Assembly: GCF_900156885.1 (NCBI RefSeq)
Contig: NZ_FTOY01000010.1
Coordinates: 248,001-312,000, forward strand
DNA: 64,000 nucleotides
Direction: 5' to 3'
Source: Limosilactobacillus caccae
Lineage (GTDB): Bacteria; Bacillota; Bacilli; Lactobacillales; Lactobacillaceae
Shown: positions 1 through 64,000 of the stretch, piece by piece
Position numbering within the stretch: position 1 is the first letter of the stretch
Layout: each line of letters opens with the position of its first letter
Made by a program: the position numbers and the translations under genes
Notes under the pieces: generated by a model
The model's database searches: none
The model's input: only the letters and a program-made list of their open reading frames with translations
Told to the model about the DNA's origin: nothing

Positions 1-1647
1 AATATTTCCTGTTGGACTAACATATCTAAGGGCCCGCAGTGCATTAGTTACGAATACCCGTCTCTTAGCACTTTGACGGACAAGCTTAATCTTTTCAATG
101 CTTGGGTTACCAGTAACTGGCTCATAACCATCTGGCTTGATTACAACTACTCGAGCAAATAATGCTGATGGCAACGGCTCTTCAAAGAACTGAACTGAAC
201 CATCTTCATGCCGAATCTGGAACAGGTTCTCGACCTTTGCTAACGGATACCGCTTGATATCCTCAGCTAAGTGAACATCGTGCAAGCCTAACTCAGAATT
301 GATAATCATCGTTACCATATCACCAGCACCAGCAAGGTGAATTGCAACCGTCTTATCTTCCTTGTTAATAATTGATGCATCGGTTGATCCAGCACCTAAG
401 TCAAGGATTGCAATTGGCTTGTCGGTCCCCGGAGTTGTTAATGCTCCCCGGATAGCTGATTCAACTTCAGCACCACCAATTTCAACTTTCGTATGGAATT
501 CTTGTTCAATGAGCTGAGCAATCACTTCCATTTGAAGGTGGTCTGACTTAACCATTGCGGCGATACCAACAGCCGATTCGTTTGAGAATTCTCCCGCAAG
601 TCCACCACGAACTTCAACAGGAACCTGAGTATCAATCGCAAGTAAGTCTTGAATTGCAATTTCACTATTTTGTTTTCCTGTAAGGTTCGCCATGGTCTGC
701 CGAACATTTTCCAACATTCCACCAACGTTAGTGCCTGACTCACCGGTAATATCATTAATGTGCCGGAAACCGGAAACTTTGTCCATAATCGCATCGGCAC
801 CTTCTGAAACACCGACCTCTTCTTTGCCAGTGTCACCATTAATAATGATCTTACCTGCTGGAATAACACGTGCCTTAACATCCCCAGCAGGTGTCTTAAT
901 AACAACTGCTGAACGGTTACCGATAAGTGCCCGTGACACTGGAACAATATTCTTCGTTTCTTCAGAATCTAATCCAAACAAGGTAGCAATACCATAAGGA
1001 TTAGATAGTTGAGAAATAACTTGTCCCGGTCCGGCAACTTCAACAGCAGCAAGCATGTTAAGAGGAACTTTGTCAATCATGGCAACTTCATCAACAATCG
1101 GAATCTTCTTGTTTAACCGGTTGTTGACCAAGACACCATCATCATTTTGCATGATTGCAGCGGTAATCTTATAACCAGAGGCAACATAAGCATTTATTAA
1201 TTTGGCAACATCTTCAAAGTCAATATCCTTAGAAATAACAACAATATAGTTCTTACTCTTATCAGTCTGCTTTAACAGGTCCAAGAGCCGGACAGTAATC
1301 CCGGCGCCCGTCCCTAAACCACCTGGAGTATCAGGGTTGTGCCCAATCATCGTCGATTCAGTAACAACCGTTTCAGTGATTGTCTCCATTGCAACGTCAC
1401 CAATAACTGGCGTTGCTTCATTGATCCGAATCAGATCAATATCATTAATGGTTAAGTTTGACTTGTTAAGGACTTGGTTAATTGAATCTCTGATACCAAC
1501 TAGATTTTGCTTAGTACCCTTGACACCTGTAGTAGGGGCAATACCGGAGTTAATAAAGTGAACCTCACCACTGTCCGTTACATTTGCTAATGCAACTTCT
1601 GTGGATGAATTCCCGATATCAACACCAATTACTTTTTCAGTTGACAT
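1..1647 (-). CDS. pduG: Diol/glycerol dehydratase reactivase, large subunit (partial)
   Basis: ATP-dependent chaperone that removes damaged cobalamin from diol dehydratase PduCDE so that fresh adenosylcobalamin can bind. The frame is open from the ATG at 1647 to the left edge, 549 codons of the roughly 610 usual for the family, so the C-terminus lies outside. The N-terminus has the actin/Hsp70-type phosphate loop (GVDIGNSSTEVA) expected of the family. A GGGAG ribosome binding site precedes the ATG, 28 nt after pduE, so it is the next gene of the pdu operon. The small reactivase subunit PduH would be expected beyond the left edge. Confidence 0.93.
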   Translation of the reverse strand, partial: MSTEKVIGVDIGNSSTEVALANVTDSGEVHFINSGIAPTTGVKGTKQNLVGIRDSINQVLNKSNLTINDIDLIRINEATPVIGDVAMETITETVVTESTMIGHNPDTPGGLGTGAGITVRLLDLLKQTDKSKNYIVVISKDIDFEDVAKLINAYVASGYKITAAIMQNDDGVLVNNRLNKKIPIVDEVAMIDKVPLNMLAAVEVAGPGQVISQLSNPYGIATLFGLDSEETKNIVPVSRALIGNRSAVVIKTPAGDVKARVIPAGKIIINGDTGKEEVGVSEGADAIMDKVSGFRHINDITGESGTNVGGMLENVRQTMANLTGKQNSEIAIQDLLAIDTQVPVEVRGGLAGEFSNESAVGIAAMVKSDHLQMEVIAQLIEQEFHTKVEIGGAEVESAIRGALTTPGTDKPIAILDLGAGSTDASIINKEDKTVAIHLAGAGDMVTMIINSELGLHDVHLAEDIKRYPLAKVENLFQIRHEDGSVQFFEEPLPSALFARVVVIKPDGYEPVTGNPSIEKIKLVRQSAKRRVFVTNALRALRYVSPTGNI

Positions 1648-1675
1648 ATATAAAACTCCCTACTTCATTGAGATA

Positions 1676-2188
1676 TTAGTTATCGCCCTTTAGCTTCTTC
1701 CGACTTTCGTAGTAGTCAGCGGCATCTTCAAACCAAGCAGCACAAACATTGGCATTGTACTTATCACGAAGTTCCTTAGCAATGTCTAATAATTCTTGCT
1801 TAGTTGAACGGAACGGACGCAAAGCATCGTACATTTCAAGAACCCGTTCATCAGGTACGCGAGTTAATTCAGCGGCCCGTTGAAGGTTCTTTTGGATAGC
1901 TGGACGACCGGCATTGGCTGCAATTTCCCCTTGAAGCTTTAAGGCTTCTGGTGTAATCCGCAATTCTTTTGGATCAACTTGGTCGTTAGCAACCTTATCC
2001 AATGTAATATCATCAAGGCTTGTACCTTTTGGTGTTTTTACTAAGTCACGGTGCTTTTGGTAAAGAGGATAATCATCAGCTGTCATTTCCTTACCAGTAC
2101 TTGTTGCAGCACTAGTAGAGCTGGCAGATGATGAGTTATTCCCCATTTGCGCCATGATCTTTGCTACTAAATCATCAACTTCACTCAT
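1676..2188 (-). CDS. pduE: Propanediol dehydratase small subunit
   Basis: Gamma subunit (170 aa) of the adenosylcobalamin-dependent dehydratase that converts 1,2-propanediol to propionaldehyde and glycerol to 3-hydroxypropionaldehyde (reuterin) inside the microcompartment. Sequence and length match lactobacillar PduE. Residues 1-17 form a short amphipathic helix like known encapsulation peptides, followed by a Ser/Ala/Thr-rich linker (about residues 18-33). It starts 12 nt after pduD and is co-transcribed with it. Confidence 0.95.
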   Translation of the reverse strand: MSEVDDLVAKIMAQMGNNSSSASSTSAATSTGKEMTADDYPLYQKHRDLVKTPKGTSLDDITLDKVANDQVDPKELRITPEALKLQGEIAANAGRPAIQKNLQRAAELTRVPDERVLEMYDALRPFRSTKQELLDIAKELRDKYNANVCAAWFEDAADYYESRKKLKGDN

Positions 2189-2200
2189 CGTTATGCCTCC

Positions 2201-2905
2201 TTAAAACGTAACCTTAATTTCTTCTTCAGGCTTACCAACAACAACTTGGTGAGTTTCACGAATGTGCATGATTGCTGAAATAGCTTGGTAGTGAATACGA
2301 GCAAGTTGGTCGTTCTTAGCTGGAACTGGCTCTGGAGATTCACCCTTAGCATACATAGCAGCATTCTTACCAATTGCCCGGAAAGTTTCTGGAGTAAGAA
2401 CTGGAGCTTGTGGGAACAATTCAAGGTTTCCAAGAGGGTCTTGGTCCTTTTGGTGGATAACAGTCGTACCCTTAGATTGGATACCAATTGCAATCCCTGA
2501 ACCAGATAAGTGATCACCTTGAACTGCACAGAAGGCAACGTCTGATGACCGGTATACCTTAACTACCCGTGCTTTAAGCCCTTCTTCTTCAATTCCGGCA
2601 ATTACCTGACGGAGAACTTCCTTATGTGGAAGCCCTGTTTCGGTCTTGTCAAGGACAGTGGCAAATGCAGGGGCTACAGCAATAACAACTTCGTCCTTTG
2701 AGTAACCCGGCTTTGCTGGGCCAACTGGTTGGAACCAGTCAAGCTTCTTCTCAGGAACAGCTTTACTGTTTGGTTGTTGTACCTCTTCAGTAGTAGTTGT
2801 TGTAGTAGTATCTTTACCAAAATTAATCTTTGTATCGATTTGGTTTGTTTCGTTTAAGACTTCTTGAACGATTTGACGCAATAATTTTTCATCAATATCA
2901 GCCAT
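2201..2905 (-). CDS. pduD: Propanediol dehydratase medium subunit
   Basis: Beta subunit (234 aa) of the B12-dependent diol dehydratase. Residues 1-18 ([18 protein letters not shown]) closely resemble the PduD encapsulation helix that targets the enzyme to the microcompartment lumen. A run of seven threonines near residues 33-39 acts as a flexible linker to the catalytic part. The gene lies 17 nt after pduC and 12 nt before pduE. Function follows from strong family resemblance and operon position. Confidence 0.96.
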
Positions 2906-2922
2906 AACAGATTACCTCCCTT

Positions 2923-4599
2923 CTACAGTTCCAAGTGTTCTGGATCAAGTGCGAATGGAAGGTCTTTAATCCGATCCCATTCTTCCTTGTCTTCGTAAAG
3001 ACGGTATCCAGTACCTGGGCCTTGGTAGTCATTTCCGTCGTTAACGGCAGAAGTGATGTTCCAATCCTTATCGAAGATTGATGAAGTTTGAAGGTAATCC
3101 CCAACAACCTTTTGCTTTTGCAGGTTCAAGACAGCTTGAGCAACATCCTTGAATCCGTGGTTGTACAATGCCTTGATGATATCAATAGCAGTAATACCAC
3201 GATCCATCATGTCTTGGGCAGCCTTCATATCTGCAACCATGTCACGCTTTGGCATGTCATCGTGAGTGTTAGCGTATGTTGCAGCTTCAACTTCTTCATC
3301 AGTAATCTTAGGCAAGCCAAGATCTTCAAATACAGCTTGAAGAGCTCTAGCAGCCTTGTTACGAGCCTTAATAATTACGTCTTCTTCAACTGGGTGAATA
3401 CCATAGAATTGACCTAAGTCACGTTCCATAACGTACATGTCATCGTAGTCCATGGCATCAGTGTTTGAACCAGCAAAGGTGTTATCGTAGTTAGGTGTTG
3501 ATGAGTAACCAGAGTTGATGTAGTCAGTACCGGCAATAAATTGTCCGATAAACCGTTCAGTCCGACGCATATCTGAGTGTGAGTATGCTTGGTCACAACC
3601 AGAAGCACATTCAATGTCACACATCATACATAATAAGTTTTCACCGAGGACTTCACGGATACCGTTAGGAACGGCACCTGGGATTTCGATACAACTTACG
3701 GCACCGTTTTGCAAGCCTTGTACACCTGAAGCCTTAGTAAGTAAGATACAACGAGCTTCAAGGTATAACATTGACTTACCTTCTGGGTAACCCATCAGAA
3801 CTTCTGAACCGGCACCTGAAGTAAACCGCATCTTCAAACCACGTGATGCATAACATGATGCCAAGAATCCTTTAGACCAAGGAGTGTCATCACCATCAGT
3901 AAATACCCGGTCAGTACCATAAACTGAAATAGTTTCAGCGTATGCAGTGAAACCACGCATCCCTAATTGCAATTCAGTAGCTTCTTCAACAGAACATTGC
4001 GTTAATACCCCTGGGCGACCAGTTTGTGCACCAATCAAAATGGACATAGCGTTAAATGGTGCGTAACGGGCAACCGCAGTAGTAGTTTCTTGCTCTGGGA
4101 AGCCACGCAATGCAGCATCAGCAGCATCGGCAGCAATTTGAACTGGGTTATCAACAGTGTTAGTAACGTGACACTGGTTATCTGGCTTACGACGTGGACG
4201 CATCTTCTTGATCGCCATGATCATTTCACCAAAGTCAAGCTTACTAATAATTTCTTCAGCCTTCGCAGGAGTTAATGCTGAAGTAATCTTAATAATCTCA
4301 TCACGTGAAACGTTAGGGTCAACTAACATCCGTGCGATCTTTGTCGAATCCATGTTCATAACATTTTCAACGTTATCAACATCAATCCCGTACTTAGCAA
4401 TATATAGGTCAATTAAATCAAAGTCTTCAAGCTTCTTGCCATCCATTTCGACAATCTTACCGTTTTCAACTTTGATACTTGGCTTAGGATCATTAGGACC
4501 CATCATTGCAACGAAACCTTCTTCAGGCCATTCCTTAACAAACGTATCCTGGTGAATTGGACGCTTTTCTAGTTCTTCAAAACGCTTTTGACGCTTCAT
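2923..4599 (-). CDS. pduC: Propanediol dehydratase large subunit
   Basis: Alpha subunit (558 aa), carrying the TIM-barrel active site where the adenosyl radical abstracts substrate hydrogen. The sequence is nearly that of L. reuteri PduC from end to end (start MKRQKRFEELEKRP, end DPEHLEL). An upstream in-frame ATG at 4662 would add 21 residues and overlap the end of pduB; the start at 4599 has the GGGAGG ribosome binding site and gives the family length. It is the third gene of the operon. Confidence 0.97.
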   Translation of the reverse strand: MKRQKRFEELEKRPIHQDTFVKEWPEEGFVAMMGPNDPKPSIKVENGKIVEMDGKKLEDFDLIDLYIAKYGIDVDNVENVMNMDSTKIARMLVDPNVSRDEIIKITSALTPAKAEEIISKLDFGEMIMAIKKMRPRRKPDNQCHVTNTVDNPVQIAADAADAALRGFPEQETTTAVARYAPFNAMSILIGAQTGRPGVLTQCSVEEATELQLGMRGFTAYAETISVYGTDRVFTDGDDTPWSKGFLASCYASRGLKMRFTSGAGSEVLMGYPEGKSMLYLEARCILLTKASGVQGLQNGAVSCIEIPGAVPNGIREVLGENLLCMMCDIECASGCDQAYSHSDMRRTERFIGQFIAGTDYINSGYSSTPNYDNTFAGSNTDAMDYDDMYVMERDLGQFYGIHPVEEDVIIKARNKAARALQAVFEDLGLPKITDEEVEAATYANTHDDMPKRDMVADMKAAQDMMDRGITAIDIIKALYNHGFKDVAQAVLNLQKQKVVGDYLQTSSIFDKDWNITSAVNDGNDYQGPGTGYRLYEDKEEWDRIKDLPFALDPEHLEL

Positions 4600-4621
4600 A
4601 AAGTAGTTCCTCCCTTCAGAT

Positions 4622-5338
4622 CTACTTAATGTACGATGGGAAATCATTAACTGGTTCTTCACCGAACTGTGACAATAACTTCAAACCTACTTCACGGCCA
4701 GCCATAACAGCTTGACGAACAGCACCAGAATCACCGGTGATGGTCAAGCAACCTTCGTTGGAGAAGCTTGTGCCATGACTTGGTGAAGTAAAGCCAAGTG
4801 GTTCTACACCAGCAGTCTTTAATGCCTTATCTCCCATTACGACACCAATTCCTGAAGGGCAACCGCAAATTAGTCCAAATGCCTTACCTTCAACTGCTCC
4901 CAAACCAATGTGAGCAGCACCGGCAGCACGCGCTGTAAATTGAAGTTCAAGGTGACCGGCTTTAGCATTGTAAACGTCACCGAATGTCCGCTTAAGGTTG
5001 TCTAAGGCAACCCGGATAGCTTGACGAGCATCAGCAGGATCTTCACCACCGATAATGATCAAAGATCCGTGGCCTCCGCCACCCTTAGTATCACGTGGCC
5101 ATTCAACATCGATACATTCCATGTTAGTAGCCTTGATACCTTCGTCCATTGCCATAATTTGTGGACCAGCACCAGTACGGGCACTAAGGATCCCCAATGT
5201 CTTGTATTGTTTTGTAACGTGTAATTTATCTAATAATAGTTGATCAACACTTGGAATTACCATCCCAATGGTGTCACCAATTTCACTAGCACCGACAAAT
5301 TCTGGAACTGTACTAGTAGAGTTCAGAAAGTCATTCAT
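4622..5338 (-). CDS. pduB: Microcompartment shell protein PduB (tandem BMC)
   Basis: Trimeric shell protein made of two fused BMC domains (238 aa, the usual lactobacillar length). The N-terminal extension of about 25 residues before Met26 resembles the PduB-specific segment that links shell to enzyme core in Salmonella; Met26 (MVIPSVDQ) is a possible internal start for a PduB'-like short form. A GGAGG site precedes the ATG. About 100 nt with a hairpin separate it from pduA. It forms facets of the shell that hold PduCDE and the toxic aldehyde. Confidence 0.95.
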   Translation of the reverse strand: MNDFLNSTSTVPEFVGASEIGDTIGMVIPSVDQLLLDKLHVTKQYKTLGILSARTGAGPQIMAMDEGIKATNMECIDVEWPRDTKGGGGHGSLIIIGGEDPADARQAIRVALDNLKRTFGDVYNAKAGHLELQFTARAAGAAHIGLGAVEGKAFGLICGCPSGIGVVMGDKALKTAGVEPLGFTSPSHGTSFSNEGCLTITGDSGAVRQAVMAGREVGLKLLSQFGEEPVNDFPSYIK

Positions 5339-5379
5339 TTTTTATTTCCTCCTGCCTATTGAAAAAAGCTCCTAATAAT

Positions 5380-5429
5380 AAAGCTCTTATTACAGATTAT
5401 TTGTACCTTGCCGTCTGTATAAGGGCTTT
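5380..5429 (-). other. Intercistronic hairpin between pduA and pduB
   Basis: On the minus-strand transcript an imperfect stem of about 15 bp is formed by the arm at 5429-5414 and the arm at 5396-5380 (AAAGC, one mismatch, CTTAT, then ACAGA against the complementary arm). Only a weak U-run follows, so it may be a leaky terminator or a processing/stability element rather than a full stop. It would favour excess pduA message over the downstream genes. Confidence 0.55.
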
Positions 5430-5440
5430 AACGCTAAAAA

Positions 5441-5719
5441 CTAATCCTTGTTTGGTAAGAGCTTTTCAACTTCAGATTGGGGACGTGGAATTACGTAGTT
5501 GGATACAACTTCCCCAATATTTTCAGCAGCTTGTACACCTGCGTCAACTGATGCCTTAACAGCACCAACATCACCACGAACCATAACAGTTACTAATCCG
5601 TGACCAATCTTTTCTTGGCCAACCAGCTTAACATTAGCAGCCTTAACCATTGCATCGGCAGCTTCGATTGAAGCTACAAGTCCTTCGGTTTCAATTAAAC
5701 CAAGTGCTTCTTGTCCCAT
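5441..5719 (-). CDS. pduA: Microcompartment shell hexamer protein PduA
   Basis: Single BMC-domain protein (92 aa) that forms hexameric tiles with a central substrate pore. The family core [20 protein letters not shown] is present. The pore loop, KIGSG in the best studied PduA/PduJ, reads KIGHG here (codon CAC), placing histidine where the pore serine usually sits. First gene of the operon, preceded by a GGAGG site. It could be called PduJ-like, but its first position and end [12 protein letters not shown] fit PduA. Confidence 0.93.
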
Positions 5720-5751
5720 AAAAAATGCCTCCTAAATATCAAAAGCTAAAC

Positions 5752-5775
5752 AGCGATCATCAGAAATCGCTTACA
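5752..5775 (-). promoter_or_regulatory. Candidate cre (CcpA) site and inverted repeat in the pduA leader
   Basis: Positions 5762-5775 (AGAAATCGCTTACA) fit the degenerate cre consensus WGNAANCGNWNNCW at every fixed position. It overlaps an inverted repeat AGCGAT-N8-ATCGCT at 5752-5771. The site lies between pduA and the divergent pocR, close to the pduA ribosome binding site. Carbon catabolite control of pdu by CcpA is an inference; no good -35/-10 pair is visible for pduA, which fits an activator-dependent promoter. Confidence 0.5.
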
Positions 5776-5889
5776 ATTTGGTACATGTTCATTCTATTAC
5801 AAGATGTTGGCGATATATTATCTTAAAAATTACCGGGATAGGTAAAATGGCAAAAAATAACAATTATCTATAATAAAATTGCCAAGAAA

Positions 5890-5925
5890 GCGTTTTTTTG
5901 TAGAAAGATATGCTAGTATATTAGG
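5890..5925 (+). promoter_or_regulatory. pocR promoter (extended -10)
   Basis: A TGC-TAGTAT extended -10 element (-10 hexamer at 5914-5919) lies 45 nt upstream of the pocR ATG. No convincing -35 is seen; a T-rich tract precedes it. Confidence 0.5.
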
Positions 5926-5963
5926 TGGATTTCAATTTTTTCATTATGTAAGTGGGGTTACTA

Positions 5964-7049
5964 ATGTACGAGTATTCATCAAAATTTCTTAACGATATTC
6001 AAAAGGTTACGAAATTATTCACAAAGATCACTAATACAAATATTGTCTTCATCAGTACAACAGGCGCAGTTGTTGACTCAAACACCTTATTATTCGATTC
6101 CAGCGTGACAATTGATTATTTGCGGAAGCTCGAATTGAAAAGTTATGTGGCGTTTCCGGTAATCATTAATGACTCCCTCAACGGATTTTTCATTCTTGAT
6201 ACTGCGCAATTAGACCCTGATGAAGCGAAATTATGCGGAAAATACATCAAAGTTTCTATTGGTGAGGCTATCGACGATCGCACCAATGACATTCAAATCT
6301 TAAATCAATTAGAGACGACAAAAATCACCTCTTTGACGAAAGTGTTTAGTGGTATCCTCGGTATTTCAGCGGAAAATGCGATGGCTAATGCTGTTCCTGA
6401 TTTTGTTATTAACGGTACGGGAAAGAATGAATCATCGCCTAATGATATTGAAAAAAATATTATGATGGCACTTAAATACATCAATTCCAACCTTGAAAAG
6501 TCATTGACACTGGAAAATGTATCGCAAAAAATTTACCTTTCTCCTTCGTATTTAAGTCGGATTTTTAAAAATTATTTCAATGATAACTTCATCAACTATA
6601 TCAACTTGCAAAAAATTGCCTTAGCGCAAGAAAAACTTGTTTTTTCTAATACGCCAATTAATAAGCTGGCCCACCAAGTCGGCTTTTCACAAACAAGCTA
6701 CTTCACCAAAATTTTTAAGCAGAAAGTGGGAATGACACCATCAAAATACCGGAAATATAACTCGGCAATTAAAAAAATCTACACGATTCCCCGCAACCTG
6801 GATTGGCGGTCAAATAAATCTGTTTACGAAATCTCAAAAGACTTCTTTAATAAAAACGATATTTCATTTAAGGCTCGCGACTTAAATGGTTACCCTTATA
6901 TCTATTCCATTAACGGCTTAAGCGATATTGAAAATCAAGCTGGCTGGGTTTATACAGTAGATTGTTCACAACCGATTATCCCGGCAAGCGAAATTAACGT
7001 CTTTGATAAGTCCGTTGTCCAATGGATCTATACCGAAAAAATCCTTTAA
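5964..7049 (+). CDS. pocR: AraC-family activator of the pdu operon (PocR)
   Basis: Transcription factor of 361 aa, divergent from pduA. The first 150 residues correspond to the PocR sensory region. About residues 163-262 form the AraC/XylS double helix-turn-helix, with the second-helix signature GFSQTSYFTKIFKQKVGMTP. A C-terminal extension of about 95 residues follows; its end (YIYSINGLSDIENQAGWVYT, then a stretch ending VVQWIYTE) resembles the DUF4430/transcobalamin C-terminal fold. The ATG at 5964 is preferred; a GTG at 5952 would add four residues. It probably senses propanediol/glycerol and perhaps cobalamin. Confidence 0.88.
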   Translation: MYEYSSKFLNDIQKVTKLFTKITNTNIVFISTTGAVVDSNTLLFDSSVTIDYLRKLELKSYVAFPVIINDSLNGFFILDTAQLDPDEAKLCGKYIKVSIGEAIDDRTNDIQILNQLETTKITSLTKVFSGILGISAENAMANAVPDFVINGTGKNESSPNDIEKNIMMALKYINSNLEKSLTLENVSQKIYLSPSYLSRIFKNYFNDNFINYINLQKIALAQEKLVFSNTPINKLAHQVGFSQTSYFTKIFKQKVGMTPSKYRKYNSAIKKIYTIPRNLDWRSNKSVYEISKDFFNKNDISFKARDLNGYPYIYSINGLSDIENQAGWVYTVDCSQPIIPASEINVFDKSVVQWIYTEKIL

Positions 7050-7065
7050 AAAAGCCCTGGACAAA
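7048..7065 (+). terminator. Left half of the pocR/nitroreductase terminator, split by an IS
   Basis: AAAAAAGCCcTGG (7048-7060) is the 5' arm of a bidirectional terminator. Its partner CCAaGGCTTTTTTTT lies at 8594-8608, on the other side of the insertion sequence. Removing the IS and one copy of the AAA duplication restores a hairpin of about 12 bp with a 7-nt loop. Confidence 0.75.
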
Positions 7066-7101
7066 TGAAGTGCAAGACAAAAGTTAGACAAAATTAAATT
7101 A

Positions 7102-7998
7102 TTAAGCTACTAAGGTGTGATTCCGGTATTCAACTGGAGTCATGCCTTTTGTTTTTAAGGTTATTCTGACATTGTTAAAATACTCTACATATTTTTGCGC
7201 AAGCTCGGTTAATTCCGCGATGTCTTTACATGGTGGGAAACCAGCCAGTAATTCAGTCTTGAATAAGTGAAAGAAACTTTCAACTGGTGCGTTATCTAAG
7301 CAGTTTCCTTTGCGCGACATGCTTTGAATAAACTGATGCTCGGCTAATTTTTGGGTATAGTAACCTAACTGATAGTGCCACCCTTGATCTGAATGAATGA
7401 TTGGGTGAGCGGCATCAGGTAAATTGTTAATTAATTCTTTTAGTGTTCGTGTAATTAGATCCTTATTCGGGCTATTGCTAATCTGAAGGGCCAGAATTTC
7501 TTGACTAGCTTCATCAATCATTACTGAGATGTAAGCCCATTGACGATCTGCTAAGCGAACCTGTGTTACATCAGTATGGATAACACGGTAAGGTCGTTTC
7601 TCATTGAATTTTTGTTTCAATTTATTATCCGCAATTTTACCAATCGTACCCTGATAAGATGAATATTTACCATTACGATGGCGATTATATAAACTTACTT
7701 GAATGTTTAATTCGTGCATTAACTTGCGAATCGTATCACCAGACAAGTGTATTCCTAATTTATCTAGTTCCATTTGAATACGACGATAGCCCGCGATCCA
7801 ACGCCCGCGAAACTGAAATCGCTGCGCGATTTGAAGAATCACTTTCTTTACTTCAGTATATTTATCATGATGATTAGCGATTCGGTTACGTTCATCATGA
7901 TAGGTTGCCTTGGGCAGTTCGATAGCTTTGAGAATATCGCCAACCTTATAACGTTGTTTCTTTGGGCGTTGCGATTGATCGTCCCTGATCTGATCCAC
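7102..7998 (-). CDS. IS3-family transposase OrfB (DDE integrase domain)
   Basis: 298 aa in its own frame. After an HTH_21-like N-terminal part comes the rve integrase core, with the catalytic D, D and E visible in HTDVTQ, HSDQGW and APVESFF. The start is a GTG sharing a base with the OrfA stop (TAGTG), and the frame is -1 relative to OrfA. OrfB can therefore be made by reinitiation or, as usual in IS3 elements, as an OrfAB fusion by -1 frameshifting. Confidence 0.93.
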   Translation of the reverse strand: MDQIRDDQSQRPKKQRYKVGDILKAIELPKATYHDERNRIANHHDKYTEVKKVILQIAQRFQFRGRWIAGYRRIQMELDKLGIHLSGDTIRKLMHELNIQVSLYNRHRNGKYSSYQGTIGKIADNKLKQKFNEKRPYRVIHTDVTQVRLADRQWAYISVMIDEASQEILALQISNSPNKDLITRTLKELINNLPDAAHPIIHSDQGWHYQLGYYTQKLAEHQFIQSMSRKGNCLDNAPVESFFHLFKTELLAGFPPCKDIAELTELAQKYVEYFNNVRITLKTKGMTPVEYRNHTLVA

Positions 7999-8531
7999 TA
8001 TTTGGGTTTTCTTTCTGGCTTTGAGGGTCCGAACAGGGACAGCGATTTTTTTAAGATATCCCGCTCCAACTTGGTATCGTAAAGTTCTTGATTTTTCTTC
8101 GCTAATTCTTCCTTCAATCGTTCTAACTCACTTTTATTGGCGAGTTGACGAACCTGCTTCTTAGTATGTTTCACTTTAGACGGCCTACCTTTCGGGTGAG
8201 GCTTCAAGGCTGTAATGCCGTCTCGCGCAAATTGTGAGCGCCAAGTAGAGATTTGAGCTACTAAAATATCAAATCGAGACGCTACTTCAGCCATTGATTC
8301 CTCATGAGTTTGGTAGTAGTCTATCACATTTAATTTAAAATCAGTGGTGAATGTTCGTTTGTGTTGACGTTTTTTAAGTGCGTCGACACCGCTCAGCTGG
8401 TATCTTTGTACCCATTCAGCGATACGTCGTTCACTAATTTTATATTTTTTACTTAAATCATAAGTACTTTGAGAGGTTGAAAGGTATTCATGGACGATTT
8501 GGGCTTTCAGTTCCGCTTTATATTTGGTCAT
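7998..8531 (-). CDS. IS3-family transposase OrfA (helix-turn-helix)
   Basis: 177 aa from the ATG at 8531 (MTKYKAELK). Two helix-turn-helix units lie near residues 1-50 and 60-110, followed by a basic region and a leucine-zipper-like coiled coil near the C-terminus (SELERLKEELAKKNQ). This is the typical OrfA arrangement for binding the terminal repeats and multimerising. It overlaps OrfB by one base. Confidence 0.92.
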   Translation of the reverse strand: MTKYKAELKAQIVHEYLSTSQSTYDLSKKYKISERRIAEWVQRYQLSGVDALKKRQHKRTFTTDFKLNVIDYYQTHEESMAEVASRFDILVAQISTWRSQFARDGITALKPHPKGRPSKVKHTKKQVRQLANKSELERLKEELAKKNQELYDTKLERDILKKSLSLFGPSKPERKPK

Positions 8532-8588
8532 ACAAAAAAGTGCCTCCACAATCATTAGACTTTTGTCTAACAATTGTAGGGCACTTCA

Positions 8589-8610
8589 AAATTCCAAGGC
8601 TTTTTTTTAA
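8589..8610 (-). terminator. Right half of the split terminator
   Basis: CCAAGG followed by CTTTTTTTT at 8594-8608 is the 3' arm of the hairpin whose other arm is at 7048-7060. With the IS present, neither pocR nor the nitroreductase gene keeps the original hairpin beside it. Confidence 0.7.
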
Positions 8611-9263
8611 TCTTCAATTTTTAATACTTGATCGAGTGGTACTCGATCTGCACGATACTTATTAATCGTTGAGTTTGTCGCATATCCGAGCTCAATTCCA
8701 ATAATAAGCCGCTCATCTAATGGAATTTGAAGAATCGATTTAATCTCATCTGGAAAGCGGACAGAGTTATAAGTAGGAATCGAATCTATTCCCTGGTTTC
8801 GCGCCGCTAGCATTAATGTCTGTGCAAAAGCACCAGCGTCAAAAACTGACCAGGCCGGCGTTGACTTCGGAATTGTTATATACGCAATTGCTGGCGCGTT
8901 GTTTAGTTTTAGCATTGCATCTGTCATTGTCTGGTGTGCCTCTTCAAAGCTGCTAAAATGAGCCACGATGTCATGACGCCACTTTTTCATATTCGCCTGT
9001 GTCTGCCCACCCCAATCATCACGGGACATCACTGCTAAATCAGGGTTGCTTGGCGCCTGCGCAACATCTTGTCGGTGAAACATCGCTTTTACTTGTGAGA
9101 GGGATGTCCCAGTCGCAATATATACTTTCCACGGCTGCGAATTAACCCATGACGGTGCTTTTTGCGCTTCTTTTACAATTTGGCGTAGCTTGCTTAACGA
9201 GATGCGCCGGTCACTAAACTCCCGGACAGAATAACGACCATCAACTACATGTTCAAAGTCCAT
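8607..9263 (-). CDS. Nitroreductase family protein
   Basis: FMN-dependent NAD(P)H oxidoreductase of the nitroreductase fold, 218 aa. The N-terminal RYSVREFSDRRIS and the PSWVNSQPWKVYIATG segment are the FMN-binding signatures of the family. Its substrate cannot be read from sequence. It starts 12 nt after eutJ and probably shares a transcript with it. The terminator that once followed it is disrupted by the IS. Confidence 0.88.
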   Translation of the reverse strand: MDFEHVVDGRYSVREFSDRRISLSKLRQIVKEAQKAPSWVNSQPWKVYIATGTSLSQVKAMFHRQDVAQAPSNPDLAVMSRDDWGGQTQANMKKWRHDIVAHFSSFEEAHQTMTDAMLKLNNAPAIAYITIPKSTPAWSVFDAGAFAQTLMLAARNQGIDSIPTYNSVRFPDEIKSILQIPLDERLIIGIELGYATNSTINKYRADRVPLDQVLKIED

Positions 9264-9275
9264 ATTGTCACATCC

Positions 9276-10106
9276 TTAATTATCAAACATTGCAATCCCA
9301 AGTGGCGTTACAAACTGGGGATACAGTGGTTTATACACTTCCCGCTTTAACACCTTGCTAAAGGTCTTGGTAAACTCTTTGAAGTTTGTTGCCCCACCGA
9401 CAACGATTACGGGGTCATCGACTTCATCCCCCATATTCTGAACAATTGCTGCCATCTTTTCAACAACCGGTTTAACGACCGCGTAAACTTCCTCTTCCTT
9501 GTCCTTATTACGCTTAAGTTTTTCTGCTTCTTCATTTTTAATCCGATAACGACCGCCAAGAACCAGTGTCATATGAAAACCACCAGTTGCTTCATCAATC
9601 ACGTGCGTTAACTTACCATTTTCGAAGATACTAATTCCAGTCGTCCCACCCCCGATATCAACAACTGTTCCTGTCTTGAGGCGGAGAAACTTAGCCGCTG
9701 CCGTTGGTTCATCTTCAACACCGGTACAGATCATCCCAGTTTCTTCTATTACATTAGCAACTACTTTTGCACTTTTTTCGCCAGTCTTCGGGGGAATTGC
9801 GCCACAAGCCGTCTTCAGTTCACAGCCAATGACCTTTTCGGCCTTCGCCTTTAAGCGACGCAAAATGTTTACTGATTCCATGAAGTTAACGACAATTCCA
9901 TCTTGGACAGCATGATCATATTCAAATGCCCCGTAAACAATATCATCATTTTCATCAAGAACCGTCAGCACAATTGATGATGTTCCGAGGTCGACACCGA
10001 CTTTTAACTTATCGCCCTCCTTAACCTTTTTTAGCGCCTTATCACTATTGACAATTTTTTCAAAGCGTTTTAATTCCTTATTACTCCGTTCGAGAATCTT
10101 ACCCAT
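9276..10106 (-). CDS. eutJ: EutJ-like Hsp70/actin-fold protein
   Basis: 276 aa. The phosphate-1 loop GVDLGTSSIVLTVLD, phosphate-2 loop VDIGGGTTGISIFENGKL and adenosine motif VIVVGGATNF mark the actin/Hsp70 ATPase fold. It is short like EutJ, the predicted chaperone of ethanolamine microcompartments. Beside a pdu operon it most likely helps assembly or reactivation of the B12 enzyme, but this is inference. It precedes the nitroreductase gene by 12 nt. Confidence 0.85.
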   Translation of the reverse strand: MGKILERSNKELKRFEKIVNSDKALKKVKEGDKLKVGVDLGTSSIVLTVLDENDDIVYGAFEYDHAVQDGIVVNFMESVNILRRLKAKAEKVIGCELKTACGAIPPKTGEKSAKVVANVIEETGMICTGVEDEPTAAAKFLRLKTGTVVDIGGGTTGISIFENGKLTHVIDEATGGFHMTLVLGGRYRIKNEEAEKLKRNKDKEEEVYAVVKPVVEKMAAIVQNMGDEVDDPVIVVGGATNFKEFTKTFSKVLKREVYKPLYPQFVTPLGIAMFDN

Positions 10107-10143
10107 ACTAGCACTTCCTTGAAAAATTATTTTTAAAACTAAT

Positions 10144-10171
10144 AGGAGGCTGAGTAATCTCCCAGCCTCCT
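10144..10171 (-). terminator. Terminator after the glycerol facilitator gene
   Basis: A perfect 9-bp stem AGGAGGCTG/CAGCCTCCT with a 10-nt loop follows the minus-strand stop at 10187; the T-run (TATTAGTTTT) is weak. Confidence 0.6.
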
Positions 10172-10186
10172 ATACAATCCATCATA

Positions 10187-10894
10187 TTATACAAGAACAG
10201 CTTGTAAAGCACATGCAATGATACCACCGACGATTGGGCCAACCATTGGTACCCAAGCATATGACCATTCGGCATTACCCTTGTTTGGTACCGGAAGAAT
10301 AGTGTAGGCAAATCGTGGTGCCCAGTCACGGGCTGGGTTTAAGGCGAAACCAGTTGTCGTCCCTAAACAAGTACCTACAACGGCAATTACAAGACCGACG
10401 ATAAATGGCTTTAATCCTTGGGTGAAGTCACCAAGATTAAGCAGAATGTAAATAAATGCAAAGGTAGCAATTACTTCTGAAAGGAAATTGAATACTGGGC
10501 TGTTAATTGCCGGACGGGTTGCAAAAATCCCAACATTGTTTCCTTCTTCTTCAGTCTTAGTAGCTTTAAAGTGTGGGTAGAATTGGATAATTACTAATAC
10601 CGCACCGACAAATGCGCCTAAGAACTGACCGAGCAGGTATGGAAGTACATCGCTCCATGGGAAAAGTCCAAAGATTGCAAATGGAATTGTAACCGCTGGG
10701 TTTAAGTGACCGAGTGACCCGAGGAAGCCAGCAACATAAACACCCATTGTAACTGCTAGTCCCCAGGAAATACAGATAAACCACCAGCCACTTTGCTTAC
10801 CATAAGTCTTGTTTAAACTATTACCAGCACAACAACCAGCACCTAATAAGATCAAAACCATTGTGCCGAAGAATTCACCAAGAAATCCATGCAT
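10187..10894 (-). CDS. pduF: Glycerol/propanediol facilitator (MIP family, PduF/GlpF)
   Basis: Aquaglyceroporin of 235 aa with six membrane helices and both half-helix motifs: NPA at residues 65-67 and NPARD at 186-190. The Arg-Asp after the second NPA is characteristic of glycerol-conducting channels rather than strict aquaporins. Beside the pdu cluster it probably admits glycerol and 1,2-propanediol. It is monocistronic, with its own terminator. Confidence 0.92.
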   Translation of the reverse strand: MHGFLGEFFGTMVLILLGAGCCAGNSLNKTYGKQSGWWFICISWGLAVTMGVYVAGFLGSLGHLNPAVTIPFAIFGLFPWSDVLPYLLGQFLGAFVGAVLVIIQFYPHFKATKTEEEGNNVGIFATRPAINSPVFNFLSEVIATFAFIYILLNLGDFTQGLKPFIVGLVIAVVGTCLGTTTGFALNPARDWAPRFAYTILPVPNKGNAEWSYAWVPMVGPIVGGIIACALQAVLV

Positions 10895-11104
10895 AACAAA
10901 ACACCAACCTTTTATTATTTTCCCAAATTGTATGCGCTTTCTATTTCAGTCCTAATGTTAACATACTCACTAAGTATTTTATTGTCGTAATAAGATTATT
11001 TATCTATCCACCACAATAATCTGTTAATTTTATTCAGGGAAAAATATTGCTATTTTGTAAGATAAACCGCTTACTAACTAGCGTTTGTGCGTTGGCAAAC
11101 ATAA

Positions 11105-12010
11105 CTAATGCACTAGCAGCCAGCTGGTTAACAGCAAAAAAGTGACTGTTAATAGAATACCAGTTATTAGATATTTTATTTCATTGCCGACCGCATGTCC
11201 GTAGCGATAATCGTTTTTATATCGCTGCATGGCGGCAATGATTACCCCGGTAACACTTGCCAGAATGATGCTTTGGATAAAGCAAGCAGCCACTAGTTCT
11301 ATTTTGCCCTTTAGCACTGTCATCACAAACGTATCGAATCCACAAAAAATCGTGGTAAGGACTGTTGTCAGATTTATTCCCAACAAGATTTGATAAATCC
11401 CACTTTTTGTTGCTGGCGCCGGGTTAAATAAACCTGCCATATTATTCCACTGTGCAAAGCCAAAGGCGACGAGTAAGATCCCACCAAGCAAGCCGCTCCC
11501 CCATTCCGCGCTAGTTATAAACACTAGCGGACTAATGAACGCAGTGATTGCTAACTGGGCCACTGGCAACAGTAATGATGCCCGCTTTTGCCGTGTTGTC
11601 GGTCTTGACATCCGGACAAAATAATTGGCTAGTAGCGCTAGCCCACAGTTCAAAATAATATAAGTAACCACACCGCTAGTAAGCCGATTAGGAATAAGAA
11701 TTTTCTTCGGCTGTCCCCACGCTAAGACAATTGAAATAATTAGAATAATTGCTAATAATAACGCATTTTGTGAATACCTTGGCGCATTGCGGTATTTTTC
11801 TGTTTGTTGATAAATTAATATTAAGTTATATATGTTGGCGATTAGCACTACCGCCGAAACAATTAACACTGAGTCCTGCAGCTGATTCGGATTAGGATAA
11901 GCAAAGCCAAAGGCATGGCGGATGGTCATGGTTCCTAACCAGCTAACGGTCCAGATCAGCGGGATAAGTGGTGCTAAAATTAATGGTCGTCGTGGCAACC
12001 ATTGTTCCAT
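11105..12010 (-). CDS. Uncharacterised multi-pass membrane protein
   Basis: 301 aa, strongly hydrophobic, with about eight to nine predicted membrane helices and an Arg/Pro-rich start. I do not recognise a family, and no catalytic or transporter signature stands out. It is divergent from the sugar isomerase-like gene at 12108 and stands alone. The start ATG at 12010 has GAGGAGG upstream. Confidence 0.75.
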   Translation of the reverse strand: MEQWLPRRPLILAPLIPLIWTVSWLGTMTIRHAFGFAYPNPNQLQDSVLIVSAVVLIANIYNLILIYQQTEKYRNAPRYSQNALLLAIILIISIVLAWGQPKKILIPNRLTSGVVTYIILNCGLALLANYFVRMSRPTTRQKRASLLLPVAQLAITAFISPLVFITSAEWGSGLLGGILLVAFGFAQWNNMAGLFNPAPATKSGIYQILLGINLTTVLTTIFCGFDTFVMTVLKGKIELVAACFIQSIILASVTGVIIAAMQRYKNDYRYGHAVGNEIKYLITGILLTVTFLLLTSWLLVH

Positions 12011-12107
12011 GTGAAACGCCTCCTCGTATGGTATCTTACCACAGCACAGCTGGTAAAATCTGTTAAGATAAGTAATGAAACATTTCGCTGAGGAGGCACC
12101 CTTTAAT

Positions 12108-12941
12108 ATGTATCAGCCACAACTTGGGTTAAAAGCTAGTAGTGACCGCCGGCAAATCGACGATCGCTTGCAATACCACCCAACTGTTTTTGAGTTTTTT
12201 ACGGCTAAGTCTGATTTTACTAACGATGGTTATCAGCGCCTTTACGACGCCATCCAGTATGTTCAAGCAGCTGGTGTTCACCATATCGTTCTCCACCATC
12301 CAATGAAGTTTGGCAACTACCACGCTGAAGTCGTGGCCCCAGAAAAATACTATCCAGCGCTATATCGCTTTATTGAGATTTCTACGGAGCAATTATTGCG
12401 GCTGGCTAGTGACCTAGATGTTCAAGTCCTTGTCCACGGTGGCTATTCTGGACCGGAAGTAAAGCAGATGGTCGACCTATACCCACACGTTGAAGACGCC
12501 CGTCAAGCCGTCTACCACCGGCTTGACCGTTTTGCCAGCGCTGGTGGCGACCATATTATGTTTGAAAATTCAATTGCCCCGGTCTTTGCGTACGGTGACC
12601 CGCAGCAAGAAGCTGAAATCTTAGCCCACCACTATCGACTAGCCTTTGATGTTTCCCACTGCTTCATCTACCTCCACGGCGACAATCTGGGGTTGCAGCA
12701 TTCACTTAACCGCTTAAAGGACAATGTTGTTCACTATCACCTTGTCGACTCTTATGGCAAAACCCACGACAGCCTGCCCCTTGGTACCGGAAAAATCAAC
12801 TGGCAACAAGTCTTGCCACTCCTAAACCAAGACGCCACCAGCATTTATGAAATCAATTTAACAGATCAACTCAATTGTACTGAACAACTAGCGAGTCACC
12901 GTTATTTGACCGCTGTTTATAACAACCTTATTGAGGAGTAG
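12108..12941 (+). CDS. Sugar phosphate isomerase/epimerase-like TIM-barrel protein
   Basis: 277 aa of the AP-endonuclease-2/xylose-isomerase-like superfamily. Metal-ligand-like residues appear in HHIVLHHPMKF, VLVHGGYSGP, MFENSIAP, FDVSHCFIYLHGDN and VVHYHLVDS, followed by a late glutamate in SIYEINLTD. The start at 12108 follows GAGGAGG; an earlier in-frame ATG lacks a good site. The substrate is unknown. It overlaps the regulatory region of the next gene, with which it is probably co-transcribed. Confidence 0.8.
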   Translation: MYQPQLGLKASSDRRQIDDRLQYHPTVFEFFTAKSDFTNDGYQRLYDAIQYVQAAGVHHIVLHHPMKFGNYHAEVVAPEKYYPALYRFIEISTEQLLRLASDLDVQVLVHGGYSGPEVKQMVDLYPHVEDARQAVYHRLDRFASAGGDHIMFENSIAPVFAYGDPQQEAEILAHHYRLAFDVSHCFIYLHGDNLGLQHSLNRLKDNVVHYHLVDSYGKTHDSLPLGTGKINWQQVLPLLNQDATSIYEINLTDQLNCTEQLASHRYLTAVYNNLIEE

Positions 12942-12945
12942 TCCA

Positions 12946-14055
12946 TTGAAAAAATACATTGAACGCCGCCACATATCATTCATCCTTGCACTTTTCTTAC
13001 TATACCTTGCAATTGACTACTGGCCAGTAGTCGGTAAATTCATCCACACCATCTTTTCAGCAACTATCCCCCTCTTAATTGGCTGTGTTGTTGCCTACAT
13101 TGTCAACCTACTGCTTCGTAAATATGAGCGACTATATTTGCGGCTATTTAAGCAAGTTAAGGCGCAACGATTTAAGCGTCCTGTCGGTATTGTGTTCGCC
13201 TACTTAACAATCATTTTAATCGTCGCCATCGTTTTTTCCCTGGTCATCCCAGAACTGGTGGCCTGCATAAAGTTATTAATTGCCAACCATAGCCATGTAA
13301 TTAATAAATTTGTCGATTATTTTGAGCACAGCAATAACCTGCAAGGGGTATTTAGCGACTTTGATGTTCACAAAATTCAATGGAGTAAAATCGGCAGCTA
13401 TCTCAGCACGGGAATTGGTGGCACATTTAAGACGGTTATGTCCACCGCTTCTTCTGTTTTCTCTGTTGCCACAACAACAGCAATTGCCCTGTTCTTCTCC
13501 ATTTATTTATTAATCTACAAGGAAATGTTAGCTCGCCAGTTTAACCGGCTCCTAAACACGTATTGTCCCCAAATTGAGGAGAAAGTTGTCCGGGTTATCA
13601 AGGTCTTTGATGACTGCTATAGTCACTACATTGTCGGCCAATGTAAAGATGCCGCCATTTTAGGGATCTCATGCTTTATTGGGATGTCAATCCTGCGAAT
13701 TCCTTACGCCTCAATGCTTGGGGTCGTTACCGCTTTTGGTGCCCTGATCCCTGTTGTTGGTGCCATTCTTGGTGCTAGCGTCGGCGTTGTCCTTGTCTTT
13801 GCGGTTTCTCCGATTAAAGCGGGAATCTTCTTAATCTTCATTATCTTGCTGCAGCAACTCGATAACCGGATTACTTACCCGCTTGTTGTTGGAAAGGCGA
13901 TTGAATTACCAAGTGTATGGGTCTTCGTTGCTGTAATCGTCGGTGGTGGAGTATCGGGAATTTTAGGAATGATGTTTACCGTTCCCCTCTTTGCTGCCAT
14001 TTACCGGCTCCTTGGTCTCGACATCAAACGCAGAAAGAACCGCGCACACAAGTAA
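12946..14055 (+). CDS. AI-2E family transporter (YtvI/PerM type)
   Basis: Membrane protein of 369 aa with the AI-2E transporter layout: two N-terminal helices, an amphipathic middle segment (about residues 110-155), then the conserved half with FSIYLLIYKE, a YSHYIVGQ-like motif and a C-terminal helix pair. Members export autoinducer-2 or act as Na+/H+ antiporters; the role here is open. The likely start is TTG at 12946, 8 nt after GAGGAG, just beyond the end of the preceding gene. Confidence 0.85.
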   Translation: MKKYIERRHISFILALFLLYLAIDYWPVVGKFIHTIFSATIPLLIGCVVAYIVNLLLRKYERLYLRLFKQVKAQRFKRPVGIVFAYLTIILIVAIVFSLVIPELVACIKLLIANHSHVINKFVDYFEHSNNLQGVFSDFDVHKIQWSKIGSYLSTGIGGTFKTVMSTASSVFSVATTTAIALFFSIYLLIYKEMLARQFNRLLNTYCPQIEEKVVRVIKVFDDCYSHYIVGQCKDAAILGISCFIGMSILRIPYASMLGVVTAFGALIPVVGAILGASVGVVLVFAVSPIKAGIFLIFIILLQQLDNRITYPLVVGKAIELPSVWVFVAVIVGGGVSGILGMMFTVPLFAAIYRLLGLDIKRRKNRAHK

Positions 14056-14057
14056 AT

Positions 14058-14090
14058 AAAAAAGACTGGTCGTTTTGGCCAGTCTTTTTT
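14058..14090. terminator. Bidirectional terminator
   Basis: AAAAAAGACTGG-tcgttttg-GCCAGTCTTTTTT between two convergent genes; strong stem with a T-run on both strands. Confidence 0.9.
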
Positions 14091-14091
14091 A

Positions 14092-14817
14092 TTACATATT
14101 TACCGGAATTTCAGCCGTTGGTTGATCCTTAGTTAAGTGGAATACTTGACTCGTCGCAACCCCAAAGTAATGGTTGATCAACTTGCTTAATTCCGCCATC
14201 GCTTCATTTGCCCGGTTGATTTGCGCTGGATTAGTTGCCTCAATTACCGCAACGATGTCTTGTGAATCTTCAGTCAGCATCGTCCGTTGTGCATCACGCC
14301 AGTTTAGGCAGCGGCAAACAGCCCCTTCGTCATCATAATAGATAACTTCCCCTTCAAGGGCGGGGTCATCACCTTCAGCACCAACTGGTTGGAAGGATTC
14401 ACCACCGTTAGCAATTCCTAAGTGCATATCGCCAGCAATCTTGTTCCGGTCTTCAATCCCTACTGGTACACCATAACTCAATGAAATGCTGTTATAGACG
14501 TCAACAAGGGGTTCAATCGGGGTAAACTCACGCCCCTGATTAGCCCGCTTAAGCAGTGCTTCAATTGATGAGCGCGCACCCTTTTTCTTCTTGAACTGTT
14601 GAAACGTCTTTCGCCACTCATCAACAACCGTATTTAAACGGAAGGTCTCATTAGTTAAAAACTTTTCTGCTTCTTTCGTTGCGGTTGCTAAGAGTTGCCG
14701 CCGTTCTTCGAGATTGCTGTCATTGTCATGGTTATCAATTCCATTTGCATACAAGACATTGATTTGAGCATCAGGAAATAGTTCCCAGAATTGGGAATCA
14801 ACTGTTACTTGCTTCAT
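14092..14817 (-). CDS. B3/B4 tRNA-binding domain protein (PheT-like)
   Basis: 241 aa. The central part (from VDEWRKTFQQF to VCRCLNWRDAQRTML) is the B3/B4 domain known from the beta subunit of phenylalanyl-tRNA synthetase, where it edits mischarged tRNA; stand-alone versions are common in lactobacilli. It may hydrolyse misacylated tRNA or bind an amino-acid-like ligand. It follows the MarR gene by 18 nt on the same strand. Confidence 0.82.
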   Translation of the reverse strand: MKQVTVDSQFWELFPDAQINVLYANGIDNHDNDSNLEERRQLLATATKEAEKFLTNETFRLNTVVDEWRKTFQQFKKKKGARSSIEALLKRANQGREFTPIEPLVDVYNSISLSYGVPVGIEDRNKIAGDMHLGIANGGESFQPVGAEGDDPALEGEVIYYDDEGAVCRCLNWRDAQRTMLTEDSQDIVAVIEATNPAQINRANEAMAELSKLINHYFGVATSQVFHLTKDQPTAEIPVNM

Positions 14818-14835
14818 AAAAAGAATCTCCTCGCT

Positions 14836-15288
14836 TTAATATTGCCGCTTACCACCACGTTTAACTAGCTCCCAGTCCCCGTCAATATTTTCACGGATAC
14901 GAACTAGGTAATCATGCACTTGTTGGGCCTCCTCTTTAGAAAAGCCCTTCAATGCTTCATTATTTGAATATCGATTCTCCCGAATAATAAAGTCATAGGC
15001 ATCCTTCCCCTTTTGCGTGGGGTAGAGCCGCTTAATTTTCTTATTTGTCGGGTCACTCCGGCGCTCGATAAAACCATTATTTTCTAATTTTTTAACGGCA
15101 CGAGCAATCGTGGTGCGGTCAACTTTTATCAAGTTTGATAACTGCTCAGAAATGATTCCTGGATGTTCGGCTATCCGAACAACGTAAAGATACTGACGCC
15201 GTGCTAAATCTAGCTGCTTAAACTCAACGTTCGCAATCGAATCTAGCGCTCGGTCAATCATCCCTATTTCACGTAGAATATCAATCAT
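14836..15288 (-). CDS. MarR-family transcriptional regulator
   Basis: 150 aa winged-helix regulator. The helix-turn-helix is at about residues 55-100 (VDRTTIARAVKKLENNGFIE) followed by the wing RRSDPTNKKIKRLYPT with the DPTNKR-type motif. It probably controls itself and the adjacent B3/4-domain gene, 18 nt downstream. Confidence 0.9.
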   Translation of the reverse strand: MIDILREIGMIDRALDSIANVEFKQLDLARRQYLYVVRIAEHPGIISEQLSNLIKVDRTTIARAVKKLENNGFIERRSDPTNKKIKRLYPTQKGKDAYDFIIRENRYSNNEALKGFSKEEAQQVHDYLVRIRENIDGDWELVKRGGKRQY

Positions 15289-15348
15289 TGATAAAAATCT
15301 CCTCGTAAATATTATATCTATTTTTGTTGCAAATGCAATAAACCGAGA

Positions 15349-15888
15349 TTAATCTTTAAAATTAGCCTTCGCTGGTTGGGCCGGTTGTTCAATCTTCTTC
15401 ATAACAGCAAGCAATTGCGCAGCCTGCATACTAGCCAAAACAGACTGAAGCGCAAGGGTAATCAACCGTTCGCTCTGCGGGTTAAAGGACTTGTCTTCCG
15501 GGATCTTATCCCCTGCTAGGAGCGAATTTAAGATTACGACAAAGCGATCATAAGCCGCTTGGGGATACGAGTTAATTGTTACCTGCGCAATCCCCGCCCG
15601 AATATCATCCAGTGAGAAATTAGCCTTCAACAAACCAATCAACAGCAAGTCAACCAGTTGGTTAACAGCATACTTCTTCTTAATTGGTGCCTGGATTACT
15701 TTTTTCTTTACATAATTATTAACCATCGACTTCGTTAGGGGCTCAATCCCTAAATGGCTGAGTTGTTCATTCACGATTGCAACTACTTGGTCAACATAGA
15801 GGCCCAGGGTTGGTAATTCTTTCCACCGCGGGAAACGAACGCGTGAGAGGTTATCCTGCCACCGCTGATATTCTTTTAGTTCATTCAT
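15349..15888 (-). CDS. DUF1836 family protein
   Basis: 179 aa. The segment SMVNNYVKKKVIQAPIKKKY followed by a hydrophobic helix is characteristic of DUF1836, whose N-terminal part resembles a MerR-like helix-turn-helix. Function unknown. It lies 2 nt after the atypical SDR gene and is the last gene of a three-gene operon that starts with the dead ABC-ATPase-like gene. Confidence 0.78.
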   Translation of the reverse strand: MNELKEYQRWQDNLSRVRFPRWKELPTLGLYVDQVVAIVNEQLSHLGIEPLTKSMVNNYVKKKVIQAPIKKKYAVNQLVDLLLIGLLKANFSLDDIRAGIAQVTINSYPQAAYDRFVVILNSLLAGDKIPEDKSFNPQSERLITLALQSVLASMQAAQLLAVMKKIEQPAQPAKANFKD

Positions 15889-15890
15889 TG

Positions 15891-16430
15891 CTATTTCTCA
15901 CTTTCTAACGGGGCAATTCCTATCGACTGGTTTTTAAATTCATCAGTAGTAACTGCTCGTTCAATTACTTGTGCGACCTGATTTATCCCTACTTTTTCAC
16001 CAGTAAGCGGCTCCCCCTCAGTGACGATTTGCGTTGGAATTTCCTTATCGCTGAGCGGGATTGACCGAATAATAGTATATGGTAGTTCGAACTCATCAAT
16101 CATTTTAATTGCATATTGGTAGGCAAACACAAATTGCATCGCTTGCTTACCGTACCACTGCCTTAATTGCTGTTCGCTCGCATCATCAGCCGTGCCAGCT
16201 AGTGATAGCATGACAATTTTAGCCGGCGGAAAAAGCGACCGATCAATTAACGTCGCTAGCTCCTGTACTTCATCATCAACAAATTCATTTTCGCGCGGAA
16301 GCCAGCATAAAACATCCCCCGCTTGCAGTTCAAGATCAAAATTGGTTGCTGCCACCGCGTCAGGAACCCTTTTCATAATTAGCGATACCAGTTGATCATG
16401 CCGCTGGCTCACCAGTACTATCCGTCCCAT
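15891..16430 (-). CDS. Atypical NAD(P)-binding-like (SDR/NmrA-type) protein
   Basis: 179 aa. The C-terminal two thirds follow the atypical short-chain dehydrogenase pattern (a FELPYTIIRSIPLSDKE segment, then a GEKVGINQVAQVIERAV helix). The N-terminal glycine-rich nucleotide loop is missing: the protein starts MGRIVLVSQRHDQL where GxxGxxG would be. It may have lost cofactor binding. It is the middle gene of the operon with the dead ABC-ATPase and DUF1836 genes. Confidence 0.65.
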   Translation of the reverse strand: MGRIVLVSQRHDQLVSLIMKRVPDAVAATNFDLELQAGDVLCWLPRENEFVDDEVQELATLIDRSLFPPAKIVMLSLAGTADDASEQQLRQWYGKQAMQFVFAYQYAIKMIDEFELPYTIIRSIPLSDKEIPTQIVTEGEPLTGEKVGINQVAQVIERAVTTDEFKNQSIGIAPLESEK

Positions 16431-16448
16431 GGCCGTTCCTCCTGAAAA

Positions 16449-17312
16449 CTAGTACGCCATTAATTCATCGTCAATTGTCGCATCCTCAATCCGGACGTCA
16501 GTAATCGTACTTTGCTCAAGCAAGGGCAAAAGGGCCTGGATATTACCAGTGTAGAGGAAACGCGTCTCATCGGCTGCTTCTTCAAGCATGTGCGCCCCCA
16601 TCTTAACAGCCAGGTCAATTGGCAACCCGGTTCCCATTACCGTTACTGTGCAATCAACCCCATCGTTCATTGCCAAGTCACGGACAGAGGTAAGACGGCT
16701 ACCATTAAAGTAATAGAGGGTTTTTGCGTAGCGCATCAAGGTTGAAATATCATTACTTGTAAACAAGACAATTGCATCTGTCTTTTCAGCAAAGTCTTTT
16801 ATCAATCCCGCTAATGCTGTCCGCCGTTCTGCAGGCAAGTCATCAAGACTATTATTTAGGATTACGATTGGGCATTGCCAAGCTAACAGGATTGTCAACT
16901 GCAATTCCTTTTTCTGTTCATCCGTTAAGCTTGCAATTAATTGATCAGCACTAAAGTTTAATGATGCCACCAATTGTAAGGCTTGTTCGGGAGATAATGC
17001 GTTATCATGATGCTTTAATGCATGGGTAACGGCCTTTTCAACCGTCTTCCCCTTAATCGCAACATCGCCGATTCGGCCAACCTCACTTTTACTCTGCCGT
17101 TTATATTTCTTAAATGGGACGCCATTAATTGTTACATCCCCATTGAGGATCTTCCCCCGCACGGCCAAAAGCTCATCGATTGCGGTTGCTGCACCACTAT
17201 CATTACTGCAAATACCAACCACTTGTGGTGAATTTAATTCGATTGAGAAATCATCAAGTTGGTCCCCCGATTTAGCATCAAACGTCAAATTATTAATTGT
17301 AATATTACTCAC
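16449..17312 (-). CDS. Degenerate ABC-ATPase-like protein (all catalytic motifs lost)
   Basis: 287 aa with the layout of an ABC-2-type ATP-binding subunit including a C-terminal extension. Every catalytic motif is changed. The Walker A equivalent (residues 33-44) has Ala42 in place of Lys. The LSGGQ position reads LTDEQ (129-133). The Walker B end reads ILNN (151-154) instead of LLDE. The switch His is replaced in FTSNDI. No permease is adjacent. The frame is intact over 287 codons, so this looks like a retained pseudoenzyme, perhaps a regulator or scaffold. First gene of the operon with the SDR-like and DUF1836 genes. Confidence 0.78.
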   Translation of the reverse strand: MSNITINNLTFDAKSGDQLDDFSIELNSPQVVGICSNDSGAATAIDELLAVRGKILNGDVTINGVPFKKYKRQSKSEVGRIGDVAIKGKTVEKAVTHALKHHDNALSPEQALQLVASLNFSADQLIASLTDEQKKELQLTILLAWQCPIVILNNSLDDLPAERRTALAGLIKDFAEKTDAIVLFTSNDISTLMRYAKTLYYFNGSRLTSVRDLAMNDGVDCTVTVMGTGLPIDLAVKMGAHMLEEAADETRFLYTGNIQALLPLLEQSTITDVRIEDATIDDELMAY

Positions 17313-17452
17313 TGTACAACCTCTTTTCTTCGATATTCTTTATCTTTAGTCCATCTTATCATTTTTTAGTTAATGAACGAAATAATCGCCTGGTTCTTTT
17401 AATAATATTTTTTAATCCTCACTATCACGTAGATAATACTGCGACAGCAAAC

Positions 17453-17487
17453 AAAAAAGACTGGTGAAAACAAATTTCCCAGTCTTA
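17453..17487. terminator. Terminator after the ECF S-component gene
   Basis: AAAAAAGACTGG (17453-17464) pairs with CCCAGTCTTATT (17478-17489), giving a T-rich tail on either strand; it overlaps the last codon of the ECF gene. Confidence 0.75.
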
Positions 17488-18006
17488 TTCTTCATTAAAG
17501 TAGTGCTTCAGAGCAACAGTTAACGGCTTGTACAGGATAAGGTAAAAGGCAAAGTTGCCAATTGCGTGAAAGCTATCAAAAGCCAGCCCGCTTAACCAGT
17601 AAGCAAAGAATGCCGCGATACCACCGTAAATTGACATTCCGACACTTACAACGAAACCATATTCGTAACCTAAAAAAGTCGCTAAGATCAACTGAAGGGT
17701 CAGATGTTTCTTAAGCGGGGTAACCTTGGCTAACCCGGCCACCGTCAGTACACAAACGGCATAGGCAAGAATCTGCGGAATCGTCCAGATCCCAAAGCCA
17801 AGGACTAGATTAGAAACTAACATTATTAACACCGCAAGCGTAAAGCCAAAACCCACGCCCATTACTAATGTGATAATCATCAACATGTCCGTAACGGGCT
17901 GAACATTGGGAATGGGGATAATCTTGAAGATTCGCAATACTACACCCATCGCCGTGAGCATTGCTAATAATGTCATGCTCCTAATTCTTAAATGATTAGT
18001 CGCCAT
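17485..18006 (-). CDS. ECF transporter S-component, candidate cobalamin (CbrT-like)
   Basis: 173 aa, six predicted membrane helices. It has the N-terminal positive end and the MTLLAMLTAMGVVLRIFK helix typical of energy-coupling-factor substrate-binding subunits, which recruit the shared EcfAA'T module. Its start overlaps the stop of the upstream DUF4430 gene (TAATG), so the two are translationally coupled. DUF4430 proteins beside ECF S-components are associated with cobamide uptake, and the dehydratase encoded here needs B12; substrate is therefore an inference. Confidence 0.78.
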   Translation of the reverse strand: MATNHLRIRSMTLLAMLTAMGVVLRIFKIIPIPNVQPVTDMLMIITLVMGVGFGFTLAVLIMLVSNLVLGFGIWTIPQILAYAVCVLTVAGLAKVTPLKKHLTLQLILATFLGYEYGFVVSVGMSIYGGIAAFFAYWLSGLAFDSFHAIGNFAFYLILYKPLTVALKHYFNEE

Positions 18007-18386
18007 TAGTTAGCCTTACTTAATGTAAATTGAACCTTATCGTTGTTTTTAAGCGTTTGTTGGTTAGCCAACTTGTTAACTTGCTTGCCATTAACCGTGT
18101 ATGTCCAGTAGATTCCCTTCTTTTGGTTTTCACTCTTACCATCAATTGAAGTGATGAAGTCCTTGGCAGTCTTTACTTTCCAGCACTTCTTAAGGCCAGT
18201 GAGCACCTTAGCGTTCTTCTTTACGGTCACCTTCTTAGTAGCAACCGTCTTCTTATCTTGCTTAAGGGTGTAAGTAACATTAATTGAATCGTTACTCTTA
18301 TTATTGTTGTTCTTTTGGTAACCGGTCAAAATGAAGAAGGCCATTAACATTACCAATAAACTAGAAACAATCTTAAATTTTTTCAT
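18006..18386 (-). CDS. DUF4430 (transcobalamin-like) exported protein, lipobox Cys replaced by Tyr
   Basis: 126 aa. Signal-peptide-like N-terminus (MKKFKIVSSLLVMLMAFF) followed by ILTGY where a lipobox ILTGC would be expected: codon TAC instead of TGC. A Lys/Asn-rich linker leads to the DUF4430 fold with YWTYTVNGKQVNKLA and KNNDKVQFTLSK, the pattern of the transcobalamin/intrinsic-factor C-terminal domain. It probably captures a corrinoid for the coupled ECF S-component. Without the Cys it may be membrane-anchored by its signal or secreted. The start at 18386 has GGAGG upstream. Confidence 0.75.
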   Translation of the reverse strand: MKKFKIVSSLLVMLMAFFILTGYQKNNNNKSNDSINVTYTLKQDKKTVATKKVTVKKNAKVLTGLKKCWKVKTAKDFITSIDGKSENQKKGIYWTYTVNGKQVNKLANQQTLKNNDKVQFTLSKAN

Positions 18387-18870
18387 TGCGATTTCCTCCC
18401 AAAATGTCCTAAATAAGTCAGTCTTATGATACTGAAAGCTGTAAGCCGTTTCAACCATTCGCCGCCATTTGTATAATAATTTACAAGGGCCAGCGAAACT
18501 AGTAGAAAATTGCCGCAATGCGATTATTTTTCCCTCAGCATTTCAATAATCATTGTTATAAATTTGTGAAGGAACCGTATTTTTTACTTATTTTTTGTCC
18601 ATTTCATTAGAATTTACCCGCGGAACATGTTAAGCAAGATTATCTTAGTATATATTTGCCATTTTATGATTTCACCCCAAAAATATGTTAAATTAAGCTA
18701 TTGTGACGCCACAAGAAAACACAAGCAAGATTCTTAGCAATTTTTTGCTTGATGGGTAATAACTACTTTTATTTTAAAAAAGATTTGCCTACTTCTTTCT
18801 TTTACTCCCCGTTTCTACTAAAATAGTCTTGTACTCTTTTAACCAAATATACTAAAAGGAAGAAATTCAA
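18387..18870. other. 484-bp intergenic region between the DUF4430 gene and nrdI
   Basis: Divergent promoters must lie here. Two related direct repeats, AAGCAAGATTATCTTAG near 18634 and AAGCAAGATTCTTAGC at 18723, and an inverted repeat CAAGCAA/TTGCTTG (18722-18751) are visible. I saw no B12-riboswitch core and no gene. Confidence 0.4.
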
Positions 18871-19341
18871 ATGGCACCAATGAATATTATTTATATTTCG
18901 CTTGAAGGAAATACCCGTTCCTTCTTAACGCGGATGCAAGGTTATGCTAACCAACAGCATCGCCTTAACGCTGATAAACCAATCCTTAATTTGAAGGAAG
19001 TCAGTGATCAGACATTACCTGCTGATGAGACTGAACCATTTTTCGCCTTTGTTCCAACATACCTAAATGGCGGAAATGGGATCACCTCTGGATTTACCGA
19101 AATCATGACCAATGCTTTAGGGGAATACATTGCTCATGGTGACAATGCTAAGCAATGCATTGGGGTAATCGGCAGTGGTAACAAAAACTTTAACGAGCAA
19201 TACTGCTTAACTGCCCGGAAATATTCCCGGCAATCCGATGCACCGTTCATCGCAGACTACGAACTACGGGGTACTTCACAAGATATTGAACGGATTTACT
19301 CCATCCTCACAAAACGGTGGGCAGAGGTTAATGCTGAATAA
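18871..19341 (+). CDS. nrdI: NrdI flavodoxin-like ribonucleotide reductase activator
   Basis: 156 aa. FMN-binding loop SLEGNTRSFL near the N-terminus and the VPTYLNGGNGITSGFTE and GVIGSGNKNFNEQYC segments are NrdI signatures. It supplies the oxidant that assembles the dimanganese-tyrosyl cofactor of class Ib reductase NrdF. It stands alone here; nrdEF/nrdH are not in the window. An AAGGAAG site precedes the start. Confidence 0.92.
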   Translation: MAPMNIIYISLEGNTRSFLTRMQGYANQQHRLNADKPILNLKEVSDQTLPADETEPFFAFVPTYLNGGNGITSGFTEIMTNALGEYIAHGDNAKQCIGVIGSGNKNFNEQYCLTARKYSRQSDAPFIADYELRGTSQDIERIYSILTKRWAEVNAE

Positions 19342-19369
19342 TTAACTGCTTGTACCTAATCTAATACTA

Positions 19370-19418
19370 AAAAATGAGTGCGACAACGACCACGAATGAT
19401 CTTGTCTCACTCATTTTT
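19370..19418. terminator. Bidirectional terminator (nrdI / VOC protein)
   Basis: Long stem of AAAATGAGTGcGACAA against TTGTCtCACTCATTTT between convergent genes. Confidence 0.88.
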
Positions 19419-19427
19419 ATTTGCTGA

Positions 19428-19856
19428 TTAACTTTCTTTACTTGCACAAATTAACCATGTGATACCATACTTATCAACTATTTGCCCCATCAAATCATTT
19501 GCAATCCAGTCACCAAATGGCACCGTCACCCGCTGGTTATCTGATTGTGCTAACCGATCAAATAACCCTTGTGCTGCCTCACGGTCATCTTCAAAGTCAA
19601 GGATAATGGAGATCAACGTTGATGCTTGGGGATTACTCATTGTTGCGTCGGCACAGATAATCTTTTGCCCCGCAATCATAAACTCCCCCCGCAAGGTGGT
19701 TTGGTTTAGTTGGTCGATTGGTAATCCCAGGCTCTCTGCCTGGTCCTTAGATAAGGATTGGTGATATGTAATTTTTGCCCCGAAGTCCTGCTCATAATAA
19801 GCCATGGCTTCCTTAGCATTTTGAAATGTCAAATACGGGTATATGGTTGCCGTCAT
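19428..19856 (-). CDS. VOC family protein (PhnB/glyoxalase-like)
   Basis: 142 aa with the beta-alpha-beta-beta-beta repeat pattern of the vicinal oxygen chelate superfamily: start IYPYLTFQNAKEAMAYYEQD, a FMIAGQKIICAD strand and a C-terminal VDKYGITWLI strand, as in PhnB/YjdN proteins. Substrate unknown; metal ligands of true glyoxalases are not all evident. Convergent with nrdI. Confidence 0.82.
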   Translation of the reverse strand: MTATIYPYLTFQNAKEAMAYYEQDFGAKITYHQSLSKDQAESLGLPIDQLNQTTLRGEFMIAGQKIICADATMSNPQASTLISIILDFEDDREAAQGLFDRLAQSDNQRVTVPFGDWIANDLMGQIVDKYGITWLICASKES

Positions 19857-20050
19857 AATATTCCTCCGAAAAAATCTTCATTGTTGATTATATGTTCAGA
19901 ATTAAATTACGTCAAACACCTGTCCTAAATTGGATTAGTTTCTTCTAACCGTATATTAATAACACCTCGCCCCTGCTTATGATATAATTGTCTAGTCTGT
20001 TATCCGTTTTACTTAGGGAACGGATATTAAGCAAAGAAAGGATGAATTTT

Positions 20051-21220
20051 TTGGAAAAGCTCAAAAAGCATAGCCCCTTTTTAATTCTCGGGCTACTGCT
20101 ACTAGGTGTTTGTATGCGGATGCCCATCACTGCGATTCCATCCGTTATCAAAGAAATTGCCAGCACATTACATGTTGAACCAACCAGTCTTGGAATCTTA
20201 ACCACGATTCCCCTCCTCTGCTTTGGTTTACTATCATCACTCGTATCCACCATTGCACAGCGGATCGGTAATGAGCTGACAATTGAATTAGCAATGATTT
20301 TAATGTTTATTGGTTCCTACCTGCGAATCCTGAATCTCACTTCATTAATGGTCGGCACAATCTTGGTGGGGGCAGCGATCACTTGTATTAACGTCCTTCT
20401 TCCCGCAATTATTTCTGATAAGCTTCCCGACCGGATCGGTAGTGTAACTGGAATGTATAACGTTGCGATGACATTATTTGCTGCAATCGGTGCATACGTT
20501 ATTACCCCAATTACCCACGCGACAAGTTGGGAGACAGCGGTGATTATTATCAGTATCATCGCCCTCATTGCGGCAATCATCTGGGTACCGAACCTCAAGT
20601 ACAACCAACGTGCTAACAGTAGTGACCAGCCTGCTGATCGTGGCACCAACATGTGGAAGAACGCCAATGCATGGTGGCTCCTCCTCTTCTTCGGGGGTCA
20701 GTGCTTTGTCTTCTACAGTATCGTTGCCTGGTTGCCAACTATTGCCATGGATGCCGGCTTGACTAGCGACCAAGCTAGCCTTGCCGCTGGTTTATTGCAG
20801 TTATTCTCAATGCCATTTGCATTCTTGGTTCCTGTTATTGCTACCAAGATGAACAACCGGCAACCGATCATGTTGTTTGCTGGGATTGTTACTTTAATTG
20901 GTGCGGGAATGATGTTCTTCCCGGTTAACTCATTTGCCTACTACGCAATCGTCGCCCTCTTCTTAGGGATGGGAACAACGACTACTTTTGTGTTAGCGAT
21001 GACCCTTTTTGGGTTAAAGACAAAGAGTGCTGCTGACACCCGGAACCTTTCGGGGATGGTTCAATCAGTCGGGTACTTAATCGCCGCTCTTGGCCCAGTT
21101 GTTGTTGGTAACCTTTACTCCAGCACCCACAATTGGTTTGCTAGCTTAATCGTGATCGTTATTGCCACCATCTTCTTTGCCGTTTGTGGTGTAATTGCGG
21201 AACGGAAACAATTTGTTTAA
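20051..21220 (+). CDS. MFS transporter, CynX/NimT-like
   Basis: 389 aa, 12 predicted membrane helices, with LLLLGVCMRMPITAIPSVI in helix 1 as in the CynX/NimT cyanate/nitroimidazole group. The likely start is TTG at 20051, 8 nt after GAAAGG; an ATG at 20042 overlaps that site and an upstream start at 19988 is unlikely. Substrate unknown. It has its own terminator. Confidence 0.82.
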   Translation: MEKLKKHSPFLILGLLLLGVCMRMPITAIPSVIKEIASTLHVEPTSLGILTTIPLLCFGLLSSLVSTIAQRIGNELTIELAMILMFIGSYLRILNLTSLMVGTILVGAAITCINVLLPAIISDKLPDRIGSVTGMYNVAMTLFAAIGAYVITPITHATSWETAVIIISIIALIAAIIWVPNLKYNQRANSSDQPADRGTNMWKNANAWWLLLFFGGQCFVFYSIVAWLPTIAMDAGLTSDQASLAAGLLQLFSMPFAFLVPVIATKMNNRQPIMLFAGIVTLIGAGMMFFPVNSFAYYAIVALFLGMGTTTTFVLAMTLFGLKTKSAADTRNLSGMVQSVGYLIAALGPVVVGNLYSSTHNWFASLIVIVIATIFFAVCGVIAERKQFV

Positions 21221-21234
21221 TATACATTTCCGAC

Positions 21235-21267
21235 GAAACAGTTCATTTTAGCTGTTTCGTTTTTTTA
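21235..21267 (+). terminator. Terminator of the MFS gene
   Basis: GAAACAG-N10-CTGTTTC followed by GTTTTTTT. Confidence 0.9.
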
Positions 21268-21409
21268 TTTACCCAGTTAGTCTAAATAATCACAAATTAA
21301 TTTAAAAGTTTTTTTGCTCTAGACCATTAATTAGTAATCGCTTGTCAAGCACTATTAACGCGAACTTTTACCTTTCATGGTCCATTTAGTCATTCGCAAA
21401 CTCCTGTTA

Positions 21410-21423
21410 AGAAAACGGTTCCT
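21410..21423 (+). promoter_or_regulatory. Candidate cre site upstream of zwf
   Basis: AGAAAACGGTTCCT matches WGNAANCGNWNNCW at all fixed positions. It lies upstream of a TATAAT at about 21457-21462 that could serve zwf. Whether CcpA acts here is not known. Confidence 0.35.
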
Positions 21424-21503
21424 TTAATAGTGCAGATTGTGCTTTAAGAGTATATAATTGTCACGGTATAAGAATTTCTGAAATTTCAGAAGGAGTGAAC
21501 ATT

Positions 21504-22985
21504 TTGGCTACAGAAAATAAGGCTGTTATTACATTATTTGGTGCTACAGGTGACCTTGCTAAGCGGAAGCTCTACACCGCTTTGTTCAAACTCTACCAAA
21601 AGGGTTACCTCGCTGACCACTTTGCATTACTTGGGACTTCCCGTCGTCCTTTAACTGACGAAGAATTCCAACAAATCGTTTTAGAATCAGTTAGCAAGGT
21701 TGCTGAGACTGAGAACGGCCAAGCAGCGGCATTCTCAAAGCACTTTTTCTACAAGTCCCACGATGTTACTAAGCCAGAACACTATGAGACCTTAAAGAAG
21801 CGGCTCGCTGAATTAGATGAACAATTCGGTACTGAAGGCAACCGTTTGTTCTACATGTCAATGGCCCCACAATTCTTTGGCACAATTGCATTGAACTTGA
21901 AGAAGCAACACCTCTTAACTGATGATGGTTTCAACCGCTTGGTTATTGAAAAGCCATTCGGTCGTGACTTTGACTCTGCGAAGAAGCTTAACGACGAATT
22001 GTCACAAACATTCAACGAAAACCAGATCTTCCGGATTGACCACTACCTTGGTAAGGAAATGGTGCAAAACATCCAAGCATTACGTTTTGGTAACACCATG
22101 ATCGAATCCCTTTGGAACAACCGTTACATCGACAACATCCAGGTTACCTTAAGTGAAAAGCTGGGGGTTGAAGAACGTGCTGGTTACTATGACCAATCTG
22201 GTGCTTTACGTGATATGGTGCAAAACCACATCATGCAAATCGTTGCCCAACTAGCAATGGAACAACCTGTTGCCTTTACTGACGCTGATGTCCGGGTGGA
22301 AAAGATCAAGGCACTTCGTAGTCTTCGCCTCTACACCCCATCTGAAGCTGCCGGTAACTTTGTTCGTGGTCAATACGATGCTGGTAACGGTACTAATGCT
22401 TACCGTCACGAAGATGGTGTTGATCCTGAATCCGGCACTGAAACCTTCGTTGCTGCTAAGTTAATGTTTGATAACTACCGTTGGTCTGGTGTTCCATTCT
22501 ACGTCCGGACTGGTAAGAAGTTAGCTGATAAGTTTACCCGGATCGATGTTGTCTTCAAGAAGCCATTGATTGATATCTTTGCTGACCCTCGTAGTGAGAG
22601 CGATCAATCACTGAACTCCAACGTTTTGACAATCTTTGTTGAACCAAAGTCTGGCTTTGCAATTCAATTAAACGCTAAGCACGCTGGTCAAGGCTTCACC
22701 ACGGAACCAGTTGACCTCCGCTACTTGCAAAGCGATACCGACAAGAAGGAATCACCAGAACCATACGAACGTCTCTTCCACGATGCGCTTGAAGGCAACC
22801 ACACTAACTTTGCTTCATGGGCTGAAATTGCTTACGCTTGGAAGTTCGTTGACGTTATCCGCAAGCTTTGGGACATTGAAAAGCCACAATTCCCTAACTA
22901 CACCCCAGGTTCAATGGGTCCTGCCGCCTCTGACGAATTATTAGCTCGTGACGGCCGCAAGTGGGTTTACCGTTTAAATCATTAA
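21504..22985 (+). CDS. zwf: Glucose-6-phosphate 1-dehydrogenase
   Basis: 493 aa. Opens the 6-phosphogluconate/phosphoketolase route of heterofermenters, oxidising glucose-6-phosphate to 6-phosphogluconolactone with NAD(P)+. The nucleotide loop TLFGATGDLAKRKLY and the active-site RIDHYLGKEMVQN are both present. The start is TTG at 21504, 8 nt after AGAAGGAG; a GTG at 21495 is part of that site. It lies upstream of gnd, separated by a terminator. Confidence 0.96.
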   Translation: MATENKAVITLFGATGDLAKRKLYTALFKLYQKGYLADHFALLGTSRRPLTDEEFQQIVLESVSKVAETENGQAAAFSKHFFYKSHDVTKPEHYETLKKRLAELDEQFGTEGNRLFYMSMAPQFFGTIALNLKKQHLLTDDGFNRLVIEKPFGRDFDSAKKLNDELSQTFNENQIFRIDHYLGKEMVQNIQALRFGNTMIESLWNNRYIDNIQVTLSEKLGVEERAGYYDQSGALRDMVQNHIMQIVAQLAMEQPVAFTDADVRVEKIKALRSLRLYTPSEAAGNFVRGQYDAGNGTNAYRHEDGVDPESGTETFVAAKLMFDNYRWSGVPFYVRTGKKLADKFTRIDVVFKKPLIDIFADPRSESDQSLNSNVLTIFVEPKSGFAIQLNAKHAGQGFTTEPVDLRYLQSDTDKKESPEPYERLFHDALEGNHTNFASWAEIAYAWKFVDVIRKLWDIEKPQFPNYTPGSMGPAASDELLARDGRKWVYRLNH

Positions 22986-22992
22986 TTGACTG

Positions 22993-23031
22993 AAAGCGAT
23001 TTATAGCAATTTTGTTATAAATTGCTTTTTT
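22993..23031 (+). terminator. Terminator after zwf
   Basis: AGCGATTTATA pairs with TATAAATTGCT (one G-T pair), followed by six T. Confidence 0.82.
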
Positions 23032-23129
23032 ATAACAAAAATCGAGGTTTAGCGTTTGCACTATTAGCAGATTTTGTTATAATCAAGGTTGTGAAATATA
23101 TTACATAAGTATTGAGGAGAGTGACTTTA

Positions 23130-24566
23130 ATGTCTGATCAAAAAGCACAAATTGGTGTTGTTGGTTTAGCTGTTATGGGTAAGAACCTTGCACTGAACAT
23201 CGAAAGCCGTGGCTTCACGGTTGGTGTATACAACCGTCACCGTGAACGGACTGACGAAATGATGCGGGACCACAGTGAAAAGAAGTTAGTTCCTAGCTAC
23301 TCTGTTAAGGACTTCGTTGATTCACTTGAAAAGCCTCGTCGTATCTTAATGATGGTTAAGGCCGGTAAGCCAACTGATGCTGTTATCGACGAATTGTTAC
23401 CATTACTTGACAAGGGTGACATCTTGATCGATGGTGGTAACACCAACTTCCACGACACCATGGCTCGTAACGCTAAGTTAGACAAGTCTGGTATCAACTT
23501 CATCGGAATGGGTGTTTCCGGTGGTGAATTAGGTGCCCTTCACGGTCCATCACTTATGCCTGGTGGTCAAAAGGAAGCTTACGACTTAGTTGCTCCAATC
23601 CTTACTCAGATTGCTGCTAAGGCTGAAGAAGACGGCAAGCCATGTGTTGCTTACATTGGACCAAACGGTGCTGGTCACTACGTAAAGATGGTTCACAACG
23701 GTATCGAATACGGTGATGAAGAATTAATCGACGAAAGTTACAACATCATGCGTAACGTATTAAAGATGCCAGTTGACGAAATCGCTGAAACCTTTGCTGA
23801 ATGGAACAAGGGTGAATTATCAAGCTACCTCGTTGACATCACTGCTGACATCCTTACTCGTAAGGATGACCTTGGTGACGACAAGAACGCACCAATTGTT
23901 GACATGATCCTTGACCGTGGTGCTAACAAGGGTACTGGTAAGTGGAGTTCAGAAACTGCCCTTGATGGTGGTGCCCCACAATCAGTTATCACTGAAGCGG
24001 TTTACGCTCGTTACATCTCAATGATGAAGGACGAACGTGTTCAAGCAAGTAAGGAATTGCCAGAAGACGTTGACGCTGTTTCAATTGACAACAAGGAAGA
24101 ATTAGTTGAAAAGATTCGTCAAGCCCTCTACTTCGGTAAGGTTATGTCTTACGCTCAAGGTTTCGAACAAATGCGGATCGACTCCGAACGTTACAACTGG
24201 AACCTTCAATACGGTGAATTAGCACAAATCTGGCGTGCAGGATGCATTATTCGTGCACAATTCTTACAAAACATCACCGATGCTTACACTAAGAACCCAG
24301 ACTTGAAGAACCTCTTATTCGATGACTACTTCAAGGACGTTGCTAAGAAGTACCAACGTGCTATTCGTGACATCGTTGCCTTAGCTGTTAAGGCCGGTGT
24401 TCCTGTTCCAGCATTAAGTGCTGCTATCAGTTACTACGATTCATTCCGTGCTGAAGTTCTTCCTGCAAACTTACTTCAAGCACAACGTGACTACTTCGGT
24501 GCTCACACTTACGAACGTACTGACCGTCCTGGTAACTTCCACTACAGCTGGTACGAAGAACAATAA
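23130..24566 (+). CDS. gnd: 6-phosphogluconate dehydrogenase, decarboxylating
   Basis: 478 aa. Converts 6-phosphogluconate to ribulose-5-phosphate plus CO2 and NAD(P)H, the step that feeds phosphoketolase. [20 protein letters not shown] is the Rossmann loop, [16 protein letters not shown] carries catalytic residues and KGTGKWSS is the family signature. The start ATG at 23130 follows GAGGAGAG. Strong codon bias suggests high expression. Confidence 0.97.
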
Positions 24567-24589
24567 TCAACTGCGATTGATTAATAAAG

Positions 24590-24616
24590 CGACTGAGATT
24601 TATCTCAGCCGTTTTT
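24590..24616 (+). terminator. Terminator after gnd
   Basis: CGACTGAGA-ttta-TCTCAGCCG followed by TTTTT. Confidence 0.88.
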
Positions 24617-24682
24617 ATTTTTAAATAATTATTCTTCACAACTTTGCCAAAAGGTGTTTTGATAGAGCTAGAGGTGATTACG

Positions 24683-24943
24683 ATGAATAAAGTATTTATG
24701 ACGGGTTACTACCAGGGAGTTGTTGAAGTCGCACCGGCAGCACTTTCCGCCGCCAAAGTGGAAGAACTAGCGGTTGCCATGACGATTTTGCACCTTCGCC
24801 ATGCCGGCGTTGCAATCACTACAATCCACGATTTCCTGGTTGATGACATTCACGTTGCTGACCGGGTCGTCAACAAATTTATCAACTTAAACGCTGATGA
24901 GCTGGAAAGCGCCCAAGCACGCGTATTAGCCGCTGCTTACTAG
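24683..24943 (+). CDS. Small uncharacterised protein
   Basis: 86 aa, start ATG at 24683 with GAGGTGATTACG upstream. Ala-rich and predicted helical in its second half; no membrane segment. I do not recognise the family. It lies alone between gnd and lacS. Confidence 0.6.
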   Translation: MNKVFMTGYYQGVVEVAPAALSAAKVEELAVAMTILHLRHAGVAITTIHDFLVDDIHVADRVVNKFINLNADELESAQARVLAAAY

Positions 24944-25008
24944 TTAATTAATTCTGGTTAATTCCCGCTTTTCGTAAAACTTTACTAAAATTGCATTGAC
25001 TTTTTCTT

Positions 25009-25027
25009 TGAAAACGCTTACTATAAT
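25009..25027 (+). promoter_or_regulatory. lacS promoter -10 with overlapping cre site
   Basis: TGAAAACGCTTACT (25009-25022) is a full match to the cre consensus and abuts a perfect TATAAT (25022-25027); the nearest TTGACT (24996-25001) is 20 bp away. CcpA bound here would block the promoter directly, as expected for glucose repression of lactose uptake. Confidence 0.7.
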
Positions 25028-25071
25028 TGCTGTAAGATATTTTATTATTGTTGTAGAAAAGGGGAGTTAAT

Positions 25072-27012
25072 ATGGATAAACCAATAGGAGAACAACATGT
25101 TGCTCGCTCGCGCCTGTTTTATTCACTAGGTGCGTTCGGTCACGATGCGTTCTTTGCATTACTTTCTACTTACTTTATGATGTACGTTACTGGACACTTG
25201 TTTGACTCCAGTGACAAAGCTTTCGATAACCGCATGATCGGTTACGTTACCTTTATCATTTTCGCACTGCGGATTGTCGAATTAATCATCGACCCAATGA
25301 TTGGTAACGCGATTGACCGGACCCACACTCGTTGGGGTAAGTTCAAGCCATGGGTTGTCGGCGGTGGTGTTATTTCCGCTGTCTTGCTGGCCGCCCTCTT
25401 CACGCCACTTGGCGGTTTGAACGTAAGCAACCCAATGCTGTACTTAGTTCTGTTTGCTATTATTTACATTATTATGGACGTTTTCTACTCCTTTAATGAT
25501 ATTGGGTTCTGGTCAATGGTTCCTGCGATGTCATTTGACTCACACGAACGTGATAAGATAGCTACCTTCGCCCGGGTTGGTTCTACGATCGGTGGTCAGA
25601 TCATTGGTTTTGTTATCATGCCAATGGTTCTGTTCTTCTCAGTAAACCAAAACGGCGGAACCGGTGATAACCGTGGTTGGTTCATCTTTGCCGCAATTGT
25701 TGCTGGTATTTCTGCTATCACTTCCATCGGTGTTGGGATGTTCACCCACGAACAACAATCATTACTTCGTGAAAACAAGGAACAAACTAAGTTTAAGGAC
25801 ATCCTGAAGATTTTGGTTAAGAACGACCAACTTCTTGCAATTGCAATGTCTTACCTGTTCTTCACAACCGGTCAAACATTGTTAAACAGTTTCGAGCTTT
25901 ACTACTTCACTTACATCTTAGGTAATGCGAAGGCCTTCTCAATCCTTGGTGGTTTGAACACGATTGTCGGAATTATTTCCGTCTTCGCCTTCCCACTGTT
26001 CTCTGGAAAGATCGGTCGGCACAAGCTCTTCTACGGTGCCGCATCAATCGAAGTTATTGGTGCCTTAATCTTTGCCTTTGCCGGTAAGTCATTACCACTT
26101 GTTTTACTTGGTGCTGAATTATTCTTCATCCCACAACCAATTATCTTCTTGGTTGTCTTGATGACGATCACCGACTCCGTTGAATATGGTCAATTGAAGT
26201 TAGGTCACCGGGACGAATCACTTACCTTATCTGTTCGTCCATTGCTTGATAAGTTCGGTGGTGCCGTTGCCAACGGTGTTGTTGGGATGGCTACTGTTGC
26301 CGCTGGAATGACCGGTGGTGCAACCGCTGCAACAATCAGTGCTCATGGTGTAAATGTCTTCAAGGTTTACATGTTCTTAATTCCAATCGCCTTAATCCTT
26401 GTCGGGATTACCATCTTTGCCATCAAGGTTAAGTTGGATGAAAAGTCCCACGCAAAGATTGTTGCGGAACTTGAACAAACTTGGGGTAAGCAATTCAACG
26501 AAGATGACAACAATGCTACTAGCGAAGCAGCCCCTACTCCACAAGCTGGTGTAACTAACATTCCAGCTCCTGTTGCCGGGACGCTCGTCGACCTCAAGAG
26601 TGTTAGCGATGACAACTTTGCCTCTGGTAACATGGGTGAAGGATTCGCCATCAAGCCTTCTGACGGGAAGGTATATGCCCCATTCAGTGGTACTGTCCGG
26701 GCAACATTCTCTACCCGCCACGCAATTGGTCTTGAAGCCGACAACGGAATTATGCTCTTAATCCACGTCGGAATTGACACTGTTAAGATGCATGGTACTG
26801 GATTCATCTCTTACTTTGACAAGGATCAACACTTTGATAAGGGTCAAGAACTGATGGAATTCTGGGATCCAGCAATTAAGAAGGCTGGCCTTGATGATAC
26901 TGTCATGGTTACTGTTACTAACAGCAAGGAATTTGACATTAAGTTGTTGAAGGATGCTGGTGAGAAGGTAACCAGTGATGATAACATCATGGAAGTCGCT
27001 AAAAAAGATTAG
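25072..27012 (+). CDS. lacS: Lactose/galactose permease LacS with fused PTS-IIA domain
   Basis: 646 aa. Residues 1-470 form a glycoside-pentoside-hexuronide cation symporter with 12 helices, including NRMIGY, RTHTRWGKFKPW and a SVEYGQLKLGHRDES loop. Residues about 495-640 are a glucose-type IIA domain whose phosphorylated histidine is His565 in LLIHVGIDTV; its phosphorylation by HPr tunes transport. Imports lactose in symport or exchange for galactose. No beta-galactosidase gene is in the window, but the gal genes lie 7 kb away. Confidence 0.95.
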   Translation: MDKPIGEQHVARSRLFYSLGAFGHDAFFALLSTYFMMYVTGHLFDSSDKAFDNRMIGYVTFIIFALRIVELIIDPMIGNAIDRTHTRWGKFKPWVVGGGVISAVLLAALFTPLGGLNVSNPMLYLVLFAIIYIIMDVFYSFNDIGFWSMVPAMSFDSHERDKIATFARVGSTIGGQIIGFVIMPMVLFFSVNQNGGTGDNRGWFIFAAIVAGISAITSIGVGMFTHEQQSLLRENKEQTKFKDILKILVKNDQLLAIAMSYLFFTTGQTLLNSFELYYFTYILGNAKAFSILGGLNTIVGIISVFAFPLFSGKIGRHKLFYGAASIEVIGALIFAFAGKSLPLVLLGAELFFIPQPIIFLVVLMTITDSVEYGQLKLGHRDESLTLSVRPLLDKFGGAVANGVVGMATVAAGMTGGATAATISAHGVNVFKVYMFLIPIALILVGITIFAIKVKLDEKSHAKIVAELEQTWGKQFNEDDNNATSEAAPTPQAGVTNIPAPVAGTLVDLKSVSDDNFASGNMGEGFAIKPSDGKVYAPFSGTVRATFSTRHAIGLEADNGIMLLIHVGIDTVKMHGTGFISYFDKDQHFDKGQELMEFWDPAIKKAGLDDTVMVTVTNSKEFDIKLLKDAGEKVTSDDNIMEVAKKD

Positions 27013-27021
27013 CTTTTAAGC

Positions 27022-27060
27022 AAAAAAGATCAACGTCCTAATAGGCGTTGATCTTTTTTT
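27022..27060. terminator. Bidirectional terminator after lacS
   Basis: GATCAACG (27028-27035) pairs with CGTTGATC (27046-27053), T7 on the plus side and T6 on the minus side. The stop codon of the minus-strand gene (27038-27040) is in the loop. Confidence 0.92.
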
Positions 27061-28138
27061 GTTCCCGCCGCCAATCACCATAATAGGCGTGGTGGAGCTG
27101 GGGATTTATTTTCCTTAATTGCCGGTAGGAGAGATTATTAGCAAAGAGCATTATCGTTTGCCGTGTATGGTAATTACTATAAAAAGTACATGAATAACCC
27201 TTTAAATAACCGTTAGCGTGGAGATAAGGCCCTTCAAGATACATTCCACCAAAATAGGTCTCCCCACTTCCTACCCGGCCCTGTGTAAACTGGGCTAGCC
27301 GTGATGGCTGGTCAAGCAAGGCCCGGTGAAAAAACTGCCAGTATGCTAGCGGCGTGCAAAAAATTTCGCCAGACCCGAGCTCCTTAGACATTGCTAATTG
27401 TAAACTGGACCATTGTCCTTTTTCCGTAAGCAACTGTGGAACTTCCCGTTGCTGGACCTGGTCATAGAATTTTACATGAACCCCTGCTGGCTGTAAAACC
27501 CTGCTAGTCAAATAATGGCGGTACGATTGGTGGCTTGTCCAATGAATAATTGCCGCCAGCATGACAAAGTCTAAGTCATCATAATGCCACTTATATTTTC
27601 CGGTTGAATTTACATGCGCGAGCGCGTACTTTCGCTGGGCCCCCTCCCCGATTAAGGGGTGCTTAATTTCCGCTCCCTTGGTGTGTAAGCCACTCATGTG
27701 GGTCATTAACCGATTGACCGTGATTTGGTTTGCATAGGGTAAACGGGGCTGATATGCGCTCAGCGGGCTAGTTAACGCTAGCTTGTTGTCATTAACTAGG
27801 GTCAATACCGCGATCCCCGTCATTAACTTCTGTAACGAAGCCACTGGGAAGAGGCGGTTTGCGTGTACCTGCTTGTCCTGATCAGTCGTCTGTTCGTTAC
27901 TAATCACCCGTGCTCGTTGCCCGTGGCCATTGACAAGTGCGACCCCGTTGACCTTATTCTCGACAAGGACCCGCTTTACCGCCCGTTCCTGTTGCCGGGT
28001 AGCCGCACTTGCTAAGCCTGCTTGGGGGAGACAAAGGTTAATTACTGCCCCCAGCAAAAATAATATTGCAATTTTTCTCGCCTTAACGATCTCGTCCCCC
28101 TTTTTAAAATAAATAATGAGCTGAGTCATTAATGGCAC
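27038..28138 (-). CDS. Beta-lactamase/PBP4*-type serine hydrolase, exported
   Basis: Up to 366 aa. A membrane/signal segment (ARKIAILFLLGAVINLCL) is followed by the beta-lactamase family fold with SxxK in ASLQKLMTG. The Tyr motif reads YDDLDF rather than YxN, and HANG stands in for the KTG-like motif, so activity may be modified. The start is unclear: no ribosome site precedes the ATGs at 28138 or 28129, while AGGGGG sits 12 nt before a GTT codon where a signal-peptide start would fit. The last codons lie inside a terminator hairpin. Confidence 0.75.
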   Translation of the reverse strand: MPLMTQLIIYFKKGDEIVKARKIAILFLLGAVINLCLPQAGLASAATRQQERAVKRVLVENKVNGVALVNGHGQRARVISNEQTTDQDKQVHANRLFPVASLQKLMTGIAVLTLVNDNKLALTSPLSAYQPRLPYANQITVNRLMTHMSGLHTKGAEIKHPLIGEGAQRKYALAHVNSTGKYKWHYDDLDFVMLAAIIHWTSHQSYRHYLTSRVLQPAGVHVKFYDQVQQREVPQLLTEKGQWSSLQLAMSKELGSGEIFCTPLAYWQFFHRALLDQPSRLAQFTQGRVGSGETYFGGMYLEGPYLHANGYLKGYSCTFYSNYHTRQTIMLFANNLSYRQLRKINPQLHHAYYGDWRREQKKINAY

Positions 28139-28166
28139 AGCCCATTATCCACGATTATCTAATATC

Positions 28167-28631
28167 CTACTTTACTTGATCAACGTCCGTCCGAACAACC
28201 AGAACATCAACAGGGGCATTCCGCTTTACGTATGATGTGACAGAACCCATCACTGCCCGTTGCATCCGTGACAAACCACTTGCTCCCATAATTACCATGT
28301 CGTTATGGTGGTCACGTGGGAAGTCAAATGAGATAATTGTCTTAGGGTTTCCTAACCGAATGTGAATGTCAAGATTATCAAAGTCGTCCTTGTCCTTAGC
28401 ATCTTTTAATAATTCATCAAGGTATTGCTTTGACTTGTCAACTAATTGGTAGGCAATACTTCCATCAGACATCCCCGCAAAGTTGTATGCCATTGCCCGG
28501 GTATCAATCACGTTTAAGATATCAATGTGGGCACCGTTACGCTTGGCGATTGCGATTGCCCGGTGTAATGCAAATTCTGATTCTTTAGAACCATCAACTG
28601 GCACTAAAATGTTTTGGTATTCTTGATCCAT
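28167..28631 (-). CDS. Universal stress protein UspA family
   Basis: 154 aa. Starts ILVPVDGSKESEFALHRAIA and carries the ATP-binding signature GASGLSRMQRAVMGSVTSYV near the C-terminus, so it should bind ATP. Single gene with a GGAGG site; probably general stress responsive. Confidence 0.93.
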   Translation of the reverse strand: MDQEYQNILVPVDGSKESEFALHRAIAIAKRNGAHIDILNVIDTRAMAYNFAGMSDGSIAYQLVDKSKQYLDELLKDAKDKDDFDNLDIHIRLGNPKTIISFDFPRDHHNDMVIMGASGLSRMQRAVMGSVTSYVKRNAPVDVLVVRTDVDQVK

Positions 28632-28835
28632 AAGTTTGAACCTCCATTCAAACAGCAGTATATTTACTTAAATTATACCATTAATTCACCCGCTCACGTA
28701 ATGCAATCACATAATATATCCGATAGTTGACATTTAATTTCTATGCAATAAAATTTATATTATACATTAGCTTTTAATTAGAGTAAGATGAGTATATTAT
28801 ATCTGACTTTAATCTGAGAAAGAGAGGCAGCAGCT

Positions 28836-29303
28836 ATGGATAAAATTGACCGGAAAATTATTAATCTCTTGCAAAAGAACGCCCGGGCATCGTTAAAAGA
28901 ACTATCTAAAGAATGTTTTATCTCCTCCCCCGCTATCGCCGCCCGCATCAACAAACTTGAGCGCAGCGGGATTATTACTGGCTACCATACCAGTGTCAAC
29001 ATGGAAAAAATCAACTTCCACGTCAAAGCATTTATCCAGGTCCAACTAGAACCGCGCCAAAAACAAGAATTTTACCCCTATATCCAACAAATTCCCAATG
29101 TCATTGAATGTAATTGTGTCACGGGGGATTATTCAGAAATTATGGAAGTCGTTTTCCCGTCGACAACCGACCTCGATGACTTTATCAACACGATCCAGCA
29201 ACGCTTTGGTAAGACCAGTACCCAGATTGTCTTTAGTACCAGTGTTGACCACCGCGGTGTCCATTTGGCGGCCCCGCGTGAGTCCACTGAAAAAGAAAAC
29301 TAG
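28836..29303 (+). CDS. Lrp/AsnC-family transcriptional regulator
   Basis: 155 aa. N-terminal helix-turn-helix (IDRKIINLLQKNARASLKEL to RINKLERSGIITGYH), then the RAM effector domain (about residues 65-140) with CVTGDYSEIMEV. Likely senses an amino acid. The convergent symporter gene at 29510 is a possible target but this is not shown. Confidence 0.92.
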   Translation: MDKIDRKIINLLQKNARASLKELSKECFISSPAIAARINKLERSGIITGYHTSVNMEKINFHVKAFIQVQLEPRQKQEFYPYIQQIPNVIECNCVTGDYSEIMEVVFPSTTDLDDFINTIQQRFGKTSTQIVFSTSVDHRGVHLAAPRESTEKEN

Positions 29304-29320
29304 TTAAAATAAACAAGCTG

Positions 29321-29426
29321 GGAAAAAAGCTTCTCGGAGCCCCGGTGGGGTAACCTAGGACGGACGTTGGCACGGTACGGGCCGACGTTTGTCCGTAGTT
29401 ACCCTTGAGGGGCTCGCTTTTTTTCC
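29321..29426. other. 106-nt near-continuous hairpin with U-tail on both strands
   Basis: Nested stems: GGAAAAAAGC/GCTTTTTTTCC, GAGCCCC (29337-29343)/GGGGCTC (29409-29415), GGGTAAC (29348-29354)/GTTACCC (29398-29404) and a 13-bp inner stem GGACGGACGTTGG/CCGACGTTTGTCC, separated by symmetric 3x3 and 4x4 internal loops. It ends in T7 on the plus strand and T6 on the minus strand. It is far longer than a normal terminator. Confidence 0.7.
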
Positions 29427-29458
29427 GCGATTACTATGTAATATTCGGAGATAAAACT

Positions 29459-29498
29459 AGGGGCTGGAAAGAAACTATGTTTCTTCCCAGCCCCTTTA
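29459..29498. terminator. Bidirectional terminator (symporter gene)
   Basis: GGGGCTGGaaAGAAA-ctatg-TTTCTtCCCAGCCCCTTT; the minus-strand tail is CTAGTTTT. Confidence 0.85.
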
Positions 29499-29509
29499 GT
29501 AATTAATTG

Positions 29510-30796
29510 CTATTCTTGTCCTTCTTTATAATTATCAATGTAGTTGTTGTACTTCTCGCGGTCGAGGGCACCTTCAGATTCACCGATAACTAATGTGGCG
29601 ATTGAATTACCGACAACGTTAACTGCTGTCCGCCCCATATCAACAAAGCGGTCAATCCCGGCAATAAATGTCAAGCCCGCCATTGGTACCCCAATCGTGG
29701 AGATACTTGCTAAGAGGACAACGAACGATGCCCCTGGCACCCCGGCCATCCCCTTACTGGTAATCATCAGCACGATCAATAAGGTGATCTGGTGGGCCAA
29801 GGTAAGGTGTAAACCATAAGCTTGGGCTAAGAACAACGCTGCCAATGACTGGTAAATTGCTGACCCGTCAAGGTTGAAGGTATAGCCAGTCGGGATTACA
29901 AAGGCGGCAATCCCCTTACTTACCCCCATCTCCTGGGTCTTTTTCATCAGCCGAGGCAGGGTTACTTCTGAACTAGCAGTTGTAAATGCCAGGATGATTT
30001 CATCCATGATCACCCGCATCGTCTTCCAGTAGCGTAAGTGGAAGATGTGCGCGGTGATCCCGAGGACAACGACAATAAAGATAATCATCGTCACATAGGC
30101 AATCAAAATAAATAAACCTAGCGGCAACAATGCACTGATTCCCATCTCAGCAATGGTCATCCCAATCAGGCCAAAGACACCGATTGGTGCAAACTTCATT
30201 ACCCAGTTGGTTACCTTAAACATAACTTCCGAAACGGCATTTAAAAAGTCAATGATAATCTTTGCTTTTTCACCAACCGCGGCGACCCCTAACCCGAATA
30301 ATACGGAGAAGAGGATAACCGGCATCATGTCACCTTCACCCATCGACTTAAAGATATTCGTTGGAATAATTGATAAGATCAGTGGCCAAAAGCCGGTATT
30401 ATGCTCCGCGCTTTTCGCCGTCGACATATATTGCGAAATATCAGTCGCATGTAATTCATGGATGTCGATGAATGATCCGGGGTGGGTAAGGTTTGCCATC
30501 ACAATCCCGAGGATCAAGGCAATCGTTGTCAGCACTTCAAAGTAAATCAGTGTCTTTCCACCGATTCGGCCAAGCTTTTTAATATCACCGATGTTAGCAA
30601 TCCCGACTGTCAAGCAGGAAACAACAATCGGCATGACGATCATTTGGATCAAGCGAATGAAGATCGTCCCTAAGCTCTGCATCACAGTAATCGCACTGTT
30701 ATTCTTATAAAAGACCATCCCAAAGATAATACCGAGGACCAGTCCAATCATAATCTGCCAACCCATACTTAGGCGGCTAAAGCGATAATGCTTCAC
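29510..30796 (-). CDS. Dicarboxylate/amino acid:cation symporter (DAACS, GltP/DctA family)
   Basis: 428 aa glutamate-transporter fold with eight helices and two hairpins. The serine-rich tip FTTASSEVTLPRLMKK (HP1), FNLDGSAIYQ (TM7), GMAGVPGASF (HP2) and DRFVDMGRTAVNVVGN (TM8) are all present. The TM8 arginine in GRTAVN favours glutamate/aspartate or C4-dicarboxylate over neutral substrates. Single gene, convergent with the Lrp regulator. Confidence 0.93.
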   Translation of the reverse strand: MKHYRFSRLSMGWQIMIGLVLGIIFGMVFYKNNSAITVMQSLGTIFIRLIQMIVMPIVVSCLTVGIANIGDIKKLGRIGGKTLIYFEVLTTIALILGIVMANLTHPGSFIDIHELHATDISQYMSTAKSAEHNTGFWPLILSIIPTNIFKSMGEGDMMPVILFSVLFGLGVAAVGEKAKIIIDFLNAVSEVMFKVTNWVMKFAPIGVFGLIGMTIAEMGISALLPLGLFILIAYVTMIIFIVVVLGITAHIFHLRYWKTMRVIMDEIILAFTTASSEVTLPRLMKKTQEMGVSKGIAAFVIPTGYTFNLDGSAIYQSLAALFLAQAYGLHLTLAHQITLLIVLMITSKGMAGVPGASFVVLLASISTIGVPMAGLTFIAGIDRFVDMGRTAVNVVGNSIATLVIGESEGALDREKYNNYIDNYKEGQE

Positions 30797-31050
30797 TTTA
30801 CATCAAACTCCCTTATGTAGTCTTATTATACTTTAGCACATTTTTAATTATTTTTCGTAAATTTTAATCTTTTTTGTGATAGAAGGCGAACACTTCGGGC
30901 ATTACAACGGGGATTCATTCACTTTCCTCACCGCTGATTTTTCCCGCGAGAATTCGTAATTTTAGCTAAAGATCATTATCAGCGCGTCCTAATTGGCAGA
31001 AGAACATGATATGGTTATTTAGAAACTATTTATCAATACAGGAGCGGTAT

Positions 31051-31665
31051 ATGAACGCGTGGATCACAGAATTTATTAACCAGTTTGGCTATCTTGCGAT
31101 TGCGTTGCTAATTGCACTAGAAAACGTCTTTCCGCCCCTTCCGTCAGAGATAATCCTGACGATGGGCGGCTTTATGACGACCACAACAACACTCAACCTC
31201 GGCGGGACAGTTGTTGCGGCGACTATCGGTTCCCTCGGTGGTGCCCTCATCTTATATGCCCTCGGCCGGCAGCTAACCGTTGACCGCTTATCGCGGCTAT
31301 TACGCCACCGGCTCTTCCAGTTGCTTGGTTTCAAGAGTGACGATGCGCAAAAAGCCGTTGACTGGTTCAACCGTCATGGGACCGCGGGGATTCTTTACGG
31401 CCGGTGTATCCCGATTATCCGGAGCTTGATTTCCATCCCCGCTGGCATTGCCCAGACCCCCCTACCAAAGTTCTGTCTTTTGACAATCATCGGGAGTACC
31501 ATTTGGAACACAATCCTCGTGGGCCTCGGTGCCTGGGTTGGCCAATCGTGGCATAAAATTGTCGTCATCTTTGACGAGTACACGACTGTGGCAATTATTA
31601 TCATGGCGATTGGCGGTCTTTATTTGGCCTATCGCTGGTATCAGAAGCGTATAAAAAAGGACTGA
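31051..31665 (+). CDS. DedA family membrane protein
   Basis: 204 aa. The DedA/SNARE-associated signature ENVFPPLPSEIILTMGGF, the glycine-rich GSLGGALILYALGR and the RCIPIIRSLISIPAG motif are present; the family acts as lipid flippases/scramblases linked to proton motive force. The ATG at 31051 has CAGGAG upstream; an in-frame start at 31006 lacks one. Confidence 0.92.
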   Translation: MNAWITEFINQFGYLAIALLIALENVFPPLPSEIILTMGGFMTTTTTLNLGGTVVAATIGSLGGALILYALGRQLTVDRLSRLLRHRLFQLLGFKSDDAQKAVDWFNRHGTAGILYGRCIPIIRSLISIPAGIAQTPLPKFCLLTIIGSTIWNTILVGLGAWVGQSWHKIVVIFDEYTTVAIIIMAIGGLYLAYRWYQKRIKKD

Positions 31666-31690
31666 GAAGCAAATTTTCTCAGTCCTTTTT
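31653..31690. terminator. Bidirectional terminator (dedA / galR)
   Basis: AAAAAAGGACTGAGAA-N6-TTCTCAGTCCTTTTT between convergent genes, overlapping the dedA stop. Confidence 0.92.
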
Positions 31691-31693
31691 ATC

Positions 31694-32692
<999 letters not shown>

Positions 32693-32718
32693 CTAGCTCC
32701 TCTCTTAAATAGTTAACA

Positions 32719-34170
32719 CTATTTTAATGCATCAACGAACCGTTGCCAACCTTCATTTCCGGCCGCATCGTCCTTAAATACCCCGGCATTTTCCAGCACA
32801 TTGGCGAAGATATTAGCAAGTTCTTGTTCTAACACTTCATCCACATTGTCCTTGGTAATCGTCGTCCTTGCTTGAACTTCCTTTGCCCATGGTAAGTGGC
32901 TGTCAGCAATCTCATTGTCAACGCCAAGCCAGAACTTCTTAACTTCATTTAGTTCCGCCTTCAGCCGTGCCGGCAAGATCGCCCGGCCCATCACTTCGAT
33001 TAAACCAATGTTTTCCTTCTTGATGTGCCACAATTTTTCGTGTGGGTGAAAGATCCCCAACGGGTACTGGTCACTAGTGTTGTTATCCCGCAATACCAAG
33101 TCTAAGACGAACTGGTCGCCTTCACGGTGCATAATTGGGGTAACAGTGTGGTGGCGGGTGTCACCGTCAAAGGCCTTAATCTCAAGGCTTTCATCGCTGT
33201 AGTGGGCCCAAACATCAATAATGTGGGTCCCCAGGTTAATCAATTGGTCAGTATCAGCACTCGTCAAGCGGATGTCACTCATTGGCCAGTTGACGATTCC
33301 AGCCTTAACCGCTGGGTAATCCTTAAATTCAAGTTCTTGCTTAATTTCCGCTTTCATCATTGGGAAGGAGTGCTTCCCCCCTTGGTAGTGTTCGTGCGCT
33401 AGCATTGAGCCACCGACAATTGGGAGGTCTGCGTTACTTCCAACAAAGTAAGCTGGTAATTGCTTTTCAATCTCTACCAGGTTAATCAACGTTTGTCGGT
33501 TGATCTTCATTGGTTCGTGCTTGCCGTCTAAGAAAATGCAGTGTTCGTTAAAGTAGGCGTATGGTGAATACTGGAAGCCCCATTGTTGACCGCCGACGTT
33601 CATCCGGATAATCCGGTGGTTGCTCCGGGCCGCCTGGCCTAAGCGTCCCTTGTAACCTTCATTTTCCATACATAAGGCACACTGAGGATACTTCTTGGCG
33701 GTATCGTGGGCCGCAGCGGCGATTGCCTTGGGGTCCTTTTCCGGCTTAGACAGGTTGATCGTGATTTCCAAGTTACCGTACTTTGTTGGCTTATCAAACA
33801 CCACGTTCTTCTTGATTGCTTCGACCTTAACATAGTCGTTACTGGTACAGAGCTTGTAGAACCAATCAGTCGCCGTTGCTGGTGATTGCTGGTACTTTTC
33901 CCAGAATTGGTGGTTAACAACTGATGGTCGTGGCGTCATCAAGTCATACAGCTGGTCGTTTAAAATTTCGCGCGCTGTTTGCCCATCTTCAATCTTGCCC
34001 CGCTTAACCGCCAAATCAACTAACTGCTTGACGGCTGGCTGGTCATCATTTGCTTCAACATCCTCATCGCCAACAAAGCCGCGGATCTTATTTAAGACAT
34101 AAATCCGGTCAAGTGGTTCATATGCCCCACTCGCAATTACTTGGTCAGCGTATTTTTCGATTAACTTCAT
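32719..34170 (-). CDS. galT: UDP-glucose--hexose-1-phosphate uridylyltransferase (class II)
   Basis: 483 aa, the length of the class II enzyme typical of Gram-positives. It exchanges UMP between UDP-glucose and galactose-1-phosphate in the Leloir pathway. Family segments include MLAHEHYQGGKHSFPMMKAE and the GIFHPHEKLWHIKKENIGLI region with the histidine cluster. It starts 28 nt after galK. galE and galM are not in the window. Confidence 0.95.
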   Translation of the reverse strand: MKLIEKYADQVIASGAYEPLDRIYVLNKIRGFVGDEDVEANDDQPAVKQLVDLAVKRGKIEDGQTAREILNDQLYDLMTPRPSVVNHQFWEKYQQSPATATDWFYKLCTSNDYVKVEAIKKNVVFDKPTKYGNLEITINLSKPEKDPKAIAAAAHDTAKKYPQCALCMENEGYKGRLGQAARSNHRIIRMNVGGQQWGFQYSPYAYFNEHCIFLDGKHEPMKINRQTLINLVEIEKQLPAYFVGSNADLPIVGGSMLAHEHYQGGKHSFPMMKAEIKQELEFKDYPAVKAGIVNWPMSDIRLTSADTDQLINLGTHIIDVWAHYSDESLEIKAFDGDTRHHTVTPIMHREGDQFVLDLVLRDNNTSDQYPLGIFHPHEKLWHIKKENIGLIEVMGRAILPARLKAELNEVKKFWLGVDNEIADSHLPWAKEVQARTTITKDNVDEVLEQELANIFANVLENAGVFKDDAAGNEGWQRFVDALK

Positions 34171-34198
34171 TTTCTCAATCTCCTAGCTAAACTAACAA

Positions 34199-35377
34199 TT
34201 AAAGCTTGTGTGGTCCATCGACAACTTCCGCGTCATAGAAACTAGCGTCGTAACCAATTGTGTCACGGTAGATCTTACCAACGTTCTTCTTGAAGTTTTC
34301 GGCTTCTGACTTCTTAACAATCGCAATGGCACTGCCGGCGAATCCACCGCCGACCATCCGGGCACCGAGGCAGCCAGGTTGTCCCCAGGCGTTTTCTGCT
34401 AAGGTGTCAAGTTCCTTCCCTGTTACTTCGTAGTCATACTTCAGTGAAACGTGGGAAGCGTTGATTAAGCGACCGAGTTCTTCCAAGTCACCCTTTTGCA
34501 TGGCATCAATGGCCTTCTTGGTCCGTTCGTTTTCACTAACGGCGTGGCGGGCGCGACGGATTAACGTGTCGTCATTGATCAAGTAAGTGTATTGATCAAA
34601 GGTATCGAGGTCAATTTCACCAAGCTTGTTAATATCAAGCTTTTGGTTCAACCGCTTAACGGCTTCTTGACATTCTTCAACCCGCTCGTTGTACTTTGAA
34701 CCAGCCAGAGAGTGGGTCTTGTTGGTACTCATGATGACGATTTCGTAGTCACCGAGTTCAAGCGGTAAGTACTGGTAGTCAAGGGTGTTGCAGTCAAGGA
34801 AGATGGCGTTATTTTCCTTCCCCATCCCAACAGCAAATTGGTCCATGATCCCAGAATTTAAACCAACAAAGTCATTTTCTGTCTTTTGACCAAGCTTAAC
34901 CAGGTCGATTTGGTCGATATCAAGGTTAAATTCAGTCTTTAAAATGTCCCCCATCAGCATTTCAATTGATGCTGATGATGACAGGCCAGAACCGTATGGT
35001 AAGTAACCATGGATGTATAGGTTAAAGCCGTGGTCGATCTTAAAGCCGCGTTGCTTCAGGTAAACTAACATCCCCTTGAAGTAGTTGACCCACTTTTCAT
35101 CCTTAGCGCTTTGTGGTTCTTCATCATTAATGTCAAAGGTGATGATCTTACTGTCTTCAACCTTTGCTGAGTTGGCCGAGTAAATGGCAACCGTGGTGTC
35201 TTCCCGAGGACCATAAACACCATACGTCCCAATACTAATTGCACATGGGAAAACGTGCCCACCATTGTAGTCCGTGTGTTCACCGATTACATTGATCCGG
35301 CCTGGGGAGAAGAAGACGTCCTTCCCGGCTTCCTTAAAGATCCCTTGATATTCATCCAAAAATTGTTGCTTATCCAT
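34199..35377 (-). CDS. galK: Galactokinase
   Basis: 392 aa GHMP kinase that phosphorylates galactose at C1. Motif 1 (PGRINVIGEHTDYNGGHVFP) and the ATP loop PYGSGLSSSASIEM are complete, and motif 3 VGGGFAGSAIA is near the C-terminus. The start ATG at 35377 follows GGAGG. First gene of the gal operon, with a well-formed promoter upstream. Confidence 0.97.
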   Translation of the reverse strand: MDKQQFLDEYQGIFKEAGKDVFFSPGRINVIGEHTDYNGGHVFPCAISIGTYGVYGPREDTTVAIYSANSAKVEDSKIITFDINDEEPQSAKDEKWVNYFKGMLVYLKQRGFKIDHGFNLYIHGYLPYGSGLSSSASIEMLMGDILKTEFNLDIDQIDLVKLGQKTENDFVGLNSGIMDQFAVGMGKENNAIFLDCNTLDYQYLPLELGDYEIVIMSTNKTHSLAGSKYNERVEECQEAVKRLNQKLDINKLGEIDLDTFDQYTYLINDDTLIRRARHAVSENERTKKAIDAMQKGDLEELGRLINASHVSLKYDYEVTGKELDTLAENAWGQPGCLGARMVGGGFAGSAIAIVKKSEAENFKKNVGKIYRDTIGYDASFYDAEVVDGPHKL

Positions 35378-35408
35378 CAGAATAACCTCCATACCTCAAA
35401 TAAAACTA

Positions 35409-35502
35409 TGGTAAACTTTTACTAAATATAATTTATTCCTTTTCCGTCGGTTTGTCAACAAGCGCTTTCAAGTTAATTCTACCAATAGAGTAAGCGGTTT
35501 CT
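35409..35502 (-). promoter_or_regulatory. galK promoter with GalR-like operator and cre sites
   Basis: On the minus strand, -35 TTGACA (35453-35458) and -10 TAAATT (35430-35435) are spaced 17 bp. TGGTAAACTTTTACTA (35409-35424) is a LacI-family-type palindrome at the start point. AGAAACCGCTTACT (35489-35502) is a full cre match, and TGAAAGCGCTTGTT (35457-35470) is a one-mismatch cre overlapping the -35 box. Confidence 0.75.
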
Positions 35503-35582
35503 TATTTGCGGATTTAAAAAGTGGCTTTATGCCTACCACAGCAACGCTACACCCCTTAAAATAGAAGGTGGAGGATTACAAA

Positions 35583-36536
35583 ATGAATAAATATTTACCA
35601 ACAGATTTAATTGCGATTGCGAAGCGGACCGGGCGGTGGTGGCTTAAACCGATCAATGGTCAAGAAGTCTTGTATACCACTAATTTAGGAAGCTATCTCC
35701 GTGTCCACACTGCAGGCGTCCACCAGCTGCAGGTCAACGTTTATCCGAACTACAACCATCAATCAGCACAGCAACAGTACACCATTAGGATTGACGGGCA
35801 GCAATGGCACCGATATCCTGCCAGTGCGCGGGAAATTGCCCTGCAGCTTACTGCCGACCCTCACGAAATTGAAATAATGACCGGCGGTAACACCGATGAC
35901 GATTTAGTATGGGCTGGTGACCAGGGCTTTACAATCACAGGGATCGAAACTGACGATGGCGTTCTTACGGCAAGTCCCCACAGGCGGCCAGTAATCGACT
36001 TCATCGGGGATTCCATCACAGCCGGCTGCTGGGTTGCTGGGCAACATCCCGCAAGTGATTACCGCTCAGAAACGAATTACGCGGCGATTTGTGCCGACAT
36101 CCTCAATGCCGATAGCGTCCGCATCGCTTATTCTGCGGGTGGTGTCTTACGGCGGGCAACGGGGGGCGTGCCAACCGCTGACCAGTTCTTAACCCACACC
36201 GATGCCCACACCCGGTGGCAGCCGAACCAGCCCGACCTCGTAATCATTAACCTCGGCGTCAATGACCGCCGTTTTACGGCCACGGATTTCAAGTGCGCTT
36301 ACGATAAGTTTATCCAGCAGGTTGTCACGACTTTCCCGACAGCAAAAATCATGGTGATGATTCCATTCAGCCAGACCTATGCAACAATCATTAAGACAGT
36401 TGCTGTCCACCACCAGTTGCCAATTATTGAAACGGCGGGCTGGTGTAATTCATTTACCGATGGTCTTCATCCTGACCAGGCTGGCGCAAATGAGGCTGGT
36501 CAGCGCTTAGCTGAATTTTTAAGTACCGCTTTTTGA
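35583..36536 (+). CDS. SGNH/GDSL hydrolase, carbohydrate-esterase-2-like
   Basis: 317 aa. An N-terminal beta-sandwich (about residues 20-130) precedes an SGNH catalytic domain: block I DFIGDSITAG with the nucleophile Ser, block III NLGVNDRRF and the DGLHPDQAG Asp-His pair. This two-domain layout is that of CE2 acetyl esterases; no signal peptide is seen, so it is probably intracellular and deacetylates imported sugars. The start ATG at 35583 follows GGTGGAGG. Confidence 0.85.
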   Translation: MNKYLPTDLIAIAKRTGRWWLKPINGQEVLYTTNLGSYLRVHTAGVHQLQVNVYPNYNHQSAQQQYTIRIDGQQWHRYPASAREIALQLTADPHEIEIMTGGNTDDDLVWAGDQGFTITGIETDDGVLTASPHRRPVIDFIGDSITAGCWVAGQHPASDYRSETNYAAICADILNADSVRIAYSAGGVLRRATGGVPTADQFLTHTDAHTRWQPNQPDLVIINLGVNDRRFTATDFKCAYDKFIQQVVTTFPTAKIMVMIPFSQTYATIIKTVAVHHQLPIIETAGWCNSFTDGLHPDQAGANEAGQRLAEFLSTAF

Positions 36537-36586
36537 TTGATCCAGTGTACAATAAGGTTAATAAAGTTAACGTAAGGAGGACTTTC

Positions 36587-37369
36587 ATGGCTAATAAACG
36601 TTTATTACCAATCAAAAATGGGTATAATTTCCGCGATCTTGGCGGCTACCCCACAACTGATGGGCACACCGTTAAGTGGCACCGCATCATCCGGACAGGG
36701 TCCTTAGCCCGCCTGGATCAGCCGGACCTACAGCTTTTAGAAAACATCCCCGTCAATGTCGACATTGATCTCCGGGCACCAGACGAGATTACCGCTGCCC
36801 CGGACCATGTCCCGACAACCGCAAAGTATTACCGGCTATCGGTCTTTGACGCCGATGAAACCGATGCGTCCCATAGTGACGAAGAAATTGCCGCGCAAAT
36901 GCAGGAACCGGGAAATGGTTACCGCCACATGCTCGACGTTTATCGACGGATGGCGACAATTGATTCCGCGAAAAAAGCCTACCAGCAAATGTTTGCCCTC
37001 CTCCTCGAAGACCGGGACGGGGCCGTTTTATACCACTGCACCGCTGGTAAAGACCGGACCGGGATGGCCTCATTCTTGATCCTAAGTGCTCTCGGCGTCG
37101 ACCAGGAGATCATTCGTGAAGATTACTTATTGACCAATACGGTTACCCAAGATTTCCGGAACAAGTGGCTCCAAAGCATGCGGGACAAGGGCGCGAGTGA
37201 AGAACTAGTGACTAACCGGGCTGCCCTAGCATCGGTCGCTCCCGACTACCTCGCGACCGCTATCAAGGTTATTAACACTAACTACGGCGACGTTGACCAC
37301 TATCTCCGCGAACACCTCGGCCTATCAAAGAACGACCTCGCTCAACTTCGCCAATTGTATTTAGACTAG
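36587..37369 (+). CDS. Tyrosine/dual-specificity protein phosphatase
   Basis: 260 aa. CX5R active site HCTAGKDRTGM with Cys151, and the family N-terminal NFRDLGGYPTTDGHTVKW, as in bacterial MptpB/YwlE-unrelated lipid-and-tyrosine phosphatases. The start at 36587 follows AAGGAGG, 50 nt after the esterase gene, so the two may be co-transcribed. Confidence 0.9.
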   Translation: MANKRLLPIKNGYNFRDLGGYPTTDGHTVKWHRIIRTGSLARLDQPDLQLLENIPVNVDIDLRAPDEITAAPDHVPTTAKYYRLSVFDADETDASHSDEEIAAQMQEPGNGYRHMLDVYRRMATIDSAKKAYQQMFALLLEDRDGAVLYHCTAGKDRTGMASFLILSALGVDQEIIREDYLLTNTVTQDFRNKWLQSMRDKGASEELVTNRAALASVAPDYLATAIKVINTNYGDVDHYLREHLGLSKNDLAQLRQLYLD

Positions 37370-37404
37370 GCTGGCTTATAATTAACTTACGAGGAGGGAT
37401 TTCA

Positions 37405-37911
37405 ATGAAAATCTCAGTACCATTAACAAACGGCGTCCTTGCTGACGAATACGGTAAATATGCACCAGCAGAAGCGATGCTAGCAGACTACCCCATTCGG
37501 TCTTTTCCAATTGAGATCAATGAGGCGCCGGCGGCAACAAAGACATTTGCGCTTGTCTTCATTGACTATGATTCAACACCGGTCTGTGGTTTCACCTGGA
37601 TTCACTGGTTAGCCGCTAACATTCCCGCAACGATGACTGCCATCCCCGCTGATGCCAGCCGGCAACTCAAGGACCAATTTGTCCAGGGAAACAATAGTAA
37701 CGCCGGGGCATTAGTAAATGGTGACAAGCAGATTACGGTGGGCTATGTTGGGCCACAACCACCAGATAAGACCCACCATTACACACTGAAGGTTTACGCC
37801 CTTGATGACCGGCTGCCATTAGAAAATGGTTACTGGCTAAATGATTTTGTTCATGCCGCAAAAGGCCACATCCTGGCTCACGCCCAGTTGGACGTACCGA
37901 GCCGCGCATAA
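37405..37911 (+). CDS. YbhB/YbcL-type Raf kinase inhibitor-like (PEBP) protein
   Basis: 168 aa with phosphatidylethanolamine-binding-protein motifs: a DYDSTPVCGFTWIHWLAANI strand and GPQPPDKTHHYTLKVYALDD. The function of the bacterial members is unknown. An ACGAGGAGG site precedes it, 35 nt after the phosphatase gene. Confidence 0.88.
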   Translation: MKISVPLTNGVLADEYGKYAPAEAMLADYPIRSFPIEINEAPAATKTFALVFIDYDSTPVCGFTWIHWLAANIPATMTAIPADASRQLKDQFVQGNNSNAGALVNGDKQITVGYVGPQPPDKTHHYTLKVYALDDRLPLENGYWLNDFVHAAKGHILAHAQLDVPSRA

Positions 37912-37944
37912 GGACATATTTAGATACTACGAGGAGAGATAGAT

Positions 37945-38169
37945 ATGGAAACAAGAATTTTCTTTAACCCTGGTGACTCTGTTGCCAACATTCATGACTA
38001 CAACGAAGCAGTTCGGAAGGGCCAAATTTTTAAGCAACAACGGCGCAATGATGATCTCGTCATCGCCAAGGACCCCCACGATAAGGAATACGCAATCTTT
38101 TACGTTAAGGATGCCTTACCTGCAGAACACGAAAAGTCACACCCATATGAAGTTAAGAAGAAACTATAA
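37945..38169 (+). CDS. Small conserved-looking hypothetical protein
   Basis: 74 aa, charged, no membrane helix, start ATG preceded by CGAGGAGAG. Not recognised. It follows the PEBP gene by 33 nt and ends at a strong terminator, so it is the last gene of the run that starts at 35583. Confidence 0.65.
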   Translation: METRIFFNPGDSVANIHDYNEAVRKGQIFKQQRRNDDLVIAKDPHDKEYAIFYVKDALPAEHEKSHPYEVKKKL

Positions 38170-38172
38170 ACT

Positions 38173-38214
38173 AAAAAAGAGGCTGGAGAAAAATTTTTCT
38201 CCAGTCTCTTTTTT
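38173..38214. terminator. Bidirectional terminator
   Basis: AAAAAAGAGgCTGGAGAAA against TTTCTCCAGtCTCTTTTTT; the last codon of the minus-strand gene overlaps it. Confidence 0.92.
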
Positions 38215-38539
38215 AACGGCCACCCACAATCTTGGTGGTTACTTCTTCTAGTCGTTCCATCAACGCGTCTGCATCGTTCTTAAAGTCCATCACAAACGTT
38301 GCGGCCACCGGGGTAACCTTCCCGACTTCTTTACCCATAAAATCGGTAATTACTAAGTCCTCCCCCGACCAGTTCACATCATCGTAATGACCTTCAAGGG
38401 CCTCATCGAAATACGCTTGGAGAATATCCCGAACAGCATTTCGAATAACCGTTGTCTCATCAGCTTGCTCTCCCCGTACTTGGTGCTGGGCAAGCTGCAT
38501 TGCTACTTCTTCCATATTTTCTGGAACTTCAACACTCAT
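38213..38539 (-). CDS. Uncharacterised 108-aa protein
   Basis: Acidic, probably alpha/beta, with no membrane segment; an N-terminal helical half and a WSGEDLVITDFMGKEVGKVT strand region. Not recognised. GGAGAAGG precedes the ATG. It follows the 375-aa gene by 26 nt on the same strand and is probably co-transcribed. Confidence 0.65.
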   Translation of the reverse strand: MSVEVPENMEEVAMQLAQHQVRGEQADETTVIRNAVRDILQAYFDEALEGHYDDVNWSGEDLVITDFMGKEVGKVTPVAATFVMDFKNDADALMERLEEVTTKIVGGR

Positions 38540-38565
38540 CGTAGACCTTCTCCTTTCGCACTAAA

Positions 38566-39693
38566 TTAGTGGCGACGAAGCTTGCGCCGGGCCTTCTTAC
38601 TAAACTTGATCCCTTGAACGCGCTTCTTATTCCGCTTCAAGTGTGGATCTTGTTGCGGATTTTGTGCCTGGGCAGCTAGTTGTTCTTGCCGCTTCATCTC
38701 TTGTTGCTTTTTCTCAAGACGCTTACGTTCGTATTCGCCCCATGGATTTAATAAGCCCCGCATAAAGTCAGCAACTTCTCGCTTGTGACTGTTCATCCAT
38801 GCTTCGGCAACATCCGCATCATCCGTATTAACCCCATTACTATTGATAAATGATAATACTAACTGGGTTTCCCGTTCATCACGGTTTAATGATGCCAGCA
38901 TATCCTCAGATGGTTGCATGTTGGCAATTGCCTTCATCCCCATCTTGTATTGTTCCATGTCGATATGACCGTTTTGCTTCAAGTATTCAAATAATGCTTG
39001 CGCACTCGGCACAATATTGTGGATCTGCTTATTAGAAATTTGCGGATCAAGGGGCATCATCATCCCCAATACCCGTTGCAAGTTACTAAATGTCCATTGA
39101 CCTGGATACTCATTACATTCTTGCACCATCAATTGAAGGAACTCACGAATAACATAACGTAATTCGTCAGCGGTCAGTTCGCTGTTCGCAAATAATGGGT
39201 CAGCCGCAACCGCCTGGTCTAAGCCAGTCAGTAGTTCTTGCAGCTTGGCGCCTGTCCATTGTGCTGGCTTATTAGCTGCTACTGGTGCTTCCTTCTTGGC
39301 AGCAGGCGCTGGTGCCGGTGTTTCTTCACCATGCAACTGTGCCCAGGTCTTATGGGCCTTCCGACATGCGTTCATGTTCGTCCGTTGCTCTTCCATTGCC
39401 TTAACAATTTCGTCCAAGTTATCAACCTGCAGAAATTCTTGGTAGGCGCGCAAAACAGGCACGACCGCAATTCCAAATTGGTTTGTCAGTGCTGGATCAG
39501 CGATGAATTCCCCGACCATGACCGATTTTACTGCTGTTGGCGTCCAAGTAGTATCGGTCAAATGCTGATCATTTGTCATCTGGTGATTAAATCGTGTCAA
39601 AATATCTTGTGCATGTTTTTGCTGATTAGCAGATAACTGATGATAGTTGGACGAAGAAAGGAACTTTTCAATATGTTGCTCTTGTTCGTTCAT
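38566..39693 (-). CDS. Uncharacterised protein with internal repeat and basic tail
   Basis: 375 aa. A helical domain (about residues 45-92, starting WTPTAVKSVMVGEF) recurs in weaker form after an Ala/Pro-rich linker (residues 122-145), around WTFSNLQRVLGMM, both ending in a pattern VP-x-x-x-A-x-x-E-(F/Y)-L. The C-terminus is strongly basic (KRNKKRVQGIKFSKKARRK), suggesting nucleic acid or ribosome binding. No named family recognised. Confidence 0.65.
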   Translation of the reverse strand: MNEQEQHIEKFLSSSNYHQLSANQQKHAQDILTRFNHQMTNDQHLTDTTWTPTAVKSVMVGEFIADPALTNQFGIAVVPVLRAYQEFLQVDNLDEIVKAMEEQRTNMNACRKAHKTWAQLHGEETPAPAPAAKKEAPVAANKPAQWTGAKLQELLTGLDQAVAADPLFANSELTADELRYVIREFLQLMVQECNEYPGQWTFSNLQRVLGMMMPLDPQISNKQIHNIVPSAQALFEYLKQNGHIDMEQYKMGMKAIANMQPSEDMLASLNRDERETQLVLSFINSNGVNTDDADVAEAWMNSHKREVADFMRGLLNPWGEYERKRLEKKQQEMKRQEQLAAQAQNPQQDPHLKRNKKRVQGIKFSKKARRKLRRH

Positions 39694-39798
39694 TATCGAT
39701 TGTCCTCCGTCTCCAAATTGAATTTTCTACTCTATCATATCATAATTAGATATATTAATTATAATTAGATTATTATCATGGAAGGAGATTTTCCACGG

Positions 39799-40296
39799 AT
39801 GCAACGAAAAAAGATCGTCGAAGCAATGAAAAATGTTTACTTTCAAAAAATGACCGCAACTGGTTATCACGAAATTGAAGAAGAGATTGCCCGCCTGCAA
39901 TCACAGCGGCCCGCAAAAATCGAACAGCTAAAGGCCGCCCGCGCCCTTGGTGATCTTTCTGAAAACACAGAATACAGCACGGCGAAGCGGGAACTGCGCC
40001 ATCTCGAAAGCCGCCTCCGCTACCTTAACAAGCAATTACAGTACGCCCAGATTGTCGAGCCAAGCGACGATAACACAGTTGATCTCGGCACCACCGTCAC
40101 CCTTAAATTTACCGATGACGATGACCAAGAAGTCTACCACATCGTCGGCAAGCAAGAAGCAGATATTGCGAAACAAAAAATCTCCTTTGATTCACCGCTA
40201 GGAAAAGCCATCATGCACCAGCCGGCCGGGAAAGTTGTTACGGTGAACGCCCCGCAATCAGCTTACCAGGTTGAAATTATCAAGGTCGAAGTTTAA
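39799..40296 (+). CDS. GreA/GreB-family transcription elongation factor
   Basis: 165 aa. The N-terminal coiled coil contains the GreA tip GDLSENTEYSTAKRE, with the acidic residues that stimulate RNA cleavage by backtracked polymerase; the FKBP-like C-terminal domain carries SPLGKAIMHQPAGKVVTV. It has a 20-residue N-terminal extension compared with housekeeping GreA and is probably a second paralog. The start ATG at 39799 follows GGAAGGAG. Confidence 0.87.
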   Translation: MQRKKIVEAMKNVYFQKMTATGYHEIEEEIARLQSQRPAKIEQLKAARALGDLSENTEYSTAKRELRHLESRLRYLNKQLQYAQIVEPSDDNTVDLGTTVTLKFTDDDDQEVYHIVGKQEADIAKQKISFDSPLGKAIMHQPAGKVVTVNAPQSAYQVEIIKVEV

Positions 40297-40304
40297 CTTT
40301 TTTC

Positions 40305-40367
40305 TTGCATCATTAATCATGACCCGCTATACTATTAAAGTTGCGTTTTTGACACAAGATATTGTGT
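40305..40367 (+). promoter_or_regulatory. pnuC promoter and 16-bp palindromic operator
   Basis: -35 TTGCAT (40305-40310) and -10 TATACT (40328-40333) are spaced 17 bp. ACACAAGATATTGTGT (40352-40367), a perfect 6-bp inverted repeat around GATA, starts about 12 nt after the start point. A niacin-responsive repressor such as NiaR is a reasonable candidate. Confidence 0.6.
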
Positions 40368-40418
40368 TTAAAGACGATTTCAAGAGAGAAAAATCTATAT
40401 GTAGTGGGAGAGTTGATT

Positions 40419-41174
40419 ATGATTAGCAATTATCTAAAGTTTTTAGGTCACCAATTAAAGGGCTGGCCCCAACAAAACTATTACCTGTTCTTCTTTAGTC
40501 TTGGCTGCCAAGTCATGACCCTGGTAAACGCACCAATTACCTGGGTGACAGTCATTACTTTTATCGGGACTACCCTCGGGGTATTATGCGTCCTCGCAAT
40601 CAACGCAGCAAAGTCCGTTAACGGTTTCCTGGGGATCCTTTCTGCTATCTGCTTTATCATTGCAGGTTACAGTGCCAAGAATTACCTCAGTATCGCGGAA
40701 CAGATTGCTTACGTAATCACGCTTGACTTGCCAGTCCTGCTTTCTGCTAACTGGAATGTCAACATGGCGTCTAAGATCCGCCAGTTTACTGGCCGCTCAT
40801 GGGCCGTCGCCATTGTTTCCACCATCCTGGTCTACCTGGTGTCTGGTTACTTAATCGGCACCCTGACTGATGATCCGCGGCCATGGATTGATGCGATTAG
40901 TTTCTCAATTAGCTTGAGTGCCGGGGTTATTTGCTTCCTGCGGTTCAACAACCAATACTTCTGGTGGCTGGCTTCAGGAATTGCTCAGCTAGTCCTTTGG
41001 TTTGTTTCATTCCGTCAAGGGTCAGCAACCTTAGCAATGGCGATTAACAGTTCCATTTACGTTATCAACGATGTCCTCGCCTTTACCATCTCCCCATGGT
41101 ACAACGAACGCGAGCGGCAACGGCTCAGCAAAGAAGAATCAATTTATGCCAAGCAATTAGGCTTGGAGAAATAG
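40419..41174 (+). CDS. pnuC: PnuC-family nicotinamide riboside/mononucleotide transporter
   Basis: 251 aa with about seven helices and the PnuC motifs NNQYFWWLASGIAQLVLWF and the INSSIYVINDVLAF end. Facilitates uptake of nicotinamide riboside for NAD synthesis in bacteria that cannot make niacin. The start ATG at 40419 follows GTGGGAG; an in-frame ATG at 40362 falls inside the operator. Single gene ending in a terminator. Confidence 0.88.
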   Translation: MISNYLKFLGHQLKGWPQQNYYLFFFSLGCQVMTLVNAPITWVTVITFIGTTLGVLCVLAINAAKSVNGFLGILSAICFIIAGYSAKNYLSIAEQIAYVITLDLPVLLSANWNVNMASKIRQFTGRSWAVAIVSTILVYLVSGYLIGTLTDDPRPWIDAISFSISLSAGVICFLRFNNQYFWWLASGIAQLVLWFVSFRQGSATLAMAINSSIYVINDVLAFTISPWYNERERQRLSKEESIYAKQLGLEK

Positions 41175-41208
41175 AAAAAGAGGTCGAAAAAAATGCGGCC
41201 TCTTTTTT
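41175..41208. terminator. Bidirectional terminator (pnuC / aldo-keto reductase)
   Basis: AAAAAGAGGtCG-N9-CGgCCTCTTTTTT between convergent genes. Confidence 0.88.
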
Positions 41209-41213
41209 GCTAT

Positions 41214-42059
41214 TTAATATTGCTTATTATACTCGTAAACTAACTCTGGCTCACGGCCTGTCCGGTGGTAGGCATTCAATGTTGCAATCTGCTTCATCTC
41301 TTCATCACTCAAGGTAAAGTCATAGATAGCGGCATTTTCTGCGATTCGTGCCTCGTGAACCGACTTGGGGATAAACGACACCCCATTTTGCAAGTGCCAA
41401 CGGAGGATGACCTGGGCAGGTGACTTCCCGTGCTTAGCGGCGATTGTCTTAATAACATCTTGACCAATTACTGCGCCCCGGCCAAGCGGACTCCAAGCCT
41501 GGGTGACAATGTGGTGGTCCCGGTTAAACTGAACCAGTGGCATTTGGGACAGCAGTGGGTGCAGCTCAATCTGGTCAATGACTGGCATTTCATTGGCCTG
41601 GGTCGCTAAGTATTGCAAGTGGATCATCTGGAAGTTGCTTACCCCGATTGACTTAGTCAGGCCCGCCTTTTTCATTTCTTCAAATGCCCGCCAGGTATCA
41701 AAGAATGAACTTTCAATCGGCCAGTGAACCAGCAGCAAGTCAACATAGTCCATTTGTAGCTTTTGCAGTGACTCCTTTACCGAATCAATTGCCGCTTGGT
41801 AGCCCTGGTTTTCTTCGGCAACCTTTGTCGTCACAAAGATCTTTTCCCGGGGAATCGCTAACTTCTTAACGGCGTTCCCGACTTCCTTTTCGTTGCCGTA
41901 CAGTTGGGCAGTGTCAAACAAGCGGTAACCTTCTGCGTAAGCTTTAGCAATCGCCGTATCCATCGTTTCCTGCCCTACCACCTTATAAAGGCCGAACCCT
42001 TGTTGGGGCATCTTATTCCCGTCTGCCAGGGTTAAGAGATTGTCTTGAATGTCCATCAT
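41214..42059 (-). CDS. Aldo/keto reductase
   Basis: 281 aa NADPH-dependent reductase of the AKR5/2,5-diketo-gluconate reductase type. The catalytic tetrad is visible: Asp and Tyr in FDTAQLYGNE, Lys in FVTTKV, His in LLVHWP. GVSNFQ and IPKSVHEARI bind NADPH. Substrate cannot be told. Divergent from the two-component system at 42174. Confidence 0.92.
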   Translation of the reverse strand: MMDIQDNLLTLADGNKMPQQGFGLYKVVGQETMDTAIAKAYAEGYRLFDTAQLYGNEKEVGNAVKKLAIPREKIFVTTKVAEENQGYQAAIDSVKESLQKLQMDYVDLLLVHWPIESSFFDTWRAFEEMKKAGLTKSIGVSNFQMIHLQYLATQANEMPVIDQIELHPLLSQMPLVQFNRDHHIVTQAWSPLGRGAVIGQDVIKTIAAKHGKSPAQVILRWHLQNGVSFIPKSVHEARIAENAAIYDFTLSDEEMKQIATLNAYHRTGREPELVYEYNKQY

Positions 42060-42173
42060 GTCGCACTCCTTTTTCCTTTATCATCAAGTAATTAGTGCTG
42101 ATTGTCAAACAAAAACATTCTTTTTCTCCCCTGCCTAGGTTATGATTAACTTAACTTTAATCGCGAGGTAAGT

Positions 42174-42857
42174 ATGATGACAAAAGTCTTTATTGTTGAA
42201 GATAATCCAGAGTTGATTAAATCAATTACAGCGGCCTTAACGAAATGGCAGTACGCAACAGTAACAGTTGACGATTGGCAAACCGTGGCTGATGAGATTG
42301 TGACCGCTGCCCCGGACCTCGTCCTGTTTGACATCACCCTCCCCAGTTTCGACGGGTTTTACTGGATGCAAGAGGTCCGCAAACATAGCCAGGTGCCAAT
42401 CATTGTCATTTCCGCAGCGGACATTGACAGCAACGTAATGCACGCGGTCGCTGCTGGGGCTGATGATTACATCATGAAGCCTTTCTCCATGACCGTCCTA
42501 GTAGCAAAAGTCCAGGCCCTCCTTCGCCGCAACCAACAGACTAGCGAGGAAGAGGCAATTGAGTGGGGGGCAAACACCTTCAACTCCCTAACCAACCGGC
42601 TGACAACTCCTGCCGGCACGGTTCAACTCACCCCCACCGAGGGCGCACTGCTCCAAGTACTTATCAGCCATCACCAGCAAACCGTCGCTAAAGAGCGCCT
42701 GCTTGAGTGGCTCTGGCAAGGTGGCAAATACCTTAACGATAACACCCTCAACGTCAATATCAGCCGTCTGCGCGCAAAGTTAGCAACAGTTGGCCTAACT
42801 GACGCGATCAGAACTGAGCGGGGGATCGGTTACCGGCTGGTGAATCCTAATGAATAA
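42174..42857 (+). CDS. OmpR-family response regulator (BceR-like)
   Basis: 227 aa. Receiver domain with phospho-acceptor Asp53 (LVLFDITLPS) and Lys in IMKPFS, followed by a winged-helix DNA-binding domain ending in TERGIGYRLV. It overlaps the kinase gene by 8 nt. With the BceAB-like ABC genes downstream it should switch on peptide-antibiotic resistance. Confidence 0.92.
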   Translation: MMTKVFIVEDNPELIKSITAALTKWQYATVTVDDWQTVADEIVTAAPDLVLFDITLPSFDGFYWMQEVRKHSQVPIIVISAADIDSNVMHAVAAGADDYIMKPFSMTVLVAKVQALLRRNQQTSEEEAIEWGANTFNSLTNRLTTPAGTVQLTPTEGALLQVLISHHQQTVAKERLLEWLWQGGKYLNDNTLNVNISRLRAKLATVGLTDAIRTERGIGYRLVNPNE

Positions 42858-43824
42858 GCGAACATTTCTTATCCTATTTGGCCGCGCCATCGCCCCGGTC
42901 ACCCTGTGCTACCTCTTACTTATTTTCCTTGCCGGCCTATTGGTAGTCCTCTATAATTTGCCGCTCCTCTTTTTCGGTGACCTCCTTCGTTTTTCCCTCC
43001 CTGTCCTCGGTGGCTGGCTCATCTTTGCCTTCTACCGCACCCGGCAACGTTATAAAAAACTTCACGCAAAGGACGCTATCAGCCCCAACAATCCGGTTGA
43101 AGCCGCGCTTATCACCCTCCTAACAGCGGAAAAAGCTACTGCAAAATCAACCATCCGTGACCTCCACTTAAAGCAGCAACAACAATTTGACCACCTCGAA
43201 TTATTTGCCCACGAGATCAAAAACCACCTTGCAACCCTTACTGCCGCGGCGGAAAACCAGGACCAAGTGGCAAGCACCGATGTCAAAGAAGCCGTCCGCC
43301 ACGCCAACTACTACCTTGACCTGCTCCTTAGCGATGAACGGCTGGCGATGGAAGGCAATGACTTTGCCTTTCAGTGGATCGACTTAGCTGCCCTAGTCAA
43401 TGACGTCCTCCAGCAAAACTCCGCCCTCTTTATTCACAAGCAACTTATCCCCCAACTTCACCAGCTTACCGGGGTGCGGGTTTTGACTGACCCCAAGTGG
43501 CTGCGCTTTTGCATTGCCCAGCTGCTCTCAAATGCAATCAAGTATTCCCAGCCAAACCAAACGATCCATATTTCCTGGGAAATAAACCAACTGCACATCA
43601 TCGACCACGGTTGCGGGATCCCCAGCACCGACCTGCCGCGCATTTACGATAATGGCTTTACTGGTCATAACGGCCATCAAACTACCCTGTCAACCGGGAT
43701 GGGCCTCTACCTGGTGAAGAAAGTTGCCCAGCAGTTAAATTACCAGCTTAGCGTGACCTCCGCGGTTAATAAGGGAACCACGGCAACATTAACTTTTACG
43801 CCGGCCAATGTCCGCCAGCGATAA
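42850..43824 (+). CDS. Intramembrane-sensing histidine kinase (BceS-like)
   Basis: 324 aa. Two N-terminal membrane helices (about residues 12-36 and 45-62) with almost no extracellular loop, as in BceS-type kinases that sense through the ABC transporter. The H-box is FAHEIKNHLATL with His121; the ATPase domain has SNAIKYSQ (N box), IDHGCGIP (G1) and STGMGLYLVK (G2). Translationally coupled to the regulator gene. Confidence 0.92.
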   Translation: MNKRTFLILFGRAIAPVTLCYLLLIFLAGLLVVLYNLPLLFFGDLLRFSLPVLGGWLIFAFYRTRQRYKKLHAKDAISPNNPVEAALITLLTAEKATAKSTIRDLHLKQQQQFDHLELFAHEIKNHLATLTAAAENQDQVASTDVKEAVRHANYYLDLLLSDERLAMEGNDFAFQWIDLAALVNDVLQQNSALFIHKQLIPQLHQLTGVRVLTDPKWLRFCIAQLLSNAIKYSQPNQTIHISWEINQLHIIDHGCGIPSTDLPRIYDNGFTGHNGHQTTLSTGMGLYLVKKVAQQLNYQLSVTSAVNKGTTATLTFTPANVRQR

Positions 43825-43835
43825 GCTGCTATCTT

Positions 43836-43897
43836 ACAAAACTGTAAGGTTCTGCACACTTCTGTAAGTAGGAAGTGGCGCAGAACCTTTTTATAAT
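43836..43897 (+). promoter_or_regulatory. Terminator-promoter region between kinase and ABC genes, with response-regulator-type repeats
   Basis: A strong hairpin, AAGGTTCTGC (43846-43855) against GCAGAACCTT (43880-43889) with inner CACTTC/GAAGTG, is followed by TTTT. Overlapping it are CTTACA-aaac-TGTAAG (up to 43848) and a second TGTAAG at 43863-43868, 20 bp apart, then a perfect TATAAT (43892-43897) with no -35. This fits a regulator-activated promoter for the ABC genes. Confidence 0.6.
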
Positions 43898-43940
43898 AAC
43901 TACAAGAACAAAAGATAACCGTAACGAAAGGATAATCATC

Positions 43941-44696
43941 ATGGCTCTATTACAACTACACCACGTTCAACGGGTGTTCAACCAACATTCAACTAACCCT
44001 GTCATGGCACTGAAGGACATCAGTTTTACCGTCGAGAACGGGGAATTTGTCGCAATCATGGGTGAATCCGGGGCTGGGAAGAGTACCCTCCTCAACATCA
44101 TTGCCACCCTTGACCAGGCAACTGGTGGGCAAGCAGTCCTAAATGGCCAAGACCTAGGACAGTTATCAAAGGATGAAGCAGCGAAATACCGGCGAGAACA
44201 TCTCGGCTTTGTTTTCCAGCACTTTAACCTGCTCGACAGCCTCTCCAACCGGGATAACATCTATCTCCCACTAGTGCTCGCAAAAACTCCTGTCAAGCTA
44301 ATGGACGACCGCTTGACTCCCTTAGCGGCCCGTCTCCGAATTGATTCAATCGTCGACCGCTTCCCTAGTGAAGTATCCGGTGGTCAGCAGCAACGAATCG
44401 CAATTGCCCGCGCACTAATTACCAATCCCGACCTCCTACTAGCCGATGAGCCGACCGGGGCACTGGACTCAAACACCAGTAACGAAATTCTGACCCTCTT
44501 TGACGATGTCAACCAAAACGGGCAAACCATCATCATGGTTACCCACAGTGCTGCCGCCGCCAGTCACGCTAAGCGAACTCTTTTTATCAAGGATGGCCGC
44601 ATCTACCATGAGCTTTACCGGGGCGACCTCTCGGCAAAGGAATACCAAGAGCAAATTAATCAGACAATGATGACCCTCACGAATGGTGGTGAATAA
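43941..44696 (+). CDS. ABC transporter ATP-binding protein (BceA-like)
   Basis: 251 aa of the MacB/LolD-type ATPases. Walker A GESGAGKS (41-48), signature VSGGQQQRIAIARAL, Walker B LLLADEPTGALDS and switch His in MVTHS are intact. The start ATG at 43941 follows GAAAGG. It pairs with the 641-aa permease 2 nt downstream. Confidence 0.93.
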   Translation: MALLQLHHVQRVFNQHSTNPVMALKDISFTVENGEFVAIMGESGAGKSTLLNIIATLDQATGGQAVLNGQDLGQLSKDEAAKYRREHLGFVFQHFNLLDSLSNRDNIYLPLVLAKTPVKLMDDRLTPLAARLRIDSIVDRFPSEVSGGQQQRIAIARALITNPDLLLADEPTGALDSNTSNEILTLFDDVNQNGQTIIMVTHSAAAASHAKRTLFIKDGRIYHELYRGDLSAKEYQEQINQTMMTLTNGGE

Positions 44697-44698
44697 GG

Positions 44699-46624
44699 AT
44701 GCTCTTCTTCAAATTAATCAACTCGAGTTTTAAACGTAACCGCAAGATTTACTTGCCATACCTAATTTCGATGGCGATGCTGGTTGCGATTAATTATATT
44801 TTTAAGGCGATTGCTGTTAACCGTAGCATCAAAAAGCTCCCGAGCGGCAGTATCACCGGGGCACTGATGGATACCGGATCAACCTTTATTATCCTCGTGA
44901 CCCTTGCCTTCATGGTCTACATCAACCGCTTCCTCTGGCAACAACGTCACCAGGAAATGGGCCTCTACAGTATGCTCGGGATGACCAGCCATCATTTACG
45001 GATATTGATGGTGATTGAAAAGCTTTACCTGCTGGTCATTAGTCTGACGGCTGGTTTTGCGACCGGGATCATCTTTGACCGGCTGGCCTTCCTTGGTTTT
45101 GCCCGCCTGCTAAATATCAAGCACCTAAGCCAGCCGTGGATTGAATGGTCCGCACTGGGAAACACCTGCTTAATCATCGGTGGCTTTTTCTTGCTCCTGG
45201 TGATTATTGATCTTGTTAAGTTGATCCGGCTCAATCCGGCGGAACTCTGGCATCCCCGTAAGTCAACCGTTACTAAACACGGCACCGTCTTTACTGTTGC
45301 CGGAATTCTCGGGATGGTCGCTGTTGCCTGGGCCTACTACCTGACCCTAACTGTCAAGCCGCGGATGTCCGCCTTATCAACCTTTATGTTAGCAGTCGTC
45401 CTCGTTGTTGTCGGCACTTACCTATTATTCATCGCCGGTAGCATCATCGTCTTACAACTGCTTCAAAAGAATAAACGCTACTACTACCAGCCCCGCCACT
45501 TTATTGCTGTCTCGGGCATGTTACAGCGGATGGAACAAAACGGGGCCAGCCTCGCCACAATCTGCTTGCTGTGCAGCTCCGTTTTAGTCATCCTCTTTGG
45601 TTCAATTACCCTGTATCTTGGGATTGATAGTACCGTCCGTTCCTGGGCACCCCGGGAGGTGACGATCGTTAGCACAGCCCCGTTAAATGCTAGCCAAAAC
45701 AAAACTATCAAACAGGTAGCTAACGAGCACCAGGCAACTCTCGGTCACCAAGTTAGCTTTAATACCAGCACCCCCCAATACGGCTACTGGCAAAAGAACC
45801 ACTTTATTAACCAGGGCGGCCTTGACCGGATGACCAATAATACTACTAGTTCAGTAATTTTCATCAGTGCAAAGACGTACCAGCAGCTGACCAAGGACAA
45901 GGTTCAACTGGCAAATGATGAAGCACTCTTCTATTCACCAGCTACAAAGCTAACTGGCAGCCTACAAATTGGCAACCGCACGTATAAGGCAAAGCAGCTC
46001 AAGCACTTTGACTACTACCTCAATCCAAGTCACTCAATCTATTCACCGGTTTTTCTCGTGGTCAACAAAGTGCCAGCCAAAATGGGCACCACCACCATCA
46101 CTACCTTTAATTACCAGCTAACCGGCAGCGTGGAAAAGAAGGCGCAGTTTGAACAGGCATTACAAGATAAACTCCAAGTACCTAACTTAGGCTTCACCGG
46201 CTACCACATCGTCCATAACCTCCTCACCCAACTTTATGGTGGAATTGTCTTCGTCGGTATCTTAATCAGCCTCGCCCTGGGGATCACCACCACCGTCGTG
46301 ATCTACTTCAAACAGATTACTGAAGGTTACGAGGACCAGCAACGCTTTAAGACAATGCAGCAAGTCGGCTTAAGTGAACGGGAGACAACTAGAAGCATCC
46401 ATAGTCAGGTTCTGATGGTCTTTCTCCTGCCAGTCATCGGCGCCGTGGTCAACCTTGGCTTTGCCATTCCAGCCATCCGCCAAATCATGATCCAATTTGG
46501 TTTTTATAACACCCAGCTAATGATGACTGTTGCGATAACGATTACCATCATTCTCCTGCTGGCATACCTCCTTATCTATGGTCTCACTACCCGGGTCTAT
46601 CGCCAGATCGTCGACCAAGCCTAG
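44699..46624 (+). CDS. BceB-type ABC transporter permease
   Basis: 641 aa with the FtsX/BceB layout: ten predicted helices and a large extracellular domain (about residues 300-515) between helices 7 and 8. The KTMQQVGLSERETTRSIHSQ coupling segment near residue 555 is typical. It recognises or frees lipid II-binding peptides and signals to the intramembrane kinase. Immediately follows the ATPase gene. Confidence 0.92.
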   Translation: MLFFKLINSSFKRNRKIYLPYLISMAMLVAINYIFKAIAVNRSIKKLPSGSITGALMDTGSTFIILVTLAFMVYINRFLWQQRHQEMGLYSMLGMTSHHLRILMVIEKLYLLVISLTAGFATGIIFDRLAFLGFARLLNIKHLSQPWIEWSALGNTCLIIGGFFLLLVIIDLVKLIRLNPAELWHPRKSTVTKHGTVFTVAGILGMVAVAWAYYLTLTVKPRMSALSTFMLAVVLVVVGTYLLFIAGSIIVLQLLQKNKRYYYQPRHFIAVSGMLQRMEQNGASLATICLLCSSVLVILFGSITLYLGIDSTVRSWAPREVTIVSTAPLNASQNKTIKQVANEHQATLGHQVSFNTSTPQYGYWQKNHFINQGGLDRMTNNTTSSVIFISAKTYQQLTKDKVQLANDEALFYSPATKLTGSLQIGNRTYKAKQLKHFDYYLNPSHSIYSPVFLVVNKVPAKMGTTTITTFNYQLTGSVEKKAQFEQALQDKLQVPNLGFTGYHIVHNLLTQLYGGIVFVGILISLALGITTTVVIYFKQITEGYEDQQRFKTMQQVGLSERETTRSIHSQVLMVFLLPVIGAVVNLGFAIPAIRQIMIQFGFYNTQLMMTVAITITIILLLAYLLIYGLTTRVYRQIVDQA

Positions 46625-46641
46625 CAGCCAAGCTTTTTTGT

Positions 46642-46670
46642 TTGACATTTCTGATTTAACCGGTTACACT
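46642..46670 (+). promoter_or_regulatory. Promoter of the cysteine operon leader
   Basis: Perfect -35 TTGACA (46642-46647), 17-bp spacer, -10 TACACT (46665-46670). Predicted start near 46677, giving a leader of about 205 nt before the first structural gene. Confidence 0.8.
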
Positions 46671-46715
46671 CAAACTACTATAAAGTAAGTACGGTTAGAT
46701 ATGGGAGATGTAGTT

Positions 46716-46775
46716 ATGAAAAAGTTACTGCAACCAAATCTGCAAAATTACCTATCACTAACAAGCTGTTGTTAA
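46716..46775 (+). CDS. Cysteine attenuation leader peptide, 19 aa
   Basis: ATG at 46716 with GGGAGA (46703-46708) upstream encodes MKKLLQPNLQNYLSLTSCC and stops at 46773-46775. The last two sense codons are TGT TGT (46767-46772), both cysteine, directly followed by TAA. The codons TGT-TGT-TAA form exactly the 9-nt loop of a hairpin (46758-46784). Next comes an anti-terminator/terminator pair and then a MetA-like gene and cysteine synthase. This is the arrangement of a leader-peptide attenuator responding to cysteinyl-tRNA supply. Too short for default gene finders. Confidence 0.8.
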   Translation: MKKLLQPNLQNYLSLTSCC

Positions 46776-46850
46776 GCTAGTTAGGCGGCTTTTTTCGCTG
46801 CCTTATTTTGTCGTGGTCTCGACCATGATAAGCTTAATGACGGCTTTTTT
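46758..46850 (+). promoter_or_regulatory. Alternative hairpins of the cysteine attenuator
   Basis: Segment 1:2 is CTAAC-a-AGC (46758-46766) with GCT-a-GTTAG (46776-46784). Segment 2:3 is AGGCGGC (46783-46789) with GCTGCCT (46797-46803). Segment 3:4 runs from GCTGCC (46797) to GACGGC (46839-46844) with a 12-bp inner stem (46807-46818/46821-46832), and ends in T6 (46845-46850). Ribosome stalling on Cys codons would cover segment 1, free 2 to pair with 3, and prevent the 3:4 terminator. Confidence 0.7.
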
Positions 46851-46881
46851 GTTTTGACTTCAAATAATCGAGGTGTTTTTC

Positions 46882-47709
46882 GTGAATCAGATGGTCCTTA
46901 ACGTCGGAATCCTTAACCTAATGCATGATAAAGTTGATACGCAACGGCGGTTTTCGACCGTCCTTAATGAAGGTGACTATGATGTCAACGTGCAATACTT
47001 CTACCCGCAGACGCACTACCAAAACCGGCCCGTGCCCACACTTGTCCAGCAAATATCCCAACCACTAGTACTCGACCAGCTAGACCAGTTTGATGCTTTC
47101 ATCATCACTGGTGCACCGCTTGAGCAATTACCATTTAACGACATTACCTATATTGACGAGGTCCACCAGTTGATTGACCAGCTCGGTAAGCTCGCCATCC
47201 CTCAGCTCTACGTCTGCTGGGGAGCGATGGCCGCGGCGAACTACCTTTACGGGGTACAAAAGTATCAGCTACCGGAAAAGATATTTGGTGTCTTTGCCAA
47301 CTACCGCCACCATAACGATCCTTTCCTCACTGGTCTGCCAGACGGTTTCTTAGCACCCCATGCCCGGTACGCCGAGCTTGATGTTAACGCCATTAAGGAA
47401 AACCCTGAATTGACGATTACCGCAACAACCAAGGATAACCGGCTCTTTTCGTTTAGTGCGTTACACAAGAAACAATACTTTTTATTTTCACACCTCGAAT
47501 ATGGCCGCGATGCCTTGTTAAAAGAATACCGCCGGGAGCGTAATGCCCACCCAGAAAGAGACTACCTTAAACCGCAAAATTACTTCCGTGATCCGCTTCA
47601 TATGAAAGATCCCGAGTTCAAGTGGGCTAAGACCCGCCGCGTGTTCTTTGATAACTGGCTACAATACGTTGCCCATGATGTAAAAGAACGACAATTAGTA
47701 AAGGAGTAG
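46882..47709 (+). CDS. MetA-family acyltransferase of the cysteine operon (probable serine/homoserine O-acyltransferase)
   Basis: 275 aa, homoserine O-succinyltransferase (MetA) fold. The nucleophile is Cys112 in [16 protein letters not shown] and the His204-Glu206 pair is in FSHLEYGRD. The likely start is GTG at 46882, 8 nt after GAGG. It lies 5 nt before cysK and behind a Cys-codon leader, so I infer that it makes the O-acylserine substrate of cysteine synthase, replacing CysE, rather than serving methionine. Direct homoserine activity remains possible. Confidence 0.82.
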
Positions 47710-47714
47710 ATACT

Positions 47715-48638
47715 ATGACCACAATTGCAAATTCCATCACCCAATTAATCGGTAACACCCCCCTCGTTAAGTTAAACCGGGTCGTTCCCGAAGACGCTGC
47801 CGACGTATACGTAAAGCTCGAATTCTTTAACCCCGCTGGCTCCATCAAGGACCGGATCGCTCTGGCGATGGTTGAACAGGCGGAAAAAGATGGCAAGTTA
47901 ACTGCCGGGGGGACGATTATCGAACCAACTTCCGGTAACACCGGGGTTGGCCTCGCAATGGTTGCCGCGGCGAAGGGCTACCATTTGGTAATCACGATGC
48001 CAGAAACGATGAGTGTTGAACGGCGGAAGTTAATGCAGGGCTACGGGGCAGAATTAATTTTGACCCCGGGAGCTGACGGAATGAAGGGCGCCATCGCTAA
48101 GGCCGAAGAATTAGTGAAGGAAAAGGGCTACTTCATGCCAATGCAATTCGATAACCCCGCTAACCCGGCAATTCACGAACAGACAACCGGGAAGGAAATT
48201 TTGGCTGCCTTCGGGGACGTTACTCCCGATGCCTTTGTTGCTGGGGTCGGTACTGGTGGCACCCTGACCGGGATTGGTCACGCCTTGAAGAAGGCTGATC
48301 GCGACGTTGCCGTCTACGCCCTTGAACCGGCTGAATCACCAGTCCTCAAAGAAGGCAAAGGCGGCAAGCATAAGATCCAGGGGATTGCCGCTGGTTTTGT
48401 GCCGGAAGTTTTAGATAAGGACGTTTACGATGGGATCCTTGAAATCAAGAGTGACGATGCCATCGCAATGGCCCGTGAAGTTGCCCACAAGGAAGGAATC
48501 CTCGTCGGTATTTCTGCTGGTGCAAACATCAAGGGAGCCATTGAGGTCGCCAAGAAGCTTGGTAAGGGCAAGAAGGTTGTCACTGTCTCCCCTGACGGCG
48601 GTGACCGCTACCTTTCAACTGAATTATTTGATTATTAA
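47715..48638 (+). CDS. cysK: Cysteine synthase (O-acetylserine sulfhydrylase)
   Basis: 307 aa PLP enzyme. Lys45 in [11 protein letters not shown] binds [15 protein letters not shown] is the substrate/phosphate loop and GTGGTLTG holds the cofactor phosphate. Joins sulfide and O-acetylserine to give cysteine. Five nt separate it from the MetA-like gene; both share the leader with the attenuator. Confidence 0.95.
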
Positions 48639-48641
48639 TCA

Positions 48642-48677
48642 AAAGGGCTAAATCAATTTGCAGATTTAGCCCTTTTC
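48642..48677 (+). terminator. Terminator after cysK
   Basis: Perfect 10-bp stem GGGCTAAATC (48645-48654)/GATTTAGCCC (48663-48672) followed by TTTTCT. Confidence 0.92.
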
Positions 48678-48735
48678 TATTGCACATCCCCTTACGTAAT
48701 GTCCTACACTGGAGATACACAAGGAGGAATGGCTT

Positions 48736-49446
48736 ATGTACACAAGTGGTGAATTAGCAAGAAAATGCAATGTTTCGCGACGCACAGTTCAGTATTATGA
48801 CCAATGTGGTTTGCTGACGGCAAGCCGAACACCTACTGACCAACGCCAATATAACGACGCTGATGTTCAGCGGTTGCGAGAAATACTCGCTTACCGTAAT
48901 CTCGGCTTCTCATTAAAAGAAGTCAAAAGGATTATCACTAACCAAAACAGTAGCAAGTATTTACTATCACTAATTACTAGCCAGCAAGATAATCTTACAG
49001 ATAAAGTTGCCAAGCTTAACCAGCAAATTGCCAGTCTCGACTTCCTTAAAAAGCAGTTTAATAAGTATGGCTATTTCCCAGGAAATATTGCGGAAGGGGT
49101 GGCTTATCTAATGGATCAAGCACAACGTTTAAGAAGATTACGGATTAAAATGATTGTTATTGGACTAATCCTTGATATCTGCTTGTGGGGCAGCGTCTGT
49201 TACGTCGTTTTGCAAAAAGCTAATCTCTGGTACTTAGGAATTGGCTTAATCGTTAGTCTAATCCTTGGCTATTACATTACCATGACCTACTTCCACCATT
49301 CTTGCTACCTGTGTCCAAATTGCCACAGCACCTTTACCGTTCCATTTAAGAACTGGTTTTTCGCCAAGCACACGCCAAATACCCGGCACTTAAAATGTTC
49401 CCACTGTCATCAAGTGAACTACTGTATTGAAGAATTTAAAAAATAA
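48736..49446 (+). CDS. MerR-family regulator fused to two membrane helices and a zinc ribbon
   Basis: 236 aa. Residues 1-70 are a MerR helix-turn-helix (MYTSGELARKCNVSRRTVQY), 72-120 a coiled coil. Two membrane helices lie at about 138-158 and 163-182. A C-terminal ribbon has CPNC and CSHC pairs (CYLCPNCHST and LKCSHCHQ) likely to bind zinc. This is a membrane-anchored DNA-binding protein, so its signal is probably at the envelope. Single gene with AAGGAGG and its own terminator. Confidence 0.8.
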   Translation: MYTSGELARKCNVSRRTVQYYDQCGLLTASRTPTDQRQYNDADVQRLREILAYRNLGFSLKEVKRIITNQNSSKYLLSLITSQQDNLTDKVAKLNQQIASLDFLKKQFNKYGYFPGNIAEGVAYLMDQAQRLRRLRIKMIVIGLILDICLWGSVCYVVLQKANLWYLGIGLIVSLILGYYITMTYFHHSCYLCPNCHSTFTVPFKNWFFAKHTPNTRHLKCSHCHQVNYCIEEFKK

Positions 49447-49478
49447 AACACTTAGGAAAATTTCCTAGGTGTTTTTTG
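49446..49478. terminator. Bidirectional terminator
   Basis: AAAACACtTAGGAAA against TTTCCTAgGTGTTTTTT, between convergent genes. Confidence 0.9.
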
Positions 49479-49497
49479 TTACGGTGAGTTACTGATC

Positions 49498-50991
49498 TTA
49501 CAAAATCGGCGACAATAGCCGGGAGAAGTATTGCTTGAACTTCCGCCACTTACTCTGGTTAGCAAAGTATTCCGGCGTCAGTAGGGTACTCTTCTCAATG
49601 TCGTTCAAGAAGTCCTGCTTCAAGGTCGCCGTGAGCTTTTCGTTGTACGCAAAGGCGTTCACCTCAAAGTTAAGCCGGTAGCTCCGGTAGTCCATGTTGG
49701 CCGAACCAACGGAGGCAATGTTGCTGCCACTGACCATCGTCTTAGCGTGAATAAAGCCGTTATTGTACTTGTAAACCTTGACCCCGTTGTTGACCAGGTA
49801 CTTGGCATAGTACTCCGTTGCCCGGTAAACAAACGGGTGGTCCGGCATACATGGAATCATGATCCGGACGTCAATCCCACTCCGCGCCGCAATTACGAGC
49901 GCTTCGAGGACGGAATCTTCGGGGATCAGGTATGGTGACTGAATGTACACGTACTTGCGGGCAGAACTAATAATTGATTCATAGCCCCGCCGAATTGCGT
50001 AGTCCTCATTGTCCGGCCCCGATGAAACGATCTGCATTGGCACTGCTTCGGGATCATCACTCGGCTCATGCAATTCAAAGTTACTAAACTCTTTTTCTAG
50101 ACTAATCTTCTTTTTGCGGGTCTTGCGACAGGTGGTGTTCCAGTCCATCGCAAACCGTACTGTCATCATCATCGTTGCCTGGCCGATGACCCGCAGGTGG
50201 GTGTCACGCCAGTAACCAAACTTCGGTGCTTCCCCGAGGTACTGGTCACCGATGTTAAAGCCCCCGATATAACCAATCTGCCCGTCGATAATCGCTAACT
50301 TACGGTGAAGGTGGAAGTTTAACCGTGGCGTCTGGAAGTGTGCTTTCGGTGCGGCAACAAAGGCCTGCGCCTCACCACCGAGTTCTTCAAGGTGCTGAAA
50401 GAACTTATAGGTAGTCCCATGCGACCCGCTAAGGTCATATAAGACCCGCACCCGGACGCCCCGTTCTGCTGCCTTTTCAAGGGCTGCTAAAACGCGCTTC
50501 CCCAGATTATCAGAATAAAATGAGTAGTATTCAATATATACGTGGTCCTTGGCATGGTCGATATCATCGATTAGCTTGGCAAACTTTTCCTTTCCATCGG
50601 TAAAGACGTGGACCTTGTTGTCGAAGGTAGCAACCGACTCATTCAGGCTCATAAAGAGGTTTACGAGTTGCCGGTCCCGTGATAGGCGGTCCTGCTTCGG
50701 TAGTAGTTTGTGCTTTTCGACAAGCTTTTTTTGCTTTAGAAGGTACTTCTTTTCCAGTAGTTCCTGTTCATCTTGAATGCTAAAGATCTCATCGTGTGAC
50801 ATCTGCCGGCCGACGAAGAGGTAGAGGATAAAACCAACTACCGGAAAGACTGACAATACCAGTAGCCACGCCCAGGTAGATGCAATATCCCGCCGACTAC
50901 GGAAAACCGTCCAAATCGCAAAGCCAATATTGATTAGCCACAAAACTTCAATAATGCGACGAATAATGTCCCATGTCCAAATAATATTCAT
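49498..50991 (-). CDS. cls: Cardiolipin synthase (phospholipase D family)
   Basis: 497 aa. Two N-terminal membrane helices, then two HKD phospholipase-D motifs: HRKLAIIDGQIGYIGGFN and HAKTMVSGSNIASVGSANMD. Condenses two phosphatidylglycerols into cardiolipin at the membrane. Length and layout are those of the Bacillus ClsA type. Single gene. Confidence 0.94.
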   Translation of the reverse strand: MNIIWTWDIIRRIIEVLWLINIGFAIWTVFRSRRDIASTWAWLLVLSVFPVVGFILYLFVGRQMSHDEIFSIQDEQELLEKKYLLKQKKLVEKHKLLPKQDRLSRDRQLVNLFMSLNESVATFDNKVHVFTDGKEKFAKLIDDIDHAKDHVYIEYYSFYSDNLGKRVLAALEKAAERGVRVRVLYDLSGSHGTTYKFFQHLEELGGEAQAFVAAPKAHFQTPRLNFHLHRKLAIIDGQIGYIGGFNIGDQYLGEAPKFGYWRDTHLRVIGQATMMMTVRFAMDWNTTCRKTRKKKISLEKEFSNFELHEPSDDPEAVPMQIVSSGPDNEDYAIRRGYESIISSARKYVYIQSPYLIPEDSVLEALVIAARSGIDVRIMIPCMPDHPFVYRATEYYAKYLVNNGVKVYKYNNGFIHAKTMVSGSNIASVGSANMDYRSYRLNFEVNAFAYNEKLTATLKQDFLNDIEKSTLLTPEYFANQSKWRKFKQYFSRLLSPIL

Positions 50992-51071
50992 GCTATATTT
51001 CTCCCTAAAAGTATTACTGCATTATTATAGCCTTAATCGCCCCTTCTTTCAGCAATTCTCTATAAAAATGG

Positions 51072-52229
51072 TTATTTTCCGTAAACACGCCGCAATGCGA
51101 ACGCAAATACAATCGCCAAGACACCGTAAACCGCCCCAACATAGCCGAGGTTTTGTAAACTCGTGTAGTTAACCGTTGTGGAGGCGGTAAAAGAGCCATG
51201 GGAGATCCCCACGTTGGCAAAGATAGAGATCAAGGAAGTTGCCAAGGCAAGTGATTGCGGGTATTCCTGTTCCGCAACGTTAATAAATACCAACTGGGTG
51301 GTCGTCCCGTAGACAATTACTACCACGCAAAGGGCTGCCAAGGCGAGCATCCCCGTCAGTTTATTTTCAAGGGCGGGTCCCAGAATAAGGCTCAAAATCG
51401 TCATTAAAATAAAGATTCCCGGAAGTTTGTGAACACCGTGATGCCCCGCAACAAGACCGGCAATTTCATTCCCGATAATGCTCATTACCCCTAGAATTAG
51501 CAAAAGCCAGTTTAGGCTGGTCAAGCTAAAGCCCATCACCGTCGTAATCAGCGGCCGGACATAGGTGTAAAAGGTGTATTGTAAGCTCAATACGGAAACG
51601 GTGATCCCAATGCCAAGCAAAACTCGGCGATCCTTTAATAACGACAACTGCCCAACAATGCTTCCCTTAACCTGGGGCGTATCCCGCGGGGTTAACCAGG
51701 CCAGGAGCGCAAAGACGACCAGGGTCAAACCGGAGATAATCCAGAAGCTGTCATGCCAGGAAAGTAGGGTCGCAATGGTCGTCCCTAATGGTACCCCGAT
51801 AACCGAGGCAATGCTAAAGCCGGCACCAACCCAGGCTAGGACCATCGGCCGCTTGTTCATCGGCGTGATGATACTAACGAGGAGGTTGATGAGGGAAATA
51901 ATCGTCCCCGCTACGGCCGCGGTAATAACCCGGGCAAAGAGCAACCAGCCAAGTGACGGTGCCATCGCGGTCAAGGTATTACCAATGAAGAAGACCGTCA
52001 TTAAGATCATCAAGAGTTTGTACCGGTTCCAGTTGCTGGTCAAAGTAGTGATGACCGGGGTGCTAATCGCGTAAACCCCCGCAAAGGCCGTGACTAAAAA
52101 GCCGACCGTCGACAACGGAACGTGGTAGCTTTTGGCAATATCGGATAAGACCCCCACGACCATGAATTCGTTGCAGCCTAACATGAATGCAACGAGGATA
52201 AAAGTAAATGAGCGTAACTTTTCACGCAT
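51072..52229 (-). CDS. MFS efflux transporter, DHA1 (AraJ/YdhP-like)
   Basis: 385 aa, 12 helices. GCNEFMVVGVLSDIAKSYHV in helix 1 and RVITAAVAGTIISLINLLV (motif C region) are typical of the sugar/drug efflux DHA1 group. Substrate unknown. The ATG at 52229 follows AAAGGAGG. Confidence 0.88.
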   Translation of the reverse strand: MREKLRSFTFILVAFMLGCNEFMVVGVLSDIAKSYHVPLSTVGFLVTAFAGVYAISTPVITTLTSNWNRYKLLMILMTVFFIGNTLTAMAPSLGWLLFARVITAAVAGTIISLINLLVSIITPMNKRPMVLAWVGAGFSIASVIGVPLGTTIATLLSWHDSFWIISGLTLVVFALLAWLTPRDTPQVKGSIVGQLSLLKDRRVLLGIGITVSVLSLQYTFYTYVRPLITTVMGFSLTSLNWLLLILGVMSIIGNEIAGLVAGHHGVHKLPGIFILMTILSLILGPALENKLTGMLALAALCVVVIVYGTTTQLVFINVAEQEYPQSLALATSLISIFANVGISHGSFTASTTVNYTSLQNLGYVGAVYGVLAIVFAFALRRVYGK

Positions 52230-52328
52230 TATTAAACCTCCTTTAAAATAAAAAATTTTCTGGAAATAAGGCAATCCAGAAAATTATAAACGTTCAGCAA
52301 ACCAATGCCAATAGTTTTGAAAGATTTA

Positions 52329-52832
52329 TTAATGAATTTGCTCCTGATATGCCGCAAATGTGTGGTCATCAAAGCAGACCATCGTTACCTGGTCAACATA
52401 TTTGGCACTTTGGAGGAAGTCGGTGATCGTCGCAATTGCAATCTTAGCGGCCCGGTCAAGGGGGAAGGCATAGACGCCCGTACTAATTGATGGAAAAGCG
52501 ACCGTCTGGCAATGGTTTTGTTCTGCCAAAGCAAGGCTATTATGGTATGAATTTGCCAGCAGTTGGTCCTCCCCATGCGTGCCACCATACCACACGGGGC
52601 CCGGCGTATGGATAATGAATTTTGCTGGCAAGTTAAAGCCCCCTGTGATCCGCGCTTCACCAGTGGGGCAGCCATGAAACTTCTCACAGGCAGCATACAA
52701 CGCTGGCCCCGCAGCCCGGTGAATCGCCCCATCAACGCCGCCACCGCCCATTAAAGTCGTATTGGCCGCGTTAACGATCGCATCTACGTTTACCTTTGTG
52801 ATATCGCCCTTAATTACGTTGACCTGTGTCAT
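52329..52832 (-). CDS. Macrodomain protein, O-acetyl-ADP-ribose deacetylase type
   Basis: 167 aa. IVNAANTTLMGGGGVDGAIH is the ADP-ribose-binding loop of MacroD/YmdB proteins, and AFPSISTGVYAFPLDRAA is the second loop. Removes acetyl from O-acetyl-ADP-ribose or mono-ADP-ribose from proteins. It starts 2 nt after the stop of the membrane XRE gene and should be translated with it. An ATG at 52871 lies inside that upstream gene and is not preferred. Confidence 0.9.
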   Translation of the reverse strand: MTQVNVIKGDITKVNVDAIVNAANTTLMGGGGVDGAIHRAAGPALYAACEKFHGCPTGEARITGGFNLPAKFIIHTPGPVWYGGTHGEDQLLANSYHNSLALAEQNHCQTVAFPSISTGVYAFPLDRAAKIAIATITDFLQSAKYVDQVTMVCFDDHTFAAYQEQIH

Positions 52833-52834
52833 TG

Positions 52835-53473
52835 TTAATTCTTCCTTTCTTTGAATTGGGGATAGAGCCAAATGGCGTAAGTAAGTGCAAGCGCCTTGAA
52901 AGCCGTTACCGCGCCCGCTCCAAAGCCATTACCAAATCCTCTCGCACCACCAGAAAAAGCCGTCACGACATCAAGCTTAATAAGCAGGATTGAGATAACA
53001 ATCAATGTTAAATGAATTCCGACCTTATTAACCCCACTAATCTTCTTCCAGTTAATTTGTGATATTAGATAATACACATTAATTGTTGCTAGAGCTAAGA
53101 AGCAACCAATAATTACTTTCCAACCACTCCATAATGACGGAATGAATTTTAATAATCCTAATGCCAGCAACAATATATAAACACAAGCGGCAGCATTAAT
53201 GATATATGAAATGGTAAATGCCCAATCCTTTTTAGCGTTAAGTTTATGCTCTTTTTCATATGAATCAATCATTTCGTGATCCTCCCGTAATAAATCGTCT
53301 AAACTAACATGGTAGAGATCACTTATTTGCACCAACATGAATACATCGGGATAACTCCGCCCATTTTCCCAGCTGGAAATTGTCTTTCGTGAGACAAGAA
53401 GCCGGTCAGCCACGTCCTGCTGGGTCCACTGGTACCGTTGCCGGTAACTTTTCATTTTGTCCGCAAACTTCAC
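52835..53473 (-). CDS. XRE-family regulator with C-terminal membrane region
   Basis: 212 aa. Residues 5-60 form an XRE helix-turn-helix (TQQDVADRLLVSRKTISSWE), followed by a linker and about four membrane helices. The start is GTG at 53473 with GGAGAG. A promoter within the 86-bp repeat (53502-53587) lies just upstream. A paralog with the same layout is at 59372-59986. It probably controls the coupled macrodomain gene or an envelope response. Confidence 0.85.
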   Translation of the reverse strand: MKFADKMKSYRQRYQWTQQDVADRLLVSRKTISSWENGRSYPDVFMLVQISDLYHVSLDDLLREDHEMIDSYEKEHKLNAKKDWAFTISYIINAAACVYILLLALGLLKFIPSLWSGWKVIIGCFLALATINVYYLISQINWKKISGVNKVGIHLTLIVISILLIKLDVVTAFSGGARGFGNGFGAGAVTAFKALALTYAIWLYPQFKERKN

Positions 53474-53501
53474 TAAGCTCTCCTACCTTCTTTGCCTTGA
53501 A

Positions 53502-53587
53502 TTTATTTCCCGGGAAATCTAAGCTTGCTATCAATGTAGCGGAAATACCAGAAAATGTCACGCTAAGAATGGTGGACAACTAAAAAA
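53502..53587 (-). repeat. 86-bp repeat, copy 1 (promoter-bearing)
   Basis: Differs from copy 2 (55965-56050) at four of 86 positions. Read on the minus strand it contains GTGACA, 17 bp, TACATT (a -35/-10 pair) and inverted arms TAGCG/CGCTA around the spacer, plus the palindrome TTTCCCGGGAAA downstream. It sits just before the membrane XRE gene. Confidence 0.85.
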
Positions 53588-53613
53588 GCCTCCCGGTTCG
53601 AGAGGGGCTTTTT
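53582..53613. terminator. Terminator upstream of repeat copy 1
   Basis: AAAAAAGCCTCCC-N7-GAGGGGCTTTTT; insulates the XRE promoter from the lipoprotein gene region. Confidence 0.7.
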
Positions 53614-53720
53614 CATAAGCTTATGCCATTCAATGTATAGTAAGATGATTAATGAATCTCGCATCGTAGAAATATAATTTCCTTATATACCAAAATATTA
53701 GTGTAACTTCTCAATAAAGA

Positions 53721-54521
53721 TTAGTTAAGCTGTGCTAATCCACCCTCATTTATTGGCTCTTCATCTTCATCGTCTCTATAGATTTCGGAAACATTTAATT
53801 TTAAATTATTAACAGTGAATTTTTCATTGCTAATCATATACATCGTTCCTGCTCGGTGTTGTTTAGGAGCAATTTTACTACCACCTACAACGGTATCATA
53901 GTAGTAACTATCAGCACTGCCACCATCTTGGTATTCTGTTCCATTATCATCCGTAGGAGTCCAACTAGTAGTTTGAACATCAACAGGTTGATCACTATTA
54001 TTACGAACTTCATAATTAATTACTACTTGGTAATAGTGTTTTCCTAATGAGGCATAGTTATCCATGTTATAAAGAGCGTCATTACTAGGCTCTTTAGTCT
54101 TGGTCATTGCTTCATACCTAATTGATTTAATTTTAAATTGTAGTGGGCCAACTGAGTTTGTTGCTTTATTTAGAGTGACTTCATAGGGTTTAACCGTTAC
54201 AGGCAACTTCTTAGTAACATGACCATTATCACTTTTAGCAATAATGGTGTATTTCCCAACCTTGTTAAATTTTATCTCTGCTTTTCCACTTTTAGTCTTA
54301 CGCATCCCTTGTACGTCGTTACCCTTACTATTTTGTACTTCATATTGAGTATTTTTATTTGCTTTTAATTTCACGGTTGCAGTGTAATCTGGTTCCATCA
54401 TAATGCTACTTTTATTAAGACTTGCCTTAAACTCTTTTCCATGACTATCTTTAGTCCCACAAGCAGCCAAGCCCAATGTCAGTAATATTATCACTGGCAT
54501 CAACAATAATTTCTTCTTCAT
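53721..54521 (-). CDS. Lipoprotein with DUF5067/DUF4352-like C-terminal domain
   Basis: 266 aa. Signal peptide with lipobox LAAC (Cys21), so anchored outside the membrane. Residues 30-115 look like an Ig/Big-like beta domain (VGKYTIIAKSDNGHVTKKLP); about 120-255 resemble the immunoglobulin-like DUF5067/DUF4352 fold (YYQVVINYEVRNNSDQPVDV). Ligand unknown. AT-richer than the core genes. Confidence 0.8.
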   Translation of the reverse strand: MKKKLLLMPVIILLTLGLAACGTKDSHGKEFKASLNKSSIMMEPDYTATVKLKANKNTQYEVQNSKGNDVQGMRKTKSGKAEIKFNKVGKYTIIAKSDNGHVTKKLPVTVKPYEVTLNKATNSVGPLQFKIKSIRYEAMTKTKEPSNDALYNMDNYASLGKHYYQVVINYEVRNNSDQPVDVQTTSWTPTDDNGTEYQDGGSADSYYYDTVVGGSKIAPKQHRAGTMYMISNEKFTVNNLKLNVSEIYRDDEDEEPINEGGLAQLN

Positions 54522-54564
54522 TCAAAAAACTCCTCTACAAGAATAAATAAAAAATGCACAAAAG

Positions 54565-54604
54565 AAAAGGACAATCAGCGCCATCCCGTCGGTTGTCCTT
54601 TTTT
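54565..54604. terminator. Terminator between lipoprotein and DUF3278 genes
   Basis: AAAAGGACAA and TTGTCCTTTT(TT) arms with a GC-rich loop; can act on both strands. Confidence 0.75.
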
Positions 54605-54741
54605 AAGTAATTTAATTTTATCATAACGGTATATTTTAGAGCTATCTAAATTTTAGACAAATCTCTTTTAAAACTAAACTTTTCTCAATTTATCAATGTT
54701 AAAGATTACTAATTCTAAATAACTTAATGCAACTAACCATT

Positions 54742-55365
54742 TTAACTGTGTATCAGCAACAGCGCTACAATGATAATAATGACTAGAACAATTAACCAAC
54801 CCTTTAATGGTAATCGTTTCGTCGGTGTACTATTACCGTCTGGTTCAATTTTAATTTGATGTAGCTCAACAAGCCCCGTCGCTAAGCCAAAAATAATTCC
54901 TTCGATCACCGCAAGGACAATCATAAATGGATCAGTTAGTAAAGGAAGCAGTGCTCCCCTTTCTGGTAACCAATCGATAAGAATTGTCATTCCATACATT
55001 CCAAACCCAAAGTAGAGACCAAGTCCGACTGCTTTTTTGATGATCTTTTTCTTAGTCCTTGTTACCTGCTTTGCTTCCACATCAATATCGGCTAAGTGGT
55101 GACGCTTAAGTTCATAACAGATATATGCATAAGTCGCAAAGATAATAAATAGCAATGAATCTACGACAATATCAAGGGCAAGCTCATAATTATTAGTGCC
55201 GAGAACCACAAGGGTAGCAGTGAACGCTAATATTAAATTAACTGAAAGTAAAAAGATCGCAATATTATTACCAATTCGATTAACCTCATTACGCCGGTAT
55301 TCATCAAGCGGACCGTGAATACCATAAAACCACTTAATAATTTTCGTTCCAGCTGTTTCTTTCAT
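54742..55365 (-). CDS. DUF3278 family membrane protein
   Basis: 207 aa. The N-terminal IIKWFYGIHGPLDEYRRNEV is the DUF3278 signature; five or so membrane helices follow. The start ATG at 55365 follows GGGAGG, 5 nt after the XRE stop. DUF3278 genes usually follow a small XRE regulator, as here. Function unknown. Confidence 0.85.
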   Translation of the reverse strand: MKETAGTKIIKWFYGIHGPLDEYRRNEVNRIGNNIAIFLLSVNLILAFTATLVVLGTNNYELALDIVVDSLLFIIFATYAYICYELKRHHLADIDVEAKQVTRTKKKIIKKAVGLGLYFGFGMYGMTILIDWLPERGALLPLLTDPFMIVLAVIEGIIFGLATGLVELHQIKIEPDGNSTPTKRLPLKGWLIVLVIIIIVALLLIHS

Positions 55366-55370
55366 GTTTA

Positions 55371-55559
55371 TTATTCCTCCCAAAAAAGTGAGTTAAGGTC
55401 TGTCTTCAAGGCCTTGGCTAAATTAATACATAAATCCAGCGAAGGGTTGTATTTGTTATTCTCAATTAAGTTAATTGTCTGCCGAGCAACACCGATTTGC
55501 TTAGCTAAACTCAATTGCGAGAGCTCTTGCTTTTTGCGAAATTGTTTAACACGGTTCAA
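55371..55559 (-). CDS. Small XRE-family regulator (Cro/CI type)
   Basis: 62 aa, essentially only a helix-turn-helix (LSQLSLAKQIGVARQTINLI, then ENNKYNPSLDLCINLAKAL). First gene of the pair with DUF3278. Two TGACA-containing repeats of TATATATGACA type at 55575-55645 could be its operators. Confidence 0.9.
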   Translation of the reverse strand: MNRVKQFRKKQELSQLSLAKQIGVARQTINLIENNKYNPSLDLCINLAKALKTDLNSLFWEE

Positions 55560-55731
55560 ATATCAATCACCCCTAATGTCATATATATCTGACATTTATT
55601 GTGAACAGCATATCATCGCCAACCTTAGATGTCAATTATATATGACACAAATTGTAAAAACACCTTGAACAAAACAGCTGACGCTGACCTATCCCTCAGC
55701 GACACAAGAAATAAGGAACAGCTTACTAGAT

Positions 55732-55777
55732 AAAAAGCGCCCGCCAATTTTAGGCAAAAGCCTAATGATTGGCGGGC
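55732..55777 (-). terminator. Terminator of the 52-aa peptide gene
   Basis: GCCCGCCAA/TTGGCGGGC stem with inner TAGGC/GCCTA, followed on the minus strand by GCTTTTT. Confidence 0.85.
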
Positions 55778-55792
55778 ATTGTTTGCTATAAA

Positions 55793-55951
55793 CTAGGTAT
55801 TATCACTCAACGAACAATAAATAAGATAGCCATCAATTATTAACCAGAACAACATCAGTCCATAGCGATGAAAGTGAAATTGCCGGCAAGCAATAACTAA
55901 TGGCAATAACAGCAGCAGTCCTAAAACTACCTTTCTTACTTTTGGGGACAT
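55793..55951 (-). CDS. 52-aa membrane peptide or small lipoprotein
   Basis: ATG at 55951 with a perfect AAGGAG 7 nt upstream; 52 codons to TAG at 55793. Starts MSPKVRKVVLGLLLLLPLVI and continues ACRQ, a lipobox-like VIAC; a second hydrophobic stretch (LMLFWLIIDGYLIYC) follows. Its own promoter (in repeat copy 2) and terminator bracket it, which supports a real gene. Function unknown. Confidence 0.65.
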   Translation of the reverse strand: MSPKVRKVVLGLLLLLPLVIACRQFHFHRYGLMLFWLIIDGYLIYCSLSDNT

Positions 55952-55964
55952 TTAACTACTCCTT

Positions 55965-56050
55965 TTTATTTCCCGGGAAATCTAAGCTTGTTATCAATGT
56001 AGCGGAAATAACAGGAAATGTCACGCTAAGAATGATGGACAACTAAAAAA
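55965..56050 (-). repeat. 86-bp repeat, copy 2 (promoter-bearing)
   Basis: About 95% identical to copy 1 at 53502-53587, same orientation, 2,463 bp apart. The GTGACA-N17-TACATT promoter is unchanged. The repeat ends right before the AAGGAG of the 52-aa peptide gene. Confidence 0.85.
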
Positions 56051-56053
56051 AGC

Positions 56054-56087
56054 AAAGCGACGGTCAATTACCGTAATTCTGCGCTTT
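56054..56087. terminator. Hairpin beyond repeat copy 2
   Basis: AAAGCG-a-CGGT-caatt-ACCG-N7-GCGCTTT; A-rich upstream side could give a U-tail on the minus strand. Confidence 0.45.
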
Positions 56088-56124
56088 CTAGTTTCAGTAA
56101 ACAAAGTAAAATAACTTAAGATTA

Positions 56125-56159
56125 GTTCAGAGCGAAAATAAATCGTTCTGAACTTTTTT
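56125..56159 (+). terminator. Orphan terminator
   Basis: GTTCAGA (56125-56131)/TCTGAAC (56147-56153) followed by TTTTTT. No plus-strand gene precedes it, so it may be left from a lost gene. The stretch from it to 56282 holds no clear gene. Confidence 0.7.
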
Positions 56160-56282
56160 GTTATCCTAAAAAGGTAGAGCTAAAGTTAACCATGACTTAA
56201 AGCCTGACTTCGGACGACCACTGGACCTGTTCCGTGCAAACTCCGCAGCTTTGTCCTTTATTGCTTACTTCGTAAAGAGTAA

Positions 56283-57161
56283 TTATGGCTGGGTGAATAC
56301 TTCTTGGAGTTTCTCAATAAATTTATTAGCTAAGTTGGAGCGTTGGGCATTTTTCTTCCAAATAATAATATTAGGGTCGGTAATTTTAGGCGAAAGCGGG
56401 CGGGCAACAAGCTCTTCTAACCGAGTATCGATTAAATTATTATACGATATTTGAACTGCATGTCCTTGGCTGGCCAAAAGTGATGCATTATAAGCTAAAT
56501 TGGTAGTTGCTACATTAATTACCTGGTCATACCGGTTACCCCACCAATTACGGAACTTGTCACTTACAAAGCTTTGCGCTGAAGTGATGATTGGGTAGTT
56601 AATTAAATCATCCGGGGTCACTTTTTCCCTTTCCGCTAGTGGCATTTTTTTATTAAATAAGGCATAAAACTGGTTCCTTTGTGGCAAAATGAGGCTTTCA
56701 AAATTATCCAGGGGACGGTCACCCATGATAATGCCAAAATCGAGACTTCCATTGCTTACTTTAGCCTCAATTTCATCAGCGTAGCCATCATAAAAATTAA
56801 AGTGAACGTCAGGTTCTTCCTGAATTATTTGATCAATAATCTTCATAACGCTCTTAAGTGCGTATGATTGCCCAGCACCAATATTTAGGGTGCCGGTAAT
56901 TAAGTTAGAACTTTGAATAATTTGCTTTGTTTGTGTTGCCATGTTAACCATTTCCTGAGCCCGGTCACGGAGAAAATAACCTTCTTGCGTTAACGTTATT
57001 TGCCGGTGTCCCCTAATAAACAAGGTTACTCCAAGCTCTTCTTCTAACGTCTTAATTTGTTTTGAAAGCGACGGTTGAGCAATATGAAGGCTTTCAGCGG
57101 CTTTAGAAATATTCTTTTCCTGGCAAACAGCTAAAAAGTAGCGTAGTATTCTCAAATCCAT
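56283..57161 (-). CDS. LysR-family transcriptional regulator
   Basis: 292 aa. N-terminal helix-turn-helix NISKAAESLHIAQPSLSKQI KTLEEELGVTLF and a periplasmic-binding-like effector domain. Divergent from the SDR gene at 57284; the 122-bp gap contains a GGCTATAGCTT dyad near 57188 that could be a T-N11-A type operator. Probably regulates the adjacent SDR and NmrA-like genes. Confidence 0.92.
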   Translation of the reverse strand: MDLRILRYFLAVCQEKNISKAAESLHIAQPSLSKQIKTLEEELGVTLFIRGHRQITLTQEGYFLRDRAQEMVNMATQTKQIIQSSNLITGTLNIGAGQSYALKSVMKIIDQIIQEEPDVHFNFYDGYADEIEAKVSNGSLDFGIIMGDRPLDNFESLILPQRNQFYALFNKKMPLAEREKVTPDDLINYPIITSAQSFVSDKFRNWWGNRYDQVINVATTNLAYNASLLASQGHAVQISYNNLIDTRLEELVARPLSPKITDPNIIIWKKNAQRSNLANKFIEKLQEVFTQP

Positions 57162-57283
57162 CCTATTCCTCCTTAATATAGTTATTGGCTATAGCTTATC
57201 ATATTCAATAAGTCTTTCACATTGTTCCTAGTTACTCTTATATTAAAGGTGGTTTTAGTAACAGTACGTGAAAGGAGAAGCAA

Positions 57284-58018
57284 ATGTCATTAAAAGAAAA
57301 AGTAATTATTATCACCGGTGCATCTTCAGGAATTGGTGCCGCAACGGCAAAACTATTGGCTAGTCAAGGAGCTAAAGTTGTAATTTCAGCAAGAAGAGAA
57401 GAGCGGTTAAATCAGTTAAGAGATTCAATGCCCGAGGCCAGCATTAGTGTTGTTAAGGCAGACGTTACGAATTTCGAAGAAGTACAAGCGGTAGTTGACT
57501 ATACAGTTGATAAATTTGGTAAGGTTGACGCAATGTATAATAATGCCGGAATTATGCCAGTAAATCCCCTAATTAGGCTTCAAAGGCAGGAATGGCAGCG
57601 AATCCTGGATATTAATGTTATGGGTGTTTTGAATGGGATTGCGGCAGTTTTACCAGTAATGGTTAAACAAAAGCATGGTCATATTTTAGCGACTGATTCG
57701 GTGGCAGGTCATGTAGTTGTACCGAATTTGGCGGTCTATAACGGCTCTAAATTTGCGGTACGTGCGATTATGGAAGGCCTACGCCAGGAACAACGAGTTA
57801 ATGGTATTAAGACGTCAATTGTCTCCCCTGGTGCAGTTCACACTGAATTATTTAATTCGATTAGTGATCCCAAGAATCGTCAGGTGGAAATAGAAACCGA
57901 AAAGACGATTGGTCTTGATCCAAAGCAAATTGCACGAGCGGTTGCGTTTGCAATTGACACACCAGCAGATACAGATGTAAATGAAATTATTGTACGGCCA
58001 ATGGGTCAGGCAGTTTAA
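57284..58018 (+). CDS. Short-chain dehydrogenase/reductase
   Basis: 244 aa classical SDR. Cofactor loop TGASSGIG, NNAG motif in MYNNAGIMPVNP, catalytic Ser in ATDSVAGH and YxxxK as YNGSK. YdfG-like. Preceded by AAAGGAG. Substrate unknown; probably controlled by the divergent LysR. Confidence 0.92.
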   Translation: MSLKEKVIIITGASSGIGAATAKLLASQGAKVVISARREERLNQLRDSMPEASISVVKADVTNFEEVQAVVDYTVDKFGKVDAMYNNAGIMPVNPLIRLQRQEWQRILDINVMGVLNGIAAVLPVMVKQKHGHILATDSVAGHVVVPNLAVYNGSKFAVRAIMEGLRQEQRVNGIKTSIVSPGAVHTELFNSISDPKNRQVEIETEKTIGLDPKQIARAVAFAIDTPADTDVNEIIVRPMGQAV

Positions 58019-58114
58019 TCAAAGGTAAAATTATTGATTAGTGTCGGGGTGTAGAAATTTTTAATAACCACGCCACTACTTAAATCCTATTAGCCTTAAT
58101 TAAGGAAGATAATT

Positions 58115-58753
58115 ATGAAAAAAATATTAGTTGTAGGTGCTCATGGGCGGACTGGGATTGCAACCGTCAAAGAGCTATTAAAAAGCCCCCAATTTGTTCC
58201 CATTGCAGGTATCAGAAATAAGACTCAAATAGCACAGTTTAAGAACTTAGGAGTGGAAACTAGGTTTATCGATGTACGGGAATCAGTTGCCAAAATAAAA
58301 GTACAATTAACCGGGATTGATGCAATCGTAATCGCCCTTGAAGGCGGATGGATGGTCTCATTAGATGGAAAAGTTAAGGTTGCTCAAGCGGCTCAGCAAG
58401 CAGGAATCAAGCGCTTAGTTTTAGTGAGCGCAGGTGCAATTCAACACTTTCATGATGAAAAAATAATGTCGTGGATGAAAGAAATGGAAGAATATAGTGC
58501 AGCGTTATATTATGCTGATATGTTTGTACGTAATTCTTCACTTGATTACACAATTGTACGCCCAGAAAGCTTAACTGATGAACCGGGGACGGGTTTAGTT
58601 AATATTGGACAAGATTTATCACATACAACAGTTAGTCGTACCGATTTAGCAAGGGTGATAGTGCAATCTTTGGCTAGTGATAATACCGTAAGAAAAGCCT
58701 TTGATCTTCAAAAAGGTTCGACAACGATTAGAGATGCAGTTGCAAGTGTTTAA
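58115..58753 (+). CDS. NAD(P)H-binding protein (NmrA/YhfK-type atypical SDR)
   Basis: 212 aa. VVGAHGRTGIATVKEL is the GxxGxxG loop; LVLVSAGAIQ and YTIVRPESLTDEPGTG match SDR_a5-like proteins. Likely a flavin/NAD(P)H-type reductase-fold redox protein. It follows the SDR gene by 96 nt and ends at a terminator. Confidence 0.88.
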   Translation: MKKILVVGAHGRTGIATVKELLKSPQFVPIAGIRNKTQIAQFKNLGVETRFIDVRESVAKIKVQLTGIDAIVIALEGGWMVSLDGKVKVAQAAQQAGIKRLVLVSAGAIQHFHDEKIMSWMKEMEEYSAALYYADMFVRNSSLDYTIVRPESLTDEPGTGLVNIGQDLSHTTVSRTDLARVIVQSLASDNTVRKAFDLQKGSTTIRDAVASV

Positions 58754-58778
58754 CTGAAACTTGAAAGCACTCAAAAGG

Positions 58779-58807
58779 ACCGGAGCCCATATCAGCTCTG
58801 GTTTTCT
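58779..58807 (+). terminator. Terminator after the NmrA-like gene
   Basis: ACCgGAGC-N8-GCTCtGGT followed by TTTC. Confidence 0.7.
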
Positions 58808-58950
58808 TTATCAAAATTAGTTTTTAAATGGCCTTTAAAAAAATATTGCCGTTGCTTGAACGAGGATGGAAGACGAATGTCTGAAGACCCGAGGACAAGA
58901 CAAAGACTAAAAATGAAAGCAATATACTGCATTTTCAATCTAATAAATAT

Positions 58951-58988
58951 AAAACAGAGGTTGAGAGAACTAACTCGACCTCTGTTTT
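58951..58988. terminator. Second terminator in the 58,754-59,068 gap
   Basis: AAAACAGAGGTtGAG-N8-CTCgACCTCTGTTTT. Between the two hairpins (58808-58950) I see no supported gene. Confidence 0.8.
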
Positions 58989-59068
58989 GCTTTAAAAGCA
59001 ATAATAACCATGTAGTAGTTGGTTATCATTTTGAATATTGATAAAAAAGTCTATTTTTTAGAAATTGC

Positions 59069-59099
59069 TTGACTGTAACGCGAATGTACAGCATACAAT
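59069..59099 (+). promoter_or_regulatory. MerR-type promoter with 19-bp spacer
   Basis: -35 TTGACT (59069-59074), 19-bp spacer GTAACGCGAATGTACAGCA, -10 TACAAT (59094-59099). The over-long spacer with a GTAAC/GTAC dyad is the hallmark of MerR-family-activated promoters. Confidence 0.75.
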
Positions 59100-59130
59100 G
59101 CTGTTAATAAATTCTAGGAGGAAGATAGTT

Positions 59131-59345
59131 ATGATTTCCATGCTCCAAGAGTTCAGGTTGGAAATGATATGGCAGTTTTGACATATCAATTACACGCTAA
59201 TACTTCAATGATTGAAATGAATTATAATGTTATTGAAGTATTTCAGAAAGTAAATGATGAGTGGAAAGTCATTCACTCTACTTGGGATCTAATTACGCCA
59301 TTTTCACCGGATGTTAAGCGTCTTAAAGGAAATACAACAGTTTAA
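59131..59345 (+). pseudogene. Decayed SnoaL/NTF2-like gene
   Basis: An AGGAGG and ATG (59131) read only 16 codons before a stop. In another frame, the sequence from about 59139 to the TAA at 59345 encodes a C-terminal part (FHAPRVQVGNDMAVLTYQL, VIEVFQKVNDEWKVIHSTW) typical of SnoaL/DUF4440 proteins. The N-terminal half is missing, so a deletion has fused the start region out of frame to the end. Confidence 0.75.
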
Positions 59346-59378
59346 GTAGGTCCATTAATTACAAATAGACCCTATTTT
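59346..59378 (+). terminator. Weak terminator after the SnoaL-like remnant
   Basis: TAGGTC against GACCCTA with one bulge, followed by TTTTTG; it runs into the end of the convergent XRE gene. Confidence 0.5.
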
Positions 59379-59986
59379 TGTTTCCACATATATTTATTAA
59401 AAATATCTGTAAATCCTATGATTGTTAATCCTAGCGTTAAAAAATAATTGCCATTATGACGTGTAATTAACATAGCTACAACGAGAATTGCTAATAATAC
59501 AGTACATAATTGACCGAGCCAAGAGCGTTTCTGATTAGGTCTATGGTTGTTATATTTCCACCCCATTTTCCTATTTACACCCAGGAAAAATGGTCTAATG
59601 TGTTCTCCATAAAGAATGGCAATTAGGAAAATAATTGTAAAACTCCATATACAAAACTGAGCAATAGAAGAGTCAAATTTTACTTCGTCTGTTAATAAAA
59701 AGAATAGTCCGTATAATATAGTGATTAATCCTCTTAATACACAAAAAGCATTATATGCTTTTCCTTGCTCTAAATAAGTCTGTAAGTGTGTATCTTCCTT
59801 AAGCATCGAGTCAATTGACATTTTATATAAATCACTAATCTTGACGAGCATATTTAAGTCAGGATAGCTTTTCCCTTGTTCCCAATTAGAAACAGTTTGC
59901 CGAGTGACATATAGCTGCTTTGCTATTTCTTCCTGGGTAAAGCCAAGTTTTTTCCTTTGTTCTTTAATTTGGTTACTAAATTCCAT
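59372..59986 (-). CDS. XRE-family regulator with C-terminal membrane region (paralog)
   Basis: 204 aa, helix-turn-helix FTQEEIAKQLYVTRQTVSNWEQGKSYPD at residues 15-43, linker, then four membrane helices; same plan as the protein at 52835-53473. The start ATG at 59986 follows AGAGAGG; an upstream start at 60058 is unlikely. AT-rich. Function unknown, probably an envelope-responsive repressor. Confidence 0.82.
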   Translation of the reverse strand: MEFSNQIKEQRKKLGFTQEEIAKQLYVTRQTVSNWEQGKSYPDLNMLVKISDLYKMSIDSMLKEDTHLQTYLEQGKAYNAFCVLRGLITILYGLFFLLTDEVKFDSSIAQFCIWSFTIIFLIAILYGEHIRPFFLGVNRKMGWKYNNHRPNQKRSWLGQLCTVLLAILVVAMLITRHNGNYFLTLGLTIIGFTDIFNKYMWKQK

Positions 59987-60060
59987 ACTTATCCTCTCTT
60001 TTTTTAGAACCGAGAATATATTATTAGTTAATCGAAGTCTAGCAATAGTGCTTTGCATTG

Positions 60061-60091
60061 TTGATATATCAATGATTACTCATGATATAAT
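60061..60091 (+). promoter_or_regulatory. Promoter of the Fst-like toxin RNA (RNA I)
   Basis: Perfect -10 TATAAT (60086-60091); the best -35 is TTGATA (60061-60066) with a 19-bp spacer. Predicted start near 60096-60098. Confidence 0.6.
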
Positions 60092-60135
60092 AAATAGGTC
60101 GTTCGTCCCCTTGTAATGAAAGGGAGGGGGTGGTA

Positions 60136-60164
60136 GCTATGAACTTATTAAACGACCTAATCTC
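60136..60164 (+). repeat. Direct repeat DRa of the Fst-like locus
   Basis: 29 nt starting GCTATGAAC and ending CGACCTAATCTC, at the toxin start codon. It recurs at 60302-60330 with differences only in the central 8 nt. Confidence 0.8.
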
Positions 60165-60225
60165 GCTCGCTAGTTCACTCATTGTAGTGTGGTTCGGTTG
60201 GTGGCTTAACAATCGTCACCACTAG
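60139..60225 (+). CDS. Fst/Ldr-type small hydrophobic toxin, 28 aa
   Basis: Peptide starting MNLLNDLISLASSLIVVWFG and ending WWLNNRHH: one membrane helix and a polar, basic end, the form of type I toxins of the Fst family. The very strong ribosome site AGGGAGGGGG (60121-60130) is masked by a 5' hairpin (CCCTT 60108-60112 with AAGGG 60120-60124). A longer helix pairs AGGTCGTT at the RNA 5' end (60096-60103) with AACGACCT (60151-60158) over the start codon. An antisense RNA, direct repeats and a shared terminator complete the locus. Overexpression should depolarise or condense the cell. Confidence 0.78.
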   Translation: MNLLNDLISLASSLIVVWFGWWLNNRHH

Positions 60226-60255
60226 CGAGTAATCGAACGGCAATAAGCCCACAAT

Positions 60256-60294
60256 AAAAGCCCTCAGCAACTTAGGACCTTGCTGGGGGCTTTT
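60256..60294. terminator. Shared bidirectional terminator of the Fst-like locus
   Basis: AAAAGCCCtCAGCAA against TTGCTGgGGGCTTTT, used by the convergent RNA I and RNA II, as in par of pAD1. Confidence 0.88.
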
Positions 60295-60301
60295 GTGTTG
60301 C

Positions 60302-60330
60302 GCTATGAACCTACATAACGACCTAATCTC
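60302..60330 (+). repeat. Direct repeat DRb of the Fst-like locus
   Basis: Second copy of the 29-nt repeat; transcribed antisense at the 5' end of RNA II, where it can base-pair in trans with DRa. Confidence 0.8.
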
Positions 60331-60345
60331 TGTGTTCATTATAAC

Positions 60346-60771
60346 ATGTTTTAAACTATTTTCGAGGAATATCATATGAGGTGCGATGATTTCTTTGCCT
60401 GGCCAAAGTATGTTAATACTTAGCTAAACAATCGGCGATAGGCGTATCTAGTTGTCATTAGCTCACAACACTTTTGTCGCTGAAGTGAGAAAAGACCGTT
60501 ACCCGGGCAGGGGTAACAGTCTTTTGTGTTTACGTTGCTAAAATAGCATAATCTTTTTTGTCGCAACTTTATGCTAACATGTATCCATATATTTTCCACT
60601 ACAAGGGTTACCGTTAACGACTTGTTAACTAAAAGCACTAGACCATATCCATACTCTTTCAAAGCGGAAAATCCGTATCAGCAGTCGCATTTTCAACCGT
60701 CTTAGTCTTATACTGCAGCAACCCTTACTCGATACCTACAATCAAGCATCATTAATAGGAAATGAATTTTC
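60346..60771. other. Gene-poor stretch with hairpins
   Basis: Holds a strong bidirectional terminator, AAAAGACcGTTACCC/GGGTAACaGTCTTTT at 60490-60525. It also holds interleaved inverted repeats GTTGC (60534-60538)/GCAAC (60563-60567) and TAGCATAA (60544-60551)/TTATGCTA (60569-60576), which could form a pseudoknot. An ATG at 60375 gives only 15 codons. No gene I can support. Confidence 0.5.
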
Positions 60772-60796
60772 AATATAATTATTATATAATTATATT
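60772..60796 (+). promoter_or_regulatory. Operator palindrome of the AbrB-RelE module
   Basis: AATATAATTAT-TAT-ATAATTATATT, perfect 11-bp arms, directly before the ribosome site of the antitoxin gene; suits autoregulation by the antitoxin. It also contains TATAAT. Confidence 0.65.
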
Positions 60797-60810
60797 AAGA
60801 GGTGAAAATC

Positions 60811-61077
60811 ATGAAATATAAAACCATAAAATCTCGTCGGCAAGGTACTTCTTTAACATTAACGATTCCTGCACAATTTAAGGTATCTGAAAATTCTCTC
60901 TTTGAGCCGCAACTTTTGGACGATGGAACAATTCAATATCGGCCAGTCGTTAGCCCTGCCGACATTGCACACGATCGGCAAATGATTGAGAAGGATTTTG
61001 CTGATGACCACTTGCTTACGGAATCAGAGATGAAAGCGCAGTTCGGTAAATACGGTTGGGGAAAAGATGGAAATTAA
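60811..61077 (+). CDS. AbrB/MazE-like antitoxin
   Basis: 88 aa. SRRQGTSLTLTIPAQFKVSE is a swapped-hairpin AbrB/SpoVT DNA-binding fold; the acidic C-terminal half (from PADIAHDRQMIEKDF) would neutralise the toxin. The start ATG at 60811 follows AAGAGG. It overlaps the toxin gene by 11 nt, the usual coupling of type II toxin-antitoxin pairs. Confidence 0.85.
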   Translation: MKYKTIKSRRQGTSLTLTIPAQFKVSENSLFEPQLLDDGTIQYRPVVSPADIAHDRQMIEKDFADDHLLTESEMKAQFGKYGWGKDGN

Positions 61078-61375
61078 ATATACATCATACTTTGCTAAAA
61101 GTTTGACACAAATAATTAACTATTGGACAAGCACCCTAAAACTAAATTCTGAACAAGTAAATAGTTTCGTCTTCCATATTTATCAAAAACTCGAATTGTT
61201 AAAAAGTTTCCCTAGAATGGGGCAAGATGTTACGCAAAAATATCAATTTCAAGAAACTACATATCGTCTACTAATTGGCAAAAGTTATGGTATCTTTTAT
61301 CGATTTGATGAAGAAAAAAGTTTAATTATTGTTGGCTCTATTTATGGAACATCACAAGTTAAAGTTAAATTTTAA
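61067..61375 (+). CDS. RelE/ParE-family toxin
   Basis: 102 aa. IKYTSYFAKSLTQIINYW, LLKSFPRMGQDV and YRLLIGKSYGIFYRFDEEKS are the ParE/RelE fold elements. Either a ribosome-dependent mRNA endonuclease or a gyrase poison; active-site residues do not settle which. Second gene of the pair with the AbrB-like antitoxin. Confidence 0.87.
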   Translation: MEIKYTSYFAKSLTQIINYWTSTLKLNSEQVNSFVFHIYQKLELLKSFPRMGQDVTQKYQFQETTYRLLIGKSYGIFYRFDEEKSLIIVGSIYGTSQVKVKF

Positions 61376-61416
61376 AATTCACCCAATATTAGCATCAAGA
61401 ATGTGGTGACGTTAGA

Positions 61417-61644
61417 TTGACAGAGCTGATTGTAGCATGTTTGATTGCCGCCGCTTTCCTCTGGCCCGGGATAGAAATCTATCTAGGTTATCAAAAGTTC
61501 TTCCGGCTAGTTGCCGAAAATATCTTTGGTGACAGCAATGAGGAGGTTGCCAAACACCACAAAGGAATCTATTTTAGCTTTTTAAACAAAAAAGTACCCT
61601 TTCAGGTACCCCGGCCGGTGCGGACTCACAAGATGATGGAATAG
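61417..61644 (+). CDS. Small membrane-anchored hypothetical protein
   Basis: 75 aa from a TTG start at 61417 with a weak GGTGA site. One N-terminal membrane helix (IVACLIAAAFLWPGIEIYLG), then a basic tail ending VPRPVRTHKMME. Not recognised. Base composition is closer to core genes than to its neighbours. Confidence 0.5.
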   Translation: MTELIVACLIAAAFLWPGIEIYLGYQKFFRLVAENIFGDSNEEVAKHHKGIYFSFLNKKVPFQVPRPVRTHKMME

Positions 61645-61663
61645 AACTTAGCATAATATAAAG

Positions 61664-62158
61664 TTAAATAAACGTAAGGAATCTACTATTCCAGATATTT
61701 TCAAAAAAATCAATAGTATCTTCGGCTGTCATATATTTATTATCAAAAGTACTGCTGGTGTGATGTTGCATTATTAATTGATATCCTAATCCATGTGCCA
61801 TTTTGATCGTTGCATCAATACAATATTCAGTTTGCGCCCCACAAATTTCTAATTTTCTAATACCTAGGTTTTCCAAAGTTTCTCTTAACGGCGTTTAATA
61901 AAATGAATTGGGATGTTTTTTTCTAATTAAAACATCTGTTTTCTTATAATGTAAAGCCGGTACGAGCTGCCAGGCTGTAGAATTCTTTTGAAGTAAACTA
62001 TCCTCGTGCTGAATAAAGATAATTGGAAGGCTTTGACTTCGATAGTAATCAATTCGCTTATTTATTTTTGATATTAGGTTTTCGTAGTTAAAGATAACTT
62101 TATCTGCTTTACAAACGCCATTTTGTAAATCTATTACTATAAGAGCCGAATTATTCAT
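61664..62158 (-). pseudogene. Isochorismatase/nicotinamidase-like gene interrupted by one in-frame stop
   Basis: Reads as one 164-codon frame except for TAA at 61895-61897, between HPNSFY and TPLRETLENLG. The family catalytic residues are present on both sides: Asp in ALIVIDLQNG, Lys in RKKHPNSF and Cys in GAQTEYCIDATI. A single base change (for example CAA to TAA) explains it. The two halves should not work separately, so it is probably a recent pseudogene. Confidence 0.82.
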
Positions 62159-62189
62159 GAAATCTCCTTACTAATACACTACAGCAATC

Positions 62190-62375
62190 CTACTTTCTAT
62201 TCTTTGTGGCATAAAAAATTAACATTGCAGCGCTACTTGTCATTAACAAAATATATGGGACAAACAGCCAGCTTAGTGTAGTGTCCCAATATTTATCAAA
62301 TATAATCAGGCCGATGATAAACAAGCAATTTATTACTGAACCGATTGCTATTACCAAATTTTTATTAACCTTCAT
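62190..62375 (-). CDS. Small two-helix membrane protein
   Basis: 61 aa with two membrane helices (VIAIGSVINCLFIIGLII and FVPYILLMTSSAAMLIFYA) and a basic tail. The ATG at 62375 follows a good AGGAGGG. Not recognised. Confidence 0.65.
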   Translation of the reverse strand: MKVNKNLVIAIGSVINCLFIIGLIIFDKYWDTTLSWLFVPYILLMTSSAAMLIFYATKNRK

Positions 62376-62546
62376 AGCACTGCCCTCCTATTAGTTACCA
62401 AATTTGAATTGAGGAGCAAAATCTAAAATGGACCCTATTTATATTTTACAATCAATTTCAAAATTGGGCTACAGACAGAAAGAATAAGTGCCATTACTAC
62501 ATTCACCCCAGATAGTTCTGAACATGATTGTAGGCAATAATTGGCA

Positions 62547-62657
62547 TTAAACTCCAAAACTATGATTCATAATAGCTACAGTAATAACAACGACAGCAAT
62601 CAACCATAGTAATATAGCAAGTATTTTAACAACTTTATGTAACTTCCTCAGTGTCAT
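62547..62657 (-). CDS. 36-aa membrane peptide
   Basis: ATG at 62657 with AGAAGG 7 nt upstream and a perfect TATAAT on the minus strand (62680-62685). The peptide starts MTLRKLHKVVKILAILLWLI and stays hydrophobic to residue 30. It may be a small stress or toxin-like peptide; no antisense repeat structure is seen beside it. Confidence 0.5.
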   Translation of the reverse strand: MTLRKLHKVVKILAILLWLIAVVVITVAIMNHSFGV

Positions 62658-62781
62658 AATTATTCCTTCTTTCCCCGTCATTATAATAAATGGGGGAATA
62701 CAAGGAAAACTTTACAGGTATCTCACGGCCCTTTTCTTCAGACCAAAGTGTGTTAATAACTAAATAACCTCAAATCACAAC

Positions 62782-62814
62782 AAAAGCCTCCATCACATTA
62801 TGCTGAAGGCTTTT
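62782..62814. terminator. Terminator of the PepO gene
   Basis: AAAAGCCTcCA/TGaAGGCTTTT with a 12-nt loop, just after the minus-strand stop at 62822. Confidence 0.85.
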
Positions 62815-62821
62815 ATTTACA

Positions 62822-64000
62822 TTACCAAATATGAACCCGGTCTTCCGGTGCCTTGTACATCTTGTCACCCGGCTTGATGTCAAAGGCCGTGTAGAAGTCG
62901 GCGAGGTTTTCTGCCTGGACATTTGCCCGCAACTTCTGTGGGGCGTGAACGTCAATTGACAGCAACAATTGCATATACTGCTCAGTTGCCTTCATCCGCC
63001 ATACCGTTGCCCAATTAATGAAGAATTCCTTGGCATTAAAGTCATCTTCACCCTTCGCGGCTTCAAGGGCACAGCTTAGGCCACCAGCATCGGCAATGTT
63101 TTCAGAAACAGTCAGCTTCCCGTTTACCTTCTGGCCGGCAAACGGAATCCCGTCGAACTCTTTGATCATGCTCTGGGCTAGTTTCTTAAAGTGTGCAGAG
63201 TCTTCATCCGTCCACCAGTTGTTAAGGTTCCCTAATTCATCAAAGAGTGACCCGTTGTTATCAAAGGCGTGGGAAATTTCGTGGGCAATGACCGCCCCAA
63301 TTCCCCCGTAATTTTGGCTACTGCTTTGCTTCAAGGAGTAGAACGATGCTTGCAGGATCGCTGCTGGGAAAACGATGATGTTCTTAAATGGGTGGTAGTA
63401 AGCATTCACCGTGGCGGCACTCATCTCCCACCGCATCCGATCAACCGGCTTGTTCCAACGGCCAAACATGTCCTTGTTGGCAATGACAGCGAGCTGATTT
63501 AAGTTCGCAATTAAGGTCTCATCTTCGTCAATCTTAAACTTATCGTACAGTGCCGGAATCTTATCGGGGTAACCAACCTGGATCCCGAGCTTATCAAGTT
63601 TCAAGACAGCCTTATCACGGGTGGCCTTGCTCAACCAGGTGTTGTTGGTCAACCGGTTCTTGTAAACCTTAATCATCTGCTCAACCATGTGGTGGACGTC
63701 TGCCTTCGCCTGCGGTCCAAAGTACTTCTTCCCGTAGTAATCCCCGGCAACTTGGCTGAACATATCGCGGGCAAGGTAGTAGGCAAATTTCCGCTGGCTA
63801 ACCGGCTTCTTGCTTCCGGACAGCGCCCGGCTATAACGACCGTTAATTTCCCGCATTTCATCATCAAGGTAGGACGCGTTGTCGCGGATGATCCGGATAA
63901 TCGCCCAGCTCTTGAAAAGTTCAAAGTGGTCCCGCAAAATCCCATCTAAGGCTTTAAAGAAGGCTGGTTCCATCACAATGACCTTTTCTGGTGTGGCACC
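62822..64000 (-). CDS. pepO: M13-family zinc endopeptidase PepO (partial, N-terminus off window)
   Basis: 393 codons to the right edge, of about 630-650 usual. The zinc motif HEISH in GAVIAHEISHAFDNNG and the third ligand in VSENIADAGGL are present, with NAYYHPFKNIIVFPAAILQ upstream (the NAYY substrate motif). The frame stays open through 64000, so the ATG at 63976 is internal. Cleaves oligopeptides in the cytoplasm of lactic acid bacteria. Confidence 0.93.
   Translation of the reverse strand, partial: GATPEKVIVMEPAFFKALDGILRDHFELFKSWAIIRIIRDNASYLDDEMREINGRYSRALSGSKKPVSQRKFAYYLARDMFSQVAGDYYGKKYFGPQAKADVHHMVEQMIKVYKNRLTNNTWLSKATRDKAVLKLDKLGIQVGYPDKIPALYDKFKIDEDETLIANLNQLAVIANKDMFGRWNKPVDRMRWEMSAATVNAYYHPFKNIIVFPAAILQASFYSLKQSSSQNYGGIGAVIAHEISHAFDNNGSLFDELGNLNNWWTDEDSAHFKKLAQSMIKEFDGIPFAGQKVNGKLTVSENIADAGGLSCALEAAKGEDDFNAKEFFINWATVWRMKATEQYMQLLLSIDVHAPQKLRANVQAENLADFYTAFDIKPGDKMYKAPEDRVHIW

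Follow-up and report, generated by a model that had tools for sequence, protein, structure and literature searches.

We find that a short leader ahead of a MetA-like gene and cysK in the window (the whole 64,000-nucleotide stretch of Limosilactobacillus caccae DNA analyzed here) is best read as a ribosome-mediated transcription attenuator sensing charged cysteine tRNA, a reading to which we give a probability of about 85%. It rests on the anatomy of the leader, its conservation, coupled base changes, its gene context, and folds computed with a masked ribosome footprint. Leader-peptide attenuators are a known kind of regulator, and what is new here is one whose regulatory codons form an arm of the terminator.

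The original prediction had placed at this site a consensus promoter, a ribosome-binding site, a 19-codon ORF ending in TGT TGT TAA, and a T6 tract, all of which were found on the sequence (Table 1), downstream of an FtsX-type permease gene that ends at 46624. The leader ORF is preceded by a Shine-Dalgarno (SD) site and carries Cys codons matching the operon, and an intrinsic terminator lies between it and the first gene. Promoter-like sites are not rare as such (2 found in the region versus 3.0 expected); the leader finding stands above chance because it recurs in related species, not because of the promoter site. The MetA-like gene and cysK that had been proposed to follow the leader were borne out by matches to the Pfam and TIGRFAM-type models PF04204 and TIGR01139. 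For the MetA-like gene, the likeliest start is GTG 46882 behind the SD sequence GAGGTG at 46870-46875; the start given by the ORF tool, GTG 46873, sits within this SD sequence and was rejected. Despite its Pfam HTS match, the MetA-like protein falls far under the cut-offs of MetA models, and the L. paracasei gene that carries the metA annotation reportedly codes for a serine acetyltransferase (PMC6004538, in the passages drawn on here, after Bogicevic 2016). By analogy, the protein in the window is probably a serine acetyltransferase as well. Since the HTS match lies below the MetA cut-offs, cysK comes next, and the L. paracasei metA provides a precedent, the operon probably consists of a cysE-like gene and cysK, encoding both steps from serine to cysteine.

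Table 1 Features of the leader region and operon, in window positions
Feature	Position	Strand	Details
Sigma-70-type promoter TTGACA-17-TACACT	46642..46670	+	-35 at 46642-46647, -10 at 46665-46670; 10/12 consensus
Leader ORF ribosome-binding site GGGAG	46703..46707	+	8 nt ahead of ATG 46716
19-codon leader ORF MKKLLQPNLQNYLSLTSCC, stop TAA	46716..46775	+	SD-preceded
Regulatory codons TGT TGT and stop TAA	46767..46775	+	Doubles as core of terminator 5′ arm
P1 5′ arm of terminator, Cys-Cys-stop inside	46763..46778	+	Folds and alignment
P1 3′ arm of terminator, runs into U-tract	46831..46846	+	Folds and alignment
Inner spacer hairpin (2:3 of the original prediction)	46783..46803	+	-11.1 kcal/mol
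Second inner spacer hairpin	46809..46830	+	Folds
T6 tract, intrinsic terminator	46845..46850	+	Read from sequence
MetA/HTS-family acyltransferase gene	46882..47709	+	PF04204, E 1.2e-61
cysK, cysteine synthase A	47715..48638	+	TIGR01139, 451.5 bits versus cut-off 350.95
MerR gene 3′ of cysK	48736-49446		

When the leader (46677-46858) was folded, it reached -55 kcal/mol, compared with -38.0 kcal/mol (sd 4.1) in 200 dinucleotide shuffles, none of which folded as well (z -4.15). The winning fold is a 16-bp helix, P1, formed by the two arms listed in Table 1 and enclosing both inner hairpins; the whole terminator amounts to -40.9 kcal/mol. In this model, the Cys-Cys-stop codons pair directly with the last terminator arm, and a separate antiterminator would be unneeded because the ribosome itself would cover one arm of the terminator.

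To place the leader among its relatives, we searched the genus for the MetA-like protein, which was present in 39/50 genomes, and read the best 30 loci, window included, as cysK-type. An SD-preceded leader (match of at least 4 bases in every counted case) with at least two consecutive Cys codons was found in 25 of these best 30 loci, with lengths of 14 to 27 codons, and in 21 of the 30 it ends in Cys-Cys-stop or Cys-Cys-Cys-stop. No such leader was found at the remaining five (L008, L024, L028, L029, and L030); at L008, inspection by eye showed cysK directly preceding the HTS gene and a shortened MerR-type ORF before cysK. Promoter sites of at least 9/12 consensus accompany 24 of the 25 leaders, versus 293 of 1000 mononucleotide-shuffled windows. 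Our alignment (A1; 21 rows, 20 distinct, window included) comprises the leaders ending in Cys-Cys-stop and omits the five leaderless loci and L025, L026, L027, and L031, whose leaders end otherwise. N-terminal leader residues vary among these 21 relatives, and the terminal Cys run is common to all.

The P1 helix is kept in 21/21 of the aligned leaders, and the RNAalifold consensus consists of P1 and nothing else. Across the 20 distinct leaders, 95.0% of P1 cells are paired versus 90.0% in shuffles, with 0/500 shuffles as high and 0/500 reaching the covariation score, counts that overstate significance in that the rows are related and not independent. Sliding the P1 partner by 1 to 3 columns lowered pairing to 22.7-65.1%. 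Pairs altered on both sides (3/13; 43/500 shuffles as high) are not unusual, and the count of further pair types is ordinary (450/500). At pair 89-168, which involves the wobble base of the last Cys codon, the 20 distinct rows show C-G in 9, U-A in 7, U-G in 3, and no pair in 1. Wobble changes at this codon are thus synonymous for cysteine and compensated in the terminator arm. The original prediction had suggested looking in relatives' leaders for conserved Cys codons and compensatory changes. Part of the conservation of these codons in the genus may stem from their role in pairing. The spacer between the arms measures 43-65 nt in 19/21 leaders and is variable in sequence, and the stem is followed by a T-tract in 19/21. 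In L012 and L014, the P1 stem is retained some 110 nt before the HTS gene, with a 16-nt spacer and no U-tract; their control may be translational or Rho-dependent.

By eye, the leader ribosome site AGTGGTCC of L017-L022 is the inverted repeat of GGTCCACT just before the Cys codons, a pairing that could shut the leader start when the leader is untranslated. A covariance-model search for the leader across 396 genomes of the family (E 0.05, with stricter filters, so that absence elsewhere is weak evidence) matched 12/396, 8 of them in the genus. The matches outside it were read as chance: L040 and L041 are ordinary terminator hairpins, L041 lying behind a metK-like gene on the opposite strand, and L042 and L043 were judged from inspection of the sequence alone.

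The original prediction had described a different RNA, a classical trp-type attenuator with mutually exclusive 1:2, 2:3 (antiterminator), and 3:4 (terminator) hairpins. The window does allow all three pairings (-10.0, -11.1, and -17.2 kcal/mol, respectively), and the 2:3 hairpin forms when a ribosome covers the Cys codons; this much of the claim stands. However, 3:4 is far weaker than the P1 terminator (-17.2 versus -40.9 kcal/mol), and it is P1, which the prediction did not name, that wins. Nor are the nine nucleotides of Cys-Cys-stop exactly the 1:2 loop, which folds as 7 nt, as T46767 and A46775 can pair. A 1:2 hairpin with Cys-Cys-stop in its loop occurs in just 2/21 leaders, the window (L002) and L003, with L004 forming a local hairpin in a different register; the consensus structure recovers P1 alone as the conserved terminator, and the 21 aligned leaders show no conserved antiterminator competing with it. 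We consider a trp-like set of three exclusive hairpins unlikely for this leader, even though six other loci, described below, allow the segment that follows the Cys codons to pair with the terminator's 5′ side.

For the attenuator built on P1, the position of the ribosome decides in silico whether the terminator forms. We masked 31 nt with the A site on the penultimate Cys codon and compared the resulting folds. P1 formed in 20/21 leaders without a mask, in 0/21 when the ribosome sat on the Cys codons, and in 21/21 when it sat five codons upstream. Thus, in folding with a masked ribosome footprint, a check that the original prediction had proposed, the terminator is lost in 21/21 leaders once the Cys codons are occupied, and in these folds stalling would matter there but not at a position five codons before. 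Translation, stalling, timing, and a cysteine response in the species would then fit together as follows. RNA polymerase would make the 19-codon leader, with a ribosome translating close behind. When Cys-tRNA is ample, the ribosome would pass UGU UGU, end at UAA, and leave before the polymerase reaches 46850; the freed Cys-Cys-stop stretch would pair with 46831-46846, and the terminator formed at the U-tract would switch the operon off. When Cys-tRNA is short, the ribosome would pause with its A site on a Cys codon and its footprint over the 5′ arm of the terminator. With this arm blocked, no terminator would form and transcription would continue into the serine acetyltransferase-like gene and cysK. 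Because its length is kept in 19/21 leaders while its sequence varies, the structured spacer of 43-65 nt probably buys the ribosome time to finish and leave.

Amino-acid genes of lactobacilli are usually treated as T-box genes. We found no T-box (RF00230) when window positions 40000-56000 were compared with Rfam, which gave four weak matches, all below the gathering score. Likewise, 0/30 of the best cysK-type loci, window included, had any Rfam match at E 0.001, and on these scans a T-box or other Rfam element was rejected for the window and these loci. The core of the original prediction, a Cys-codon leader-peptide attenuator for a cysteine operon, is accordingly supported by the conserved leader, promoter, and terminator and by the lack of a T-box match in these scans. 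Distant HTS paralogues in the same genus behave differently. We took 16 of 21 paralogue rows (L133-L148, 26-33% identical; three rows of G008 and one each of G026 and G022 were left out) with 700 nt upstream of each. None of the 16 had a Cys leader within this distance, and all 16 had a T-box on the gene's strand with E below 1e-11, 4 of them above the gathering score. Because T-boxes accompany 16/16 paralogues and Cys leaders 25/30 of the best cysK-type loci, the sensor differs between two branches of the same enzyme family within a single genus.

The Cys leader is not confined to the window's genus. Using protein alignment, a search of named genomes gave at least 79 loci, of which 68 were taken as Lactobacillaceae by title and similarity, including L084, which is labelled as another genus. 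These named loci (L044-L122) overlap in species with L003-L031, so that the counts are not additive. Within 600 nt upstream, we scanned for SD-preceded ORFs of 6 to 40 codons with two or three consecutive Cys codons (CC or CCC). Among the matches listed, a CC leader precedes 40/68 Lactobacillaceae loci versus 0.031 expected per 0.6 kb, as calibrated on 50 such ORFs in 965 kb, both strands, elsewhere in the 79 listed loci; for CCC, the figures are 32/68 versus 0.002. The leader is present at L048, a locus from L. reuteri. None of the 11 loci listed from outside the Lactobacillaceae had a CC leader within 600 nt, and the same holds for 28/68 listed Lactobacillaceae loci, where L111 has its leader further up, before the operon, and the upstream sequence of a few loci is shorter than 600 nt. 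Because no leader was detectable at 5/30 of the best genus loci and 28/68 of the named ones, other controls exist by these detection criteria. A gathering-score scan of 40 of the 79 listed loci found two T-boxes (L070 and L080), both downstream of the HTS gene. The expectation that a cysteine attenuator would be a fresh system in lactobacilli therefore needs amending: a Cys-codon leader is supported, but it is not a lone case, as homologous operons of several Lactobacillaceae genera have one.

Outside the window's genus, the leaders differ in their tails, with ...SCCCVV... in Companilactobacillus, ...TCCCGL... in Lactobacillus, and ...YCCC-stop in Agrilactobacillus. At L058, L061, L073, L080, L084, and L111, pairing is possible between the segment following the Cys codons and the terminator's 5′ side (-20 to -43 kcal/mol), making these six loci candidates for a classical antiterminator layout on the folding model. 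Candidate antiterminators are named for these six only, as the automatic terminator finder gave implausible hairpins elsewhere (for instance at L070, L078, L091, and L097). In L111, from a metagenome-assembled genome, the order is leader, synthase, Cys/Met lyase, and HTS protein. At L094 (2562-2907), L095 (2655-2951), L091, and L097, we observed tandem short ORFs. The first ends in Cys-Cys-Cys-stop; the second has its start within the terminator tail, behind an SD site, and ends in Cys-Cys or right beside it in L094, L095, and L097. This arrangement looks like two leaders in a row.

Conserved tails could also point to a small peptide with a function of its own, or to an arrest peptide responding to a signal other than Cys-tRNA, since residues after CCC are conserved in Companilactobacillus and Lacticaseibacillus too. 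Yet the 21 relatives of the window share the terminal Cys run and vary in their N-terminal residues, and the conserved tail at several other loci falls partly within candidate antiterminator arms; we regard this explanation as very improbable.

RNA-seq of the cysK2-ctl1-cysE2 operon of L. paracasei indirectly supports the predicted rise in read-through when cysteine is short. According to the passages of PMC6004538 drawn on here, its expression is about eight times higher in cysteine- than in methionine-deficient medium (log2 -2.9 to -3.2), with high 5′-UTR coverage, premature termination, and no T-box. The same passages place AAGGGCGCGAAA-N16-TTTCGCGCCCTT within a predicted terminator, call the mechanism "yet to be discovered," and contain no description of a leader peptide by the authors (PMC6004538). 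We found the published palindrome pattern in 5/396 Lactobacillaceae genomes, all of one genus, which is not Lacticaseibacillus: that assignment was rejected when an L. zeae protein matched 0/24 genomes of that genus at E 1e-100. Its matches were the L. zeae genome and four genomes near it, in a different genus, which is Lacticaseibacillus. In all 5 palindrome-bearing genomes, an SD-preceded Cys-Cys-Cys leader stands just upstream and the palindrome coincides with a hairpin followed by T5 behind the leader. Downstream, 4/5 have a synthase-like ORF that is intact and then the beginning of a lyase-like ORF, whereas the synthase-like frame is split in L124; the synthase of L125 belongs to the PALP family. 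Within Lacticaseibacillus itself, a close relative of the cysK2-type synthase (69-83% identity) was found in 5/30 genomes, and a Cys-Cys-Cys leader precedes the cysK2-ctl operon in 5/5 of these. The exact palindrome pattern occurs in 0/30 Lacticaseibacillus genomes; L151 comes nearest, with a single mismatch: behind its leader MTQSMFNAINCCCRTTLFWRCSAC lie AAGGGCGCGAGAATTCTG...TTTCGCGCCC and T5. L152 and L153 carry a further long inverted-repeat-like stretch, GAGTTTTACCAAGC...GCTTGGTAAA, between the leader's terminator and the synthase gene. Judged from these Lacticaseibacillus relatives, related Cys leaders may explain the cysteine response of L. paracasei.

Control could also lie with a DNA-binding regulator at a palindrome, a mode that Liu 2012 reportedly proposed for cystathionine genes in lactobacilli (according to the passages of PMC6004538 drawn on here), and a palindrome does stand upstream of the related operon in L. 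paracasei and 5 genomes of one other genus. In those 5 non-Lacticaseibacillus genomes, however, it is in every case a hairpin followed by T5 behind a Cys leader, and the pattern has no match in the window's genome, so that we hold such a regulator to be more doubtful still. The least credible proposal is that the conserved element is nothing more than an intrinsic terminator whose sequence happens to yield the short ORF: the Cys codons do coincide with a paired arm in the window's genus, but SD-preceded consecutive Cys codons persist in other genera where the terminator hairpins lie further downstream, and CCC ORFs occur far above the 0.002 expected per site among the listed loci.

Because the Cys run persists while the RNA design changes between genera, comparison of the sequences argues that the Cys codons themselves are under selection. 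Taken together, we think it likely that Lactobacillaceae share an unrecognised ribosome-read cysteine leader at cysE-like/cysK operons, which would come in two builds and would also explain the premature termination at L. paracasei cysK2-ctl1-cysE2. One build (Lacticaseibacillus, Lactobacillus, and L. mucosae) would have a separate terminator and a candidate antiterminator. The other, found in part of Limosilactobacillus, would be minimal, with Cys-Cys-stop serving as the 5′ arm of the terminator and a single helix acting as both sensor and switch. A cysteine response left unexplained in print thereby gains a mechanism that can be tested, and the leader in the window shows how small a leader-peptide attenuator can be.

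In searches of the open literature, judged by title and abstract, we found no report of Cys leader peptides in Lactobacillaceae. Canestrari reportedly described, in 2020, polycysteine short ORFs of mycobacteria. Several known systems share features with the leader proposed here. Like it, T-boxes (RF00230) sense tRNA charging and control termination in lactobacilli, but the window and 29 relatives have no match to them, and sensing there would be via the ribosome. Histidine leaders of bacilli are likewise leader-peptide attenuators of Firmicutes that replace T-boxes; they differ in amino acid and genes (hisS/hisZ), and the passages of PMC2965389 drawn on here gave no cysteine case. The actinobacterial cys/cbs leaders resemble ours in having Cys runs near the stop of a short ORF before cysteine genes (PMC1262725, in the portions used). 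For the mycobacterial regions, those portions report no conserved terminator hairpins and suggest Rho, unlike the conserved intrinsic terminator of the window (PMC1262725). As far as the passages of PMC6004538 go, L. paracasei cysK2-ctl1-cysE2 shares with the window a cysteine operon with a serine acetyltransferase gene, premature termination, and no T-box, and operons of its type differ in having the terminator hairpin apart from the Cys codons. The closest layout is that of uORFC-8-2 upstream of cysS in Rhodobacterales, which, in the passages of PMC8632094 drawn on here, is a uORF with two tandem Cys codons in the first stem and an end U-run, for which ribosome stalling was proposed to allow read-through. 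The leader in the window likewise has two Cys codons in a stem and an end U-run, whereas uORFC-8-2 belongs to Alphaproteobacteria, precedes a cysteinyl-tRNA synthetase gene, and follows a two-stem model (PMC8632094, same passages). The likeness to what those passages describe is one of layout only; in the window, the terminator arm itself contains Cys-Cys-stop, and it stands ahead of cysteine biosynthesis genes.
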